From Candidatus Endolissoclinum faulkneri L2 (GTDB lineage: Bacteria > Pseudomonadota > Alphaproteobacteria > Thalassobaculales > Thalassobaculaceae): DNA of 64,000 bases. Shown piece by piece: positions 1-64,000 of the stretch (position 1 is its first letter; each line of letters starts with the position of its first letter). The notes under the pieces are model-generated. The model saw nothing but the letters and a program-made list of their open reading frames with translations, searched no databases and had not been told where the DNA came from. The position numbers and the translations under genes are program-made. The stretch lies in NCBI RefSeq assembly GCF_000319385.1, contig NC_019566.1:1379266-1443265 (forward strand), in the 5' to 3' direction.

Positions 1-1
1 A

Positions 2-3000
2 ACTGATCCTATAAAAGATGGTTTACTACAAGCGCTAATTGATGATTTGCGTAGCATCATCGCCAATCAACTTGCTATAGATCCAGCTGAGTTGCGTGCT
101 AATCAAAGTCTAGGTGAATATGGCTTAGAATCTCTTTCATCTATGGCAGTGCGCGACGTTTTAGATGCAAAGTTTGGCGGAGTATCTCAGACACTAATGT
201 TTGAACACGATACCCTTACGGGTCTTGCAAATCATCTTATTTCTGTTCGTCCTACAGAAGTTCGTGCAGTTTTGCAAAATACGAAAAACATAAACTCCAT
301 TGATAAAAACAAAATAAAACAAAGTAACTCGAAGCAAATAATGCCTGTTAATACACCTATAGCAGTTATTGGTATAGCTGGACGTTTCCCGGGAGCAGAT
401 ACACCAAATGCACTTTGGCAATTAGTGGAAAATGGTTTATCTGCGCTTGGACCTGTTCCAGAAGGACGATGGAAGTCTAATAATTGGTACGATCCTAGCG
501 GCGGAGAAGGCCTATCGTATACCAAAATTGGCGGTTTCCTGCCCGATATTGACTGTTTTGACCCATTATATTTTGGTATTTCTCCAATAGATGCAGAAAA
601 CTTGGATCCACAAGAACGCTTGTTTTTACAAACAGCTTGGCATGCGCTGGAAAATGCAGGCTCTACACCAGCACGGTTGCAACGGAGAGCCGGGCCAGTA
701 GGTGTCTTTGTAGGCGTAATGAATGCTGGTTACCAATGGCTGTCAGCTCAAAATAATAAAGCGCCAGCAACTTCTTCTTATTGGTCCATTGCAAATCGCT
801 TATCTTATGTTGCTGATTGGACTGGGCCAAGCTTAGCAGTAGATACTGCTTGTTCATCCTCATTAACTGCACTTCATCTAGCGGTAAATGCATTAAGAGA
901 CGGTCAATGTGGAGCAGCAGTGGTTGGTGGAGTCAACTTAATTGTCCATCCCAGACAGCTTGCTAATTTATCAGAAGCTCGCATGTTGTCTCCTAGCGGC
1001 GAATGCCGGTCGTTTGGGGAAGGGGCTGATGGATTTGTTGATGGAGAAGGTATTGTTGCTCTTGTAATAAAGCCTTTAAATACTGCTCTGCGTGATAACG
1101 ATCGTATAGAAGCGATAATACGCGGTACGGCAATAAATGCTGGTGGAAGAACCTCTAGTTTTTCAGTCCCAAGCCCGGTTGCCCAGAGCAAAGTAGCTAC
1201 TGATGCATTAGCTAATGCAGGAGTAGATCCCATTACTATTCAAGTAGTAGAAACTCATGGTACAGGTACTAGTATAGGAGATCCGATTGAGGCTAGTGGT
1301 CTTTCCATAGCTTATAAAGGAGAAGGTAGGCGAGTAAATCCGCTGATAATCGGAGCCCTAAAAGCTAATATTGGCCATTTGGAATCTGCTGCTGGAATAG
1401 CAGGAATAGTGAAAGCTATTTTTCAACTTCGTTATCAAAAAATTGCCCCCCTACGGGATGCTATGACACTTAATCCAAGAATAGATCTTGAGGCATTGGC
1501 ATTATATGCGCCGCCCCAAGCAATAGAATGGCCAGCTCCTGAAAACTGCCCACGTCGAATTGCTGTTAGTTCATTTGGCGCTGGCGGAGCAAATGCTCAT
1601 GTAGTGCTGGAGGAAGCTCCTCCTATGATAAACGTGGAAGCATCTAATCTGAATAGCGAATTATTTGTATTATCAACAGTGGATGCCGATAGGCAAAAGC
1701 ATTTATCTAGTGTATTGCATGATTTTATTTCCGAACAAGGATATAGACAAAACGATATCACTCGCATTTGTCACACTTTGCGAGTTGGTCGCCGAGCGCT
1801 GAGTTATCGGTTTGCTATGCCTATACGTAACATTAACGATCTGCTAAATGCTCTTAATAAATTAGCTATTGGTCAAATGCCCAAAGGTGGAATAAATGGT
1901 AATGGTTCGGGTGAAACTATACGTATATTAGAAGAAAGTTCCTCTGGACAAGCGCTTCTAAGGGAAAAGCTCGCAGCTAGAGATATTGATGCTCTAGCTA
2001 GACTATGGGTTGATGGTGCTGATATAGATTGGGACGAGTTACCTGAAACGAATAGAATTGTGCCTATCGAATTACCTGGCACAATATTTGCTAAAGAAAA
2101 ATACTGGTTAGCAGAGCCAGTATTTACTAATGTAAATACTAAAATTGATATGCCAGTCCGTTTTATAAAACGTAGCTGGAAACAAACAGCTCTACTTTCG
2201 CCGAGCAATAGTACTCCGTCTTGTTTGTTTGTTTATGATTCTAATTCTATAAGTATAAATCAATCATCTAATGAACTTAAACTACCAGATAACCGTATGG
2301 GCTGGGATCAGCTCCTTAATCGTATGCCAATTGGTTCGGCTAGTGATCTTGTGCTAATCGTAAATAAAGTAACTAATATTCGGGAATTGCACTGTGTTAC
2401 TCTAGCAACATTAATTGGACTAAGCGTGATAATGGCGCGTCCTGGTCGGCTAAAAAGAGTGTTTTTAACCACTTCCTCGGAAACGCTAGCTACAGTATTT
2501 GCTGCGATTGCAGCTTCGGTATCATTAGAGGGGCTAAATGGGAGAGTACGTACCATTTTACTGCCCAAGGAAGACTTTACTGAAATTATAGAAAGTGAAA
2601 GAACAATAGATATGTCAGGCGCGCCTTTAGTTGATAGGCGTGGAGCACGTGCAATTGCGATACGACAAACAATAGATATGTCTATTGAATGTAATTTGAT
2701 GATTGGCCCAGGTAGTCGCGTACTTTTGGTTGGTGGTTTAGGTGAAGTTGGCACGGCCTTGATAAAGGTATTAATTAATAAAAGAAAGGCTCGAGTTGGC
2801 GTGATTGGCCGTAGAGAAATCAACAATACTCTATTGACTAAGCTTAATATCTCTTATGCTGTTGCTGATATAACAGATGAAGATAATTTAAGCGCTGCCA
2901 TTGGAAAAATTCGTTCACTAATTGGCGGTATTGACTTTGTGATTGATCTTGCTCGCATCGTAGATGACAGTACCCTAGCGTCAAAGGATGATGTTCAAAT

Positions 3001-3841
3001 AGAATCAGTACTTGCTGTTAAAACTCTTGGAACTGATTTGCTTGATCGAGTAACACGAAATGATCACCTTAAGGCATTCATAGTATTTTCTTCTCTTGCA
3101 TCTTGGTTTGGATTGCCTGGGGCTGCAGACTACGCTGCTGCCTGTGCATTCCAGGATGCACTGATGAATATTCGCTCTGGCCCTGGTCTTAGTCTGTCAA
3201 TCGCTTGGCCACAGTGGGAATACGATAGTAAATTAACTCCAACTCGCCAAGGAGAGTTGGAAAAATCAGGCCTTGGTACTATTAATGCTGAAAAGGGGCT
3301 TGACTTGATAGATCAGGCATTGGCAAGTAAAGAAAATATATTAGCAGTTGCTACAGGTCGCCTAGACGTGATTGAAGGTCTCACTAGTCCCACTGATGTA
3401 AGTGATCCTGATGTAAGTGATCCTGATGTAAGTGATCCTGATGTAAGTGATCCTGATGTAAGTGATCCTGACATCAGTTTAATGAATGACTCTCAGCTAG
3501 AATTTTATGTCAAGCGACTACGAAGCGAAGCAAGATTAATATCGCGCCCAAAGGCCTTAGCGAGCAATCCCATCTCTATCCCTTCTAGTGATATTTCGAT
3601 AAAAGCAGCACTAGTTAAACATTTAAAAGTTGATCATGCATTGTTGAAATCGGATACATCTTTCGTGGACTTAGGTATTGACTCAATCAAAGCTTTGCAT
3701 ATTGCAGAAACTTTAGCTACTACTTTATCAATAGAGGTAGAGCCTGCACTTTTAGCATCTCACCCAACTGTAGAAGAATTAGCTAAAGTACTTGATCAAC
3801 GAAAGGCAGAAACTATTAGCTGTGCTACAGACAATAATTAA
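2..3841 (+). CDS. Trans-AT polyketide synthase, C-terminal part (ACP-KS-KR-ACP), 5' end outside window
   Basis: The frame is open from the left edge, so the start lies outside the window; the internal TTG at 47 is not a start because it falls inside an ACP helix. Counting from base 2, an ACP comes first with its phosphopantetheine serine near residue 44 (motif GLESL). A KS follows with Cys near 284 (VDTACSSSL) and both histidines (ETHGTGT, NIGHLESAAG), so it should condense. A KR follows with the nucleotide motif GGLGEVG near 910 and catalytic Ser and Tyr (FSSLASWFG...DYAAA). The final ACP carries GIDSI near 1228. There is no AT, DH, MT or TE. Five 15-bp repeats encode a VSDPD-rich linker before the last ACP. 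The module should add an extender unit and reduce the beta-ketone to an alcohol. It is the only PKS gene on the plus strand here. With no TE, its chain passes to another protein. Confidence 0.93.
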   Translation, partial: TDPIKDGLLQALIDDLRSIIANQLAIDPAELRANQSLGEYGLESLSSMAVRDVLDAKFGGVSQTLMFEHDTLTGLANHLISVRPTEVRAVLQNTKNINSIDKNKIKQSNSKQIMPVNTPIAVIGIAGRFPGADTPNALWQLVENGLSALGPVPEGRWKSNNWYDPSGGEGLSYTKIGGFLPDIDCFDPLYFGISPIDAENLDPQERLFLQTAWHALENAGSTPARLQRRAGPVGVFVGVMNAGYQWLSAQNNKAPATSSYWSIANRLSYVADWTGPSLAVDTACSSSLTALHLAVNALRDGQCGAAVVGGVNLIVHPRQLANLSEARMLSPSGECRSFGEGADGFVDGEGIVALVIKPLNTALRDNDRIEAIIRGTAINAGGRTSSFSVPSPVAQSKVATDALANAGVDPITIQVVETHGTGTSIGDPIEASGLSIAYKGEGRRVNPLIIGALKANIGHLESAAGIAGIVKAIFQLRYQKIAPLRDAMTLNPRIDLEALALYAPPQAIEWPAPENCPRRIAVSSFGAGGANAHVVLEEAPPMINVEASNLNSELFVLSTVDADRQKHLSSVLHDFISEQGYRQNDITRICHTLRVGRRALSYRFAMPIRNINDLLNALNKLAIGQMPKGGINGNGSGETIRILEESSSGQALLREKLAARDIDALARLWVDGADIDWDELPETNRIVPIELPGTIFAKEKYWLAEPVFTNVNTKIDMPVRFIKRSWKQTALLSPSNSTPSCLFVYDSNSISINQSSNELKLPDNRMGWDQLLNRMPIGSASDLVLIVNKVTNIRELHCVTLATLIGLSVIMARPGRLKRVFLTTSSETLATVFAAIAASVSLEGLNGRVRTILLPKEDFTEIIESERTIDMSGAPLVDRRGARAIAIRQTIDMSIECNLMIGPGSRVLLVGGLGEVGTALIKVLINKRKARVGVIGRREINNTLLTKLNISYAVADITDEDNLSAAIGKIRSLIGGIDFVIDLARIVDDSTLASKDDVQIESVLAVKTLGTDLLDRVTRNDHLKAFIVFSSLASWFGLPGAADYAAACAFQDALMNIRSGPGLSLSIAWPQWEYDSKLTPTRQGELEKSGLGTINAEKGLDLIDQALASKENILAVATGRLDVIEGLTSPTDVSDPDVSDPDVSDPDVSDPDVSDPDISLMNDSQLEFYVKRLRSEARLISRPKALASNPISIPSSDISIKAALVKHLKVDHALLKSDTSFVDLGIDSIKALHIAETLATTLSIEVEPALLASHPTVEELAKVLDQRKAETISCATDNN
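3395..3469 (+). repeat. Five perfect 15-bp tandem repeats in a PKS linker
   Basis: The unit gatgtaagtgatcct occurs five times without a mismatch, then decays in a sixth partial copy. It keeps frame and encodes DVSDP repeats between the KR and the last ACP. Perfect identity suggests recent slippage expansion. The acidic repeat is probably a flexible linker. Confidence 0.95.
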
Positions 3842-3852
3842 TTAAAGCAATA

Positions 3853-3890
3853 ATAAATATATCAGATAACAATTTATCTGATATATTTAT
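3853..3890 (+). terminator. 16-bp hairpin just after the PKS stop codon
   Basis: Arms 3853-3868 and 3875-3890 pair perfectly around a short loop, starting 12 bases after the stop of the plus-strand PKS gene. It is AT-rich and has no clear T-run, so the terminator role is inferred from position. It lies between two convergent genes and could serve either strand. Confidence 0.5.
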
Positions 3891-3947
3891 GCTCATTATA
3901 GTTTTATAAAAATAATTGTTACTGTTTTAAAATGATATTTTTTTAAG

Positions 3948-3982
3948 TAGAAGAGCAATTACATATTATAATTGCTCTTCTA
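3948..3982. terminator. 14-bp hairpin between convergent genes
   Basis: Arms 3948-3961 and 3969-3982 are perfectly complementary around a 7-base loop. It is the second hairpin in the gap between the PKS gene and the protease gene. No good T-tract follows on either strand, so function is uncertain. Confidence 0.4.
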
Positions 3983-4296
3983 AAAATTATTAGCTTCTGC
4001 CCTCAATCTACGCATTATTACGACGTAATTTTGCCTGCTAAAGATTTTAAAAACAAAGCAATAATATACTAATAAACCCTGTTCTAATTCAGACTAAATT
4101 AGACCTAACAAAACCAAAAGCAATAGTGTAACAATGGAAGTCATAAACTGATATTAGTAGTCTAGAAGCTAGAAATAATGTAATCTATTAGATTTATTCA
4201 TAAATCTGTTAGCTAAATTAGAGACATTAACAGATCTACTAAAACTTAGTGAGATTATCTTCTGCATAACGTTTAAACCAAAAAGCTAATAGTCAA

Positions 4297-5751
4297 TTAC
4301 TTCTTCAGCAACTGTAACGTCACATAGTGCTGTTGATCTCCTCGACGAACTAACAAAAGTACTAACTTATCATTGCGTGACTTAGCTCTATTAATTGCTT
4401 CGCTAACCTGACGAGACTTTGATACTTTATCTTGGCCAACCGCTGTAATAATGTCTCCGGGACGTAGTTCTTCTGCGCTATCGGGAGATACTGAAAGAAT
4501 TACCGCACCTTGAGGTTCATCACTCAAGGTAATTCCTAAATTTGGCACTTTTATGACTGTAGAGTCTGATATACCTGTAGTAGCTTGAGCTAATTGATCG
4601 TCCTTAGGATAAATATTAACCCGAATCTTTATCTCCCGTTCCCTACCATATCGCCAAACGATCAGTGTGATCTGATTGCCTGGATCTGTGTTAGCGATTG
4701 CACGGGTTAAATCACGAACTTCTTCAATTTTAATTTTACCACAACGTAAAATAACATCACCAACTTTTAATCCGCCTTGACCGGCAGGCCCCGATGGATC
4801 TACGTCTGCAACTAAAGCACCTTTATTAGATAATAAACCTAAACTGGTAGCAATATCTGCAGTAATTGGTTGAATACGTACGCCAATAAATCCACGCTCT
4901 ACTGCTCCATGCTCTAAAATTTCAGATACAACAGCTCTAGCTTGGTTTGAAGGAACTGAAAAGCCAAGACCAATATTAGCGCCATTCGGGGAAAAAATTG
5001 CAGTATTCATACCAACTACTTGACCATCGATATTGAATAGCGGGCCTCCAGAATTACCGCGATTGATAGCAGCATCAATTTGAATAAAGTCATCATACGG
5101 ACCAGCATGAATATCACGACCGCGGGCTGAGACGATACCTGATGTAACTGTACCTCCAAGACCAAATGGGTTGCCTATTGCAATTACCCAATCCCCTACT
5201 TCCAACATGTCACTATTACCCCATGGTACTGTAGGTAATGGTTTATTGCTCGAAACTTTTAATACTGCAACATCAGTATTAGAATCACGACCATTAAGCG
5301 TAGCTTCAAGTTCTGTACCGTCATCCAATAGCACCTTGATCTCTTCGGCTCCATCTATCACGTGATTATTTGTCACAATAGTTCCAGATGGATCAACGAT
5401 AAAGCCGGAGCCAAGCCCATGTGAATCACGTGGCTGTTGTGGTTGTCCCATTGGGGGCCAACCGCCAAAAAATTTATCAAAAAAATCATGCAAAGGATGT
5501 CCTGGAGGCAAATCAGGAACTTGTTGCCCAGTTATTGGAGGAGGAGCACCGCTATTTGTAGTTGTTTTTGTTAAAATTGTTACTACGGCGGGCTTAGCTT
5601 TATTAACTAATTCTGCAAATGAGCTGGTAAATTTATTATCAGCTTCAGCAAAATTTGGAAAGCTAAACGTCTGAATAAGCATAATTGCGACAAACAAAGC
5701 AATTGTTGAACGCACATTATATGTCCTGGCTAGGATTCGAAAACATCTCAT
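4297..5751 (-). CDS. degP: Periplasmic Do/DegP-family serine protease with two PDZ domains
   Basis: This HtrA-family protein degrades or refolds misfolded envelope proteins in the periplasm. The catalytic triad is visible: His in TNNHVIDGAEE, Asp in DSNTDVAVLKV, and Ser in GNSGGPLF. Two PDZ domains follow, the first around GALVADVDPSGPAGQGGLKVGD and the second ending near the C-terminus. The N-terminus has basic residues, a hydrophobic stretch (TIALFVAIMLIQ) and a likely cleavage site after FAEA. I chose the ATG at 5751 because GGAGG (5760-5764) sits 8 bases upstream; earlier in-frame TTG and ATG codons are poorly placed. The resulting length of 484 residues is normal for the family. It is a housekeeping gene between PKS loci with no evident link to them. 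DegQ is an equally possible name. Confidence 0.93.
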   Translation of the reverse strand: MRCFRILARTYNVRSTIALFVAIMLIQTFSFPNFAEADNKFTSSFAELVNKAKPAVVTILTKTTTNSGAPPPITGQQVPDLPPGHPLHDFFDKFFGGWPPMGQPQQPRDSHGLGSGFIVDPSGTIVTNNHVIDGAEEIKVLLDDGTELEATLNGRDSNTDVAVLKVSSNKPLPTVPWGNSDMLEVGDWVIAIGNPFGLGGTVTSGIVSARGRDIHAGPYDDFIQIDAAINRGNSGGPLFNIDGQVVGMNTAIFSPNGANIGLGFSVPSNQARAVVSEILEHGAVERGFIGVRIQPITADIATSLGLLSNKGALVADVDPSGPAGQGGLKVGDVILRCGKIKIEEVRDLTRAIANTDPGNQITLIVWRYGREREIKIRVNIYPKDDQLAQATTGISDSTVIKVPNLGITLSDEPQGAVILSVSPDSAEELRPGDIITAVGQDKVSKSRQVSEAINRAKSRNDKLVLLLVRRGDQQHYVTLQLLKK

Positions 5752-5759
5752 AAACATAA

Positions 5760-5764
5760 CCTCC
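5760..5764 (-). promoter_or_regulatory. Ribosome binding site that decides the protease start
   Basis: The minus strand reads GGAGG here, 8 bases before the ATG at 5751 but only 2 bases before an ATG at 5757, and it overlaps codons following a TTG at 5769. Spacing favours 5751. Confidence 0.65.
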
Positions 5765-5769
5765 GTCAA

Positions 5770-7788
5770 TCTTATTAAGATAATAGGTAAGGTAATTATT
5801 GCATCAATATCGCTATATCTGTCTAGTAATTAAAAATAAAAGTAAATATCTACTTTAGATAAATTACAATAAAGCTATTTACTATATAAACGATAGTACA
5901 CTTTTCAAAAAGAATAACTATTATTCATTAATTGATTTAGAAAATGTTACAATTAACCATTTTCGAGGATTTGTTTATAGACAAGGTTTTTAGTATTTTT
6001 AAAAAATTTAGCTTGATTAAATTTCATTTATTTATTTTTAAGATGAAAGTTATAAACTACTTTTTAAATTTTAAAAGTGTGAGGTTTATATAAAAAAACT
6101 TCTACCTTATCATTCTATCCCACTGTTAATTAAGCAGTATATTTTATATGCTAAATTATAAAAACCCAACTTTTGATTAAAAACTTTAAGTTAATTTATT
6201 AATTACTCTCATGCTATAATTGAAGAATTCACATATTAACTTCCGTCCAAGTATGCTGAGTATTTATTAATATTTTATTGTGTGATTATATTAAATATAA
6301 CAAGAATTTTCCTTTGATTAACATCAGCTTAGTTAGCTATTTTTTAATTTAAAATATTTGTAAAAATTTTAAAAATTTATCTCTATAGAATATGGCAAAT
6401 AATATTGCATTTCTCTAGTGTGGCAGGTAGAATCTTTATTGAAATTAAAATAGTAAAGACAGTATTAATGCATACTGCTAAGGTAGTATAAATAGCTAAC
6501 GCTAGTTTAAAAAAACCTTTTTTGCATTGGCAATAATCTAAGTCAAAATTTATAGCTTGTACTATCCTCAATAGTATTAAAAATTCTGGTTATAAGTATT
6601 TAATTAAATAAAGCGATCTTAGATTAGCTCGCTAATTAGTAGTTTACTAAAAATAAAACAGACTATTATATGATAATCTTAGTAATAATTTTTAATGCAA
6701 CATAAAATGTCAGATATAGCTCACTTGATAAATGTATATCCAAGCATATTTTTATATATTTCCAAATATCTCTATCATTTTTCCAAGCATTAATTTAATT
6801 ACCCTGTCTGCTTATTGTATTAAATTCAGTTAATGATATTTTTAATCAATATGAAATTGATTTGCGGCCTATTTAAATATACTAATCTTTTACTATAAAA
6901 ATCACTAAATATATCGTATGGAATAATATTCAAACAACACAATAACAGCTTAATATAAGCTTTATATTCTACTGCGCATGCACATATGTAATTATACAAT
7001 TCTACAAAGATTAAAATAAAAAACACATTACAGTTTAGGTTTTTTTGATTAGTATCTTGTAAAGAAATAAAAAACAGCCTAAAATATCATTGTGGCTTTT
7101 GCTAAAAATACCTAGCATTTAAGGTGCTTCTTAATATGATTATCTATATAGTTATAATATATAAGATTGTGCTATAGATCAGATAATAAATACTAAAGCT
7201 AATATAAAAATACGCTAATTTAATATATATATTAGCATTCTAACTAATTAATATTAATTTATAATTTAATACTACCGATTATTTAGATATAAATACTTAC
7301 TTGGGATTGATATAAATAATTTAACTAAAATACAGGATATATATAAGTACAGAAAATACAAAGTAGATATGCACAACTGTGCATATACAGGTATAAATAT
7401 TTTTATATTTTACTAAGAAATTATTGAACATATGTTTAATACACTATCTTGTGTAGTGCTCTATCTTACAATAGTAAGATATACTAAATTTCAAAGCAAA
7501 TTGATTTCTTTTCCAAAAAAAAGAATGCAAATAAGCTTAAAGCAAAGAAATTTTAGTACGTACAAGAATATTATTTTACCTACAAATTAAGATATTTAAT
7601 ACCCAAGATTATTTTAAAGATCAACTTTATAAAAAAACATCTAATCGTGAACAAATGAATATTTTGCTATTATTAGCGTAAGCAAATTTAATTAAGTTAT
7701 TATATTTTATTTTAAAATATTTACTAGACGGTAGGTAGTAAATTTTGTAAAAAAATATTTTACTTCTCGGTACTGATAGCGTAATTCA
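5770..7788. other. Two-kilobase gene-poor AT-rich region
   Basis: This stretch is extremely AT-rich and dense in stop codons. The few open frames are 60 to 70 codons, with low-complexity Ile/Leu/Tyr/Asn-rich translations that match no family I know. I see no tRNA-like TTCGA arm, rRNA, insertion sequence or strong hairpin. It may be the eroded remains of lost genes, but none can be identified by eye. Confidence 0.55.
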
Positions 7789-9117
7789 CTAACTAATTGA
7801 TATCTCATCAATAGTATTACGTAATAGATTATTCATATCTTCTACAGAAATATCTGAAATGTAGTGAGAGGAGCTTAACATTAAAGTATCACGATATTCC
7901 ATAACTAGAATTAAAATAACTGGCTTACGAATAGGACAGCTATAAAACTCTATTCGCTGAGGTGCAATTCCAGCAAAGCGTAAGCGTTGCTCTGAGATTC
8001 TTCCAACATTAGTAAATGTTGGTGGCATAGTTTTCCCCTCACAACTGGCAATCATTTTATCTATCATATCACGTTTACGCAAAAATGATTTTTTAGCTAA
8101 AAAAGGTAGTGTTAAAGGATTGCTTGCTCCCATAAAACCAGTACGTTGACGCTTCATTTCTTTTCTAAGTTGATCAATTGTATCTGAAAAGCTTAATCCA
8201 ATACCTTTATCGATAAAAACATTAGCTACGCCGCTAAGATTACATACAGGAGGACGCGCAGCCACCGCTGCATAGCGTCGTACGTTATTTGGAACAGACA
8301 ATTGAATTGAATGATTTTTGTATTCAACTCCAACGAGCTTAGAATAAGCACGGGCAAATCCTGCAAGCAACAAATCATTGCGAGTAAGAGCAAGTATAGA
8401 GGCAAATCTATCAATCTCGAGCAATCTTGATTTAGGAACCTCAAATAAAGCAAGGCTTATATCATCCCCTCGTTTCATTAAGTCTGCTGGATTATGCATT
8501 TTAAATCCAACCTGAGGTTTACGCATACGTAATATATCACCAATATCACGTCTAACAATCCGCAAACGATCAAGCCAACCAAATGACTTTAGCCAAGCAA
8601 AACTATCTCGACTAGTAAAATTTGGCGTTAGAGTATATGTTATATCATTGACCAAAGCAGAATAAATTTTAGCAAAAAGAATAGCAACTTCAAAAAATGC
8701 TCTACCATCAACCAAATAATGTTGCATTCTCATTAGCAAACGATCATAATCATCTCCTTTGAGCAAACTAATTGAGAAGTGTGGTACAGCATCAAGATCA
8801 TACGGCAATGCAATTAAGCGTATTGTATCAGCTTCTACATCATTACTCTTGGTTACGGAAAAATTAGAAACAGCATCAAGATCATCACGTCGAATCCAGA
8901 TTGGCTCAGCAGAGTTTAAATCCATCCGACAACCAATAACTGGCTCAGCATCCATAATTATTCGTGTAGTACGACGCAGAATATCTATATCTAATCGATG
9001 AAAACAGTCAAACGAAGCAAATAAATTACCAGTTAGACATTTTTCAGAAAAAATCCGAACAATTTGATCCTGAAATTGAGTTGGAAAAGTATTAGGTATA
9101 TTCATGTTTGGATTCAT
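7789..9117 (-). CDS. Condensation-superfamily (PapA/WES/C-domain-like) acyltransferase
   Basis: The 442-residue protein resembles the CoA- and carrier-dependent acyltransferase superfamily that includes NRPS condensation domains and PapA enzymes. The catalytic HxxxDG motif reads HYLVDGRAF, with His near residue 133. A C-terminal segment containing FTNVGRIS resembles the SNxG region of PapA-like and wax-ester-type acyltransferases. A standalone enzyme of this type usually joins an acyl group from a thioester to an alcohol or amine. Its start overlaps the stop of the upstream ECH2 gene by four bases (ATGA), so the two are probably co-translated. That linkage suggests a late acylation or chain-transfer step in the polyketide pathway. 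The substrate cannot be read from sequence. It could instead act in lipid metabolism. Confidence 0.72.
   Translation of the reverse strand: MNPNMNIPNTFPTQFQDQIVRIFSEKCLTGNLFASFDCFHRLDIDILRRTTRIIMDAEPVIGCRMDLNSAEPIWIRRDDLDAVSNFSVTKSNDVEADTIRLIALPYDLDAVPHFSISLLKGDDYDRLLMRMQHYLVDGRAFFEVAILFAKIYSALVNDITYTLTPNFTSRDSFAWLKSFGWLDRLRIVRRDIGDILRMRKPQVGFKMHNPADLMKRGDDISLALFEVPKSRLLEIDRFASILALTRNDLLLAGFARAYSKLVGVEYKNHSIQLSVPNNVRRYAAVAARPPVCNLSGVANVFIDKGIGLSFSDTIDQLRKEMKRQRTGFMGASNPLTLPFLAKKSFLRKRDMIDKMIASCEGKTMPPTFTNVGRISEQRLRFAGIAPQRIEFYSCPIRKPVILILVMEYRDTLMLSSSHYISDISVEDMNNLLRNTIDEISIS
9114..9117 (-). promoter_or_regulatory. ATGA stop-start overlap coupling ECH2 and acyltransferase
   Basis: On the minus strand the TGA of the ECH2 gene and the ATG of the acyltransferase gene share four bases. 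This arrangement usually gives translational coupling. Confidence 0.9.
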
Positions 9118-9863
9118 TTATTTCCCCAGCGATCGCGAATTCGAGATGGTACTTCAGAAGCAGCAAAAGTTATATCGTGCATTGCTATTTCAAGGTCTAC
9201 TACATTCTGTAGCCGAGACACTCGATCACGATTTAGGTGCTTTTTAAGCAAGCGTAGAGCTTGAGGTGGCTTATCAGCTAAATCTTGAGCTATGTTCAAA
9301 GCAGTCGAGATAACTTTTGCTCGAGGTACAACAGGAAAAGGTATTCCTCGAGCTTCTAAAGTACCGCCATGATAGCTCCGAGCGGTTAAAAGCATCTCTT
9401 CTCCAAGAGAAGTACCTAATTTTTCTGGCAAAATCATTGTAGAGCCCATTCCAGGGGTAAATCCGTATTTCATAAAATTAGCAGAATACAAGGATTCACT
9501 TGCCATAACCACTATTTCAGCATACAGCCCAAAAACCAAACCGCCACCCAAAGCATGCCCTTGCATCGCAGAAATTACTGGAACTGGGCAATCCAATAAA
9601 AGACGATAAAAGCCAGCCTCATCAAAACGCTGCTTACGTTCCGCTATGCCTATTAATTCCTCCATAGTGCCACCAGCCAAAAATATTGTATCAAATCCAT
9701 GCAATACAATTACTCTTGCCTCCGAATCATTAGCTACCCGCCTTATAGATTCAAACAATCCGGCAACTAAAGCACGTGTAAAAGTATTTCGACCATCATA
9801 ATCCTCCATAGAGATAATCCATATACCACCATCTTTGCGAGAAGTTTTTACAACTTCGGTCAT
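9114..9863 (-). CDS. Polyketide beta-branching enoyl-CoA hydratase-like decarboxylase (ECH2, PksI/BaeI type)
   Basis: The 249-residue protein belongs to the crotonase fold. It closely matches, as I recall it, Bacillus PksI: oxyanion-hole segments FLAGGTMEE and QGHALGGGL, followed by SANFMKYGFTPGMGST. The YxANFMKYGFTPGMG block is characteristic of the ECH2 group, which decarboxylates a 3-methylglutaconyl-ACP intermediate to leave a beta-methyl branch; the ECH1 dehydratases differ there. It acts in the cytoplasm on ACP-bound chains together with an HMG synthase, a decarboxylating KS, a donor ACP and ECH1. Of those partners only a donor-like ACP is visible here, fused to the large PKS upstream. 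The stop overlaps the next gene's start (ATGA at 9114-9117). The start has only a weak GGGG upstream. Confidence 0.88.
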   Translation of the reverse strand: MTEVVKTSRKDGGIWIISMEDYDGRNTFTRALVAGLFESIRRVANDSEARVIVLHGFDTIFLAGGTMEELIGIAERKQRFDEAGFYRLLLDCPVPVISAMQGHALGGGLVFGLYAEIVVMASESLYSANFMKYGFTPGMGSTMILPEKLGTSLGEEMLLTARSYHGGTLEARGIPFPVVPRAKVISTALNIAQDLADKPPQALRLLKKHLNRDRVSRLQNVVDLEIAMHDITFAASEVPSRIRDRWGNK

Positions 9864-11418
9864 AACAGTAGGCCCCGATACTACAAAAATAAAAATTTCA
9901 TTTTATCACTCCTGAAGTAGCGATTAGGAGCATTAATTATAATGAAATATCACCCAACTAGTTTTTTTTATGCTAAAATTAATTAGGTCTAATAAAAAAA
10001 AAGATATGCTGTAAGGCTTGATAGCACATTAACAGTAGGGTTTATTTATAATCAATCGTTATTAGCTTCTTAAAAGCGCTGCTTATAAAGCTTTCCCTAT
10101 CCTCAATATAAGGATCATATCTAAGCAATATTCAACACTTTTTTAGTCACTGCTAGAAAAAAAATAATGTACAATAAATTATTGCTAATAAAATTTTCCA
10201 ATGTATTAATATACCGGCATGCTAATATTGTGTATGCACACAATAAGGCATGAATAATTTACAGATTTTAGTATCTACTCGGCGTAATATATTAGAAGTA
10301 TATATATTCTTAATGTCCATCTCTGAATAAATCTAAGAAGCCGTAATTAAAGTCAGCGAATTGCATCAAAAAAAAGATCATATCTTTAATTGATTTTTAT
10401 TGACGTTAACTAAAGGATATTGACTTATCCTGCGAGTAATTTAAGCAATCTATCTTACTAAGATGGATAACTAACATTATAAATTAAAAGTAAAAATTAA
10501 AAATTTAATTAACACTTATATCCTATAGCAAGCTTTGCTTGCTATAGGATATAAGTGTTAATTACAACAAGATTTTCTTACAGCGTAAGATAAAAATATA
10601 ACTTTTCAAGTAATAAAGAAAAAAATACTAGTAGTCCTTTAAATAAGGATCCGCCTAAAAAAAATAAATCATATTTAAATCAAGCAACATCGTTATTATT
10701 AAAAAATTTTGACTATTATAAAGAAGATTAGCTAATAAATTTTTTTACTAAAAGTAAAATACATGTTTGAAAATTATAAACATTAAATTAATGACATAAC
10801 TATCCATTAAAACTACTGTATAATTACTTTAACTTAAATTGTCCATAATTATTATTTTAGCTATACTTTATCTAATATCTAAAGTAAGGATAGATTGAAT
10901 ATCGGTATTCGGATAGATAGCTAAAGAAATAGCTTATTTTTATATCTATAGCATTACTAAGCTAAAAGTAATTAAATTAAAGATATGTAAGACGTTAGTC
11001 TATATCGTAAATAAAATTCAACAAGTTTTCTGCTTAGAAGAAAGCAGTAATTAATTGAAAATTATAATAATCAAATAGCACAATATCGACCATATGTAAT
11101 CTTGACTTAAGATACTAGTAACAGTTATTTCTTTATAATATATTTTACTTTTATCTTATCAATTTTTATTCAAACTATCTTTAATAATCTTAGTCTTGAA
11201 AGTTAAATATTTTAAATCTCGTATTAATTAATATCAATTAATTTTAAATTATACAATTGTCAAAATACCAATGGACTAATATTTTCATAATAAAAATAAT
11301 ACATAAATTACTAAATGGCAAAATTATTAATCTAATTAATCATCTTCGAAATAAAATTTTCTTGTATTATCCAACTATAAATCACTTAAAAAGTTTAATT
11401 TATTCATGTATTCAAGCA
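9864..11418. other. Gene-poor AT-rich region with one strong hairpin
   Basis: This gap of about 1.55 kb lies between the end of the large PKS gene and the ECH2 gene. It holds the long perfect hairpin at 10506-10564. The minus strand also has AGGAG before a seven-codon frame at 9901-9881 that ends at TAG, just upstream of the ECH2 start. I see no other gene, tRNA or repeat. Confidence 0.55.
10506..10564 (-). terminator. 28-bp perfect hairpin, probable terminator of the PKS operon
   Basis: Arms 10506-10533 and 10537-10564 are fully complementary around a three-base loop. Read on the minus strand, the hairpin is followed by a T-rich tail (AAATTTTTAATTTTTACTTTT). It lies about 850 bases beyond the stop of the 6545-residue PKS gene. 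The hairpin plus T-tract suggests a Rho-independent terminator separating the PKS genes from the ECH2/acyltransferase pair. Confidence 0.65.
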
Positions 11419-14400
11419 TTACCTATCGGTACTAGCTGCATTAAGATGCTTATATAAAATATCAATTAAAGCATTAATATTTGCAAGACCAACTAAATCA
11501 CGTGGTGGTATATCCAATCCTAACTCCTCCATCGCAGCCAAAGTAACTTCAACTCGATCTAATGAGGTCGCACCTAAGTCAGTCATGCTAGCCTCTGGCA
11601 TAATTTCTTCTGCTGGTACATCAACTAAACCTTTACGAATATTATCTAGCACTACATTAACCACATGCTCACGAGTTATTATTTTTCTAGGTGTAATACA
11701 CAAAAAAGAATGAATTGCTTCTACTACTTGGTTTATATTCGGCTCTAACACAAGCGAAAAATGATCGCAGTCAACAGTAAAAATTTTTAACATACCACCT
11801 ACTAACCTATCCCAGCCAAATCGATAATCGCCATCTGTTAGAAAAGCAGGTAAACCAAGCGGGTTATCCTTTGGGGCCATGCCCTGTTCACAACGAATCA
11901 GCATAGTTTTCAACGCCGGATTAATTGGTGATGTATTGTAAGCTGCTAGTGCCCTACCGATAGTGCTAGCAACTACTTCCATACCTTTGATCATTGCGTG
12001 TAACTCTTCACGCTTCATTGGTGGAGAAGATGTAGAAAAAAGGTGATCGAGCACAATGTCAAGCCACAAATCTTTATTGCTGTCGGTTAATGCTCCTAAT
12101 TCTAACATTTCCGCACCACCCCAAATACTACTTAACCAATTCGCAGCAAGACGGTATACAAAACCACCACCAAAGGCTAAATCCATACCCTTTAAGCTAT
12201 CAGTACCTGGCGCATTGGCATCAAGTAATATTAAGCTTGCCGCCGGACGTCCACGCTCAGAAAGGATACGAGCTACTTCAAAAGCAATAGCTCCACCACC
12301 AGAGTAACCTCCAAGATTATATTGCCCGATTGGGCATACTTGCTCCAAAAGATCAGCATAAATATTAGCAAAATCTTCGATCATACTAGGTATCGGCTGG
12401 TCGCCGTGTAAACCAGGAGCCTCAAAAGCATAAACTGGAATTTCTGCGGCTAACCTTCCACCTAAATTTACAGCCCAACTCACTTCCCCCGGTGCACCAT
12501 GAACAAAAAACAGTGGAGGTATTGACTGCAATGTACCCATTCCAGTCTCACGAATTGCTACTAAAGGTGAACGTGGCAAAACCGTTGTTGTCGTCGACCT
12601 AGCAGTATCAGTGCTAGCACTAAGAGCTTTTGCTAAAGCAGAGATACTGCAATGTTGCCATAGTATGGTAACAGGAACTGGCCTTTTTACTAAGCTTTCT
12701 AGCCGTCGAGCAATTTCAAGCCCAGAAACAGAATTCATACCTAATTCATACAATGGTTTTTCGTCAGAAATTTCCTTAGACATCAGACCAAGAACAAGCG
12801 AAACCAAAGAACGTATTGATTCTATAAGCTTACTATCAACTGAAGGTTCTGGTAATGATAGAGACAAGGTACTTGATTTACTTGGAATTGTTAATGAGTC
12901 GGTGGGCAAGCAATCTGGAATTGCTGAATCAACTGCTACGATAATTCTACCTACCGCTTTGCGGCTAGCCATGCGTCGATATGCATCGACAATATGCTCA
13001 AATCGATATACACTATCAACTAGGGGATGTATTTTATTGTCTGCTAATACTTGCGCAAGATCATCCATCGCTACTGCCGTACGCTGTGGAGTAGCCATAA
13101 CCCGGCCAAGATTGACAGTAATAATGCTTTGGTTATCCATAAGGCGAGAAAGATCAACTCTTCCAGATGCCATTAGTCCAGCCAATGCGATTTCGACATA
13201 CCTACCGCCAGGAGCCAGAGAGTTAATTCCTTCTTGAATCGCCGAACCACCAAGCAAATTTATCACCACATCAGCACCAATCCCGTTAGTTTGTTCAAGG
13301 ACCCAAGCGGCGACCACATCAGTACCAGCGTTGTAATCTATAACTACTGCTCCAAGCGCCTCTATAGCTGCAATCTTCGTTGAAGAACCAACAGTCGCTA
13401 ATACCTTAGCTCCTACGGCTTTAGCTAACTGAACTAAAATTGGCCCAACACCACCAGCTGCAGAAGTTACCAGCAATGTTTCTCCTGATGCAAGATCAGC
13501 TCTATTAAGTGCATAACGCCCAGTTAAATAAGCAATTGGTAAAGCTACGGCTTGAACAGAATCCAAATCGTCTGGAATTGGTGCAGTTAAAGATGCAGGT
13601 AATGTCACATATTCTGCATGGCCACCACGCCCACCCGTAATCGCAACAACACGATCACCAATATTACGTTCTTTCACCTTAGCTCCAACAGATATAATTC
13701 TACCAACCACCTCCATGCCAGGTGTAAATGGATAAGGCGGTAAATTTGGATAGCTACCTCTCAAGCTAAGAAGATCACCAAAATTAAGCGAAAAAGTTTC
13801 TACACAAATGCCTACTTCGTCAGGCAGTGGTACTCCGCGCGGAACCTGCTGAACAATAATATCATCAACGTCCGATGGGCGATAAATTCGTACTGCCTGA
13901 TAAGTTTTTGCATTAGAGTCACTAATATTTGTTTCTGTCAAAACGGTGGCGCTCTTTGAAGATGATACTACTGTGTCAATCCAACATCTTCGTCTCTCAA
14001 AAGGATATGTGGGCAAAGATACTGGAATAGGCACTGCGTCCTGCCAATAGGCGCGCCAATCTATCGGCGCTCCCTGGACCCAAGCTTTAGCAAAATCTTG
14101 CGCTGAAGCAGACATACTAGGAGTAGCAAGAGAACGGCTATTAGCCTTACCTTGGGCTACACTTTTACACTTTTCACCTGATGAAAAAGCCCGCAATCGT
14201 TGCACCAAGGTTTGACGATCCTCAGCCACAATCGCCAGTCGAAAAGCCATCGCTTCACGACCAACCTGTAACGTCCAAGCAACTGACGAAATTAAATTTT
14301 GCCCCTTATCTAAGTAATCAGCTAATCTTCCAGCCATTTCTAGCAGTTGTTCAGATTTCTTTGCAGAAAGAGGAAAAACTTGTGCCACAGAACCGACAGA

Positions 14401-17400
14401 AGAGGAAACTTTTCCAATCATTGGCGCCTCAGCGACAACCAATACAGCACTTGATCCACCTGCACCACTAGCAGTAATAGTAGCGATGCGAGGTTCATCA
14501 CCCCTAGCCCATGGAGTTACTGTGTCTGAGAAAACAAATTTATCTAATTCTACATCTGGATGTAATTGGACTGGAAGCGCGAAAGGAAGTATCTTTTCTT
14601 GTTCTAGCTGAAGAACCACTTTAGATAATTGTGCTAAACCTGATGCTGCTGAAAGATGTCCAATAATCCCCTTTAAAGTTCCAAGTCGACGCGATCCGCT
14701 CGCTGAATTATACACCATAGACAAAGCACTTGCCTCTGCAGGATCGCCAATGGGAGAACCGGCAGCCTGTGCCTCAATATAACTGATAGCATCAGGAGAA
14801 ACTTTGGCGTTATCCAAAGCAACACTAATCAGTTCAGCCATTGAAGCTGGACTTGGTAACATGTATCCAGTAGAAAGTCCATTTGATCCAGAAGCACCTC
14901 CAAGAATTATTGCTCGCACACGATCTCCATCACGCTCAGCATCTGATAATCGCTTAAGTACGACTGCACCAACGCCATCACCCTCAACAAAACCGTCAGC
15001 CCTAGCATCAAACGGTCTGCCTATACCATTAGGTGATAGCAAACCCATTGCCGCCATAGCGCGTTGATTCTGCGGATGTAAAAGCAAATGAACGCCGCCT
15101 GCTATCGCTGCGTCGATTACGCGATTACGCAGAGCATCAATAGCTAACAATATTGCGTGTAATCCAGCAGAACAAGCAGTATCAACTGCAATACTTGGGC
15201 CTCGAAAATCAAGTTGATGCGAAACCCTGTTAGCAATCGACCAAAAAGACGATCCAGCCAAACCGCTACCACCGGATGCTAAATCCAACGTCCCGATACG
15301 CTGGTAATCAGTACGCATAGCACCAGTATAAACTCCAACTCGACGCCGATCTCCACCGAGCTGCCGAGGAGTAGTTGCTGCATTTTCTATAGCTGCCCAA
15401 ACAGTTTCTAAAAATATTCGCTCCTGTGGATCCATAGCTGCTGCTTCAGCCGGAGAAATTTGAAAGAAAAGCGGATCAAATCGATCAACGTGTTCGATTA
15501 TCGCAGCATTATGCGCACCTGGTTCAGGCGCAGCAAAATATGGCCAACGCTCTTCTGGGATCATGCAAGCCACGCATTCACCCGTAATAAGAGTATTCCA
15601 AAAATCCGCCTCATTCTCCCCTTTAGGATAGCGCCCAGCCATACCAACAATAGCAATAGGTTCTAGATTTCTAATATTAAGGGAAGAAGACAACGCTAAC
15701 TCATCTGTTACAGGAGCAATATTGACCGAAGATACTGCAGCGTCCAAGTTACTAAGGGAAGGAGTAGAAGTAATAGTACGGTTAGTGTTTGTAATAACTT
15801 CAAAAGTATTAGATGCAAACTTATCATCACTAAAATTAGCAGCAATTTCCACTGGCTTTTCTCGCAATAACACCTGAGCAAAACCATATAATGTAACGCC
15901 CTCAAACAATAATGAAGTGGGGAATGCACCAATTTTATTCTCTATCTTAGCCCGAATATCCATGGCGACTAAAGAGTCAACCCCATAAGCTTCATACGGT
16001 TCATCTACCGCAAGCTCCGAAGGGCTAAGTTTTAATGCTTTACTGAAAATATCGCGCAACCAATTAATCAAACCACTATTAGTCATATTAACCGCTGGCG
16101 TTGAACAAACGTTAGAAGAAGACTCAGACTTAACGCGATAACCTGGCATCCAGCCATTAGATACCGCAGCGATAATACTTTGACCACTCTCTGGGCCAAG
16201 CTCACCAAACGCTGAGGATATAAATCCAGCTCTACTGAGCAGACCACGCCATCCCGATACGTCGAGGAGCGGACCTCCATGAGGCATTCTTGCTGCTGAG
16301 TCCGTATATGCCCACCAACCCTCTGTTAACCCAAAGGTTAAAGTTGCTAAGTCTGATCTCGCCGTCATTTCATTCAACAACAATACCCCGCCCGGAGCCA
16401 AAAGTGCTTTGACATGATCAACAGCCCGAGAAAGATCAGAAGTAGCGTGTAATACATTAGAAGCGATCACCAAATCATAAGCCCCGCATACAAAACCCTG
16501 CTTAATGGGATCAGCATTAATATCAAGAACAGAAAAACTTATTTGGGGCTTATTCGCAAAAAGTGCTCGAGCTGGATCAAGAAAAATAGATGACACATCT
16601 GTCATAGTGTAATCAAAATCTTGACCAGAAGCTGATAAAGCCTCAGCAATAGCAACTGTTGCGCCACCAGTACCAGCGCCTACCTCTATCACTTTTAAAA
16701 GCCTATCTGGCATAGCCATAGATAAGGTAGCAGCTGCTAACATTGCGTTATACGGGTCCGAAGAAGGGTTATCACGATATACAGCTTCCACCAGTGAAGC
16801 CGATCCCTTGGGAAATAATACATCCGTCGCCTTACGAAGGTCAGTAAGCACGGCAGTTAATCCATCAAGACAAGTCTCTAACAATTTTAGATGAGCAGAC
16901 AATAAAACTACTTTTGGACGCTCGGGTGCTTTCATGGTAGAATTTACTCTTAGAGTAACCATACCATCACGCATAATTAATACACCAGACCTTGCCATTA
17001 TATCAAATAGAGCTGTCAGTAAACGACTATAGTTAGGATGTACGCCAAGATGGGTAGCAATATCTTCTAACTTCTTGGTTCCCTTTTGCAAAGCTGCTAG
17101 TTTACCAAAGATGTCAATTAATTTAAGGCGACCATATTCTTCAATTGCCAATACATCTGCGACAGCAATACTTAATCTTTCTTCATCTAAATTAGGCCAG
17201 CTGTTCAGGCTAGCAAGTGCGTTTATTCCTAATTTTTCCGAAATAGGTAATACTTTTGGTGGAAATAAAATACGAGTTACATCATTTTCTACTTGAGATA
17301 AACCAGTAGCGGTAAAACGCATAACAGCTGCTATCTTTATATCACGACCTAGCAGCCAGCGAAAAACAGCTAATCCATCTTCAGTACTAATAGGATCTAC

Positions 17401-20400
17401 TCCAGCCGCAATAGCCCTAGCGCGATAATCATCGCGCGCCACTATCCCCGTCTCCCCCCAGAAACCCCAATTAATCACCGATACTCTAACACCTTTACGA
17501 CGCCCCCATGATAAAGCCCAAGCATCAATAAATGTGCAGCCTGCTGCATAGTTTGCTTGACCTGGATTGCAAGTTAAAGAATTACTAGAAGAAAATATAG
17601 CTAACCAGTCTGGCCGACGCTCTCCTAAAGCTTGTTCCAAAGCTACTGCGGTGCGCGATTTATTAACTAAGGCACGATCCAGAGTCTCAGCATCCATAGT
17701 TTCCACCAAGGTGTCTGACAACACAATAGCAGCATGGATTATCCCGACAATTCGCCCCCACTTACTCTCAACAACTTCCACTACATGACTCAATGCAAAC
17801 GAATCAGTAGCATCAACCTGACAATACCACGCAATACCTCCTGCTGCTTTCACTCTATCCTTAGCTGCACGAATATCGTCATTTTCTTTCCGTCGACCAA
17901 TCCAAACAATACGAGCTGCATAACGCTGAGCAAGATCAAAACTTATTGCTTGTCCAATGCCACCGGCACCTCCAAGGATGAGAACGACACTACCTGTATC
18001 TAGGTGGAAATCTGCTTCGCCTTCAAAATTCAACTCACTAAGTCGGCTAACAAAGCGCCGGCCATCACGATAAGCTATATCATTTAATTCACCCCCGCCA
18101 TCAGCAAGCAGCAATCTTTGATGAGCTCGGCTATCAGCAATATTTTCCTGATCAATAAGTGGTAAATCAATCACTAATGGATTAAGTGCGGGATGCTCCC
18201 GAGCCAAAGTACGAACAAAGCCAGACAAAGCTGCAAATGAATAGTCTTGATAATCATCATTTACCAAGCTATGAACACCACGGGTAACTACTCGCAAACA
18301 TCTGGTAATACCACTGGCAATTAAAAATTTAGATAGCTCTAGCAGCCGGTGCACTCCATCAACTTCGGCATCTTCTAATTTAACTGGATGGCGATCAGAG
18401 AAGGCAACAAAAACAATCGTACGTGCTTCATCAATCTCAAATTTCCAATTCGATAAGTCTAAAATATAAGCTTTCTGCCCTAATAAATTTACTTCATTAA
18501 CTAAATTTCTTGCCCAAGATGTTGCAATGCTTCCTCCAGTTGCTATTAATATAGCAACTGGTCCTTGAAGAGGGGTTAACTGTGAACTTTCAGCAACCCA
18601 ATAGCGCTGTAAAAGAAAAGTTTTAGCAATTTCAATGGACGATTCTGACATCTTAGCACAAAGACCAGAAATTTTTGCTACCAGCATATCATTGGCTGTG
18701 AATAGCTCGGTATTAGCAATAATCGCTCCTGGTTCACTATCTTGACACAAGGATAGACGAGCTTTCGTTGCGCAAGCAATATTTGAACGAACGTAAGCAC
18801 GCTTTAAGCTAGTAGGCATCAATAGCATACCAGGATTACCGCGTTCTATAGCAAAAGCAGCCAATGCATGTAAGGCAGCGTCCAGAATGCCAACTGCTGC
18901 GATATCAATTATTTCTTCACTTAAAATTTTAGTAGGGGGAGTAAAAGTTACTAGAGCTTCATCACCAACCACGCGTACCGATTTTACGCGATGAAATTCG
19001 GGGCCGTAAACAATGCTAGTGTCTTTCAGGAAGTCATAAATTTGTGAAGATTCAATCTTATTTCCACCAACAGGCATCGCCGAAGATTCAACTTCTGGAC
19101 AGACTCCTGTAGTGCGAGTGCCAGTAACAGCACCACTCATCATAGTAAAACGACCATCAGCAGAATTTACTAAATTGATATCAAGACCGCTATCCGTAGC
19201 TTCCACCGGAAAGTGCCAAATTAAATCAGAAACCATCACCCAGTCATCTTGTCCTTGACATGCTATAACTAAAGCAGTAACGCCTGGTAATATACAACGA
19301 CCAGCAACCTTGTGCCCAACAAGGATTGGATGATTTGAAGAAAGAACAAGTGAAGCAACAGGCTTAGCTAAAACAGGTGTAGAATTCACCCAAAAACGAC
19401 GATGATCAAATGGATAACCCGGTAAATCAGCGATACCTCCTCTCGGCAATGCTTGCCAAGATGGCTTTCCTCCGCTAAGAAATAGTCTTACATCATCGAT
19501 AAAAGAATCCGGTACTTGATCACCTACAGCTGTATCAAGATTTGTCTCTTTTCTTGAGATTAAACAAAGAGAATTAAGTAAGCTAGAACGTGAACCAGCT
19601 ACAACCACACAACGACTATTAAAGACGGTTCTACGTACAGCTAAAGTGTAAGCAACATCAACTAAGATAGCATCCTGAGCAATACCATTAGCCAACGTTG
19701 CTGCTAGCCGCCGCAAAGCTACCTGGGATGGAGCCGATAGCGGAAACACCAACAAGTTAGCTAAGATAACAGGCATTGATATTTTGGGAGGAGGGCCAAG
19801 CACCATATGTGCGTTAGTGCCACTAAATCCGAAAGAACTAACTGCCGCTAATGGACGTTCAGGATCCATAGAATGAAGACTAGTTGCAACTCGAAAAGGA
19901 GTATCCTCAAAAGAGATATGAGTATTTGGTTGGCTGAAATTTAAGCTAGGCGGAATTTTACCATAACGCAAGGATAGGGCTACCTTTATCAACCCAGCCA
20001 TACCGGAAGCTGCTAACGTATGACCAATATTCGTCTTCACTGAGCCTATAGCTACTGATTCACGCTCACTTGGCGGAATACCACTCTCGGTAAAAGCTTG
20101 AGTCAAAGCTGAAACCTCAATAGGATCGCCAAGTTTGGTACCAGTACCGTGTGCTTCAACCAAACCAATACGTTGAACATCAATTCCAGCGCGAGCGTAA
20201 AGCCCAGCTTCTAGACGTGCTTGAGAAGCAGCACTAGGTGCTGTAATTGAAGTAGTACGTCCGTCTTGATTGACCGCTGAACCAAGAATGGTAGCGTAGA
20301 TGCGATCACAATCCGCAATAGCCTTGGCTAGTGGTTTTAAAACTACTACCCCCAAACCTTCACCTGGCACAAAACCATCGGCCGCATTATCGAATGTCTT

Positions 20401-23400
20401 GCAAAGTCCATCCGGTGCTAACATACCAGAAGCTGCGGTCATTACATGCATCTGAGGCGTTAACATCAGATTAATACCACCAGCTAACGCTATCTCACAC
20501 TCCCCATCTAATAAACTGCGTACAGCATAATGAGTTGCTACTAAACCAGAAGAACAGGCAGTATCAATCGCTAGACTGGGTCCTTTAAGGTCAAGAAAAT
20601 AAGCAAGCCGCGCTGCTAACACCGAAGATGTGTTACCCAATAACATCTGCCCAGACAATTCAACGCCATCACGCGGCAGCAAATTAACATAATCGCTCTG
20701 CCCACCGCCAACAAATATCCCACATGCTACTCCCTTTATACCTTCACGACTAAGTCCAGCATCCTCGAAAGCATGCCATCCTTCCTCCAAGAATAAACGC
20801 TGTTGCGGATCCATAACCTCGGCTTCCTTTGGTGACAATCCAAAGAAAAGGGGGTCAAATCGGTCCACATCAGAAATAAAGCCGCCCCAACGAACAGCTG
20901 AACATTGAGAAGGGTCAGTTAGAGTAGCGATATTCTCCTCAACCGACCAACGATCTGTTGGTACCTCGCTGATGGCTGAACGGCCATCACAGATTAACTT
21001 CCAGAAGTCCTTAACTGAATCTGCTTTAGGATAACGTGCGGCAATACCAATAATAGCAACAGCTTCATTCGCTAAAGAATCAGTGGTATTAGTTGTTAAA
21101 TTTGATGATACAGCGTGGATCATTTCTTGAGAATCCAAAGTATTATTCGATGGGCTAACACCACTTCCTCCAGGGCTATTATCTGGCCCAGCATTTAAAG
21201 CAGAAGCAATAGCAATAATCCCTTTAAAAGTCATTAAGCGATGTGCTGTCATGTCGCTGCCAAAGGAACGATTCAAGCGATAAGCTATTTCTCCAGCTTG
21301 TACCAGATCTATTCCTAGCTCATTTAGCGGCACATCAAGAGTTAGTGCATTGGAGTCAACGCTTAGTACTTCAGCGACAATCGATCGCACGGCAATTAAT
21401 ACTTTATCATTGTTCTCAATTTCATTCTGATGTGGGGAATTAATATTGCTAGATCTTTCAATACTCTTTGTCTCAAGAAATGATGCATTAGAAACAAGGT
21501 CAACAGATTGTGAATTCTTACCTGAAGCTAAGAAAGCTGCTAGTGCATTAAGATCTGCACAACGGCTAATTTGTTCAAATGTCGGACGAAAACCAATTTT
21601 TATTGCTATATCATCAATGATTTTCGCTGCAGACTCTGGATCAATATGAAAATCAGTAATAGGTGCACTAGGATCGATAGATTCTTCTGATTTTCCTAGA
21701 GAAATTCCAATTCGCTCACGTAAAAAGTTTAAAATAGGAGCAGCTTCTTCAGAAAGCTTTACAGACGAAGATGGATCGGCCATCGGCGCTGTAAAACGAT
21801 TAGACAAAGACGCAGCTACGTAATTAGCAAGATCCATAATGGTAGGATAATCGTACAATCTAGCTGCCTGCATACCAATACCATAGATGTCATTGATATT
21901 TTGTACCACTTCAACCGCCAAGATTGAATCTAGCCCAAGATCGCCAAAACCTGATGTTTCATCCAATACTTCAGGCTCTACATAAAGAGCTTCAGCAACA
22001 ATACGACGAATCTCAAGTAATACGACATCAGCATTTTGTGAAACAGGAGAAGATAGAGAAGTAGATGGCTGAACAATGGATTTGGGTACTGGATTGACAA
22101 AATGATCAGTGACACTTGAGCTTGCAACAAATTTAGCTAATGCTTCGACTGTTGGATAATCATAAAGACGAGCAGCCTGAAGCTTAGTGCCAAAAGTCTG
22201 ATTGATCTCCTGCACTAATTCAACAGCCAAAATAGAATCAAGGCCAATATCGGATAATCCAGCAGTACGATCAATTGTCCCCGCTTCTACGTACAAAGCA
22301 CTTGCCACTAAGTCAGTGATACGATCACCAATCTCTGATTGATCATATTGCAACGCGTTAGGAATGACAGGATTGATTGAGGATGACGATGACGCTAAAG
22401 ATGATTCTTTAGATGATTCTGAGGATGACGCTAAAGATGATTCTTTAGACGATTCTGAGGATGACGCTAAAGATGATTCTTTAGATGATTCTGAGGATGA
22501 CGCTAAAGATGATTCTTTAGACGATTCTGAGGATGACGCTAAAGATGATTCTTTGACCAATGTACTTGTCAAATTAGTCTGAAGATCTGAAGCAATAACT
22601 TCTTCCGTATTTAGCTTTTTCTTGAACCAGCATCTTGGGCCATCTAATGGACGTTCGGGTAATGTTATTCTCGGGCCGCTGGCCAAACCAATATCTTGCC
22701 AATCAATTTCTGTTCCAGCTACCCAAAGTCGAGCAATACGAAGCAGTTCACCTTCTTCCAAAAGCTCTCTTATCATAACATCTGTTTCCGGTCCTTTCGT
22801 CAAAGCCCCAGAACCGACTAAACCTTCGACAACACTTGCATCCGTTGCCGTTCCTTTTAACACAGCAATAGCAGTCCTTAATTGCGCAACAGCGTTATCT
22901 TCTGGCGTTACACGCACCGCAACTCGCGCAGCAAGAGGCACACGTCCCAACATTAAAGTTGCTGCAACAGCAGACAAAGGTAAAGAATGTTCAATTAAAT
23001 AGTTAACTAATATTTCACAATAAGCTATCAATCGTGTTTTGGTCATGGCAGATACTGCCAATAAGGTGCTTCGTTCTAGAAATGATGCAATAACTTGCTT
23101 CGGCGCCTCTTCAAGCACTACATGAGCATTCGCTCCACCAAAACCAAATGAACTAATACCCGCACAACGCGGTCCTGCGTTAGGTTGTTTAACCCAAGCC
23201 TCAAGGCGACTAGCGATTCGTATCAAACCATCAGATAAGTCGATTAAAGGATTAATATTCTCAACATGTAAACTAGCCGGAATAGTATGATGGCGTAATG
23301 CCTGAATTAACTTTACAAGGCCAGCTATCCCAGCTGCTGGTTCTAAATGACCAATGTTAGATTTTACTGAACCAATCGAACAAGCAGCCGTGCTATTAGT

Positions 23401-26400
23401 GCGCCCTAAGGTGTGGAAAGCTTGCCTCAATCCCTCTATTTCCACTGGATCACCAAGCTCGGTACCTGTACCATGAGCCTCTATATAGCTAATAGCGTCC
23501 ACATGAATATTAGCATTGCGCACCGCTCGAACAATCGCCTCTGCCTGAGCAGAGGCATTAGGTGCTGTTATAGTTTGAGCATGACCGCCATGACTTACAG
23601 CACTCCCGCGAATTACCGCAAGTACAGGATTGCCATCGGCCAAGGCATTCTCAAGTGGCTTTAAAAGGACGGCACCAACACCTTCACCCTTGACATAGCC
23701 ATTAGCCCTAGCGTCAAAAACAAAACAGCGACTGTCTGGAGAAGCAACGCCAAGCTTACGCACAGTCTCCTCACTATCGGGACTAAGCATAACACTAACC
23801 CCACCTGCTAACACCATCTCTGCCTCGTTAGCGCGTAGGATTTGAACTGCGCGGTGAACGGCAACTAACGATCCAGAACATGCAGTATCAACGGCCTCGC
23901 TTGGCCCAAGCAAATCAAATAGCCACGAGATACGGTTAGCAAGAAGTGCAGAAATGTTACCCAGTGCCATTTGGGCTCGAGAGGATTCATCAAAAGGCAC
24001 TAACCGAGCATACTCGTTAACCTGACTTGCAAATAAAACACCGATCCTACGTCCAGCAAGCATATCCATACGCAGCCCAGCTGCTTCAACTGCATTCCAG
24101 GAAGCTTCAATAGCTAGCCGATGCTGCGGATCCATAAGCAAAGCATCACGCAACGATAAACCAAAAAATTCGTATTCAAAGCGATCCACACAATCGATAT
24201 AGCCACCAATACCGCCGCTATGCTCCAATCCCCAATCATAGCGATCTTTTGGTACAGAAGCAATTAAATCACGTCCAGCTTCCAGATTACGCCAAAATGC
24301 ATTTACGTCCGGAGATCCAGGAAAGCGCCCCGCCATACCAATAATAGCGATCGCGCTATTATTGGTATGCGTAACATGGGATGAAGAATTTGACCGCGAT
24401 CCCGACAATACAGAAGAGTTAGCTGAGTTTGATATTATAGACGCTCTGGCTGCAACGTTATGTTCTTTGATCAAATAACTAGCAAGAGCAGAAATCGATC
24501 CATGAGCAAAAAAGACTGCTGGAGACAAATTAATTCCAAAAGTGTGAGAAATCGAAACAGCAAAATCCTTCAAAGCAATAGAATCAAATCCAAAATCCAC
24601 TAGATTGGAGTCAAGCGTCAATCGGTCAGCAGGAAGTTTCATCTGCTCCGCAATAAGCTTTGTCAAAGTTGTCGCCACTGTACTAGCTGAATAGTCTTCC
24701 TTATGAGAGGATTTGGTAGGGATAATCGTAGATTTTTGGGATGAATTGACATGGTTTATCTGGCCATCCATAAGGCTACGCGCTGACATTGCATCACTCG
24801 GTACAATCATTACTGATGGTGCTTTACCGCTCAATACCTGATCAAAAACGATAAACGCCTCCTCAGTACTAATCGCACGTAACCCTGATACTTCAGTAAA
24901 TAGTTGCGATCCGGTAGCTGACATTACCAACTTACCATCCGCCCAAAGCGGCCAGCCAAGTGCGCGAGATACACCATGTCTACAACCATTACGCACTTGC
25001 AAATCACGCCAAGCTATAAAACGATCTGCATAAGCATTCGCTAGAGCATAATCACATTGCCCAAAATCTCCAAGCTCTGCTGCCAAAGAACTAAAAACAA
25101 CAAAAGCTTGCAATGAACGATTGCCAAACACGCTGTCAAGCGAAGCTATGCCAAGAGCTTTAGAACTAAAAACAACGCGCATATCGCTCCACGTTTTGGA
25201 TACTACAGAACCTTCGCTAGCTACGCCAGCTAAATGATAAACAGCACAAATAGGAGCAAAGGTATTTTCTATTTCAGTTATCGTTGTAGTCAGCGCTACC
25301 TCATCAGCTACATCGCACACTCTATAACATGCCGAACTACCAGCAATTTCAATATCTCTTATAGTTTTTCCGATTGCATCATTTTGTATACTACGACCAA
25401 GTAGAACAATTTTTGCACCAGTCTCACTAGCCAGCTTTAGTGCCAGTAAACCAGCCAAAACACCACCACCACCAGTAATCAGAACAGCTGCACCATACGG
25501 ATTTAAAGAAAAAATTCCTTTCTCTAAGAGAACAGGCTTCATCTGCCGCATCTCACGAGATCCACCAACCATTTTTATCTCGCGCGGGCCGAAGCCAATT
25601 TCAGATAAAATGAGATCAGCTTCAAAAACCTCCATTTCCAAAGTTCGCACCTGAGCTCTGCCGCCCAAGAAATCTATTGATCGACCAAATGAAACGAAAG
25701 CAGATTCACCTGGTGCCCCTCGATGCACCAACAACACTGGAACAGAGCGACCAGAATTTGATAGCAGACCTTGAACAACTGCTAAGAGAGCAGCACCAGT
25801 ATCTTCAGCTAAGAAAGGATTGTCAGGCTCCCTGCTTCCTAAAATCACTATAGCGTCTGATTGATTCGCAGCTGAGTGCAATAACTCAGTTTCTCGAAAT
25901 AATAATCTTCTGGAGTTACCAAAACTCCAACCAGCAACGATCTCAGCAGCTACCGGATCTTCACCCACAACTAGTAATTGTCCAGAAACAGGTACTACAG
26001 GTGCTGAATCACTAACCCAATCAGCTGCCATTATTGTTACTTGAGGAACTTGAGATTTATTGATTACTAATCTATTATCAGGTACTTGGATCCAGTACGG
26101 GCTCAATTCAAATGGATAAGTTGGCAAACTAATTCTCCGGCCACCCAAGCCAATATTTGAAAAGTTTATTTCACAACCATCACGATACAATTTCGCCATA
26201 TCATCCAAGGTTGTATTGCTCTTCGAAACGACATTATCACACCGCAGTGCTGATACTAGCTCCACAATCGAATCAGCGACAGTGGCAAAGCGATGCTCAA
26301 AATGAGTTCTACCCATTGCTAAAGTCATTGCTATGTCAGCCAAAGCTAATGTTCGACTTTCCAAATATTCAGCAAGTTCTCTACGTTTAGTCGCTAAAGC

Positions 26401-29400
26401 GGTTAATGTTTTAGCAGATAACAGAAAAAGCTGCTGTCCTGTGACAGCTTGTTTTCGTAAAGACTCAGGTCCTTCTTCAATTACCAGATGGCAATTAGTT
26501 CCACTAAAACCAAAAGAACTTACAGCCGCTCTACGCTTCGCATCGTTCTCAACCTGCCACGATTCTAGCATTGTAGGCACTCGGAATGGAGTTTTAGACA
26601 AGTGTAATCGAGGATTTTCTTCATTGTAATGCAGCGAGGGATAAATCTCCCCGTCACGCACCGCCAGCACGGCCTTTATAAAACCACCGATTCCCGCAGC
26701 ATGAGCAGCGTGACCAATATTGGTCTTAACTGACCCAATAGCGCAAAAACCAGATTCATCAGTCCAATCCGCCCAAGCACGAGTTAACCCCTCTACTTCG
26801 ATCGGATCACCTAATGGTGTCCCAGTACCATGGGCTTCAACGTAACCGATAGAAGTAGGATTAATGCTATAACGAGAATAAACCAAGCGATGTAAAGCCG
26901 CTTGGCTTTCTGGGCTAGGAGCGGTAATACCATTGGTTTTGCCATCTTGGTTTATTCCAGAGCCAAGAACAACTGCTTGAATATTATCACCATCTTCCAA
27001 AGCGCGAGATAACGGCTTTAGCAACACAGCACCGGCGCCTTCACCGGGCACAAAACCGTCAGCTGATACGTCAAACGCAGCGCATCGACCCTTAAGAGAT
27101 AACATACCTGCCTTCCCGGCAGCTACATTAAAGCCTTTCACAGTAGTCACAAACACTCCACCCGCTAGGGCAATGTCACAATCACCGTCTTGGATACTCC
27201 GGCAAGCGGTGTGAATTGCGACTAATGAAGATGAACATGCAGTATCAATCGCTAAAGCAGGACCTTTTAAGTTAAGCATGTAAGAAATACGAGCTGCCAA
27301 TATAGAGGCTGCGTTACCCATAAAAGCAAAAGACTCCGGTTCTACTCCAGCTAATGTCATACGATGAGTATAGTCTCCTCCATGAGCACCTACAAAAACA
27401 CCACAACGTAAACCATTCAACGCCAAATCGCCATATCCCGCATCTTCCAAAGCACGCCAAGCTTCCATAAGAAATACCCTATGCTGTGGGTCTGTCAGCT
27501 CAGCTTCCTTACCAGACATTCGCATAACTAGTGGATCGAAACCCTCAGCATTAACAAGAAACCCACCCCACCGCTCAAATGGATTAACAGCTCCAGTACT
27601 ATCTACCTCCGGATACCAGCGCGATAGCGGCACCTCAATAATCCCATTATGCCCATCGCGCAACATCTTACGAAACTCATTAATATTTGAAGCGTCAGCA
27701 AATCTAGCAGAAAGACCTATCACAGCAATCGGCTCATCCTTAGAACTGGAAACAGAAGAAGCAAGTGTACTTTTTTCTTTACGTGCGCTATAGGTAGTTG
27801 ATTTTGAAGGTAATGATGCACCAGCAATAGATAAATGACCTGCAAGATCAGAAACAGTAGGATAATCAAACACTACAGTCGGTCGGAGATCAACACCCAG
27901 ATCGATATTGATTCTCTCGACTAAGGCAACACCAAGGATAGAATCCAGGCCTAACTCCATAAAGCGTCCCTGAGAATCAACCTCTTCTACAGGAAGAGTT
28001 AGCACCTGAGCAACAACTTCACGTAAATAGTTATCCAGACTCTTTGAACTAGTAACCTGAGTGAAAATATCTTTGTGGGCAATTTGCATATTGCCATTAT
28101 CTCGGCGATCTGTTCTATGCGCAGATAATACTGGTAGATCGCTAACAGCTTCACCTCGCCTGGCGCAAATAATTGCCTGCACCGCATGACCTTCTTGGTC
28201 AGTTATTGAGTTAAAAGAAACATCAGGAAAATCAGTGCTTTTTAAAATTGTACGCCAACCTTCTACTGAAAGAACAGGAGCATCAGGCAATCGTATATTT
28301 GCATCCTCAAAAGCCCACCAGCCATCAGTTAATCCAAAAGTAAGAGTAGCAAAATCTTGTACATTAACTACCTCGTTTAGGAGCAGTGAACCGCCTGGGA
28401 GTAATAATTCATGTAAACGGTTTAAAGTTTTATCGATACGTTTAGTAGCATGCAATACGTTAGAAGCAATAATTACGTCGAATGGACATTGTGTCGCTAC
28501 AGAACCGGGCAATTCCGCTTCTATGTCAAACACATGAGCTAAGAAATTTAATTCTTTAGGTATAGGCGTTAGATTAGCGGGCGCAGCCTTTACGAAAGCA
28601 CTAGCTACATCAGTAAAAACGTATTTTGCAGAACGTCCGACAGCAGAAAGAGCATCCAAAACGGCACGAGTTGCACTACCTGTTCCGCCTCCCACCTCTA
28701 GCAATTTTAGCGGTCGATTATTTTTTACTGCCATGTCAGTTATAAACTTTGCCAACCGCACGTTCAATTCGTTAGCTAAGGGATTACCACTATATATGGC
28801 CTCGACTAAATCACCCTTCCCGCCAGGAAATAATATCTCCATCGCGGTCCGCTTACCGGTAAGTACCAAAGCTAAACCTTCCAAAGTCGCAACTAGTAAA
28901 TCAAGGAAAGGCGCTGTGTCAGGGTGAGCCGATCGTAAAATAGATTGAGATTTCGCACGATCTATCAGATCTACTGAAGGGTTTGGAAGAATCAAATCAC
29001 CCTCCAATATCAAAACCTTTTGGCGCGCCGCGATGTTAATCAAGGCATCAAAAAGTCGAGCGCGGCTGTCTACCACACCAAGCTTATGGCGAGACCAAGC
29101 ACGAGTAAAATCTCTACGTCCCGTCGAAAATAAACCCATATCTGCTAACACAGATACCAACGCTTCGCGTCCCCAAGCTTCTGCTAATCTAAAAGCTGAA
29201 CCATGCCGCTTCAAAGCTGATTCAGCATCTGAAGCAATAGCAGTTGATACGGATGTCAATTCACCAGGACGAATTCGCGCAAAAGGATAACCAGGTATAG
29301 ACACCCGCCGCGCCTGAAGATCAAATGCTGAACGTGAAGGAAGGTTTCCATCTTTTATAAAAGAATTAATTGTTGTATCATCACTGAAATGCTGCTTGCC

Positions 29401-31056
29401 TTCAGCGATAATTGATAAACCTGCAATAAGCTCTTCCCTAGTTTTAGCCAAAAAGCCAGCTCGTACATTAAACGCTCCTCGACCAACACCTAAACTAAAC
29501 GCAACATCGCCTGGAGATACTTCAGGGTTAGCTATAACCCAATCGAGCATTTGCTTCGCGTGTACAGTAAGTAAATCTTGATTTCTGGTGGATAATAAAA
29601 CTGGCGAGGCCGAGCTACTAGACAAAATCCGAGATTCGACAGGGAATTCTTCAATAACTAAATGGGCATTAGTACCACTGAAACCAAATGAGCTAAGTGC
29701 TGCCATCCGAGAATCACCAATGGACACATCCCAAGGCTGTAACGCAGTTGCTACCGTAAACGGGCTTGCATCAAAGTCAATTTTTGGATTAGGGCTACCA
29801 AAGTTAAGAGTTGGTGGAATAGCATGATAACGCATCATTAACAAAATTTTAATTAAGCCAGCCAATCCAGCTGCGGTCAGTGTATGACCAACATTAGTCT
29901 TAACTGACCCAATCCGACAAAATCCACGATCTTGGGTAAAACTTCGAAATGCTTCTGTCAGAGCATCAACCTCGATCGGATCGCCTAATGGCGTCCCGGT
30001 ACCATGAGCCTCCACATAAGATATTAAGCGCGGATCAATACCAAAACGTCTGTAAACTTCCTCTTCCAATGCTTGCTGAGCAGTTCCACTAGGAGCAGTA
30101 ATTCCATTCGTACGACCATCTTGGTTAATGCCAATGCCACGAATGACACCGTGAATAGTATCCCCGTCTGCAAGTGCAGAACTAAGTCGCTTTAATACTA
30201 CTACCCCAGCACCTTCACCACACACAAAACCATCTGCTGAAGCGTCGAAAGTATGACATAATCCAGTGGGAGAAAGCATACCACCCTCAGCCATCGCAGT
30301 CATAAATTCCGTAGTGTTAATAACGCAAACACCACCTGCCAATGCAATATCCACTGTTTTTGTTTCTAGTGCTTCTACTGCTAGATAAAGCGCAGTTAAA
30401 GACGAAGAACAAGCAGTATCAACGGCAATACTTGGGCCTTTTAAGTTTAAGAAATAAGAGATTCTTGCTGCAAGGATGGATGCCACGTTACCCATCAGTG
30501 CTAATGGATTACTACTTACCCCACGATCTTTAAGAATTCCTGAATAATCACCACTGCCAGCTCCAACATAAACTCCGCAACGCGCTTCAGACATAGCTTC
30601 CCCACCAAGCCCAGCATCCTCCAGTGCATGATAAGACTGCTCTAGAAATAGCCTCTGTTGTGGATCCATCAAAGTGGCTTCAGTTGGAGATATCTTAAAA
30701 AAACCATTATCGAAAACTTCCGGATCATTTAAGAATCCAGCACGCGGGCACTGGCCAGCAATTGCTTTAGTAAAACGATCATATGGCGGATCACATATAA
30801 TAGAGCGACCGTCGCGTAATACATCCCAGTATTCATCTAGCCCTTCAACATTGCCAAATCGGCTTGACATCCCAACTACTGCGATTGCAAGTGATTTGCT
30901 ACTACGGTTAGCTTTAGATGGAGAAAAAGCAGATGCGTCTTGTTTGTCCTTTAACAACAACAACGCCTCATTTGCTAAAAGCATTCCATCAGCTACAAGC
31001 GCCATAAGCCGCCTTTTTTGGGCGTCTGCTCCTGCCTTAATAGTGCGTTGTGTCAT
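11419..31056 (-). CDS. Giant trans-AT PKS, terminal protein of the line (five KS modules, ER, TE, post-TE ACP)
   Basis: The protein has 6545 residues and no AT. Module 1 is KS (Cys216), C-methyltransferase (VGGGTGSAT near 785) and ACP (about 1038). Module 2 is KS (Cys1274), KR (near 1864) and ACP (about 2159). Module 3 is KS (about 2393), a Ser/Glu repeat linker, two ACPs (about 2941 and 3044), then two ACP-like domains lacking the serine (about 3138 and 3248). Module 4 is KS (Cys3501), DH (HKVAGRCILP and DAALH), KR (GGAGGIG), MT (VGAGTGGAT near 4795) and ACP (about 5028). Module 5 is KS (Cys5295) in which HGTGT has become QAAGS, an MDR-type ER (AAGGVG near 5865), ACP (MNS, about 6108), TE (GYSGG, Ser6252; His6432) and an ACP (GATSLDR, Ser6498). 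The TE should release the product. AGAGGGAG precedes the ATG. The module 2 KR has an altered glycine motif (TGGGGVLAG). Confidence 0.95.
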   Translation of the reverse strand: MTQRTIKAGADAQKRRLMALVADGMLLANEALLLLKDKQDASAFSPSKANRSSKSLAIAVVGMSSRFGNVEGLDEYWDVLRDGRSIICDPPYDRFTKAIAGQCPRAGFLNDPEVFDNGFFKISPTEATLMDPQQRLFLEQSYHALEDAGLGGEAMSEARCGVYVGAGSGDYSGILKDRGVSSNPLALMGNVASILAARISYFLNLKGPSIAVDTACSSSLTALYLAVEALETKTVDIALAGGVCVINTTEFMTAMAEGGMLSPTGLCHTFDASADGFVCGEGAGVVVLKRLSSALADGDTIHGVIRGIGINQDGRTNGITAPSGTAQQALEEEVYRRFGIDPRLISYVEAHGTGTPLGDPIEVDALTEAFRSFTQDRGFCRIGSVKTNVGHTLTAAGLAGLIKILLMMRYHAIPPTLNFGSPNPKIDFDASPFTVATALQPWDVSIGDSRMAALSSFGFSGTNAHLVIEEFPVESRILSSSSASPVLLSTRNQDLLTVHAKQMLDWVIANPEVSPGDVAFSLGVGRGAFNVRAGFLAKTREELIAGLSIIAEGKQHFSDDTTINSFIKDGNLPSRSAFDLQARRVSIPGYPFARIRPGELTSVSTAIASDAESALKRHGSAFRLAEAWGREALVSVLADMGLFSTGRRDFTRAWSRHKLGVVDSRARLFDALINIAARQKVLILEGDLILPNPSVDLIDRAKSQSILRSAHPDTAPFLDLLVATLEGLALVLTGKRTAMEILFPGGKGDLVEAIYSGNPLANELNVRLAKFITDMAVKNNRPLKLLEVGGGTGSATRAVLDALSAVGRSAKYVFTDVASAFVKAAPANLTPIPKELNFLAHVFDIEAELPGSVATQCPFDVIIASNVLHATKRIDKTLNRLHELLLPGGSLLLNEVVNVQDFATLTFGLTDGWWAFEDANIRLPDAPVLSVEGWRTILKSTDFPDVSFNSITDQEGHAVQAIICARRGEAVSDLPVLSAHRTDRRDNGNMQIAHKDIFTQVTSSKSLDNYLREVVAQVLTLPVEEVDSQGRFMELGLDSILGVALVERINIDLGVDLRPTVVFDYPTVSDLAGHLSIAGASLPSKSTTYSARKEKSTLASSVSSSKDEPIAVIGLSARFADASNINEFRKMLRDGHNGIIEVPLSRWYPEVDSTGAVNPFERWGGFLVNAEGFDPLVMRMSGKEAELTDPQHRVFLMEAWRALEDAGYGDLALNGLRCGVFVGAHGGDYTHRMTLAGVEPESFAFMGNAASILAARISYMLNLKGPALAIDTACSSSLVAIHTACRSIQDGDCDIALAGGVFVTTVKGFNVAAGKAGMLSLKGRCAAFDVSADGFVPGEGAGAVLLKPLSRALEDGDNIQAVVLGSGINQDGKTNGITAPSPESQAALHRLVYSRYSINPTSIGYVEAHGTGTPLGDPIEVEGLTRAWADWTDESGFCAIGSVKTNIGHAAHAAGIGGFIKAVLAVRDGEIYPSLHYNEENPRLHLSKTPFRVPTMLESWQVENDAKRRAAVSSFGFSGTNCHLVIEEGPESLRKQAVTGQQLFLLSAKTLTALATKRRELAEYLESRTLALADIAMTLAMGRTHFEHRFATVADSIVELVSALRCDNVVSKSNTTLDDMAKLYRDGCEINFSNIGLGGRRISLPTYPFELSPYWIQVPDNRLVINKSQVPQVTIMAADWVSDSAPVVPVSGQLLVVGEDPVAAEIVAGWSFGNSRRLLFRETELLHSAANQSDAIVILGSREPDNPFLAEDTGAALLAVVQGLLSNSGRSVPVLLVHRGAPGESAFVSFGRSIDFLGGRAQVRTLEMEVFEADLILSEIGFGPREIKMVGGSREMRQMKPVLLEKGIFSLNPYGAAVLITGGGGVLAGLLALKLASETGAKIVLLGRSIQNDAIGKTIRDIEIAGSSACYRVCDVADEVALTTTITEIENTFAPICAVYHLAGVASEGSVVSKTWSDMRVVFSSKALGIASLDSVFGNRSLQAFVVFSSLAAELGDFGQCDYALANAYADRFIAWRDLQVRNGCRHGVSRALGWPLWADGKLVMSATGSQLFTEVSGLRAISTEEAFIVFDQVLSGKAPSVMIVPSDAMSARSLMDGQINHVNSSQKSTIIPTKSSHKEDYSASTVATTLTKLIAEQMKLPADRLTLDSNLVDFGFDSIALKDFAVSISHTFGINLSPAVFFAHGSISALASYLIKEHNVAARASIISNSANSSVLSGSRSNSSSHVTHTNNSAIAIIGMAGRFPGSPDVNAFWRNLEAGRDLIASVPKDRYDWGLEHSGGIGGYIDCVDRFEYEFFGLSLRDALLMDPQHRLAIEASWNAVEAAGLRMDMLAGRRIGVLFASQVNEYARLVPFDESSRAQMALGNISALLANRISWLFDLLGPSEAVDTACSGSLVAVHRAVQILRANEAEMVLAGGVSVMLSPDSEETVRKLGVASPDSRCFVFDARANGYVKGEGVGAVLLKPLENALADGNPVLAVIRGSAVSHGGHAQTITAPNASAQAEAIVRAVRNANIHVDAISYIEAHGTGTELGDPVEIEGLRQAFHTLGRTNSTAACSIGSVKSNIGHLEPAAGIAGLVKLIQALRHHTIPASLHVENINPLIDLSDGLIRIASRLEAWVKQPNAGPRCAGISSFGFGGANAHVVLEEAPKQVIASFLERSTLLAVSAMTKTRLIAYCEILVNYLIEHSLPLSAVAATLMLGRVPLAARVAVRVTPEDNAVAQLRTAIAVLKGTATDASVVEGLVGSGALTKGPETDVMIRELLEEGELLRIARLWVAGTEIDWQDIGLASGPRITLPERPLDGPRCWFKKKLNTEEVIASDLQTNLTSTLVKESSLASSSESSKESSLASSSESSKESSLASSSESSKESSLASSSESSKESSLASSSSSINPVIPNALQYDQSEIGDRITDLVASALYVEAGTIDRTAGLSDIGLDSILAVELVQEINQTFGTKLQAARLYDYPTVEALAKFVASSSVTDHFVNPVPKSIVQPSTSLSSPVSQNADVVLLEIRRIVAEALYVEPEVLDETSGFGDLGLDSILAVEVVQNINDIYGIGMQAARLYDYPTIMDLANYVAASLSNRFTAPMADPSSSVKLSEEAAPILNFLRERIGISLGKSEESIDPSAPITDFHIDPESAAKIIDDIAIKIGFRPTFEQISRCADLNALAAFLASGKNSQSVDLVSNASFLETKSIERSSNINSPHQNEIENNDKVLIAVRSIVAEVLSVDSNALTLDVPLNELGIDLVQAGEIAYRLNRSFGSDMTAHRLMTFKGIIAIASALNAGPDNSPGGSGVSPSNNTLDSQEMIHAVSSNLTTNTTDSLANEAVAIIGIAARYPKADSVKDFWKLICDGRSAISEVPTDRWSVEENIATLTDPSQCSAVRWGGFISDVDRFDPLFFGLSPKEAEVMDPQQRLFLEEGWHAFEDAGLSREGIKGVACGIFVGGGQSDYVNLLPRDGVELSGQMLLGNTSSVLAARLAYFLDLKGPSLAIDTACSSGLVATHYAVRSLLDGECEIALAGGINLMLTPQMHVMTAASGMLAPDGLCKTFDNAADGFVPGEGLGVVVLKPLAKAIADCDRIYATILGSAVNQDGRTTSITAPSAASQARLEAGLYARAGIDVQRIGLVEAHGTGTKLGDPIEVSALTQAFTESGIPPSERESVAIGSVKTNIGHTLAASGMAGLIKVALSLRYGKIPPSLNFSQPNTHISFEDTPFRVATSLHSMDPERPLAAVSSFGFSGTNAHMVLGPPPKISMPVILANLLVFPLSAPSQVALRRLAATLANGIAQDAILVDVAYTLAVRRTVFNSRCVVVAGSRSSLLNSLCLISRKETNLDTAVGDQVPDSFIDDVRLFLSGGKPSWQALPRGGIADLPGYPFDHRRFWVNSTPVLAKPVASLVLSSNHPILVGHKVAGRCILPGVTALVIACQGQDDWVMVSDLIWHFPVEATDSGLDINLVNSADGRFTMMSGAVTGTRTTGVCPEVESSAMPVGGNKIESSQIYDFLKDTSIVYGPEFHRVKSVRVVGDEALVTFTPPTKILSEEIIDIAAVGILDAALHALAAFAIERGNPGMLLMPTSLKRAYVRSNIACATKARLSLCQDSEPGAIIANTELFTANDMLVAKISGLCAKMSESSIEIAKTFLLQRYWVAESSQLTPLQGPVAILIATGGSIATSWARNLVNEVNLLGQKAYILDLSNWKFEIDEARTIVFVAFSDRHPVKLEDAEVDGVHRLLELSKFLIASGITRCLRVVTRGVHSLVNDDYQDYSFAALSGFVRTLAREHPALNPLVIDLPLIDQENIADSRAHQRLLLADGGGELNDIAYRDGRRFVSRLSELNFEGEADFHLDTGSVVLILGGAGGIGQAISFDLAQRYAARIVWIGRRKENDDIRAAKDRVKAAGGIAWYCQVDATDSFALSHVVEVVESKWGRIVGIIHAAIVLSDTLVETMDAETLDRALVNKSRTAVALEQALGERRPDWLAIFSSSNSLTCNPGQANYAAGCTFIDAWALSWGRRKGVRVSVINWGFWGETGIVARDDYRARAIAAGVDPISTEDGLAVFRWLLGRDIKIAAVMRFTATGLSQVENDVTRILFPPKVLPISEKLGINALASLNSWPNLDEERLSIAVADVLAIEEYGRLKLIDIFGKLAALQKGTKKLEDIATHLGVHPNYSRLLTALFDIMARSGVLIMRDGMVTLRVNSTMKAPERPKVVLLSAHLKLLETCLDGLTAVLTDLRKATDVLFPKGSASLVEAVYRDNPSSDPYNAMLAAATLSMAMPDRLLKVIEVGAGTGGATVAIAEALSASGQDFDYTMTDVSSIFLDPARALFANKPQISFSVLDINADPIKQGFVCGAYDLVIASNVLHATSDLSRAVDHVKALLAPGGVLLLNEMTARSDLATLTFGLTEGWWAYTDSAARMPHGGPLLDVSGWRGLLSRAGFISSAFGELGPESGQSIIAAVSNGWMPGYRVKSESSSNVCSTPAVNMTNSGLINWLRDIFSKALKLSPSELAVDEPYEAYGVDSLVAMDIRAKIENKIGAFPTSLLFEGVTLYGFAQVLLREKPVEIAANFSDDKFASNTFEVITNTNRTITSTPSLSNLDAAVSSVNIAPVTDELALSSSLNIRNLEPIAIVGMAGRYPKGENEADFWNTLITGECVACMIPEERWPYFAAPEPGAHNAAIIEHVDRFDPLFFQISPAEAAAMDPQERIFLETVWAAIENAATTPRQLGGDRRRVGVYTGAMRTDYQRIGTLDLASGGSGLAGSSFWSIANRVSHQLDFRGPSIAVDTACSAGLHAILLAIDALRNRVIDAAIAGGVHLLLHPQNQRAMAAMGLLSPNGIGRPFDARADGFVEGDGVGAVVLKRLSDAERDGDRVRAIILGGASGSNGLSTGYMLPSPASMAELISVALDNAKVSPDAISYIEAQAAGSPIGDPAEASALSMVYNSASGSRRLGTLKGIIGHLSAASGLAQLSKVVLQLEQEKILPFALPVQLHPDVELDKFVFSDTVTPWARGDEPRIATITASGAGGSSAVLVVAEAPMIGKVSSSVGSVAQVFPLSAKKSEQLLEMAGRLADYLDKGQNLISSVAWTLQVGREAMAFRLAIVAEDRQTLVQRLRAFSSGEKCKSVAQGKANSRSLATPSMSASAQDFAKAWVQGAPIDWRAYWQDAVPIPVSLPTYPFERRRCWIDTVVSSSKSATVLTETNISDSNAKTYQAVRIYRPSDVDDIIVQQVPRGVPLPDEVGICVETFSLNFGDLLSLRGSYPNLPPYPFTPGMEVVGRIISVGAKVKERNIGDRVVAITGGRGGHAEYVTLPASLTAPIPDDLDSVQAVALPIAYLTGRYALNRADLASGETLLVTSAAGGVGPILVQLAKAVGAKVLATVGSSTKIAAIEALGAVVIDYNAGTDVVAAWVLEQTNGIGADVVINLLGGSAIQEGINSLAPGGRYVEIALAGLMASGRVDLSRLMDNQSIITVNLGRVMATPQRTAVAMDDLAQVLADNKIHPLVDSVYRFEHIVDAYRRMASRKAVGRIIVAVDSAIPDCLPTDSLTIPSKSSTLSLSLPEPSVDSKLIESIRSLVSLVLGLMSKEISDEKPLYELGMNSVSGLEIARRLESLVKRPVPVTILWQHCSISALAKALSASTDTARSTTTTVLPRSPLVAIRETGMGTLQSIPPLFFVHGAPGEVSWAVNLGGRLAAEIPVYAFEAPGLHGDQPIPSMIEDFANIYADLLEQVCPIGQYNLGGYSGGGAIAFEVARILSERGRPAASLILLDANAPGTDSLKGMDLAFGGGFVYRLAANWLSSIWGGAEMLELGALTDSNKDLWLDIVLDHLFSTSSPPMKREELHAMIKGMEVVASTIGRALAAYNTSPINPALKTMLIRCEQGMAPKDNPLGLPAFLTDGDYRFGWDRLVGGMLKIFTVDCDHFSLVLEPNINQVVEAIHSFLCITPRKIITREHVVNVVLDNIRKGLVDVPAEEIMPEASMTDLGATSLDRVEVTLAAMEELGLDIPPRDLVGLANINALIDILYKHLNAASTDR
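11425..11700 (-). other. Post-thioesterase ACP resembling a beta-branching donor ACP
   Basis: This region encodes roughly the last 85 residues of the terminal PKS protein. Its serine motif, DLGATSLDRVEV, resembles the DLGANSxDRAE motif I recall in discrete AcpK-type donor ACPs of HMG-synthase cassettes. It does not resemble the GxDSI motif of the in-line ACPs in this window. It lies downstream of the TE, where a chain-elongating ACP has no obvious role. Confidence 0.7.
21180..21720 (-). other. Two ACP-like domains without the phosphopantetheine serine
   Basis: Two ACP-fold segments follow the tandem active ACPs of module 3. At the attachment site the first reads DFHIDPES, with Pro in place of Ser, and the second reads LGIDLVQAG, with Leu in place of Ser. 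They cannot carry a chain. They may be decayed copies of an ancestral ACP array or structural parts. Confidence 0.72.
22388..22555 (-). repeat. 36-bp tandem repeat encoding a Ser/Glu-rich linker
   Basis: There are four full units plus a 24-base partial unit. Each encodes a 12-residue linker unit of the type ESSKESSLASSS between the KS of module 3 and its first ACP. Copies 1 to 4 differ only by a silent change alternating T, C, T, C. The array therefore grew by duplicating a 72-bp pair. Confidence 0.95.
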
Positions 31057-31058
31057 TG

Positions 31059-31065
31059 CTCCCTC
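31059..31065 (-). promoter_or_regulatory. Ribosome binding site of the terminal PKS gene
   Basis: The minus strand reads AGAGGGAGCA directly before the ATG at 31056. This is a strong purine-rich site that supports the chosen start. Confidence 0.7.
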
Positions 31066-31503
31066 TACGAATAATATTCATCAATACAACACAAGAAGAG
31101 TTAAAAAAACTGACAGTGGCAAAATATTAAGGCTGCATTGATCATTGACCTAAGCAACTGGCAAAAGCATTAATGCCAGCACGCAAACCGGAAAAATGTA
31201 GCCAGACTGCTTGTTCAGTACCATCCCCTTCAACTTTTTATTGAAAGTCTAAATTAGCATTAGGACTAACCCGCGCAATATGTTAATCGCAAGGGATGAA
31301 GTAATTCTTTAATGTAACAAGAAACAGTATATTAAACGCGGATAAATTGCACTACTAAACTCAAAATGTTGCATAAAAACAACTAGAATAGCCAAATTAT
31401 TGGCAAAATCGTAAGCTCATGCGTATTTAAAATAACTGCCTATGCCACGGCTGTTTTAGACCTTAACTAACTGTGTAACAACCAGAAGCTCTGTTTTTTG
31501 TTC

Positions 31504-31524
31504 TTGCTATTTGCGAAATAGCAA
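31504..31524 (-). terminator. Weak terminator-like hairpin
   Basis: A 9-bp stem with a GCG loop lies about 100 bases after the stop of the PKS gene at 31628. It lacks a clean T-tract on the minus strand, so its function is doubtful. Confidence 0.3.
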
Positions 31525-31627
31525 ATCTTTCAGAGCAAAAACTTGCTGCAACACCTCAATATCTCACACCCTTAGAAAAAAATAAATGGTATTAATGAAA
31601 TAGCTAATATACAAACGGTATCTTAAT

Positions 31628-34600
31628 TTAAACATCTTTACTTATCTCAATCTCATAAGCCTTTTTTAAATCAATCTCGCCTACTTCCAGACTCTTCAGC
31701 AAATTTTCCATTGACATGGCGCTGAGTTTTTCTTGATTTGTATCAACAACATTTTGCGCTTCGCGGGCTAAAAAATCTGCTTCCGCATTCACAGGAGCAG
31801 CCGTACGGCGCCTATCAATTATCTCCCGCAAACGATTGGTCCGTGATCTGGTTTCATCAACTCTCACTACTAATTCATCCTTATCATTTAGCACTGCTTG
31901 TTGCAATACAGACTGATCACCAAACTCTAACGTAATGTACCGTGCAAGATCTCGCACAGTAGCAAAATTAAAAAGTGCCGTAGTTTTAAGCTCGATACCA
32001 AAGCTCTCATTAATCTTTCGTACGAGTTCCACAGAAATGATAGAATCTGCCCCATAATCAGCAAAACTAGCAGATAAATCTATTTCATTTGGATCTAAAT
32101 GTAAGGCTTCCGCTACTGATGCAATAAGCTTATTTTCAATACTGCTATGCACTTCACCAGCCTTCACTTGAGATAGATTAGATGAACGAACAACCTTCTC
32201 CTCCTGTGGCAATGCTTTGATAGCAACACGAGCGACATTAGAAGCAACAGAGACTATCACTGACTCAGCGCCCAAACCATCAATATCACCAGGCAAGCCG
32301 GCTATGCTAATATTTCTATAGCCAACTTCTGTTAGGGCTAAACGCCATCCTGCACGCGATAGTAAAGGCCCACCAGACATTCGGGATTGCGGGTCAGAAT
32401 AACCCCACCACTCTGCTGTTAAGCCAAATGTTAAAGTATTTATCGCGTGAATACCGGTAGCTTCCTTCAGTACAAGCACCCCATCATGAGTTAAGAGCTG
32501 AGCGATATTGCTCAGTGTTTCAGCAATACATGGTGTCGCATGAACAACATTAGCAGCCAGCACCACATCAACGCTAGCATTATCAAATCCCTGATCAGCA
32601 ACTGAGCGTGAAACATCTAGAAGCTTTACCTCAAAATTAGGAATGTCAGCGAATTGACGACGAGCAGCAACTAAAAAGCTAGGCCCGATATCAGTAAAAG
32701 TATAAGATACACCTTGGTTAATAAATGGCGCAATCTCTTCTAAAACAAAACCTGTAGTACCAGCAGTTCCAGCACCAATTTCTACTACCCGAATAGGCCG
32801 ACTAGGATCACGTATTAATTTATCCTGCACAGCAGCAGCTACAGCCCGGGCAGCAAGTCGCTGCAGCCAATCAATTAACGGATTGCCTTTATAAATCGGT
32901 GCCACCAAACGGTCAGAACCATCCGGGAAAAGTATACTAGCAGCAGTAATACTTCCTTCCACTACTTCACGCAAATGAGGTAGTGCATGATCAAGTAAGA
33001 CAACATAAGGTGTAGTCCCCTTTCCAGCAGCCTCCACCCGACGTTTCATTTCTTCAGCTGAACCAGTTGCTTCCATGCGCAAGATGTCTATAGCATTTGC
33101 TAATCGCTGCATCTCAGGAATCGGCATCATTGACGGTACACCATCAAGATACTCAGCTAAAGAGGCGATAGCATAAGCATCAACTGCTTGCAAGGGCGAG
33201 CTATCGAAGGCAGCAACTGGTGGTTCATTCTGTGTCATTTCTTCCATAGCTTCCACTAATGGTGTGACAGAAGAGCGCGCTTCTACACCCAGTGCGGGAA
33301 GCAATGTATCAACTAACTTCATCGCCAGCACACGCCTATCTCTTCCAGCTAAGATAGATTTAAATGCCGCAAAACCCTCAGCTGTCGCAATAGGCCATAC
33401 TCCCATACGCTTAAGACCAGCTGTCCGCGGGTCACCAGCCATGCGCCCAATATCACCCCACAATCCCCAATCGATTACTCGAGCGTTTTTGCCAGTCGCC
33501 AAAACTGATGCATCAAGATAAGCACTAGCTGCTGCATATGCCGCTTGACCTTGATTTGCTGTGTAAGCGTTAGAAGAAGAAAAAGCTATCCAAGAATTTA
33601 CCTTGATACCATCAAAGGTAGCCATTAGTGCATCGATTCCACGAGTTTTGGGAGCTAATATGCGTTCAACCTCAAACTCGGTTTGATCAACTACTAGCTT
33701 ATCTTCCATAACTAAAGCAGCATGGATTATACCATCAAGAGCACCGCCTGAACGTATATCTGATAAAGCTACACTCATGCTTGCTATGTCAGTAATATCC
33801 GCTTGAATATAAGATATCTTACCGTAAGTAAGATCTGCAATGCTAGCTTGCTCATCAACAGTTAATGGACGACGGCCAATTAACCAAACTGTAGCACCTT
33901 GCGTTTCAGCTAAATGTCTCCCAAGTGCACGACCAATACCACCACTACCGCCGGCAATCAAATATCGGCCATTCGCAACAATACTGCTTTCAGCAGCAGT
34001 AGATTGAATCTCGTTCAACACCAACCGAGAATAAATACCATCATGTACACTAATTTCAGCATCCTGAGGTGCATCTGGTGTTACATTAATCCACTCAGCG
34101 GCCTGCTTAGGTTGGCTAGCAACAGGCAAACAAATCAAACATAACTGTAGCCATTCCATTTCACGTGATAGAGCCTTTGCAAAGGCGGTAACAGCAGCTC
34201 CTGATGGAGTGTCTTCAACGACCACTCGCAAGAGCAAACGATCCTTCGTAATTCTATTTGCTGCCAACGTTTTACACAATCGCATTAAGGCTAAAACGCC
34301 ATCCGTTCCCTTTCCGCCGACACCACCAAGATAAACGATCTCCGTCAAATTGTCTGGCATTTTTTCGGTCAAAACATCCGTTAAATAAACAACATTATCA
34401 TCAGCTTTCAACTTTGAAACCAAAGCATCAGCTAAGCCACGCAGGAAATACGGATCGACTATAATCACGCTTCCAGCTCGTAATCGAGCTGGTAATGCAG
34501 TTATTTGCACTTTAGTGGGTCGCAGCAAACGAAGAGGAGGTCCATAATTAGCTACTGAAGCAGTAGGTAACAACACTAATCTATCCAAAGTAGCCACTGT

Positions 34601-37600
34601 TTCTCCACTGCCATCGAAGAGAGAAATATCAGCCATCAAAGGATCACCCGCGCCGCGCCGCCGTACCACTACCTGAACTGCATCTGACAATGCTCGCCAA
34701 ACATTCAACTTGCCAATTGAAGCGGGACGTAAACCTGAACCATCTTTTTCGATAATTCCAGCACATGCCTGAAGCGCTGCATCCAAAATTCTAGAATCTA
34801 ACAAACCTCTTGAAGCGTCTGTTGGTTGACTAAGGTCGCCTACTGCTACACCAGCATTTGTTGATAGATTCTTAATACGTGCAAAAGACGAGCCGTAAAC
34901 AACACCAGCGGTGGCTAACATACTATAGAATTCGGAACTTTTAATTGTACGCCTGGTTACAGGTATAGTCTCTCTATTCGGAACGACAACTACATTGCTA
35001 ATAGTAAAACTAGCAACCACGTCGTCGTGGCTTCCAACAAGAATTGATACATGATTATCTTCTCGTTGCGGATTAACTAATAAACCCTCCGAGCTTACTG
35101 TAACAGTATGACGCCAACTTACATCGGATAGAGTAAAAGGAAATTTTAAGCCGAGCTTTCGCACGGCTTCAGAAATCAATAAAGCACCAGCAGCGATAGT
35201 CTTTCCTTCCACAACATGATCAACTATAAGCGGGTCGTCTACCTGACAAACTTCATGTATTGTATCCAGCCCATTAAAGGCTGGATCATGCCGAGTACTA
35301 ATCCAGCAACGACGCCGTTCGAATGGCGTTAGCGGTAACCCGATACGCCCAGCCCCCTCAGGAAGAACAGTGCGCCAATCAACACTCTCACCCTTAATCC
35401 AAGCACTACACTGCGAATCAAAGAAACCAAAGTCATTTATATCTTTTCCTTCAGCAATTAACCAAAGACCAGCGATCAGCGTTACGCGATCTGCCGCTAC
35501 GACCACTGCACGTTGCTTCATTGCTTCCCGTCCCTCAACTAAGGTAAAGGAGATATCGGCCAAAGACGCATCTGAGTTCTCCACAAACTTTGCCAACTGC
35601 CCAGCAACAACTTTCAGCAAGTTGCTAGTGCGAGCAGAAAGCGGAAAAGGTAGCGCTTCATGTTTTATAATTTTACGGTTTAAAAAAGGCGGAGCATCAA
35701 CAATTAAATGGGCATTTGACCCACCAGCGCCAAATGAACTGATACCTGCTCTTAACGGCGCGCCATCAGATGGTGGTTTCCATGGTTCGGCCTTAGTCAC
35801 CACACGAAAACCACTACCTTCTATACCAAGATCCGGATTCAATGTATTAGCATGCAAGCTGGGGGCTAAAGTACGATGCCGCATCTGCAACAATACTTTT
35901 GTTAATGCAGCAATTCCAGCAGCAGATTCCAAATGCCCGATATTTGATTTAACTGATCCTATTGGACAATCAACTACATTACCAAAAGAACGTTTTAATC
36001 CATTAATTTCAATTGGATCACCTAAAGCAGTACCTGTACCATGCGCCTCTACATAAGAAACACTACTCGGTGCTATCCCGGCTCTCTTGAAAGCATCAGA
36101 AATTAACTGTCCTTGAGCAACTGGATTCGGTACAGTGAATCCACTAGTACGCCCTCCATGATTAACAGCACTTGCTCTAATCACTCCGTGAATACGATCT
36201 CCGTCCGCTTTAGCACGGGATAACGGCTTTAATACTACTGCTCCAGCTCCTTCACCAGGCACGTATCCATTACCACCCTCACCAAAACTACGACAGCGAC
36301 CATCAGTAGACGCAAAACCTGCTTTGCTTAGTACCCAATATTTCATTGGATGAAGACTAAGATTGACCCCTCCTGCTATAGCAACAGTACAATCCCCTGC
36401 CGCCAGCGCACGCAAAGCAGAATAAATAGCGGTCAGCGAAGCTGAACAAGCCGTATCGATAGCAACTGAAGGGCCATGTAAATTAAGAAAGTGAGAAATT
36501 CTATTCGCGGCATTCCAATATCCCGAAGAAGTAATTGCCAATTCCCCACGTACCCGCGACTCAGCTGCAAAGAGTTGATAGTCACTATGCATCAACCCTA
36601 CAAAAACGCCTCCCTTACGTAAACTAGGATTAGGATCAGAAGAGAACAGATTAGAACGAGTATAACCAGCGTCCTCCAACGCCCACCAAGAAACTTCTAG
36701 CATTTTACGAGCCTGTGGATCTAACGCCTCTGCTTCCACTGGAGCCATGTCGAAGAAAAGCGGATCAAACATTTCCGCACCTTCGATAAAACCACCCCAT
36801 TTACTATAACTAGTAGAAATATTTTCCCTATCAGGATCATAGAAACCCTCAAGGGGCCAACGATCGATAGGAATTTCTCGAATCAGATCAGTATTAGATC
36901 TAAGATGTTCCCAAAATACCTCCAGGTCCTCAGCTCCTGGAAAAATACCTGCAATACCAATAATCGCTACCTCAGTATCTTCACGATCAACTAGGTAGGG
37001 TATAGTAGAAGTATCAGAATTAAACTTTGAGGTCTGCGGAAGAGTAGTAGTCTGAGAAGATATTGGAAGTCTAGTCGGTTTAAAGATAGTAGCCAATTCA
37101 GAAGCTTTGTTATGGCTAAGATAATTTGCAATTTCACCAGGAGTTCGATATTCAAAAAATAAAGTCTTTGGTAATGCACCAAGATCCCTCTCCATGGCCA
37201 AATTCAAACGCGTAATCATCATACTATCAATGCCGTACTGTTCAAAGGGCAACTCAGGATCAATGCGGTTAAGAGGTATAGCAGCAACCTCAGACAATAT
37301 TGAAGCTATGTAGCCAATAGCATCGATTGGAGGAGTAGCGTCCTGCATTTCTGGCAGAGCCATAGGTGTAATAGATGTCGACAAACGCATCAATCCAGCT
37401 GCTACGTCGCCAATACCGTGAAGAACAAGAGGCGTAACTTCGCCACTGTGAGCAGCATTCCATAACGCATTAACACCTAATTCGGTAGATAGTGGTTCTA
37501 GCCCAGCTTCTCGCTTAAGCATATTCACTAAATCATCCGGCACAGTCATACCACCGCTCTTCCATAGCGGCCATGCAACACAAAGAGTATTACCTGGACC

Positions 37601-40600
37601 CGGCCTATTTGCAGCTAAACTAGCAACAGCGGCATTAGCAGCACCATAAACTCCTTGACCAAAAGAGCCAAACTCAGCAGCCGTAGAGCCAAAAACTGCA
37701 AACAATTTAATTGGATCACTGCGAGTAGCATCGTCAAGCGTAATAAAACCAGTTACTTTTGCAGCAAATACCTCATCAATATCAGTTGAAGTAACTGTAG
37801 AAAAAATTCCATCCAGTTGCTTACCTGCTAAATGCAATACAGCAGTAATAGGACCAAAATCATTCCTAATTGTTGCTAAAGCGCCTTCTAGAGCATCCTT
37901 GTCAGTCACATCAGCAACAACAACAGGTACTTCAGCCTGCCCACTGCGACGAGATAACAAGACTGGCTTTAGTCCAGCACGCGATAAGACACTTGCTAGC
38001 TCACAACCTAAACCACCAAGACCACCACTAATTACTACTACAGAATCAGACGATAATGGAGAAGACGACTTAGTCGTAATAGATCCAAGATCGTGCAGTA
38101 TGCGTCTTTCAAGTCTATCGTCTGACGTAATGCGTAAATCCTCAACGTAGGCAACACTTGGAAAGGTTGGCAATTGAGTATCATTAACTCTGCCAGAAAC
38201 AAGAGCAAGTCTCCAACCAACATTTTCCACCAATACCGCACGCAAAGCGGCTGCCACTGCTCTAACAAACGGAGCTTCACTATCTCCATCTAATATCGCC
38301 ATCAAATGAACTATCGGGGCGCTCGGAAGAGCAGATAATCCACGCACAATTAGAGATAGCTTAGCCAAAGCTAATTTGCCGTACTCAATAGCTGGCAACT
38401 TCACTATTACGCCCAAGCGTGTCCCAGCAGCCAAGTCCCCTAGACTATCAAGCCAATTATGACTAACTTTGACTATTCGGTCAAGCATCGGTGATCCTCG
38501 CTCATCGGCGGAAATCCAACGCGGAGCATGCAAGGTAGTCAAACAAAGTTCGTTATTATTGCCTTCCATTCTTCTCGCTACTAGCTTATCCATCTTTGCT
38601 AACACCTGGCCGTTCTCGTTAGCGATGGTAATGTCAAATAAAGCACCCGAAACATCTCGTCTCAATACTGTTGCAAGCACATGAACTGGGGAACTTTTTT
38701 CATCCGTTAACCATACTATACGGCCCAACGCATGAGGCACGTAAAGTCCCGATGGCGAGCCGCTGTTATCCTTTTCGCCGCCCAAACCAACGCCAGCCGC
38801 AGCTTGCATGGCTGCATCAATTATATCAGCTGTTCGACATGTAGCTTGCACATTAGGAGACAAACGGGCCAAAGCCATCCCTTCACCGACATAGATTTGA
38901 CTTAAAATAGCAAAGCGTTCGCCGTAAGCTATACCACGTGCCTTAGATATCGAAAGTAAATAGCTACCATCAATTTTAGTACCAGTGAAGTCAGTGGTAT
39001 CAATCACCTGAGACTGATAAGTGAAAGAATCAACACGTCCCTCAACAACCAGTACATCTCCTCGATTCATACGAAACTCATCACCGTTCATTACAAGCGT
39101 AAGAAGAAGATTATTCCCTTCCACATTCACTGGACGATGCCATACTAAATCTGCTAAGCAATGAGGCAGCGATTCATTCTTAGCCATAATGGCTAATCCA
39201 ATTAACTCCACCATCGCTGCTGCAGGAAGCATAGGTCGGCCATGTACTCGATGCTGATCAAGTCGCCAATTAGTTGCAGCTAAGATAATCGTTACAGTAT
39301 TACCATCCACTATCAGTTGCGGATCAACTACTGAACTAGCTTGCACCGCTTCGCGACGGATCGGTTGCCAATAACGTTCTCGAGCAAATGGATATCCGGG
39401 TAAGGAGACTAAGCGCCAACTATTGCCTGGGAAACATAGAGTAAAATCAACTATATTTCCAGCTAAATAATCAATCTCGGCATCGCGTAAAATTTTAGGT
39501 ATGCTCGTAGAAAAATTAGGAATTTCATTAGAATAAACCTTATCAGTTACCAGACGTAAAGCTTTAGTCAACTCATCGCGTTTAGCCGCAATAACTACAC
39601 GCCGACATCGAAAATGCTCGCGTCTCAACGCTAGTGTATATGCTATATCGCCCAATCGATCATTAGTCTGCTCTATATGAGATGCCAATGCCAAAGCTAT
39701 CTTATTCAAGGCTTCATTAGTCTTGGCTGAGATTACAAATATCCATGGACCAGGAATATTATCATCATTTATCACCATCTCTGGTGCTTCCTCCAATACC
39801 ACGTGAGCATTAGTACCACTAAAACCAAAGGAACTAACCCCTGCTCGACGACGCCCGCCTATTATACCATCTATACTCCATGGCATGGTTTTTCTAGCAA
39901 CGACGAGGGGAGAAGAGTCAAAATCAATGTGCCTATTGGCTTTTTCAAAGAATAACGAACCTGGAATAGCTCGATTTTCTAATGCAAGCACCGTCTTTAT
40001 CAATCCAGCTAATCCAGCAGCAGCCATGGCATGACCAATATTAGTTTTTACCGAACCGATAGCACAAAAATGTCGTTTAGAAGTTTCCGCCGCAAAGGCA
40101 TCATTTAACGCCGCAACTTCTATTGGATCACCTAATCGAGTACCTGTTCCATGCGCCTCCACAAGAGTTATACTCTCGGCCGAAACATTAGCTTCCTTCC
40201 AAACGCGACGCACTAAGGCAGTCTGAGATGACGCACTTGGAGCGGTAATGCCGCTGGTGCGGCCATCCTGATTAATGCCAGCACCAAGTATTAAAGCGCG
40301 AATACGATCGTTATCGTTCTCAGCATCAGCGAGACGTTTAAGGATCAAAACACCCACACCTTCTCCCGGTACAAAACCGTTTGCTCGATCATCGAAAGCA
40401 TAGCAAACCCCATTTGGTGAGGCCATACCAGCATCAGACAAATAAGCTAAAATATCCTCAGACAACAAATTGCAACCAACGCCAGCAACAATCGCTAAAT
40501 CGCATTGATCAGCAAGTAAACTATCGCGAGCAAGCGATAAAGCCACTAAAGACGACGAACAACCTGTATCGATTGGAAAAGTTGGACCACGCAAGTCAAG

Positions 40601-43600
40601 CAAATATGCTAACCGTGCTGATAAAATAGCCATAGAGCCGCCGATCGTTTGCATCGCTGGTGTACCAGGAGCTACATAACTATTAGCTGAAGATCCAACA
40701 AAAACACCAGTACGACCTCCAACAATACGATCTGGCGATAATCCAGCATCCTCAATAGCATGCCATGCCTCCTCTAACAACAAACGTTGCTGCGGATCCA
40801 TAGTAAGCGCTTCGGACGGAGTAATTTTAAAAAAAAGCGGGTCAAACTGATCGAAATCATCAATTAACCCAGCCCAGCGTGCATAAATAGGCGTCGGAGT
40901 ATCACAACCAACATCAAAAGTTTCAGGAATAAAAAAACGTTTGATTGGCCTGATTGCACAATGACCGTCCCGCAAATTATGCCAAAAAACACTTACATCG
41001 GGAGCATCAGGAAAACGTCCAGCAAGACCAATTATAGCAATTCTTCTATCAAACTTAGGAGAATTAGAGACCAAACTAGGCAAAGGCGTTGAGAATGTCG
41101 GGGTATCTGTAGATTGTACAATATCACCTGGCTTAGTATCAGGAATAATAGGACCAAGACTTTTTATATGTTTAGATAGTACATCCACCGTTGCATAGCT
41201 AAACAAGTCAGTGGAACGCAAAGTTACCTGAAAACGCTCAGCTAAACTTTGTGCAATCTGAGGTGATACAATAGAATCAACACCATAATCAGCAAATGGT
41301 AACGAATCATCAATACTATCAGCTGCACGACCCAATGCTTCCGCCACTACCTGCCGCACAGTATCTTGCAACCCGCTTTCTTTAAAGCTAGTTACACTAT
41401 CTACCGAAGAAGCAGATACAATAGGCTTAGATGAAACGGGCGCAACAAAACCAGCGGACTCTACTCCAGCCTTTAAAGAAACAATAACTACCTGAGAAGC
41501 ATGATTGGGAACATTACCTGGTGCCAGCTCAGCTATGACATCTAGTCCAGCCTGACTTAGCACTAAGCGCCAGCGTGCTAAATCAAGCAGCGGGCCATCA
41601 GCCAAACGCTTTTGAGGATCTTCCGAACGCCACCATCCCTCAAGCAATCCAAAAGTTAACGTAGCAAATGTCTCAAGTCGCACATTTTCGTTAAGTATAA
41701 GTATTCCGCCAGGACGCAATAATTTCCACACATGTATCAAAGTATCATCTAGTTTAGTGGTCGCATGTAGCACATTAGAGGCAACAACAACATCAAAACT
41801 TTGCTCGATAAAACCCTGTTCTATCGGATCTTGCTCAATATCAAGCAGCGCACTAGTCAAACTAGGAGTAGAATGAAATTTTTCCCCGTGTCGCACAAAT
41901 CCAACAGATACATCCGTATAGCAATAAGATAATCCTTCAACTGCATTACCTAAACGTAATCTAATCGCCTCTGTCGTCGCCCCGGTTCCCGCACCTATCT
42001 CCAGTACCGATAAAGAATTAGAGCGGTTATAAAGACTTGCAACAATTTCGGCAACTAAAACGTTAGCTGCCTTTAATCCAGGTTGATGCTTATAAATCGG
42101 CTCGACTTTTGCAACGGATCCCTCAGGAAATAGGACATCAGTACCTCGTAACTCACCTGACAAAATCTTTGGTAGTGCATCAATACAATCGGCCATTAAA
42201 AAAGCTACTGCCTTACTAATTTCGTCGCAAGCAGCAAACTCCTCTAATCCATCTTTGTCATCAAATATCGTTTCACACCATCGAATATAGCCATTTGAGC
42301 ATCTCTCTGCCGCACCCGCAGCAATTAGCAAATTAAGTATCGCATGAGCCAACTTATTTAGCCGAGATGGTGCACCAAACCGAATGATAGCTTGAGTTAA
42401 ATTTTCTTCTTTACCCGGTAGGCCGAGCAAGCCATTTTTCTTCATAACACATAGCAAACGTCGATTAGCGATTGATTCAACTGCTACATGACGCTCTAAA
42501 CTATCGCCTAATAAAGTATTGGCCAAATTACTAACTTGATCAATAAAATTAACAGGCTCACCTAATGCTGGATCTAAATGATCTACATCCCCCAGCGCTC
42601 GCCAAACAGATGCAGACAGGGAAGCTGCCACAAGCGGAGTATCGCATTGTAATGACAATGCAGATTCAAAAGCATCAAAAGCAGCATCTTCAGGCATAGG
42701 AAATAGCCCATCTTTTCTTACCTGGGCAAGTAGTTCAGGCCTCCAAGACGGATCAGCCCAAAGCCCCCAGTGCACCACTTGAGTAGTAGCATCAGCTAAA
42801 ACACTCTCAAATGCACACTGAGCCGCGTAAACAGCCTGACCAGCAGCACCAGGGAAACCAGCAAAGGCACCAATAGAAGAGACTACTACCAAACGCCCCT
42901 CGCCAATTGCCTCAAGAGCAGACTTGACGGCCATCCCACCAGTTGTCTTAGCACGCAAACCAGACAGCATGTCCGATTCTGGCATAGCGGATAATCGACC
43001 AAAGACTGGATCAACTACTGCCTGAATGACTAAATCAATTCCGCCAAGCTTATCTCGCGCTGTGCATAAAGCGATCTCGGCAGCCAAAGAATCAGTCAAA
43101 TCGATCGATAAACCATATACTTGAACACCCTTCGCTCGTAAAGTTTCCATATAAGCTGCGCGTTCTTTACTAATTTCTTTCCGACCAACAAGAACAATAT
43201 TTGCTTTCCAGCATTCAGCAATACGATTAGCTAAAACACGACCAACACGACCAAAACCACCAAGAATTACAATTCGACGACCAAAATTATCAGCTTTTCG
43301 ATCAACAATAATTTCCTTTAACCGCTGTTCAAACCGCTTACCATTAGTCAACACAACCATTTCACCCGATGAAGTGCCTGGCTCAGTCAACAGCAGTTCA
43401 ATCGCTGTATCGTTATCACAGTCAATAGTCCGCACCGTTACCTTATCGATCTCCTTATCTAAAGAGACCTTGGCCAAAGCTATAAGAGCACGACGGACCG
43501 GATCGTCTTTAGCACCTGGCGCCAAGATCAGGAAATCCAACGGAGCTTCAAGAGTGGTCAAACTACAAGCAATACTACGAATACAGCAAGCACCTCTGTC

Positions 43601-46600
43601 AAGAGTATTAGAAGAATAATCAGCAGGAAGATACAAAACAATCCTCCGCACCCCTTCGGTATCCGCAAGCCACTCTGTCACCGCAAGCGAAGCAAGAGCC
43701 TGTTTTCGAGTAACAACATTGCCACTACAAATAAGACAATCTGATACCCGATCAAGCAAATCACCATTTCCAATAATTAACGTCGGACGTAAATCAATTC
43801 CTCCTAGTGCAGAAGTACAATATTCTTGCCAAACCAATTGCCGTAAACAAACCGAAGGATCTTTTTGCTGAACAACTGGAGTCTGATTTGCAGAATCAAT
43901 TGCATGGAGCGTCAGACCATTAAGTTGCATGGCAATAGTACCATCATCGCCGACGACCGATACATCAACCACTGATTCTACACCGCACGATAATTCATTA
44001 TTGAAGTAAGCAAGTAAATGCATGGTTAAAGGCGGGATTGGCATCAAGACCGATAATTCATGCATGCGAACTGGCATACGTGTGCACGTAGCGTCCCCAT
44101 CTCTCGACGCTACAAGAGCCACTGCTGACTGTATCGCTGCATCCAACGCTCGCAATCTCGGAAATGAAGAATTGCTTAAATCCACTGACCCGACTGCGGC
44201 ATTTGGTGCAATACTCAAACGATCAAAACCTCGATAGGTAGGCCCCAGCCAAACGCCAGGGGCTGGTTCAGAAACTCCACCGTCAATCTTATTCACTGCA
44301 GCTGCTTGAATTGCAAGCAATTCGGAAAATTCAACTCGCTTATTTATCGTATCAGGTGAGCCACTTGCACCAAAGGAAAAAACATTTTCACCGCCTTCCA
44401 CTGTAGCCAATCCGCTAGACTTACCTCCTCCATTTAGGATCAGCACGGCACCTTCTTTACCGACTATTACTGGTCTTAGCCAAGCAATTTCATTAATTTT
44501 ATTACCAAATTGATCGAGCACAATATCTAGTAAAGCAGCAGCATGCAAAATTGACTGATTACCAACACGATGGTCTCCGACTTTAGGATCTTCAATAGAC
44601 AAAGACAAACGCGTTGATTCCGTAGCATCCAGTGCAAACGCCCAAAGCGATTCGTGAGCTAAAGGTTGATCCGGTAAATCTAAGCAGATAATTTTATTTC
44701 CAAAAAGATTGTTACAAGAATCTATCCAATTTTCACCACGTTTCAGATAATCCAAGACCACGGGATCAGTACAAATTGACGGTAATTTGTACTGATCCAG
44801 CTCCGCTAATACTCCGCACACCTCATCCAATGAGGTCACAATAGCACCAGCACGCACTGAGTAATGAGAGCGACGCAGTGCCAATGTTCCAACAAAATCA
44901 ATCAAAGAAATATTTTTACCCTTAAGCCAACCCAACAAAGATTTCGCTCTTTTAGCAAGTAAATCAAGGTTTTCAGCAGAAAGCAACAAAGGAAAAGAGC
45001 CAGATAGAGAGCTTTCCGAAACAACAGACGGCCCTTCCGCGATAATTGCATGAGCATTAGTACCAGCTAAACCAAATGAATTAACTCCTGCTCTACGCGT
45101 ATGGCCTGCTATTCTAGGCCAAACTTTTTTTGCTGAGGTTACTTTTAAAGGTTTCCCAGACAGATCTATGCGTGGATTTAAATCAGTAAATCCGAAAATA
45201 GGAGGAATACTCTCTGCCTTTAATGCAGCTACAATATTAGCTACGCCAACCAACCCAGCCGCCTCAGAAGCATGCCCCAGAACAGACTTAGCTGAACCAA
45301 GGCAAATCGCTGGCAAACCTTTGCTTCGTTTGCGAAAGGCACCGAATAAACCAGCGATTTCTACCGGATCACCCAATGGAGTACCCGTACCATGCGCCTC
45401 AATCACATCAATCGCATCGGCATCAAGTCCAGCACGATCTAAAGCAGCACAGATAAGATTAGTTTGGGCAGTACTATTCGGAGCTGTAATTCCATTACTA
45501 CGGCCATCCTGGTTAATAGCCGTAGATAGTACCACTGCATCAATGCGGTCACCATCAATCAACGACTGTTCAAAAGGTTTAAGTACTGCAGCAACAACTG
45601 CTTCACCAACGACAATGCCATCAGCAGATGCGTCGAAAGTAGCACATCTCCCTTGCTTCGACTGCATTCCCGCTCGCTTCATCAAAGTCAACGAGATTGG
45701 GTTAAGAAACAAACTAACTCCACCAACCAGAGCCATATCGCAGTCGCCATTTTTAATGCCTTGTATTGCCAAATCTAAGGCCACAAGAGAAGAGGAACAA
45801 GCAGTATCTACAGTTAAAGCTGGCCCGCCCAAATCCAAATAATAAGATATCCGAGAAGCTAACAAAGCAGTTAGATTACCAGTCATACCCCAAGCATCGC
45901 CAGCACCATCATCAGACTCAATAAGCTGCTCGTACCCGGATGGTGAGGCCCCAACATATACCCCAACCTTTTTTCCGGCGATGCGCGCAGCAGGATAACC
46001 AGCATTCTCCAGCGCTAAATAAGCCCGCTCCAAGAATAATCGCTGCTGCGGGTCAATAGCACTTGCCTCACGTGGTGATAAACCAAACAATTCAGCATCA
46101 AATAATTCAATATCTTTAAGAAAACCACCCACAAAGGTCGAGTTATCATTACCCAATAATGGACGTACGAGTCTGCGTCGTTGATTTGAAAGAGGGTGCA
46201 CCAGACTCTCGCAATGCATTAAAGCATCCGAAAATGCAGATAGCGAAGAAGTAGAACCAAAGGCACCAGATATGCCAATAATAGCTACGGCTCCTCTGTT
46301 GTTGAAGGAGGACTCCTTTTGTGAAGAGATAATAGTTGGCATAGCATGCTTGTCGATCATTGAAGCAACATGATTAACCAATGCACTGGGATTCGGATGA
46401 GCAAATACTGTCTCTACCCCAAGCTTCAGTCCATAAGCTCTATTAATCTCCTCAATCAATCTAACAGATAGCAAGGAACCAAGACCAAGATCCGCGAAGC
46501 TGCGTACAGCTTTCTCAGCATCAATTTTCTCGCCCAAAACCTTAGAAACAATTCCAAGTAAAACGCTCTTCAAGTCAACTTCATCTACATCTTGCTTTAA

Positions 46601-46672
46601 ATGGATGAAACCATCAGCATCAGTATACTTAGCTTTATCCAACTCTATCCGCCGATCACGATAAGAAATCAT
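31628..46672 (-). CDS. Trans-AT PKS with N-terminal ACP, three KS modules and C-terminal docking segment
   Basis: The protein has 5014 residues from the ATG at 46672, chosen because it overlaps the preceding stop as ATGA and follows GGGGA; an in-frame TTG 30 bases upstream is less likely. An orphan ACP comes first (GLGSL, Ser66) and probably serves the preceding protein. Module 1 is KS (Cys292), a DH with degraded first motif (HRVGNQSILH), KR (about 1140), MT (IGAGTGATT near 1560) and ACP (about 1800). Module 2 is KS (IDTGCSSSL near 2038), DH (HRVHGRPMLP, DAAMQ), KR (about 2885) and ACP (about 3148). Module 3 is KS (about 3408), DH (HVVEGKTIAA, DAALQ), KR (about 4243), MT (about 4635) and ACP (about 4876). 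The tail, ending in SMENLLKSLEVGEID, looks like a docking helix. It should add methylated and reduced units before the terminal PKS protein. No AT is present. Confidence 0.95.
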   Translation of the reverse strand: MISYRDRRIELDKAKYTDADGFIHLKQDVDEVDLKSVLLGIVSKVLGEKIDAEKAVRSFADLGLGSLLSVRLIEEINRAYGLKLGVETVFAHPNPSALVNHVASMIDKHAMPTIISSQKESSFNNRGAVAIIGISGAFGSTSSLSAFSDALMHCESLVHPLSNQRRRLVRPLLGNDNSTFVGGFLKDIELFDAELFGLSPREASAIDPQQRLFLERAYLALENAGYPAARIAGKKVGVYVGASPSGYEQLIESDDGAGDAWGMTGNLTALLASRISYYLDLGGPALTVDTACSSSLVALDLAIQGIKNGDCDMALVGGVSLFLNPISLTLMKRAGMQSKQGRCATFDASADGIVVGEAVVAAVLKPFEQSLIDGDRIDAVVLSTAINQDGRSNGITAPNSTAQTNLICAALDRAGLDADAIDVIEAHGTGTPLGDPVEIAGLFGAFRKRSKGLPAICLGSAKSVLGHASEAAGLVGVANIVAALKAESIPPIFGFTDLNPRIDLSGKPLKVTSAKKVWPRIAGHTRRAGVNSFGLAGTNAHAIIAEGPSVVSESSLSGSFPLLLSAENLDLLAKRAKSLLGWLKGKNISLIDFVGTLALRRSHYSVRAGAIVTSLDEVCGVLAELDQYKLPSICTDPVVLDYLKRGENWIDSCNNLFGNKIICLDLPDQPLAHESLWAFALDATESTRLSLSIEDPKVGDHRVGNQSILHAAALLDIVLDQFGNKINEIAWLRPVIVGKEGAVLILNGGGKSSGLATVEGGENVFSFGASGSPDTINKRVEFSELLAIQAAAVNKIDGGVSEPAPGVWLGPTYRGFDRLSIAPNAAVGSVDLSNSSFPRLRALDAAIQSAVALVASRDGDATCTRMPVRMHELSVLMPIPPLTMHLLAYFNNELSCGVESVVDVSVVGDDGTIAMQLNGLTLHAIDSANQTPVVQQKDPSVCLRQLVWQEYCTSALGGIDLRPTLIIGNGDLLDRVSDCLICSGNVVTRKQALASLAVTEWLADTEGVRRIVLYLPADYSSNTLDRGACCIRSIACSLTTLEAPLDFLILAPGAKDDPVRRALIALAKVSLDKEIDKVTVRTIDCDNDTAIELLLTEPGTSSGEMVVLTNGKRFEQRLKEIIVDRKADNFGRRIVILGGFGRVGRVLANRIAECWKANIVLVGRKEISKERAAYMETLRAKGVQVYGLSIDLTDSLAAEIALCTARDKLGGIDLVIQAVVDPVFGRLSAMPESDMLSGLRAKTTGGMAVKSALEAIGEGRLVVVSSIGAFAGFPGAAGQAVYAAQCAFESVLADATTQVVHWGLWADPSWRPELLAQVRKDGLFPMPEDAAFDAFESALSLQCDTPLVAASLSASVWRALGDVDHLDPALGEPVNFIDQVSNLANTLLGDSLERHVAVESIANRRLLCVMKKNGLLGLPGKEENLTQAIIRFGAPSRLNKLAHAILNLLIAAGAAERCSNGYIRWCETIFDDKDGLEEFAACDEISKAVAFLMADCIDALPKILSGELRGTDVLFPEGSVAKVEPIYKHQPGLKAANVLVAEIVASLYNRSNSLSVLEIGAGTGATTEAIRLRLGNAVEGLSYCYTDVSVGFVRHGEKFHSTPSLTSALLDIEQDPIEQGFIEQSFDVVVASNVLHATTKLDDTLIHVWKLLRPGGILILNENVRLETFATLTFGLLEGWWRSEDPQKRLADGPLLDLARWRLVLSQAGLDVIAELAPGNVPNHASQVVIVSLKAGVESAGFVAPVSSKPIVSASSVDSVTSFKESGLQDTVRQVVAEALGRAADSIDDSLPFADYGVDSIVSPQIAQSLAERFQVTLRSTDLFSYATVDVLSKHIKSLGPIIPDTKPGDIVQSTDTPTFSTPLPSLVSNSPKFDRRIAIIGLAGRFPDAPDVSVFWHNLRDGHCAIRPIKRFFIPETFDVGCDTPTPIYARWAGLIDDFDQFDPLFFKITPSEALTMDPQQRLLLEEAWHAIEDAGLSPDRIVGGRTGVFVGSSANSYVAPGTPAMQTIGGSMAILSARLAYLLDLRGPTFPIDTGCSSSLVALSLARDSLLADQCDLAIVAGVGCNLLSEDILAYLSDAGMASPNGVCYAFDDRANGFVPGEGVGVLILKRLADAENDNDRIRALILGAGINQDGRTSGITAPSASSQTALVRRVWKEANVSAESITLVEAHGTGTRLGDPIEVAALNDAFAAETSKRHFCAIGSVKTNIGHAMAAAGLAGLIKTVLALENRAIPGSLFFEKANRHIDFDSSPLVVARKTMPWSIDGIIGGRRRAGVSSFGFSGTNAHVVLEEAPEMVINDDNIPGPWIFVISAKTNEALNKIALALASHIEQTNDRLGDIAYTLALRREHFRCRRVVIAAKRDELTKALRLVTDKVYSNEIPNFSTSIPKILRDAEIDYLAGNIVDFTLCFPGNSWRLVSLPGYPFARERYWQPIRREAVQASSVVDPQLIVDGNTVTIILAATNWRLDQHRVHGRPMLPAAAMVELIGLAIMAKNESLPHCLADLVWHRPVNVEGNNLLLTLVMNGDEFRMNRGDVLVVEGRVDSFTYQSQVIDTTDFTGTKIDGSYLLSISKARGIAYGERFAILSQIYVGEGMALARLSPNVQATCRTADIIDAAMQAAAGVGLGGEKDNSGSPSGLYVPHALGRIVWLTDEKSSPVHVLATVLRRDVSGALFDITIANENGQVLAKMDKLVARRMEGNNNELCLTTLHAPRWISADERGSPMLDRIVKVSHNWLDSLGDLAAGTRLGVIVKLPAIEYGKLALAKLSLIVRGLSALPSAPIVHLMAILDGDSEAPFVRAVAAALRAVLVENVGWRLALVSGRVNDTQLPTFPSVAYVEDLRITSDDRLERRILHDLGSITTKSSSPLSSDSVVVISGGLGGLGCELASVLSRAGLKPVLLSRRSGQAEVPVVVADVTDKDALEGALATIRNDFGPITAVLHLAGKQLDGIFSTVTSTDIDEVFAAKVTGFITLDDATRSDPIKLFAVFGSTAAEFGSFGQGVYGAANAAVASLAANRPGPGNTLCVAWPLWKSGGMTVPDDLVNMLKREAGLEPLSTELGVNALWNAAHSGEVTPLVLHGIGDVAAGLMRLSTSITPMALPEMQDATPPIDAIGYIASILSEVAAIPLNRIDPELPFEQYGIDSMMITRLNLAMERDLGALPKTLFFEYRTPGEIANYLSHNKASELATIFKPTRLPISSQTTTLPQTSKFNSDTSTIPYLVDREDTEVAIIGIAGIFPGAEDLEVFWEHLRSNTDLIREIPIDRWPLEGFYDPDRENISTSYSKWGGFIEGAEMFDPLFFDMAPVEAEALDPQARKMLEVSWWALEDAGYTRSNLFSSDPNPSLRKGGVFVGLMHSDYQLFAAESRVRGELAITSSGYWNAANRISHFLNLHGPSVAIDTACSASLTAIYSALRALAAGDCTVAIAGGVNLSLHPMKYWVLSKAGFASTDGRCRSFGEGGNGYVPGEGAGAVVLKPLSRAKADGDRIHGVIRASAVNHGGRTSGFTVPNPVAQGQLISDAFKRAGIAPSSVSYVEAHGTGTALGDPIEINGLKRSFGNVVDCPIGSVKSNIGHLESAAGIAALTKVLLQMRHRTLAPSLHANTLNPDLGIEGSGFRVVTKAEPWKPPSDGAPLRAGISSFGAGGSNAHLIVDAPPFLNRKIIKHEALPFPLSARTSNLLKVVAGQLAKFVENSDASLADISFTLVEGREAMKQRAVVVAADRVTLIAGLWLIAEGKDINDFGFFDSQCSAWIKGESVDWRTVLPEGAGRIGLPLTPFERRRCWISTRHDPAFNGLDTIHEVCQVDDPLIVDHVVEGKTIAAGALLISEAVRKLGLKFPFTLSDVSWRHTVTVSSEGLLVNPQREDNHVSILVGSHDDVVASFTISNVVVVPNRETIPVTRRTIKSSEFYSMLATAGVVYGSSFARIKNLSTNAGVAVGDLSQPTDASRGLLDSRILDAALQACAGIIEKDGSGLRPASIGKLNVWRALSDAVQVVVRRRGAGDPLMADISLFDGSGETVATLDRLVLLPTASVANYGPPLRLLRPTKVQITALPARLRAGSVIIVDPYFLRGLADALVSKLKADDNVVYLTDVLTEKMPDNLTEIVYLGGVGGKGTDGVLALMRLCKTLAANRITKDRLLLRVVVEDTPSGAAVTAFAKALSREMEWLQLCLICLPVASQPKQAAEWINVTPDAPQDAEISVHDGIYSRLVLNEIQSTAAESSIVANGRYLIAGGSGGIGRALGRHLAETQGATVWLIGRRPLTVDEQASIADLTYGKISYIQADITDIASMSVALSDIRSGGALDGIIHAALVMEDKLVVDQTEFEVERILAPKTRGIDALMATFDGIKVNSWIAFSSSNAYTANQGQAAYAAASAYLDASVLATGKNARVIDWGLWGDIGRMAGDPRTAGLKRMGVWPIATAEGFAAFKSILAGRDRRVLAMKLVDTLLPALGVEARSSVTPLVEAMEEMTQNEPPVAAFDSSPLQAVDAYAIASLAEYLDGVPSMMPIPEMQRLANAIDILRMEATGSAEEMKRRVEAAGKGTTPYVVLLDHALPHLREVVEGSITAASILFPDGSDRLVAPIYKGNPLIDWLQRLAARAVAAAVQDKLIRDPSRPIRVVEIGAGTAGTTGFVLEEIAPFINQGVSYTFTDIGPSFLVAARRQFADIPNFEVKLLDVSRSVADQGFDNASVDVVLAANVVHATPCIAETLSNIAQLLTHDGVLVLKEATGIHAINTLTFGLTAEWWGYSDPQSRMSGGPLLSRAGWRLALTEVGYRNISIAGLPGDIDGLGAESVIVSVASNVARVAIKALPQEEKVVRSSNLSQVKAGEVHSSIENKLIASVAEALHLDPNEIDLSASFADYGADSIISVELVRKINESFGIELKTTALFNFATVRDLARYITLEFGDQSVLQQAVLNDKDELVVRVDETRSRTNRLREIIDRRRTAAPVNAEADFLAREAQNVVDTNQEKLSAMSMENLLKSLEVGEIDLKKAYEIEISKDV
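46669..46672 (-). promoter_or_regulatory. ATGA stop-start overlap between two PKS genes
   Basis: The TGA of the monooxygenase-KS0-MT gene and the ATG of the next PKS gene share four bases on the minus strand. Coupled translation would give equal amounts of two proteins that appear to share one split module. Confidence 0.85.
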
Positions 46673-49600
46673 CGCTCTATCCCCATGCTGCTGCGATTCC
46701 AATCAACCGGTGGTTTAGCTCCTTCATCAAGACGCTCTGCGGTAATAAGTAAATAGCGGATTAATCCTTCACGCAGAGCGGCACCAAAACCGTCCCATGA
46801 ATACTGCACTTTTGCAACCAAATCGGCCCCCTCTCCGCTCTCTCCTGCCAACATAGAATCTAGTCCAGGATCAACCAAAAAATTTCCAACCTCGCTACTA
46901 GCATCAATTACACGTATAAGCCGAAAGCCATGCTGTGCAAGAATATCGGCGTATTCAGTTAATGTGCTAGTCCATGAACCCACCTCCGGCAAATGAATTG
47001 ATTTAGCTGTATCAGCTGCACAATCAATTAGTGCCAATTTTCCGCCAGGACGCAATGCTTGGGATAGATTAGCAAATAGACCTTGCTTATCCTCGATATG
47101 GTGGCCAACCTCGTAACCAATTGCGAGATCAAAAAAACCTGGAAACAAATCAGTAGAGCTATTGCGATTAAAAATCTGTACTTTTTCAGACAAACCTGCT
47201 GCAATCACGCGAGAATTTGCCATTTGCGCTTGAGCTGGCGCTATTGTATAACCCACTCCATGCAAGTTCGCGTGCTGAGTAACTAAATCAATCAGATCAG
47301 TTGCAAAGCCACACCCTATATCCAAAACTCTATGGACTTTTTCGAAGGCGATATCTGCTAGCAACGTTTTGCGCATTTCTAATTGAGCCGATCTCATCAT
47401 AGCTGCATGCTCCGGATGAGCATTAGGATCACGCATAGTACGAGTCCAAGAGAAACCCGGTACTACATCAGGCAAAGGTGCTAGAGTGAGATAAATGGGC
47501 CCATCACGTCCAGAACCAGCATTAGTCACATAATCGTAATAGCGCGCTACTTCATCCCTCTTACCGTTGCGTATTGATGCAACAGGTAGACCATCAATCG
47601 GAAAGCAAGTCGGCGCAAAAGAATAGCTAGGCAAACAAACCCTATGAGTTTTGATTGAAAACTTTTTCGGATCAACACCATTAATAATTGCCTTAGCATT
47701 AGCGATATGCAAGTCATCATTCGCTACAGACGAAGCAATTGCCAAAGGGCCAGCATTATCAGATAATAAACTTGCGAGTTCAGGTAAAGTATTTACGACA
47801 GCAACCCAACGCATAGCCATAGGCTCCCTATTTAGACAAAGGCTACTAGAAACTGCGTAAAGATCCTCGTCTAAATTGCTAAATAACCACTTTGCTAACC
47901 TTTGTCGCTGGCGAACCAATCCTGCAGCATCCCATCCAAAAACAGGGCAAATAACAGGAAGATCTGTCTTTGCTTTAACGAATGACACATCCGGCGCATT
48001 TTCAACAACTACATGAGCCGCTACCCCGCCAAGCCCATACGCATGGGCAGCAGCAGTCCGAAATTGATCATTCCAAATCTCAGTTTTATCTGCTAAACGC
48101 AAGCCGCTACCATCCATAGCTAGATCAGGTGCTGGCGTTTTAAGGGATAATAGGGCAGGACGAAACCCATACTCAACTGACGCTACTGCGGATATCAATC
48201 CAGCAATTCCACCACAAGCATCGAGGGATCCAATAGCTGGCTTTACAGAACCAACTGTCCAATCTACCGCTTTAGCTTTCATCGTAGAAAATGCACTGCG
48301 TAACGCAGAAATTTCGCTACGATCTCCATGAGCTGTGCCAGCACCATGAGCCTCCACGTAACCGGTCTCTTCTGGCGTTAAGCCAGCATCTTTCCAAGCA
48401 TCAACTACTGTCTTTGCCTGGCTGGTTGAACTAGGCAAAGTTAGCGAACCTGCTAATCCGCCTGCATGATTAACCGCTGATCCAGCTACCAAAGCGTGTA
48501 CTCGGTCGCCGTCCCGCTTTGCCATATCCCAGCGCTTGAGCACCACAGCAGCTACTCCCTCGCCACGTGCCTGACCAGAAGCAGCGACATCAAAAGCACG
48601 ACATCTTCCATCCTCCGCCAAGACACCAAGAGCAGCAAGCCGAGTGGATTCTACATCAGACAAAAGTAAGCTTACCCCACCCACCACTGCGATATCACAT
48701 TCCCCGCTGCGTAAAGCGCGCAAGGCACGATGCACAGCAACTAATCCACTGGAACAGGCGGTATCTACAGTCTCGCTTGGCCCACGCCAATCAAACACAA
48801 AAGAAGTACGATTTGCTACCATAGAAGCAAGCCCACCTGCAACAGAAAGAGGATCACTGTTAGAAGTGCATCGTTGCAAATAGCTAGTAGAGTACATCGC
48901 AACAAAAACACCAATCGATTGGCCGCGTAAATCACACGGACGTAATCCAGCATCCTCTAGCGCCTGCCAGACGGTCTCTAGGAATAAACGCTGATGTGGA
49001 TCCATCACAGCCGCCTCCGTGGGAGATATTCGGAAAGGAGCTGAATCAAAATATTCTACTAAATCGATAAAACCACCACGAACAAGAGCTGGCTTAGCGG
49101 TTGGCCAACGATTAGAAGGTGGTTCCTTAATTGCTAACTTTTCACTCTTTAAGTTACCGACATAAGTAACAAAATCGGACGCACCAGGAAAACGGCATGC
49201 TATGCCCAAAATAGCTGCTTTGTTATGATCTGGATATCTGTCTGATACTTTATGTAATTCAAAATCTTTCAGACCCTCTGCTGTCTCAATTAATTTTGAT
49301 AGTCCTTCCAGGACATGATTGTCTGGTAATCCAAAGTCAAGTAAGCAGGCTACCTCGTTTACACCAATCTTTTTAACACGAGCTAGCATATCTGTAATTT
49401 CCTGTGGAGTACCAATCAAACTGGCACTACGCAGGTAGCGCTCAAAGGCGAAATCAGCCATTTGATCACGCTGCCCTCCATCTAATGTCTGTTCTGGAAT
49501 ATTTGTTTTAACGTGCAGATCAAGGGCAGAGCGGACATAACTAGTCATCGGACCGCGCACTCTTTTCAACAACCTTGAGCGATTCTCGTCAACATATGAG

Positions 49601-50424
49601 TGAAGCATTAACGTGACATGACCGCCAGCTGGATCAAACCCCGCCTCTTTACGAGAAACACGATAAATCTCGATTTTTTCAGCTATATCTTCCAAACTTC
49701 CACCAAGCACCATTGTCAATACATTGAATCCGGCTTGCCCTGCCCAATAAAATGTATCAAGACTACCGGTAGCAGCGATCCAGATTCCTGGCACATTCTG
49801 ACGTGGCTTAGGATAGCTAGTAATCTCGACGTCATTACCCTTACCATCTCTACGTCGCACCGACCCACCAGACCACATTTCGCAAAACTCATCTATACCT
49901 TTACGCATAATGCCTTTATTATCAGTAAAGTTTTCTGGACGAAGCGAGAAGTCTTTGGTATTCCATCCACTGCCAAAAGCAAGATCAACTCGCCCATCGG
50001 AAAGCTGGTCAACCATAGCCCAAGCCTCTGTAGTCTCGATAGGATCATGCAAGGGAAGAATAACACTACCAGCACGAATGCGAATATTCTGCGTTTCCCG
50101 AGCGACCGCAGCTGCTAAGACCGCAGGATTAGGATATGGCCCGCCAAATGGCTCGAAATGTCTCTCAGGTAACCATAAAGCTTTCATTCCTACCCTATCG
50201 GCCATTTTTGCTGCTTCTAATACCAGGGTATAGGGACTGCATGTTCCATTCCCCGAATCAGCAGAAAAAAACATCACTGACAAATCGGGCTGAGAATTAT
50301 CTATTTTGTTAGCAATAGCATCCTGAGAAGAATGTGAAGAGTCAACACGGCTTAATTTCGATCGCAAACTGACTGCTTCAGCCAACAAATCAGCCCGACT
50401 GGGGGCTTGAGTATGCTTAGTCAT
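46669..50424 (-). CDS. Hybrid PKS protein: luciferase-like monooxygenase, non-elongating KS, methyltransferase
   Basis: Of 1251 residues, about 45 to 400 form a flavin-dependent luciferase-like monooxygenase of the kind embedded in natural-product synthases (WLPERHF, SVILPLHDP, SDGRVDLAFGSGW). A KS follows at about 405 to 835 with Cys557 (VDTACSSGL) and EAHGAGT, but the conserved GH of the third motif reads IGSLDACGG, with Ser733 for His. It is therefore probably KS0, binding the chain without extending it. The last 250 residues hold a SAM methyltransferase (VLDIGCGFATDL near 1035) unlike the C-MT domains of the neighbouring modules and closer to O-methyltransferases. There is no ACP; the next protein begins with one. 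A plausible role is hydroxylation next to the thioester (or Baeyer-Villiger insertion) followed by O-methylation. GGAGG lies 7 bases before the ATG. Confidence 0.92.
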   Translation of the reverse strand: MTKHTQAPSRADLLAEAVSLRSKLSRVDSSHSSQDAIANKIDNSQPDLSVMFFSADSGNGTCSPYTLVLEAAKMADRVGMKALWLPERHFEPFGGPYPNPAVLAAAVARETQNIRIRAGSVILPLHDPIETTEAWAMVDQLSDGRVDLAFGSGWNTKDFSLRPENFTDNKGIMRKGIDEFCEMWSGGSVRRRDGKGNDVEITSYPKPRQNVPGIWIAATGSLDTFYWAGQAGFNVLTMVLGGSLEDIAEKIEIYRVSRKEAGFDPAGGHVTLMLHSYVDENRSRLLKRVRGPMTSYVRSALDLHVKTNIPEQTLDGGQRDQMADFAFERYLRSASLIGTPQEITDMLARVKKIGVNEVACLLDFGLPDNHVLEGLSKLIETAEGLKDFELHKVSDRYPDHNKAAILGIACRFPGASDFVTYVGNLKSEKLAIKEPPSNRWPTAKPALVRGGFIDLVEYFDSAPFRISPTEAAVMDPHQRLFLETVWQALEDAGLRPCDLRGQSIGVFVAMYSTSYLQRCTSNSDPLSVAGGLASMVANRTSFVFDWRGPSETVDTACSSGLVAVHRALRALRSGECDIAVVGGVSLLLSDVESTRLAALGVLAEDGRCRAFDVAASGQARGEGVAAVVLKRWDMAKRDGDRVHALVAGSAVNHAGGLAGSLTLPSSTSQAKTVVDAWKDAGLTPEETGYVEAHGAGTAHGDRSEISALRSAFSTMKAKAVDWTVGSVKPAIGSLDACGGIAGLISAVASVEYGFRPALLSLKTPAPDLAMDGSGLRLADKTEIWNDQFRTAAAHAYGLGGVAAHVVVENAPDVSFVKAKTDLPVICPVFGWDAAGLVRQRQRLAKWLFSNLDEDLYAVSSSLCLNREPMAMRWVAVVNTLPELASLLSDNAGPLAIASSVANDDLHIANAKAIINGVDPKKFSIKTHRVCLPSYSFAPTCFPIDGLPVASIRNGKRDEVARYYDYVTNAGSGRDGPIYLTLAPLPDVVPGFSWTRTMRDPNAHPEHAAMMRSAQLEMRKTLLADIAFEKVHRVLDIGCGFATDLIDLVTQHANLHGVGYTIAPAQAQMANSRVIAAGLSEKVQIFNRNSSTDLFPGFFDLAIGYEVGHHIEDKQGLFANLSQALRPGGKLALIDCAADTAKSIHLPEVGSWTSTLTEYADILAQHGFRLIRVIDASSEVGNFLVDPGLDSMLAGESGEGADLVAKVQYSWDGFGAALREGLIRYLLITAERLDEGAKPPVDWNRSSMGIER

Positions 50425-50431
50425 TATTCAG

Positions 50432-50436
50432 CCTCC
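50432..50436 (-). promoter_or_regulatory. Ribosome binding site of the monooxygenase-KS0-MT gene
   Basis: GGAGG on the minus strand, 7 bases before the ATG at 50424, fixes this start. Confidence 0.75.
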
Positions 50437-50949
50437 GCAATCAATTTCGTAAATCACTCATTATCAACTCACTAGATTAATATGGTGTCCAATTAACTGA
50501 ACTTCTTACAAATAATACCCACGAAAAATTTTTACATATGCATTTACATTATTAATTTGCATAAAATTGATTAACTTCTCGACTTAACTCCGATCTTATA
50601 ATTTTTCCTAAAGCTTGACTACAAATATAATTACTGCCTGTAGCCAACATAAGCGTTGATTCAATCTATAAGGATCAAAATCATATCATTTACTACCTAG
50701 TAAACCTCCAGCTGTAATCTCAGATTTCTCTAGTTTACTAACACATTAATTAGGACAATTGCAAAATCTTAACCTTAAGTAATTTTAAAATTATGTCTGC
50801 TGTAGGATACTGCATATTTAAGCAAGTCATTAGTTCGAATAAACAATTGATACAATTTAGCTTTGATGGTGATCAACAATTAACTGACATTCATGCGAAA
50901 ATTTTCACCCAAAGAAATAATAATTAATCTAAGTACGAATCAGTAATAT

Positions 50950-51014
50950 TATTCCATAAAAATCGTAACCAAAGTTATAAGCACAATAACATTCTTAACG
51001 ACTTTTATGGAATA
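50950..51014. repeat. 17-bp inverted repeat with a 31-base spacer
   Basis: Arms 50950-50966 and 50998-51014 pair with a single mismatch. It could form a long hairpin upstream of the monooxygenase-PKS gene. Whether it regulates or is a remnant is unknown. Confidence 0.6.
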
Positions 51015-51238
51015 AACGAAAGCTCAGAATAAGCCAAAAACAATATAGTTAGCAGAGTTTTTTTCAAAAATACATTTTCAGTTGTAAGATAAAAATAAGA
51101 AAAAAACGAGACTAAAATTAGTTTATCCTAATTAAAGAAATAAAATTATCAGTTTAATGAACAATAATATCAACCGCTAAGCACATTAGAAGATTTATCT
51201 CAAACCGGCAAAATTTACTTTCTGTAAAACTAATTTTC

Positions 51239-51264
51239 TTGGCTTATCTATACTGATAAGCCAA
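51239..51264. terminator. 10-bp hairpin
   Basis: Arms 51239-51248 and 51255-51264 (TTGGCTTATC and its complement) pair around a six-base loop. T-rich sequence follows on the plus strand, where no upstream gene is present, so a terminator role is uncertain. Confidence 0.35.
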
Positions 51265-51423
51265 TTAATCATTTTATAATATTAACACTCAATTGACTAA
51301 ATAAATAGAATTATGTAGGAACCTTATTAAAAGGTAATTTAAACACACAAAATAAAACATTTTGCTGTCTTGACTCTAAAAATATAGCATAAAAGCATCA
51401 ATTATGACTTAATAAATTATAAC

Positions 51424-51459
51424 TTTTCAACAAAAAACTATATAGTTTTTTGTTGAAAA
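51424..51459 (-). terminator. 36-base perfect palindrome downstream of a PKS gene
   Basis: The sequence is perfectly self-complementary, with arms of 17 bases or more. It lies about 630 bases past the stop of the rightmost PKS gene on the minus strand, like the hairpin after the terminal PKS gene. A terminator is the simplest reading, though the tail is only moderately T-rich. Confidence 0.45.
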
Positions 51460-52084
51460 TAAGCCATATTATATTAACTAAGTATTTAAATTAGACTGAA
51501 AAACATAGCATAGAATTAGCTAATCGTTAGATAATTAAAATAAAAATCGATACCAATAATTGTAAAATTATCTCAATAGAAATAATCACAGTAATTGTTC
51601 TCAATTCTTTTGCATTATTAATACTATAAAATAAGCAAAAGCTACGCTCTACGTTTGTATTGAGTTCAATTAGCAAAGTGCTACAAATGGCATATATCTA
51701 ATACATCATCTGATGTAAAGAGTAAAATTAAAAAACGCACCTAGCTTCCAAAAAACATCCGATATAAAAACATAGCACAAAGCACTATCCTTACAAAATA
51801 GCAACTGCTAACAGCAGTGAATCAACGACAAAAGATATAACTATATCTGCATTAGTTTTTACAACAAAAAGAAGAATAAACTAACGGCAGTACATACAAA
51901 TCTTATTGTATAATATTATGTTATATTTGTTTATGGATTTTACAGAACATTGTTTATTCCATTCAAAAATATACAGTGAATCAAGAAGCATAGAAAAATT
52001 CTTTTGCGTAAATCCAATAAAAAGTAAAATCTTCTCACCCTTATCATGTAGGGTACGATAATTAAAGACAGATGTTAATAATTA

Positions 52085-55000
52085 TTAATTTTTCTTAACA
52101 TCTTTATGCGTTGTATAACGCGAAGTATCTAGATCAAGGCCAATCGCACTAGACACTCCTCGTTTTCTAGAAAATGATGAAGCACTATCGGGCCAACATC
52201 GACGAAGATCAAATCTAGTAGTGGGCAGATGCACCTTTCTAGCATCAGTACCAGCAAAAGCGTAATTCCAGTCAATGCGATCCCCCGCAAGAAATCCTCT
52301 CGCGCAATTATGCCAAGATGTAGACCCTGATACTGTATTACCCGCAGACAAATCACGTAATAATCTGATTAAATCAACGATTTTTTCAACTACGAAAGCT
52401 GCACGATAGCGCATTGTTTTTCTTCCAAGCGCTAAAGTTACAGCAAGATCACCAAGTGAAACCATGTAACCAGTGCCCTCTAACCAATCAGCAAGTTGCA
52501 AACGATAAGCTTGCAGCGAAAATTGTGTGGCTGCTGACAATACCACTGAAACTGCTCCATGCTGCCAAGATGTTACAGGAGTACTCTCCCATTCTTCTAC
52601 CACCACATGAGCATTAGTACCGCCAAACCCAAAAGAACTAACCCCAGCCCGTCGCGGTATACCATTTAATGCTAGCCAAGGTTCAGCTTTGGTAATCGCC
52701 CGAAAACGTCCGCTCACCAAAGAAGTAATCAACGGATTAGGTTGATTTATATTTAAAATTGGCGGAAATATCCGATGTTTTAAAGCTAAAACTAATTTGG
52801 CAAGCCCAGCGACACCAGCTGCTGGTAAAGAATGACCAATAATAGATTTCACCGAAGTAACAGGCCATCCACCTTGAGGGGCCTTGGAACTATCAAACGC
52901 TAATTCTAGAGACTCCATCTCGATAGGATCTCCTAGTTTAGTACCAGTACCGTGAAGTTCAATTAGCCCAATCGAAGAGGGATCAATATTACTTTTAGAA
53001 TAAATTCGCTTCAACAAAGCTACCTGAGCTGACCCATTAGGAGCGGTAATACCATTGCTTGCACCGTCCTGATTAATATCAGAAGCACGAATAATGGCTC
53101 TAATCGGATCGCCATCACGCACTGCATCAGCTAAACGGCGAAGCACAAATACTCCAACGCCTTCACTTGGAACTAATCCATCAGCATAAGCATCAAGAGT
53201 ATGGCAACGACCGGTTGGAGACAACATCCCAGCACTAGCAGCGGCAATATAAAATCTTGGGGTATTCATTACAGCAACCCCGCCAGCCAATGCCATCTCG
53301 CATCCTCCGGCACGCAAGCTTTCAACAGCCTGATGTACAGCAACCAAAGAAGAAGAACAAGCTGTATCAATCGATAGAGTAGGACCATTAAGATCTAAGT
53401 GATAGGCTATACGAGAAGCAGTCATTGAGGCAGTATTGCCTATAAATGCCTGAATATCCTCAATGATTCCTGATGCACGCAAATATTCCGCATAATCACC
53501 AGTAACTGTACCAATAAATACACCAGTCAAAGACCTAGCAAGACTATCACCGGTACGCCCAGCATCCTCCAGTGCTCGCCAAGCCTCTTCTAATAGCAAG
53601 CGCTGTTGCGGATCCATAAGAGTTGCCTCAGTAGGTGACACACCAAAAAATATGGGATCAAACAAATCTACATCAGAAAGAAAACCACCATTTGGACAAT
53701 CAGTATAGCCAGCAGGAGCAGGGCTAGATGCTAAAATAGATGCATGGTTCCAACGCGATATTGGCACTGGTATTACTTGATCATTACTTTCTTTTAAGTT
53801 CATCCAAAATGCATCAAGATCAGCGGAGCCTGGAAAACGACCAGACATGCCAATAATAGCAACGGCAAATTCATCTTTAGGGGTTGAAACAAGACGTGGC
53901 GATAAAGTTGGCAACGATGCTGATTTAATCGATACACGCTGCAAATCAGCAGGAAAAACTTCTGCTAAATAAGAAGCAAGAGCTTCAACAGTCGTATAAG
54001 AAAATAAAATTGTAGGCTTTAGCTCAATACCTAGCTTATCATTAAGTGAGGTAATCAAGTCAACACTAAGAATAGAATCTGCACCAAAATCAGCGAACGC
54101 CCGATTCGGATGAATCTCGTGGCGTGGTAACTCAAGAGCATCGATCAAAGCTTCGGTAATTAAACTCTCCGCTGCATCTATCAAACCAGCAACAGCATCT
54201 AAATCTATAGCTGGTGAATTTCTCCCTTTTTCAGCTCGGTTAGCATCAAGCTTACGTACCAGCGGATTACTTGACTGGCTTAGACTTACTAAGTCAACAG
54301 AATCTATTGTAGGCTGCTTCTTGTTGCTAGGAGCTTGTGCAATAAGCACCCCATGACGACTACCATCAAGAACAGTGATATCTTCAAAACCAGCTTCTGT
54401 AATAGCCTTACGCCAAAGATTCACGTCAAGCAAAGGCGAGTGAGGTAAACGCATATCATTAGCCACCCACCAACCATCCAACAAACCAAAAGTTACCGTT
54501 ACAAAGTCATGAAGCGCCATCATCTCATAAAGCACTAGGGTTCCACCAGCAGTTAACAATTTCTTCGCATGAGATAAACTGTCAGCAATAGAAGGAGTAG
54601 CATGAATCACATTGGCCCCAACAACCACGTTAAAAACGCCGCACAGTGATTTCTCTGGCTCACGAGAAATGTCAAGCAAACCTGTCTTAAACCAAGGCCT
54701 TCCGGGTCCAAACCTGGTATCAGCTACCCGACAAAATCCTAAAGATAGATCGGTAAAACGGTAACAAGAAACCCCTCCAATAGCATCTAATTTACGAACA
54801 AGTGCCGATGTTAAACTACCGGTTCCAGCACCAAATTCTAACACATTACTAACACCACGCTCAGCCACTCTTTGCTTAATCAATGAGGATACACAAGCTT
54901 CTGCCGTCCAGTCGTTAAAAGTATCAACCATCAGATTTCCTGCATACATAGGCGAGACAAAATCCAGTCCACCACCAGGAAACAATACATCTGTAGCTAA

Positions 55001-58000
55001 TTTATCGTCGCGAAGAACATCATCATAATTGGCTAGGCAAGCTGCAAGCAAATCAACATGAGCGCGATAAGCTGAATTTCTAGCAATCAGCTCATCTTGC
55101 TGAGCAAGAATTTGTGCAGTTTCAGGAATCAGCTTATTCACCTTAAACCCAGTAGGGCATACAGCTAAAAACCCATCGCGTACTAACATGTCAATCAAAG
55201 CACTAACAAGCCTACTGTGCCGAGCAGCAGGTTTAATCATATTCTCTAAATCACTCAACAAGACATGAGTACCTAATTCACCCAAAACACCACGATCAGC
55301 CAACCAGCGTGCAATACTAGATCGAGCAATGTAATCAAGTAGATTGTACTCCTCACTTGCCTGAGTTAAGTTAGTTTCAGATTTTATCTCAGATTCTTGA
55401 ACTCCTAAACGCTCCATAGTTTCCTGAGTAGCTTTTAACACAAGGACTTGTCCTGCAGCATTTTTGGTTGGTGCGGATAACGCTCGGTCGATAGCATCCA
55501 AGCCTTCTTCGGTTGTTAGTGGGTTGACTCCGGATCTTTGTAGACGCTGGCGATACTCAGAAGTAGCCACTCGGCCAACATCTCCCCAAAAACCCCAGTT
55601 TATTAAACGCACGGGCCATCCTTCTTCAGAAAGCCTGCGACCAATGGCATCCTTAGCAAGACATCCTGCAACATAATTGGCTTGTCCTGGCATAGCAGCA
55701 AAAGAATTAGCCGAAGAAAATAATGCTAGTACATCTAATGGATCGTTACGCACGGCTTCAGCGAGAGACAGCGTCCCCGAGGCCTTTATAGAAAAAGCAC
55801 GAATGAACGCCTCGTCATCCATGCGTTCCAAAGCTCGATCATCCATAACAATAGCTGAGTGAACGGCTGCATGTATAGGACCAAATACTTTCCGACCTAG
55901 ATCTAAAACTTCGGTTATAGCTACAGCATTACTCCCATCCGCAGAAAAGTAAACTGCAGCCCCACCAACAGATTCAATCTGCTCTATCAACGCGCGGATT
56001 TCCGAAGTCTCCGCAGAACGTCCAACTAAAGTAAATCGAGAATGCACCCGCTTTGCTAAGCTTTTTGCTAAAGCTGATCCAATACCACCAGCTCCGCCAA
56101 GGATTACCACATGCCCACCTTCACGCCAAACCGGATTTACTGGCACTTCAAGGGGTGTTCTCTCCAAACGAGCAACCAAACGACCAGTGTCAGTGAGACG
56201 TATTTCACGACCTATCGAATCACCAGGATCACTTAATGCCCCATTTAGTAATGCATCCGACGGTTGATCGGGAACCTCGATGCATGCAACTGACCAGCTA
56301 GGTACCTCTTTAGCTGCAACTCTAATTAGCCCAAATATAGCAGCAACAGATGGATGGTTTGCTCCACAAGCTATTAAACGTACGGTCAATGGATTAAGCA
56401 AACAAGTAGATTTTAAAACACGAAGCAAGCTAAGCATGCTAAGAGGTGGTGTCGTTCCATCACCCTGTGGGCCGACAACAATAACCAATGCACTACCTTG
56501 CATCACTAACTGAGCTAATACTTCGGGCGTTTCCTTACTGAGTAAACGTTTATCATAAGCCGAGAAACGAGCAGACAACAAACCAGCTAATTGTTCGCCT
56601 CCAGGCCCAACTACTAGCAATACTCGTTCAGGTAATGAGGTAGCAGGAACAGAAACTGCTCGCCAAATCGGCTTGAATGCCCAATCGCCAATGTCTGTAA
56701 CCGGAGCCATTAATGCACGCTTGTTGGCACGTCCGCTCGCATCACGAGCCACAAGGCCAGAAATTGAAGCTAATACGTTACCATTCGAGGTGATGATTGA
56801 TGCATCAAAGCGCTCTGTACGATCTCCTCTTGCACCTGCAATTACACGGCGACGTTGGGCAAATATCTGAGTAGCTTCTTGCCAGAAATCCGCAGCATTA
56901 GGCGCTAAATCAATACATTCCACGCTAAAAGGCACCAACGTGCGTGATTGACCCCTTTTTGGCGGCAAAGTCATTCCGGCGGCAACCTGCAAAGCAGCAT
57001 CTAGGAGTGGAGGAGGTAACGGCCAATCAATATATCTATCACGAATCACAGAAGTATTCACTGTAGCTACAACAAAGTCATGATCCATTCGCACTACATC
57101 AATCAAACGATAATTGCCTCTATATTCAAGTCCAGTATCCAGAAGTCGATCGTAAAATTCCTTACCATCCAGAACACTACCACCTTGAGGTATGCTAGGA
57201 GAAACCAATAAGTCAGAAGGCGCAAAGTAACCCTTACAAGCTACACCTTTGCAGGTTTCCAAGATAAATACATCTTCAGTAATAGAAATTTTAAAATCTA
57301 ATCCAGAACCCTCGCTCACTAACGGCCGCAACCAAACAACATTACGAACCCCAAAAGCTAGTTTGCCATAGATACGTAAAGCAGCTAGAACTGATGCGAC
57401 ACCTGGCATAGTAGGCAAACCGCGAACCCGATGTTGGTCAATCAGCGGATCATCCGCAGCAATATGCAGGGACTTACTCAAAGCGAGATCTCCTAATCGG
57501 GAAGAAATTACTGAATCTTCTACTGAAGAAGAAACTGGCAGTACCGGACCTTTGTCCGGGATTATAATCGGTCGAGTAGCTCCTTCCACCCAGTAAGATT
57601 CACCAGCAAATGGATAACCTGGCAATGCCACTCGTCGACGCCCTAATCCAAGCATTTTTATAATCTCACCAGGTTTAATTGTAGGCGCAGAAGATGGCAA
57701 CAAGGAGCGCAATTGAGCAACCGCATCAAGTATATCATCTACATTAATTACACAGCAATGATCGAATACTACTCGACCGATTGCAAGTGTATAAGATATA
57801 TCCGCTAATAGAGCTCGTCCATCGGGCTCATTCACAGCCATTGCCGCAATTCGATCAGCCAAGCGTAAAGCAATCGCCGATAATCGATCAGAATCTCTTG
57901 CACTTAACAATAACGGAATTAAACCAGCAGGTGCAGCAGATCTAGTAGGTGGTTTCGGTGCCTGCTCAATGACCAAATGAGCATTTGCTCCACCAGCTCC

Positions 58001-61000
58001 AAATGAGCTAATTCCTCCACGTCGAGGTTGTATCTTACCAGCAACATCAAATCGACATGGCCAAGAGCGTAGTGTAGTCGCAACTTCTAGCTTTTGACCA
58101 GTAAAATCAATACGTTTACTTAGATTTTCCGCGCCTAAACTAGGAACAACTTCCCCTGCTTCAATTTCCATAATTAGCTTGCTTAACCCAGCAATACCAG
58201 CAGCAGATTCTAGATGACCAATGTTACCCTTAACCGATCCAATTAAAATCTTTTCGTGCCTATCCTTCAGCGCATCTGCTAAAGCATTGACCTCGATAGG
58301 ATCGCCAAGATCAGTACCAGTTCCATGACATTCAACATGAGCAATGCTAGCAGGATCAATCCTAGCCTGAGCCATGGCCGCCTGAATCACACGACGCTGA
58401 GCGTTTGGATTAGGCACAGTGTAACCCGAAGTGCGTCCACCAGCGTCAATTGCAGAGCCCAGAATTATCGACCGGATAGTATCACCGTCGGCAAGAGCAC
58501 GATCAAGTGGCTTCAACACCATTGCACCAATGCCCTCTCCCTGTATTGTGCCATCAGCTCCCTCAGCAAATGGACGACACAGATTACTTGGTGAAAGCAT
58601 CCCGATACGGGCTAATTCCAAGGATTGTAGGGGATGTAGGATGAGATTCACACCGCCCACAACAACCACACCACAGTCACCTTGTGTCAAAGCCGCACAC
58701 GCTAAATGTACCGCAGTAAGTGAAGCAGAACAAGCAGTATCAACTGCCATGCTAACACCGGTTAAGTCAAGATGATAACTTAAACGATTAGCTATAGACC
58801 AATGACCATTCTGCACCACTTTTCCAGAAGCAGTAGCAGGTAATCCGACTAGCCTATACGGCTGATTCATCGCGCCAACAATAACACCAACATCGCCAAC
58901 AGCACCATTTCCAGCAGAACGCTTTAGCTCCGCAGGAGTGTAACCGGCATCTTCAATGGCTTGCCAAGCAACTTCAAGAAATAGCCGATGCTGCGGATCC
59001 ATTAGCTTAGCTTCTTTCGGCGTAATCCCAAAAAACATCGAATCAAAACGATCAACATCAGTTATAAACCCGCCCTTGCGCACAGTAGTACGATCGGGAC
59101 GAGAAGGATCAGTAAAATCTTCAACTCGCCAACGTTCAGGTGGAACGTCGTGCAATGAACACACTCCTTGCCGCAAATTTTTCCAATATTGCTCAAGATT
59201 AGGAGCATCCGGATATCTACCGGCCATACCAATAATCGCAATAGAGCGCTGAACTGAAATATCTTTATTTTTTGGTGTTGCAGCAAAGACTGCTGAATCC
59301 TTTATCGGATGCGTAGCAACATTAACCTTAGTCAGTGCTGCTATTTCATCTGGAAAAGTATCTAATAAGTATTTACACAGGCTAGCAATGCTTTCCTGTT
59401 CAAATAAAATGGTATCACGAAGATCTGGGAACTTTTCCTTCAGACGATTGGTAATCCCAACAGTCAAAAGCGAATCCAAAGCAAAAGAGGCTAATGGAGC
59501 TGTCGAATCAATACTAGTACTCTGCACACCCAAAGCCTCGCCCACCAGCTCACGAATTAGATTATCAATCATATCAACTGACGATCGCTCAGATTCTTTG
59601 GTTACCTCACCCAGGTTCAACGATGCATACGTCTGACCGTCTCTCCAAGCAAGTCCAGTAGGCGCTGGCATCAACCCAACAAGCTCAGTCCAGTGACGCT
59701 GTGCATTAAACGGATAACCTGGTAGTCTAACCCGCTGCCCCTCTTCCGGAATAATCTTCGAAACGTTACTGGGTTTTCCGTCAATCCAAGTTGCCAGATT
59801 TTCTGGCAGATTACCGGAAGAGTCACGCCCACGGAGCCAATCAATAGCTTCTTCTCTCGTCGTCACTACCGCCGCTCTTCTTACGGGCAGTGATGCGCGA
59901 CCAACCAATAATGTAAGAGAGACGTCATCCAGTCTAAGCAAAGGATCATATTCTAGAGCATCAGCTATTCGCTGGCCAAGCATTTCTAATTGATCAGGAT
60001 TCATTGCTGATAAAGCCAATGCCACACCAACCTGTTTTATAGCTGGGCGTACTAGACGTATTGGGGCTTCTTCCAATACTACGTGTACATTGGTGCCACC
60101 AAAACCAAACGAGCTTACCCCAGCAACTCGTTTTTTTTCCTGTGCCAGCCAAGGCTCAGCCGAGACAGCAACGCGAAATGGGGTATCCCCAAACGGAATA
60201 TTACGGTTTGGGCTTTGAAAACCTGCTAATGGTGGTAATTTAGCATTTTCCAATGCTAGAATAGCCTTAATTAGTCCGGCAATGCCACTTGCAGCATTCA
60301 GATGTCCGATAGATGCCTTGGCTGAACCAATCACTATACTTCCCACTGGCAATCCAGTAAAAATGCGTGATAACGCTTTAATTTCTATGGGATCACCCAA
60401 TTTCGTGCCAGTAGCGTGTGCTTCAATCAGCCCTATATCTGCAGGTTTACAACCAGCAACTGCTAGGGCCTCGCCAACTGCCAATGCTTGACCATTTACA
60501 CTAGGCGCTAAATAATCAGCTTTAATTGCCCCATCATTATTTGACGCGGATCCACGAATTACAGCACGAATTGGATCACCGTCAGCAAGCGCACGATCAA
60601 GTGGCTTAAGAACCACAAGTCCAGCGCCATTACCGGGCACTGTACCATTAGCACGCTCATCAAACACTCGGCAATGTCCAGTTGGAGATAACATCAAACC
60701 AGGTACATGACGATAAGCTCCCTGGGGAAATGCTATCGACGCGCCTCCGGCTATAGCCATATCACACTGCCCACTAATTAATGCTTCACATGCCATATGA
60801 ACAGCGAGCAAAGCGCTGGAACAAGCTGACTGCACTACCATTGCTGGTCCCAACAACCCAAGTTTGTGTGCAATTCGTGTGGCAGCATAATCCTTTTCCT
60901 GAGCGGTAAGATCAAAAACTGCATCTTCTGGCAATCCTTTTTCCGCCGGGAAGTAACTAGACTGGGCTAGACCAATAAATGTTCCAACAAGTAAATCCGA

Positions 61001-61351
61001 AGTTTGTGGACCGTATCCAGCTTCCTCCATAGCATTCCAAGCCAGCTCCAGCAAAATCCGCTGCTGCGGATCTAGTCGAGCAGCTCGTCGCGGTGGAATC
61101 GCAAATAATTCAGAATCAAAGCGATCCACATCTTGTAGAACACCAAATACCTTGATCGTCGCTGGATCAAGCGCATCGGCAGAACCAAGACCAAATTCTC
61201 TAATAATTTCATCCGGAAGAGCAATTAAGCGGGAGCGACCATTGACGATATCTTGCCAATACTCCCCTGCATTAATCGCTCCAGGAAAACGACAATCAAG
61301 CCCGATCACCGCGATAGCGGTTTCACTTGTGATCTGGTTGCTATTCGACAT
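52085..61351 (-). CDS. Trans-AT PKS (KS-ACP / KS-DH-KR-MT-ACP / KS)
   Basis: The protein has 3088 residues from the ATG at 61351, chosen because AGGA lies 5 bases upstream; the in-frame ATG at 61369 has no site. KS1 begins almost at the N-terminus, with Cys near 177 in an unusual VVQSACSSAL context and EAHATGT. It is followed by an ACP (ALDSL, about 627) with no KR. Module 2 is KS (about 875), DH (HRVRGLPTMP, DAALQ), KR (GGAGGIG near 1752), MT (FGAGTGSLT near 2174) and ACP (GADSI, about 2424). A third complete KS (about 2667, HGTGT and IIGHSLPAAG present) ends the protein with a short tail, so its module continues on another polypeptide. KS1 at the N-terminus implies a chain from an upstream NRPS or PKS protein not in this window. 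No AT is present. It is the most upstream PKS gene of the minus-strand series. Confidence 0.94.
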   Translation of the reverse strand: MSNSNQITSETAIAVIGLDCRFPGAINAGEYWQDIVNGRSRLIALPDEIIREFGLGSADALDPATIKVFGVLQDVDRFDSELFAIPPRRAARLDPQQRILLELAWNAMEEAGYGPQTSDLLVGTFIGLAQSSYFPAEKGLPEDAVFDLTAQEKDYAATRIAHKLGLLGPAMVVQSACSSALLAVHMACEALISGQCDMAIAGGASIAFPQGAYRHVPGLMLSPTGHCRVFDERANGTVPGNGAGLVVLKPLDRALADGDPIRAVIRGSASNNDGAIKADYLAPSVNGQALAVGEALAVAGCKPADIGLIEAHATGTKLGDPIEIKALSRIFTGLPVGSIVIGSAKASIGHLNAASGIAGLIKAILALENAKLPPLAGFQSPNRNIPFGDTPFRVAVSAEPWLAQEKKRVAGVSSFGFGGTNVHVVLEEAPIRLVRPAIKQVGVALALSAMNPDQLEMLGQRIADALEYDPLLRLDDVSLTLLVGRASLPVRRAAVVTTREEAIDWLRGRDSSGNLPENLATWIDGKPSNVSKIIPEEGQRVRLPGYPFNAQRHWTELVGLMPAPTGLAWRDGQTYASLNLGEVTKESERSSVDMIDNLIRELVGEALGVQSTSIDSTAPLASFALDSLLTVGITNRLKEKFPDLRDTILFEQESIASLCKYLLDTFPDEIAALTKVNVATHPIKDSAVFAATPKNKDISVQRSIAIIGMAGRYPDAPNLEQYWKNLRQGVCSLHDVPPERWRVEDFTDPSRPDRTTVRKGGFITDVDRFDSMFFGITPKEAKLMDPQHRLFLEVAWQAIEDAGYTPAELKRSAGNGAVGDVGVIVGAMNQPYRLVGLPATASGKVVQNGHWSIANRLSYHLDLTGVSMAVDTACSASLTAVHLACAALTQGDCGVVVVGGVNLILHPLQSLELARIGMLSPSNLCRPFAEGADGTIQGEGIGAMVLKPLDRALADGDTIRSIILGSAIDAGGRTSGYTVPNPNAQRRVIQAAMAQARIDPASIAHVECHGTGTDLGDPIEVNALADALKDRHEKILIGSVKGNIGHLESAAGIAGLSKLIMEIEAGEVVPSLGAENLSKRIDFTGQKLEVATTLRSWPCRFDVAGKIQPRRGGISSFGAGGANAHLVIEQAPKPPTRSAAPAGLIPLLLSARDSDRLSAIALRLADRIAAMAVNEPDGRALLADISYTLAIGRVVFDHCCVINVDDILDAVAQLRSLLPSSAPTIKPGEIIKMLGLGRRRVALPGYPFAGESYWVEGATRPIIIPDKGPVLPVSSSVEDSVISSRLGDLALSKSLHIAADDPLIDQHRVRGLPTMPGVASVLAALRIYGKLAFGVRNVVWLRPLVSEGSGLDFKISITEDVFILETCKGVACKGYFAPSDLLVSPSIPQGGSVLDGKEFYDRLLDTGLEYRGNYRLIDVVRMDHDFVVATVNTSVIRDRYIDWPLPPPLLDAALQVAAGMTLPPKRGQSRTLVPFSVECIDLAPNAADFWQEATQIFAQRRRVIAGARGDRTERFDASIITSNGNVLASISGLVARDASGRANKRALMAPVTDIGDWAFKPIWRAVSVPATSLPERVLLVVGPGGEQLAGLLSARFSAYDKRLLSKETPEVLAQLVMQGSALVIVVGPQGDGTTPPLSMLSLLRVLKSTCLLNPLTVRLIACGANHPSVAAIFGLIRVAAKEVPSWSVACIEVPDQPSDALLNGALSDPGDSIGREIRLTDTGRLVARLERTPLEVPVNPVWREGGHVVILGGAGGIGSALAKSLAKRVHSRFTLVGRSAETSEIRALIEQIESVGGAAVYFSADGSNAVAITEVLDLGRKVFGPIHAAVHSAIVMDDRALERMDDEAFIRAFSIKASGTLSLAEAVRNDPLDVLALFSSANSFAAMPGQANYVAGCLAKDAIGRRLSEEGWPVRLINWGFWGDVGRVATSEYRQRLQRSGVNPLTTEEGLDAIDRALSAPTKNAAGQVLVLKATQETMERLGVQESEIKSETNLTQASEEYNLLDYIARSSIARWLADRGVLGELGTHVLLSDLENMIKPAARHSRLVSALIDMLVRDGFLAVCPTGFKVNKLIPETAQILAQQDELIARNSAYRAHVDLLAACLANYDDVLRDDKLATDVLFPGGGLDFVSPMYAGNLMVDTFNDWTAEACVSSLIKQRVAERGVSNVLEFGAGTGSLTSALVRKLDAIGGVSCYRFTDLSLGFCRVADTRFGPGRPWFKTGLLDISREPEKSLCGVFNVVVGANVIHATPSIADSLSHAKKLLTAGGTLVLYEMMALHDFVTVTFGLLDGWWVANDMRLPHSPLLDVNLWRKAITEAGFEDITVLDGSRHGVLIAQAPSNKKQPTIDSVDLVSLSQSSNPLVRKLDANRAEKGRNSPAIDLDAVAGLIDAAESLITEALIDALELPRHEIHPNRAFADFGADSILSVDLITSLNDKLGIELKPTILFSYTTVEALASYLAEVFPADLQRVSIKSASLPTLSPRLVSTPKDEFAVAIIGMSGRFPGSADLDAFWMNLKESNDQVIPVPISRWNHASILASSPAPAGYTDCPNGGFLSDVDLFDPIFFGVSPTEATLMDPQQRLLLEEAWRALEDAGRTGDSLARSLTGVFIGTVTGDYAEYLRASGIIEDIQAFIGNTASMTASRIAYHLDLNGPTLSIDTACSSSLVAVHQAVESLRAGGCEMALAGGVAVMNTPRFYIAAASAGMLSPTGRCHTLDAYADGLVPSEGVGVFVLRRLADAVRDGDPIRAIIRASDINQDGASNGITAPNGSAQVALLKRIYSKSNIDPSSIGLIELHGTGTKLGDPIEMESLELAFDSSKAPQGGWPVTSVKSIIGHSLPAAGVAGLAKLVLALKHRIFPPILNINQPNPLITSLVSGRFRAITKAEPWLALNGIPRRAGVSSFGFGGTNAHVVVEEWESTPVTSWQHGAVSVVLSAATQFSLQAYRLQLADWLEGTGYMVSLGDLAVTLALGRKTMRYRAAFVVEKIVDLIRLLRDLSAGNTVSGSTSWHNCARGFLAGDRIDWNYAFAGTDARKVHLPTTRFDLRRCWPDSASSFSRKRGVSSAIGLDLDTSRYTTHKDVKKN

Positions 61352-61356
61352 GCCGA

Positions 61357-61360
61357 TCCT
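61357..61360 (-). promoter_or_regulatory. Ribosome binding site that decides the PKS start
   Basis: AGGA on the minus strand lies 5 bases before the ATG at 61351. The other in-frame ATG, at 61369, is preceded only by AT-rich sequence. Confidence 0.7.
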
Positions 61361-61369
61361 CAGCTCCAT

Positions 61370-62059
61370 ATAAAATAAAGAATTAACAGTTTATGTTTGA
61401 TAGTTCCTAAACAATAAATTACTTAATTAAAACTAAATTTCAACGAGACTTTGGTTCTCAAAAAGTTAAGTATATTATGAAGTTAATCTCAAAAAGTAAG
61501 TTAATGGATAATGGAGTTAATCTCAAACTCAAAAAAAAAGTTGAGATTCTAATTGGAGATAATTCCAAAAAATTTAAGCTGGAAGGCAAGAAAAAATGTA
61601 TTTTACCGCAGAACTAGTTGATTCGCCAATGGTAAAGCCAAGCCTTCATTAAAATTTAGTCCCTTACTCTCATAAATTATTTTGGAGCAATAAACGATGT
61701 TGTCAACCAAAATAGTTTAAAAACTTAATATTAATCTGCATTTGTTCCGAATATGCTTGTTATTGAAGCAATCTCTCTTTTGTTATTAGTAGGCATGCTG
61801 AGCTAATAAAACTCCTTAATGAATCATCGTAGACTATAAAATTTGGTACAAATAAGCACTATGATGCTTGGTTGAATTGTTGTAGGAGTAGTCTGCGACC
61901 AGTCGTTCGCAAAGTCTTTAAAGTTATTTGAAAACTATTGAAAAATGTGTGTATATGTTGTATTTGTACTAAATAAAGGCGATTACTTATCATCAATTTT
62001 ACAGCTACAAATTGCTGTAATCACTGCCAAAGCCAAAGGATTGCAAAATCACCATAAAA
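61370..62059. other. Divergent intergenic region between PKS and gloB
   Basis: This 690-base region should contain promoters for both the leftward PKS gene and rightward gloB. The 13-bp sequence agttaatctcaaa occurs twice (61481-61493 and 61515-61527). The second copy also forms an 8-bp inverted repeat with 61541-61548. No gene is seen. Confidence 0.5.
61481..61548. repeat. Direct and inverted repeat upstream of the PKS gene
   Basis: Two copies of agttaatctcaaa start 34 bases apart, and the complement TTGAGATT follows 13 bases after the second. They lie 130 to 200 bases upstream of the PKS start. They could be a protein-binding site, but nothing else supports that. Confidence 0.4.
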
Positions 62060-62836
62060 ATGCAAGTTTTTCCTCTCGAAATTGTTGTTTTGCCAACGCT
62101 TTTAGACAATTATTGCTATCTGCTGCATGATAAATTGTCTGGCTCTACTGCTGTAGTAGATCCAGGAGAAGCAGTTGCTGTTGAAGTTGCTTTGGCTAAA
62201 CGTCAGTGGAAGCTAACTCACATTCTAAACACACACCATCATCCGGACCATATCAATGGAAATTTAATTCTAAAAAAAAATTATAATGCTATTTTGATAG
62301 GACCTAAGGCAGAAATTAATCGGATTCCAAATCTTGATATTACCTTAGTCGAAGGTAGCACATATAATTTCGCTGGACACATCGTTTCTATTTTAGACAC
62401 ACCTGGCCACACTAGTGGTCATATTTCGCTGTATTTAGCAGATAGCCAGGTTTTGTTTACTGGTGACACATTATTTTCGCTTGGTTGTGGGAAGATGTTT
62501 GAAGGTACAGCAGCACAGTTTTTAGATTCCCTGCTCAAGTTAAGCAAACTGCCGGATTCAACCAAAATTTATTGCGGACACGAATATACATCTTCTAATG
62601 CTCGTTTTGCCCTTTCGATAGATTATAATAATGCCGCTTTAAAAAAGCGAAGCAAGGAAGTGCATGAATTGTTAGCTAAAAATCAACCGACAGTGCCTTC
62701 TGTTCTCAATCTAGAAAAAGCTACCAACCCTTTTCTGCGTGTCAAGGAACCGACGATCGCCTTAGCTCTTGATAGACCAGGCGCCGATCCAGTTGAAATT
62801 TTTGCCGATCTACGCAAACGCAAGGATAATTTTTAA
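62060..62836 (+). CDS. gloB: Hydroxyacylglutathione hydrolase (glyoxalase II)
   Basis: The 258-residue protein hydrolyses S-D-lactoylglutathione to D-lactate and glutathione, the second step of methylglyoxal detoxification in the cytoplasm. It belongs to the metallo-beta-lactamase fold: the metal-binding THHHPDH motif is near residue 58, and further ligands appear in TPGHTSGH, FTGDTLF and YCGHEYT. The C-terminal region, with NPFLRVKEP, is typical of GloB proteins, and the length is normal for the family. The ATG at 62060 begins directly before the conserved N-terminal strand. It is a housekeeping gene divergent from the PKS operon, with no sign of damage. Confidence 0.95.
   Translation: MQVFPLEIVVLPTLLDNYCYLLHDKLSGSTAVVDPGEAVAVEVALAKRQWKLTHILNTHHHPDHINGNLILKKNYNAILIGPKAEINRIPNLDITLVEGSTYNFAGHIVSILDTPGHTSGHISLYLADSQVLFTGDTLFSLGCGKMFEGTAAQFLDSLLKLSKLPDSTKIYCGHEYTSSNARFALSIDYNNAALKKRSKEVHELLAKNQPTVPSVLNLEKATNPFLRVKEPTIALALDRPGADPVEIFADLRKRKDNF

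Positions 62837-64000: not shown

What the first reader, a model, noticed from the sequence alone, without database searches (positions are those of the whole stretch)
11419..11720. Donor-type ACP fused behind the terminal thioesterase
The last domain of the terminal PKS has a serine motif (DLGATSLDRVEV) resembling, from memory, discrete AcpK-type ACPs that supply the acetyl or malonyl group to HMG synthase. It sits after the TE, where no elongating ACP is needed. If it is the donor ACP, the beta-branching cassette is partly fused to the assembly-line terminus, which I do not recall being described.
Basis: partly seen in the sequence, partly recalled or inferred. Interest (0 to 1): 0.82.

Follow-up and report, generated by a model that had tools for sequence, protein, structure and literature searches.

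The report
Donor carrier protein fused behind thioesterase
The giant enzyme that makes the sea-squirt compounds called patellazoles ends in a small carrier domain that, in nearly all known pathways, is a separate protein delivering a two-carbon unit for side-branch chemistry; here and in a few related bacteria it has been joined onto the enzyme's tail.

Summary
The window is the patellazole (ptz) locus of Candidatus Endolissoclinum faulkneri L2. In detail: PtzD (window 31056-11419, minus strand) ends ACP-TE-ACP, and the last domain (11422-11679, Ser6498) is intact. The domain groups with discrete donor ACPs of HMG-synthase cassettes (99/97), not with 66 in-line ACPs. Its Arg three residues after the Ser occurs in 21/21 donors, 0/66 in-line and 0/3 FAS-type ACPs. 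It is the genome's only donor-class ACP, although ptzH/ptzI/ptzJ/ptzG supply a complete KS0/HMGS/ECH1/ECH2 set. Three other bacteria have the same TE-ACP end directly followed by KS0-HMGS-ECH1-ECH2, where the discrete donor gene normally sits: a Rhodospirillaceae MAG with a contiguous ptz-like cluster, a Rhizobium-like MAG, and the cultured Methylosinus trichosporium OB3b. The ACP is under purifying selection (dN/dS about 0.09, L2 vs L5). The literature I could search describes donor ACPs as discrete and calls a cis-acting donor an 'unlikely possibility'. Verdict: a new variant of a known kind, a donor ACP built into the terminal PKS, on the same chain as the acceptor-type tandem ACPs. Activity is untested, and the 2012 PNAS ptz paper could not be read.

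The parts
11422..11679 (-). Post-TE ACP of PtzD (residues 6460-6545), proposed cis donor ACP; carrier Ser6498 at 11563-11565, donor-signature Arg6501 at 11554-11556
11722..12522 (-). Thioesterase domain of PtzD (residues about 6179-6445), nucleophile Ser6252
   Evidence: homologous TE in L033/L034/L050
12622..12825 (-). In-line ACP in front of the TE (GMNS motif)
11419..31056 (-). PtzD, terminal PKS of the patellazole pathway, 6545 aa
   Evidence: PMC3851785 Table 5
21811..22323 (-). Tandem ACPs of PtzD that group with beta-branching acceptor ACPs (Leu/Val in place of the Trp flag): the likely acceptors, on the same chain as the donor
21193..21738 (-). Two degenerate, Ser-less ACP-like domains after the tandem ACPs (21526-21738 and 21193-21402)
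9114..9863 (-). ptzG, ECH2-type (PksI-like) decarboxylase of the beta-branching cassette
   Evidence: NF005496, 316.5 bits, over cut-off 215
7789..9117 (-). ptzR, stand-alone condensation-like protein; follows ECH2 in L033 and L034 too

Best explanation
The domain is the donor ACP of the pathway's HMG-synthase (beta-branching) cassette, fused in frame to the C-terminus of the terminal PKS behind the TE. Inferred cycle: a trans-acyltransferase (PtzL/PtzK) loads malonyl on Ser6498. The Cys-to-Ser ketosynthase PtzH decarboxylates it to acetyl. PtzI (HMGS) takes the acetyl and adds it to a beta-keto chain on an acceptor ACP, most likely the tandem ACPs at residues 2912-3093 of the same PtzD chain. 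PtzJ (ECH1) dehydrates and PtzG (ECH2) decarboxylates, leaving the beta-branch. Shown here: the domain order, the donor-ACP class of the domain, the absence of any other donor ACP, the complete set of partner genes, synteny with the donor's usual place in relatives, and selective constraint. Inferred: loading, decarboxylation, transfer, and which module is branched.
For: ACP tree of 90 sequences: the 5 post-TE ACPs and 16 discrete donors form one group at 99/97; in-line ACPs are excluded at 99/96. A tree with the post-TE ACPs as sisters of the pre-TE ACPs is rejected (AU p 0.037). Ser+3 is Arg in 21/21 donors, 0/66 in-line, 0/3 FAS-type. tblastn with this domain alone against 72,556 plasmids returns mainly discrete donor ACPs beside HMGS genes. 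NF005502 is the best family. With a donor profile, each of 25 HMGS-bearing genomes or records has exactly one donor-class ACP: 20 discrete, 5 behind a TE. In M30B52, Q54 and OB3b the TE-ACP gene is followed directly by KS0-HMGS-ECH1-ECH2. In E. faulkneri ptzH-ptzI-ptzJ lie at 378.7-383.6 kb while ptzG-ptzR stand behind ptzD. PtzH has Ser for the active-site Cys; PtzI keeps KQACYGG. dN/dS L2-L5: 0.085 for this ACP, 0.105 TE, 0.25 pre-TE ACP.
Against: No biochemistry. The alignment is short (79 columns): the AU test does not reject pulling the post-TE ACPs out of the donor group towards the in-line side (p 0.22) or to the FAS ACPs (p 0.34). The score is below the NF005502 cut-off. None of the cluster's in-line ACPs has the Trp flag usual for acceptors, so the acceptor is inferred from the tree only. 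In OB3b the KS0 has Met, not Ser, at the active site, and only its plasmid was searched for a second donor. The M30B52 reading frame is broken inside the TE (probably indel errors of the assembly).
Confidence: 0.87

Rival explanations
1. The post-TE ACP does a late step unrelated to beta-branching, for example carrying an acyl group for PtzR (the stand-alone condensation-like protein encoded after ptzG) or holding the chain after TE action.
For: ptzR lies two genes downstream and keeps that place in two relatives; the ACP is next to the TE.
Against: The OB3b plasmid region has the same TE-ACP but no ptzR homologue. The sequence class and the Arg signature are those of donors. There would then be no donor ACP at all for a complete cassette.
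Confidence: 0.07
2. The ACP is a relic of a read-through fusion and is not used; the FAS ACP (630 kb) serves as donor.
For: The genome is reduced and contains much degraded DNA (PMC3851785); FAS and donor ACPs are sister groups in the tree.
Against: Ser and all donor-invariant positions are kept in five sequences; dN/dS is 0.085, as low as the TE. The same fusion occurs in large, unreduced genomes. The FAS ACP lacks the donor signature.
Confidence: 0.03
3. The ACP is made as a separate protein from an internal start, so functionally it is still discrete.
For: In-frame GTG and TTG codons lie near the junction (DNA printed).
Against: No obvious ribosome-binding site by eye. Starting at the GTGs would cut into helix 1. 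OB3b has an even shorter TE-ACP junction.
Confidence: 0.03

Closest known systems
Discrete donor ACPs of HMGS cassettes (AcpK, CurB, BonN/GbnF, thiomarinol-cluster donor)
   Same: Same sequence group (CurB and the thiomarinol-cluster donor tested here), same Arg after the Ser, one per cassette, same place upstream of KS0-HMGS in relatives
   Different: Here it is the C-terminal domain of a 6545-residue terminal PKS, behind the TE, on the same chain as the acceptor-type tandem ACPs
Integrated beta-branching parts: ECH2 joined to PKS proteins (e.g. a KS-ECH2 protein in Azospirillum)
   Same: A cassette part built into a PKS protein
   Different: Those concern ECH; here it is the carrier of the donor group
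ECHQ-TE didomain proteins such as Art21 (PMC11425284)
   Same: TE fused to a protein of a beta-branching family
   Different: Art21 is separate from the PKS, its ECH is not a branching enzyme, and its TE is proposed to act as a type II TE
In-line (pre-TE) ACP of PtzD
   Same: Carrier domain next to the same TE
   Different: Different sequence group; sister relation to the post-TE ACP rejected

Membership tests
Donor ACP (ACPD) of HMGS cassettes | Four-helix carrier fold with a phosphopantetheine Ser | tested here: met
   Ser6498 in GATSLDR; ACP part of the model has helices at 284-298, 320-334 and 349-365 with pLDDT about 70-90, while the TE part of the model is poor
Donor ACP (ACPD) of HMGS cassettes | Groups with known donors and not with in-line ACPs | tested here: met
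   99/97 support; AU tests of two looser alternatives not decisive, p 0.22 and 0.34
Donor ACP (ACPD) of HMGS cassettes | Donor residue signature (Arg at Ser+3; found in this work, not taken from the literature) | tested here: met
   21/21 donors, 0/66 in-line, 0/3 FAS-type
Donor ACP (ACPD) of HMGS cassettes | Encoded with KS0, HMGS, ECH1, ECH2 | tested here: met
   Directly upstream in M30B52, Q54 and OB3b; in E. faulkneri only ptzG/ptzR are adjacent, ptzH-I-J lie at 378.7-383.6 kb
Donor ACP (ACPD) of HMGS cassettes | Discrete (free-standing) protein: the usual state, described as such in PMC10006238 and PMC12560621 | tested here: not met
   Single open frame TE-ACP in L2, L5, OB3b and Q54. 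I take this as the variant feature, not as the functional definition
Donor ACP (ACPD) of HMGS cassettes | Malonyl form decarboxylated by KS0 and acetyl group used by HMGS | not testable with these tools
   Needs a protein assay
Complete HMGS beta-branching cassette | KS0 without active-site Cys, HMGS with catalytic Cys, ECH1, ECH2 | tested here: met
   PtzH Ser for Cys; PtzI KQACYGG; ptzJ and ptzG; named KS, HMGS, ECH, ECH in PMC3851785
In-line elongation ACP | Groups with in-line ACPs and lies upstream of the TE | tested here: not met

The most novel reading that the evidence does not exclude
A cis-acting donor ACP: in a lineage of alphaproteobacterial trans-AT synthases the HMGS cassette draws its acetyl group from a domain that is part of the assembly line itself, tethered on the same chain as the acceptor ACPs, so that donor and acceptor are fixed one to one and the HMGS is held at the synthase.
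Probability: 0.75. Interest if true: 0.7.

Novelty: new variant of a known kind. Interest (0 to 1): 0.62.

Why it matters
Beta-branching is described as a reaction of five discrete proteins acting on the assembly line (PMC10006238), and a cis-acting donor ACP was recently called an unlikely possibility (PMC12560621). A donor ACP built into the terminal PKS supplies the piece that the published ptz gene list lacks (no separate ACP among ptzA-ptzR). It is a natural donor-acceptor tether whose effect can be measured. Because one carrier, Methylosinus trichosporium OB3b, is a cultured laboratory organism, the idea can be tested directly instead of only in an uncultured symbiont. It also tells annotators to look behind the TE when a cassette seems to lack its donor.

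Tried and rejected
Hidden donor ACP in the HMGS locus: the 1.65 kb gap between ptzI and ptzH and the 1.56 kb gap behind ptzD hold no ACP or decayed cassette gene (best tblastn E about 1; no ORF over 60 aa between ptzI and ptzH). OB3b's separate acyl carrier protein WP_157926098.1 was considered as a donor and dropped: it has the in-line motif GADSIIS and scores 22 bits. Wider search for fusions: 385 Alphaproteobacteria with the TE-ACP profile gave full-length matches only in strains L2 and L5; 1523 genomes drawn from four phyla with the donor profile gave nine other donors, all free-standing (open frames 77-117 aa). Paper searches for the M30B52 isolate, for OB3b with trans-AT, for ptzD, and for fused or embedded donor ACPs found nothing that describes this.

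Full report
Setting. The window lies at 1379266-1443265 of a single 1,481,191-base genome. With ptzA-ptzD, the end of ptzE, ptzG and ptzR in it, and gene lengths as in Table 5 of PMC3851785, this is the patellazole locus of Candidatus Endolissoclinum faulkneri L2. That table lists PKS, ECH, KS, HMGS, AT, P450, DCR, oxidase, ER and C genes but no separate ACP.

Observation. PtzD (31056-11419, minus) ends in-line ACP (12622-12825), TE (about 11722-12522), ACP (11422-11679). The motif DLGATSLDRVEV is at residues 6493-6504, Ser6498 at 11563-11565. The frame is open through all three domains. L5 has the same end, 89% identical.

Class of the domain. The best NCBIfam model is NF005502 (55.8 bits, under its cut-off of 79), ahead of the FAS-type ACP models at 34.6 bits and less. 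CurB, a known donor ACP, is among the first PDB hits, though mitochondrial and FAS ACPs rank with it. I collected donor ACPs from HMGS neighbourhoods and in-line ACPs from the same loci. In a tree of 90 ACPs the five post-TE domains and sixteen discrete donors form one group (99/97), with FAS-type ACPs next (99/96) and all 66 in-line ACPs outside. The 79 columns limit this: the AU test rejects a sister relation to the pre-TE ACPs (p 0.037) but not two looser alternatives (p 0.22 and 0.34). A single residue separates the classes: Ser+3 is Arg in 21/21 donors, 0/66 in-line and 0/3 FAS-type. tblastn with this domain alone against all plasmids brings up mainly discrete donor ACPs and, as the only embedded one, OB3b.

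No other donor. PF00550 finds 22 ACPs in the genome; the only discrete one is the FAS ACP at 630 kb. With a donor profile the post-TE ACP scores 104 bits and the FAS ACP 35. Six-frame searching covers unannotated genes, which matters because the bongkrekic-acid donor BonN had been missed as unannotated (PMC12560621). Each of 25 HMGS-bearing genomes or records has exactly one donor-class ACP: 20 free-standing, 5 behind a TE. The profile was built partly from these sequences, so the one-per-genome result, not the hit itself, is the evidence.

Synteny. In M30B52 (a Rhodospirillaceae MAG of 5.6 Mb) the whole pathway lies on one strand of one contig, ptzF-A-E-B-C-D then KS0, HMGS, ECH1, ECH2, C, with about 46-77% identity and a matching ACP inventory. 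In the Q54 MAG contig the order is TE-ACP, KS0, HMGS, ECH1, ECH2, C, and further on P450-, ER- and ptzF-like genes. In Methylosinus trichosporium OB3b plasmid pOB3b1 the PKS WP_065083646.1 ends TE-ACP and overlaps KS0, followed by HMGS, ECH1, ECH2. In canonical clusters the discrete donor gene sits just there. E. faulkneri has ptzD, ptzG, ptzR together and ptzH, ptzI, ptzJ at 378.7-383.6 kb, as expected if the KS0-HMGS-ECH1 block was moved out. Scattering of ptz genes is noted in PMC3851785.

Function kept. dN/dS between L2 and L5 is 0.085 for the ACP, 0.105 for the TE, 0.25 for the pre-TE ACP. PtzH has Ser at the active-site Cys, as the KS0s of six other clusters do. PtzI keeps KQACYGG. PtzG is over the cut-off of the PksI-like model NF005496 (the PksI link is from memory). 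AlphaFold gives a confident helical ACP part and a poor TE.

Mechanism. Inferred: malonyl on Ser6498, decarboxylation by PtzH, aldol addition by PtzI to a chain on an acceptor ACP, then PtzJ and PtzG. The likeliest acceptors are the tandem ACPs at residues 2912-3093 of PtzD, which group with Trp-flag acceptor ACPs (87/87) but have Leu or Val at the flag. The flag is not absolute: the virginiamycin acceptor ACP5b has Phe (PMC10006238). In OB3b too the tandem acceptor-type ACPs and the donor are on one chain. A tether that raises local donor concentration is an attractive reading, but it is untested.

Spread. Random draws found no further fusion: 385 Alphaproteobacteria, 399 genomes of the window's phylum, and 358, 369 and 397 genomes of the phyla of Okeania, Anaeromicropila and Streptomyces. 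The arrangement is rare and, with weak support (80/55), of one origin.

Novelty. The two recent papers read here treat the donor as discrete (PMC10006238, PMC12560621), the latter calling a cis-acting donor an unlikely possibility. The searched library holds no description of a fused donor that I could find. Kwan et al. 2012 was not available, so prior labelling of this domain cannot be excluded.

Noticed in passing
L096-L102 (G026:C9, about 73.2-153.3 kb; JAGYJX010000011.1): A contiguous, single-strand patellazole-like cluster in an unreduced (5.6 Mb) Rhodospirillaceae MAG: all six PKS genes plus cassette and C protein, about 46-77% identity to ptz. Some frame breaks, probably indel errors.
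   Followed up: partly
L050 and L095 (Methylosinus trichosporium OB3b plasmid pOB3b1, about 27-102 kb): A large trans-AT PKS cluster with a full-length PtzB homologue (44%) in a cultured methanotroph; no paper found that discusses it.
   Followed up: partly
window 21811-22323; L098 (G026:C9 about 89.4 kb); L050: Acceptor-type tandem ACPs have Leu or Val in place of the Trp flag in PtzD, M30B52 and OB3b; no ptz ACP has the Trp.
   Followed up: partly
window 21193-21738; L050: Ser-less ACP-like domains follow the tandem ACPs in PtzD and M30B52; OB3b has related Ser-less domains after its tandem ACPs (33% identity). Function unknown.
   Followed up: partly
L050 4793-5998: The OB3b KS0 has Met at the active-site position (GGGMASG) where the others have Ser.
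   Followed up: no
window 22384-22554 and 3395-3472: In-frame low-complexity repeats in linkers: KESSLASSSES units in PtzD and DVSDPD units in PtzE.
   Followed up: no
window 9864-11418: A 1.56 kb, 23% GC gap between ptzD and ptzG, where relatives have KS0-HMGS-ECH1; no recognisable remnant of them.
   Followed up: yes
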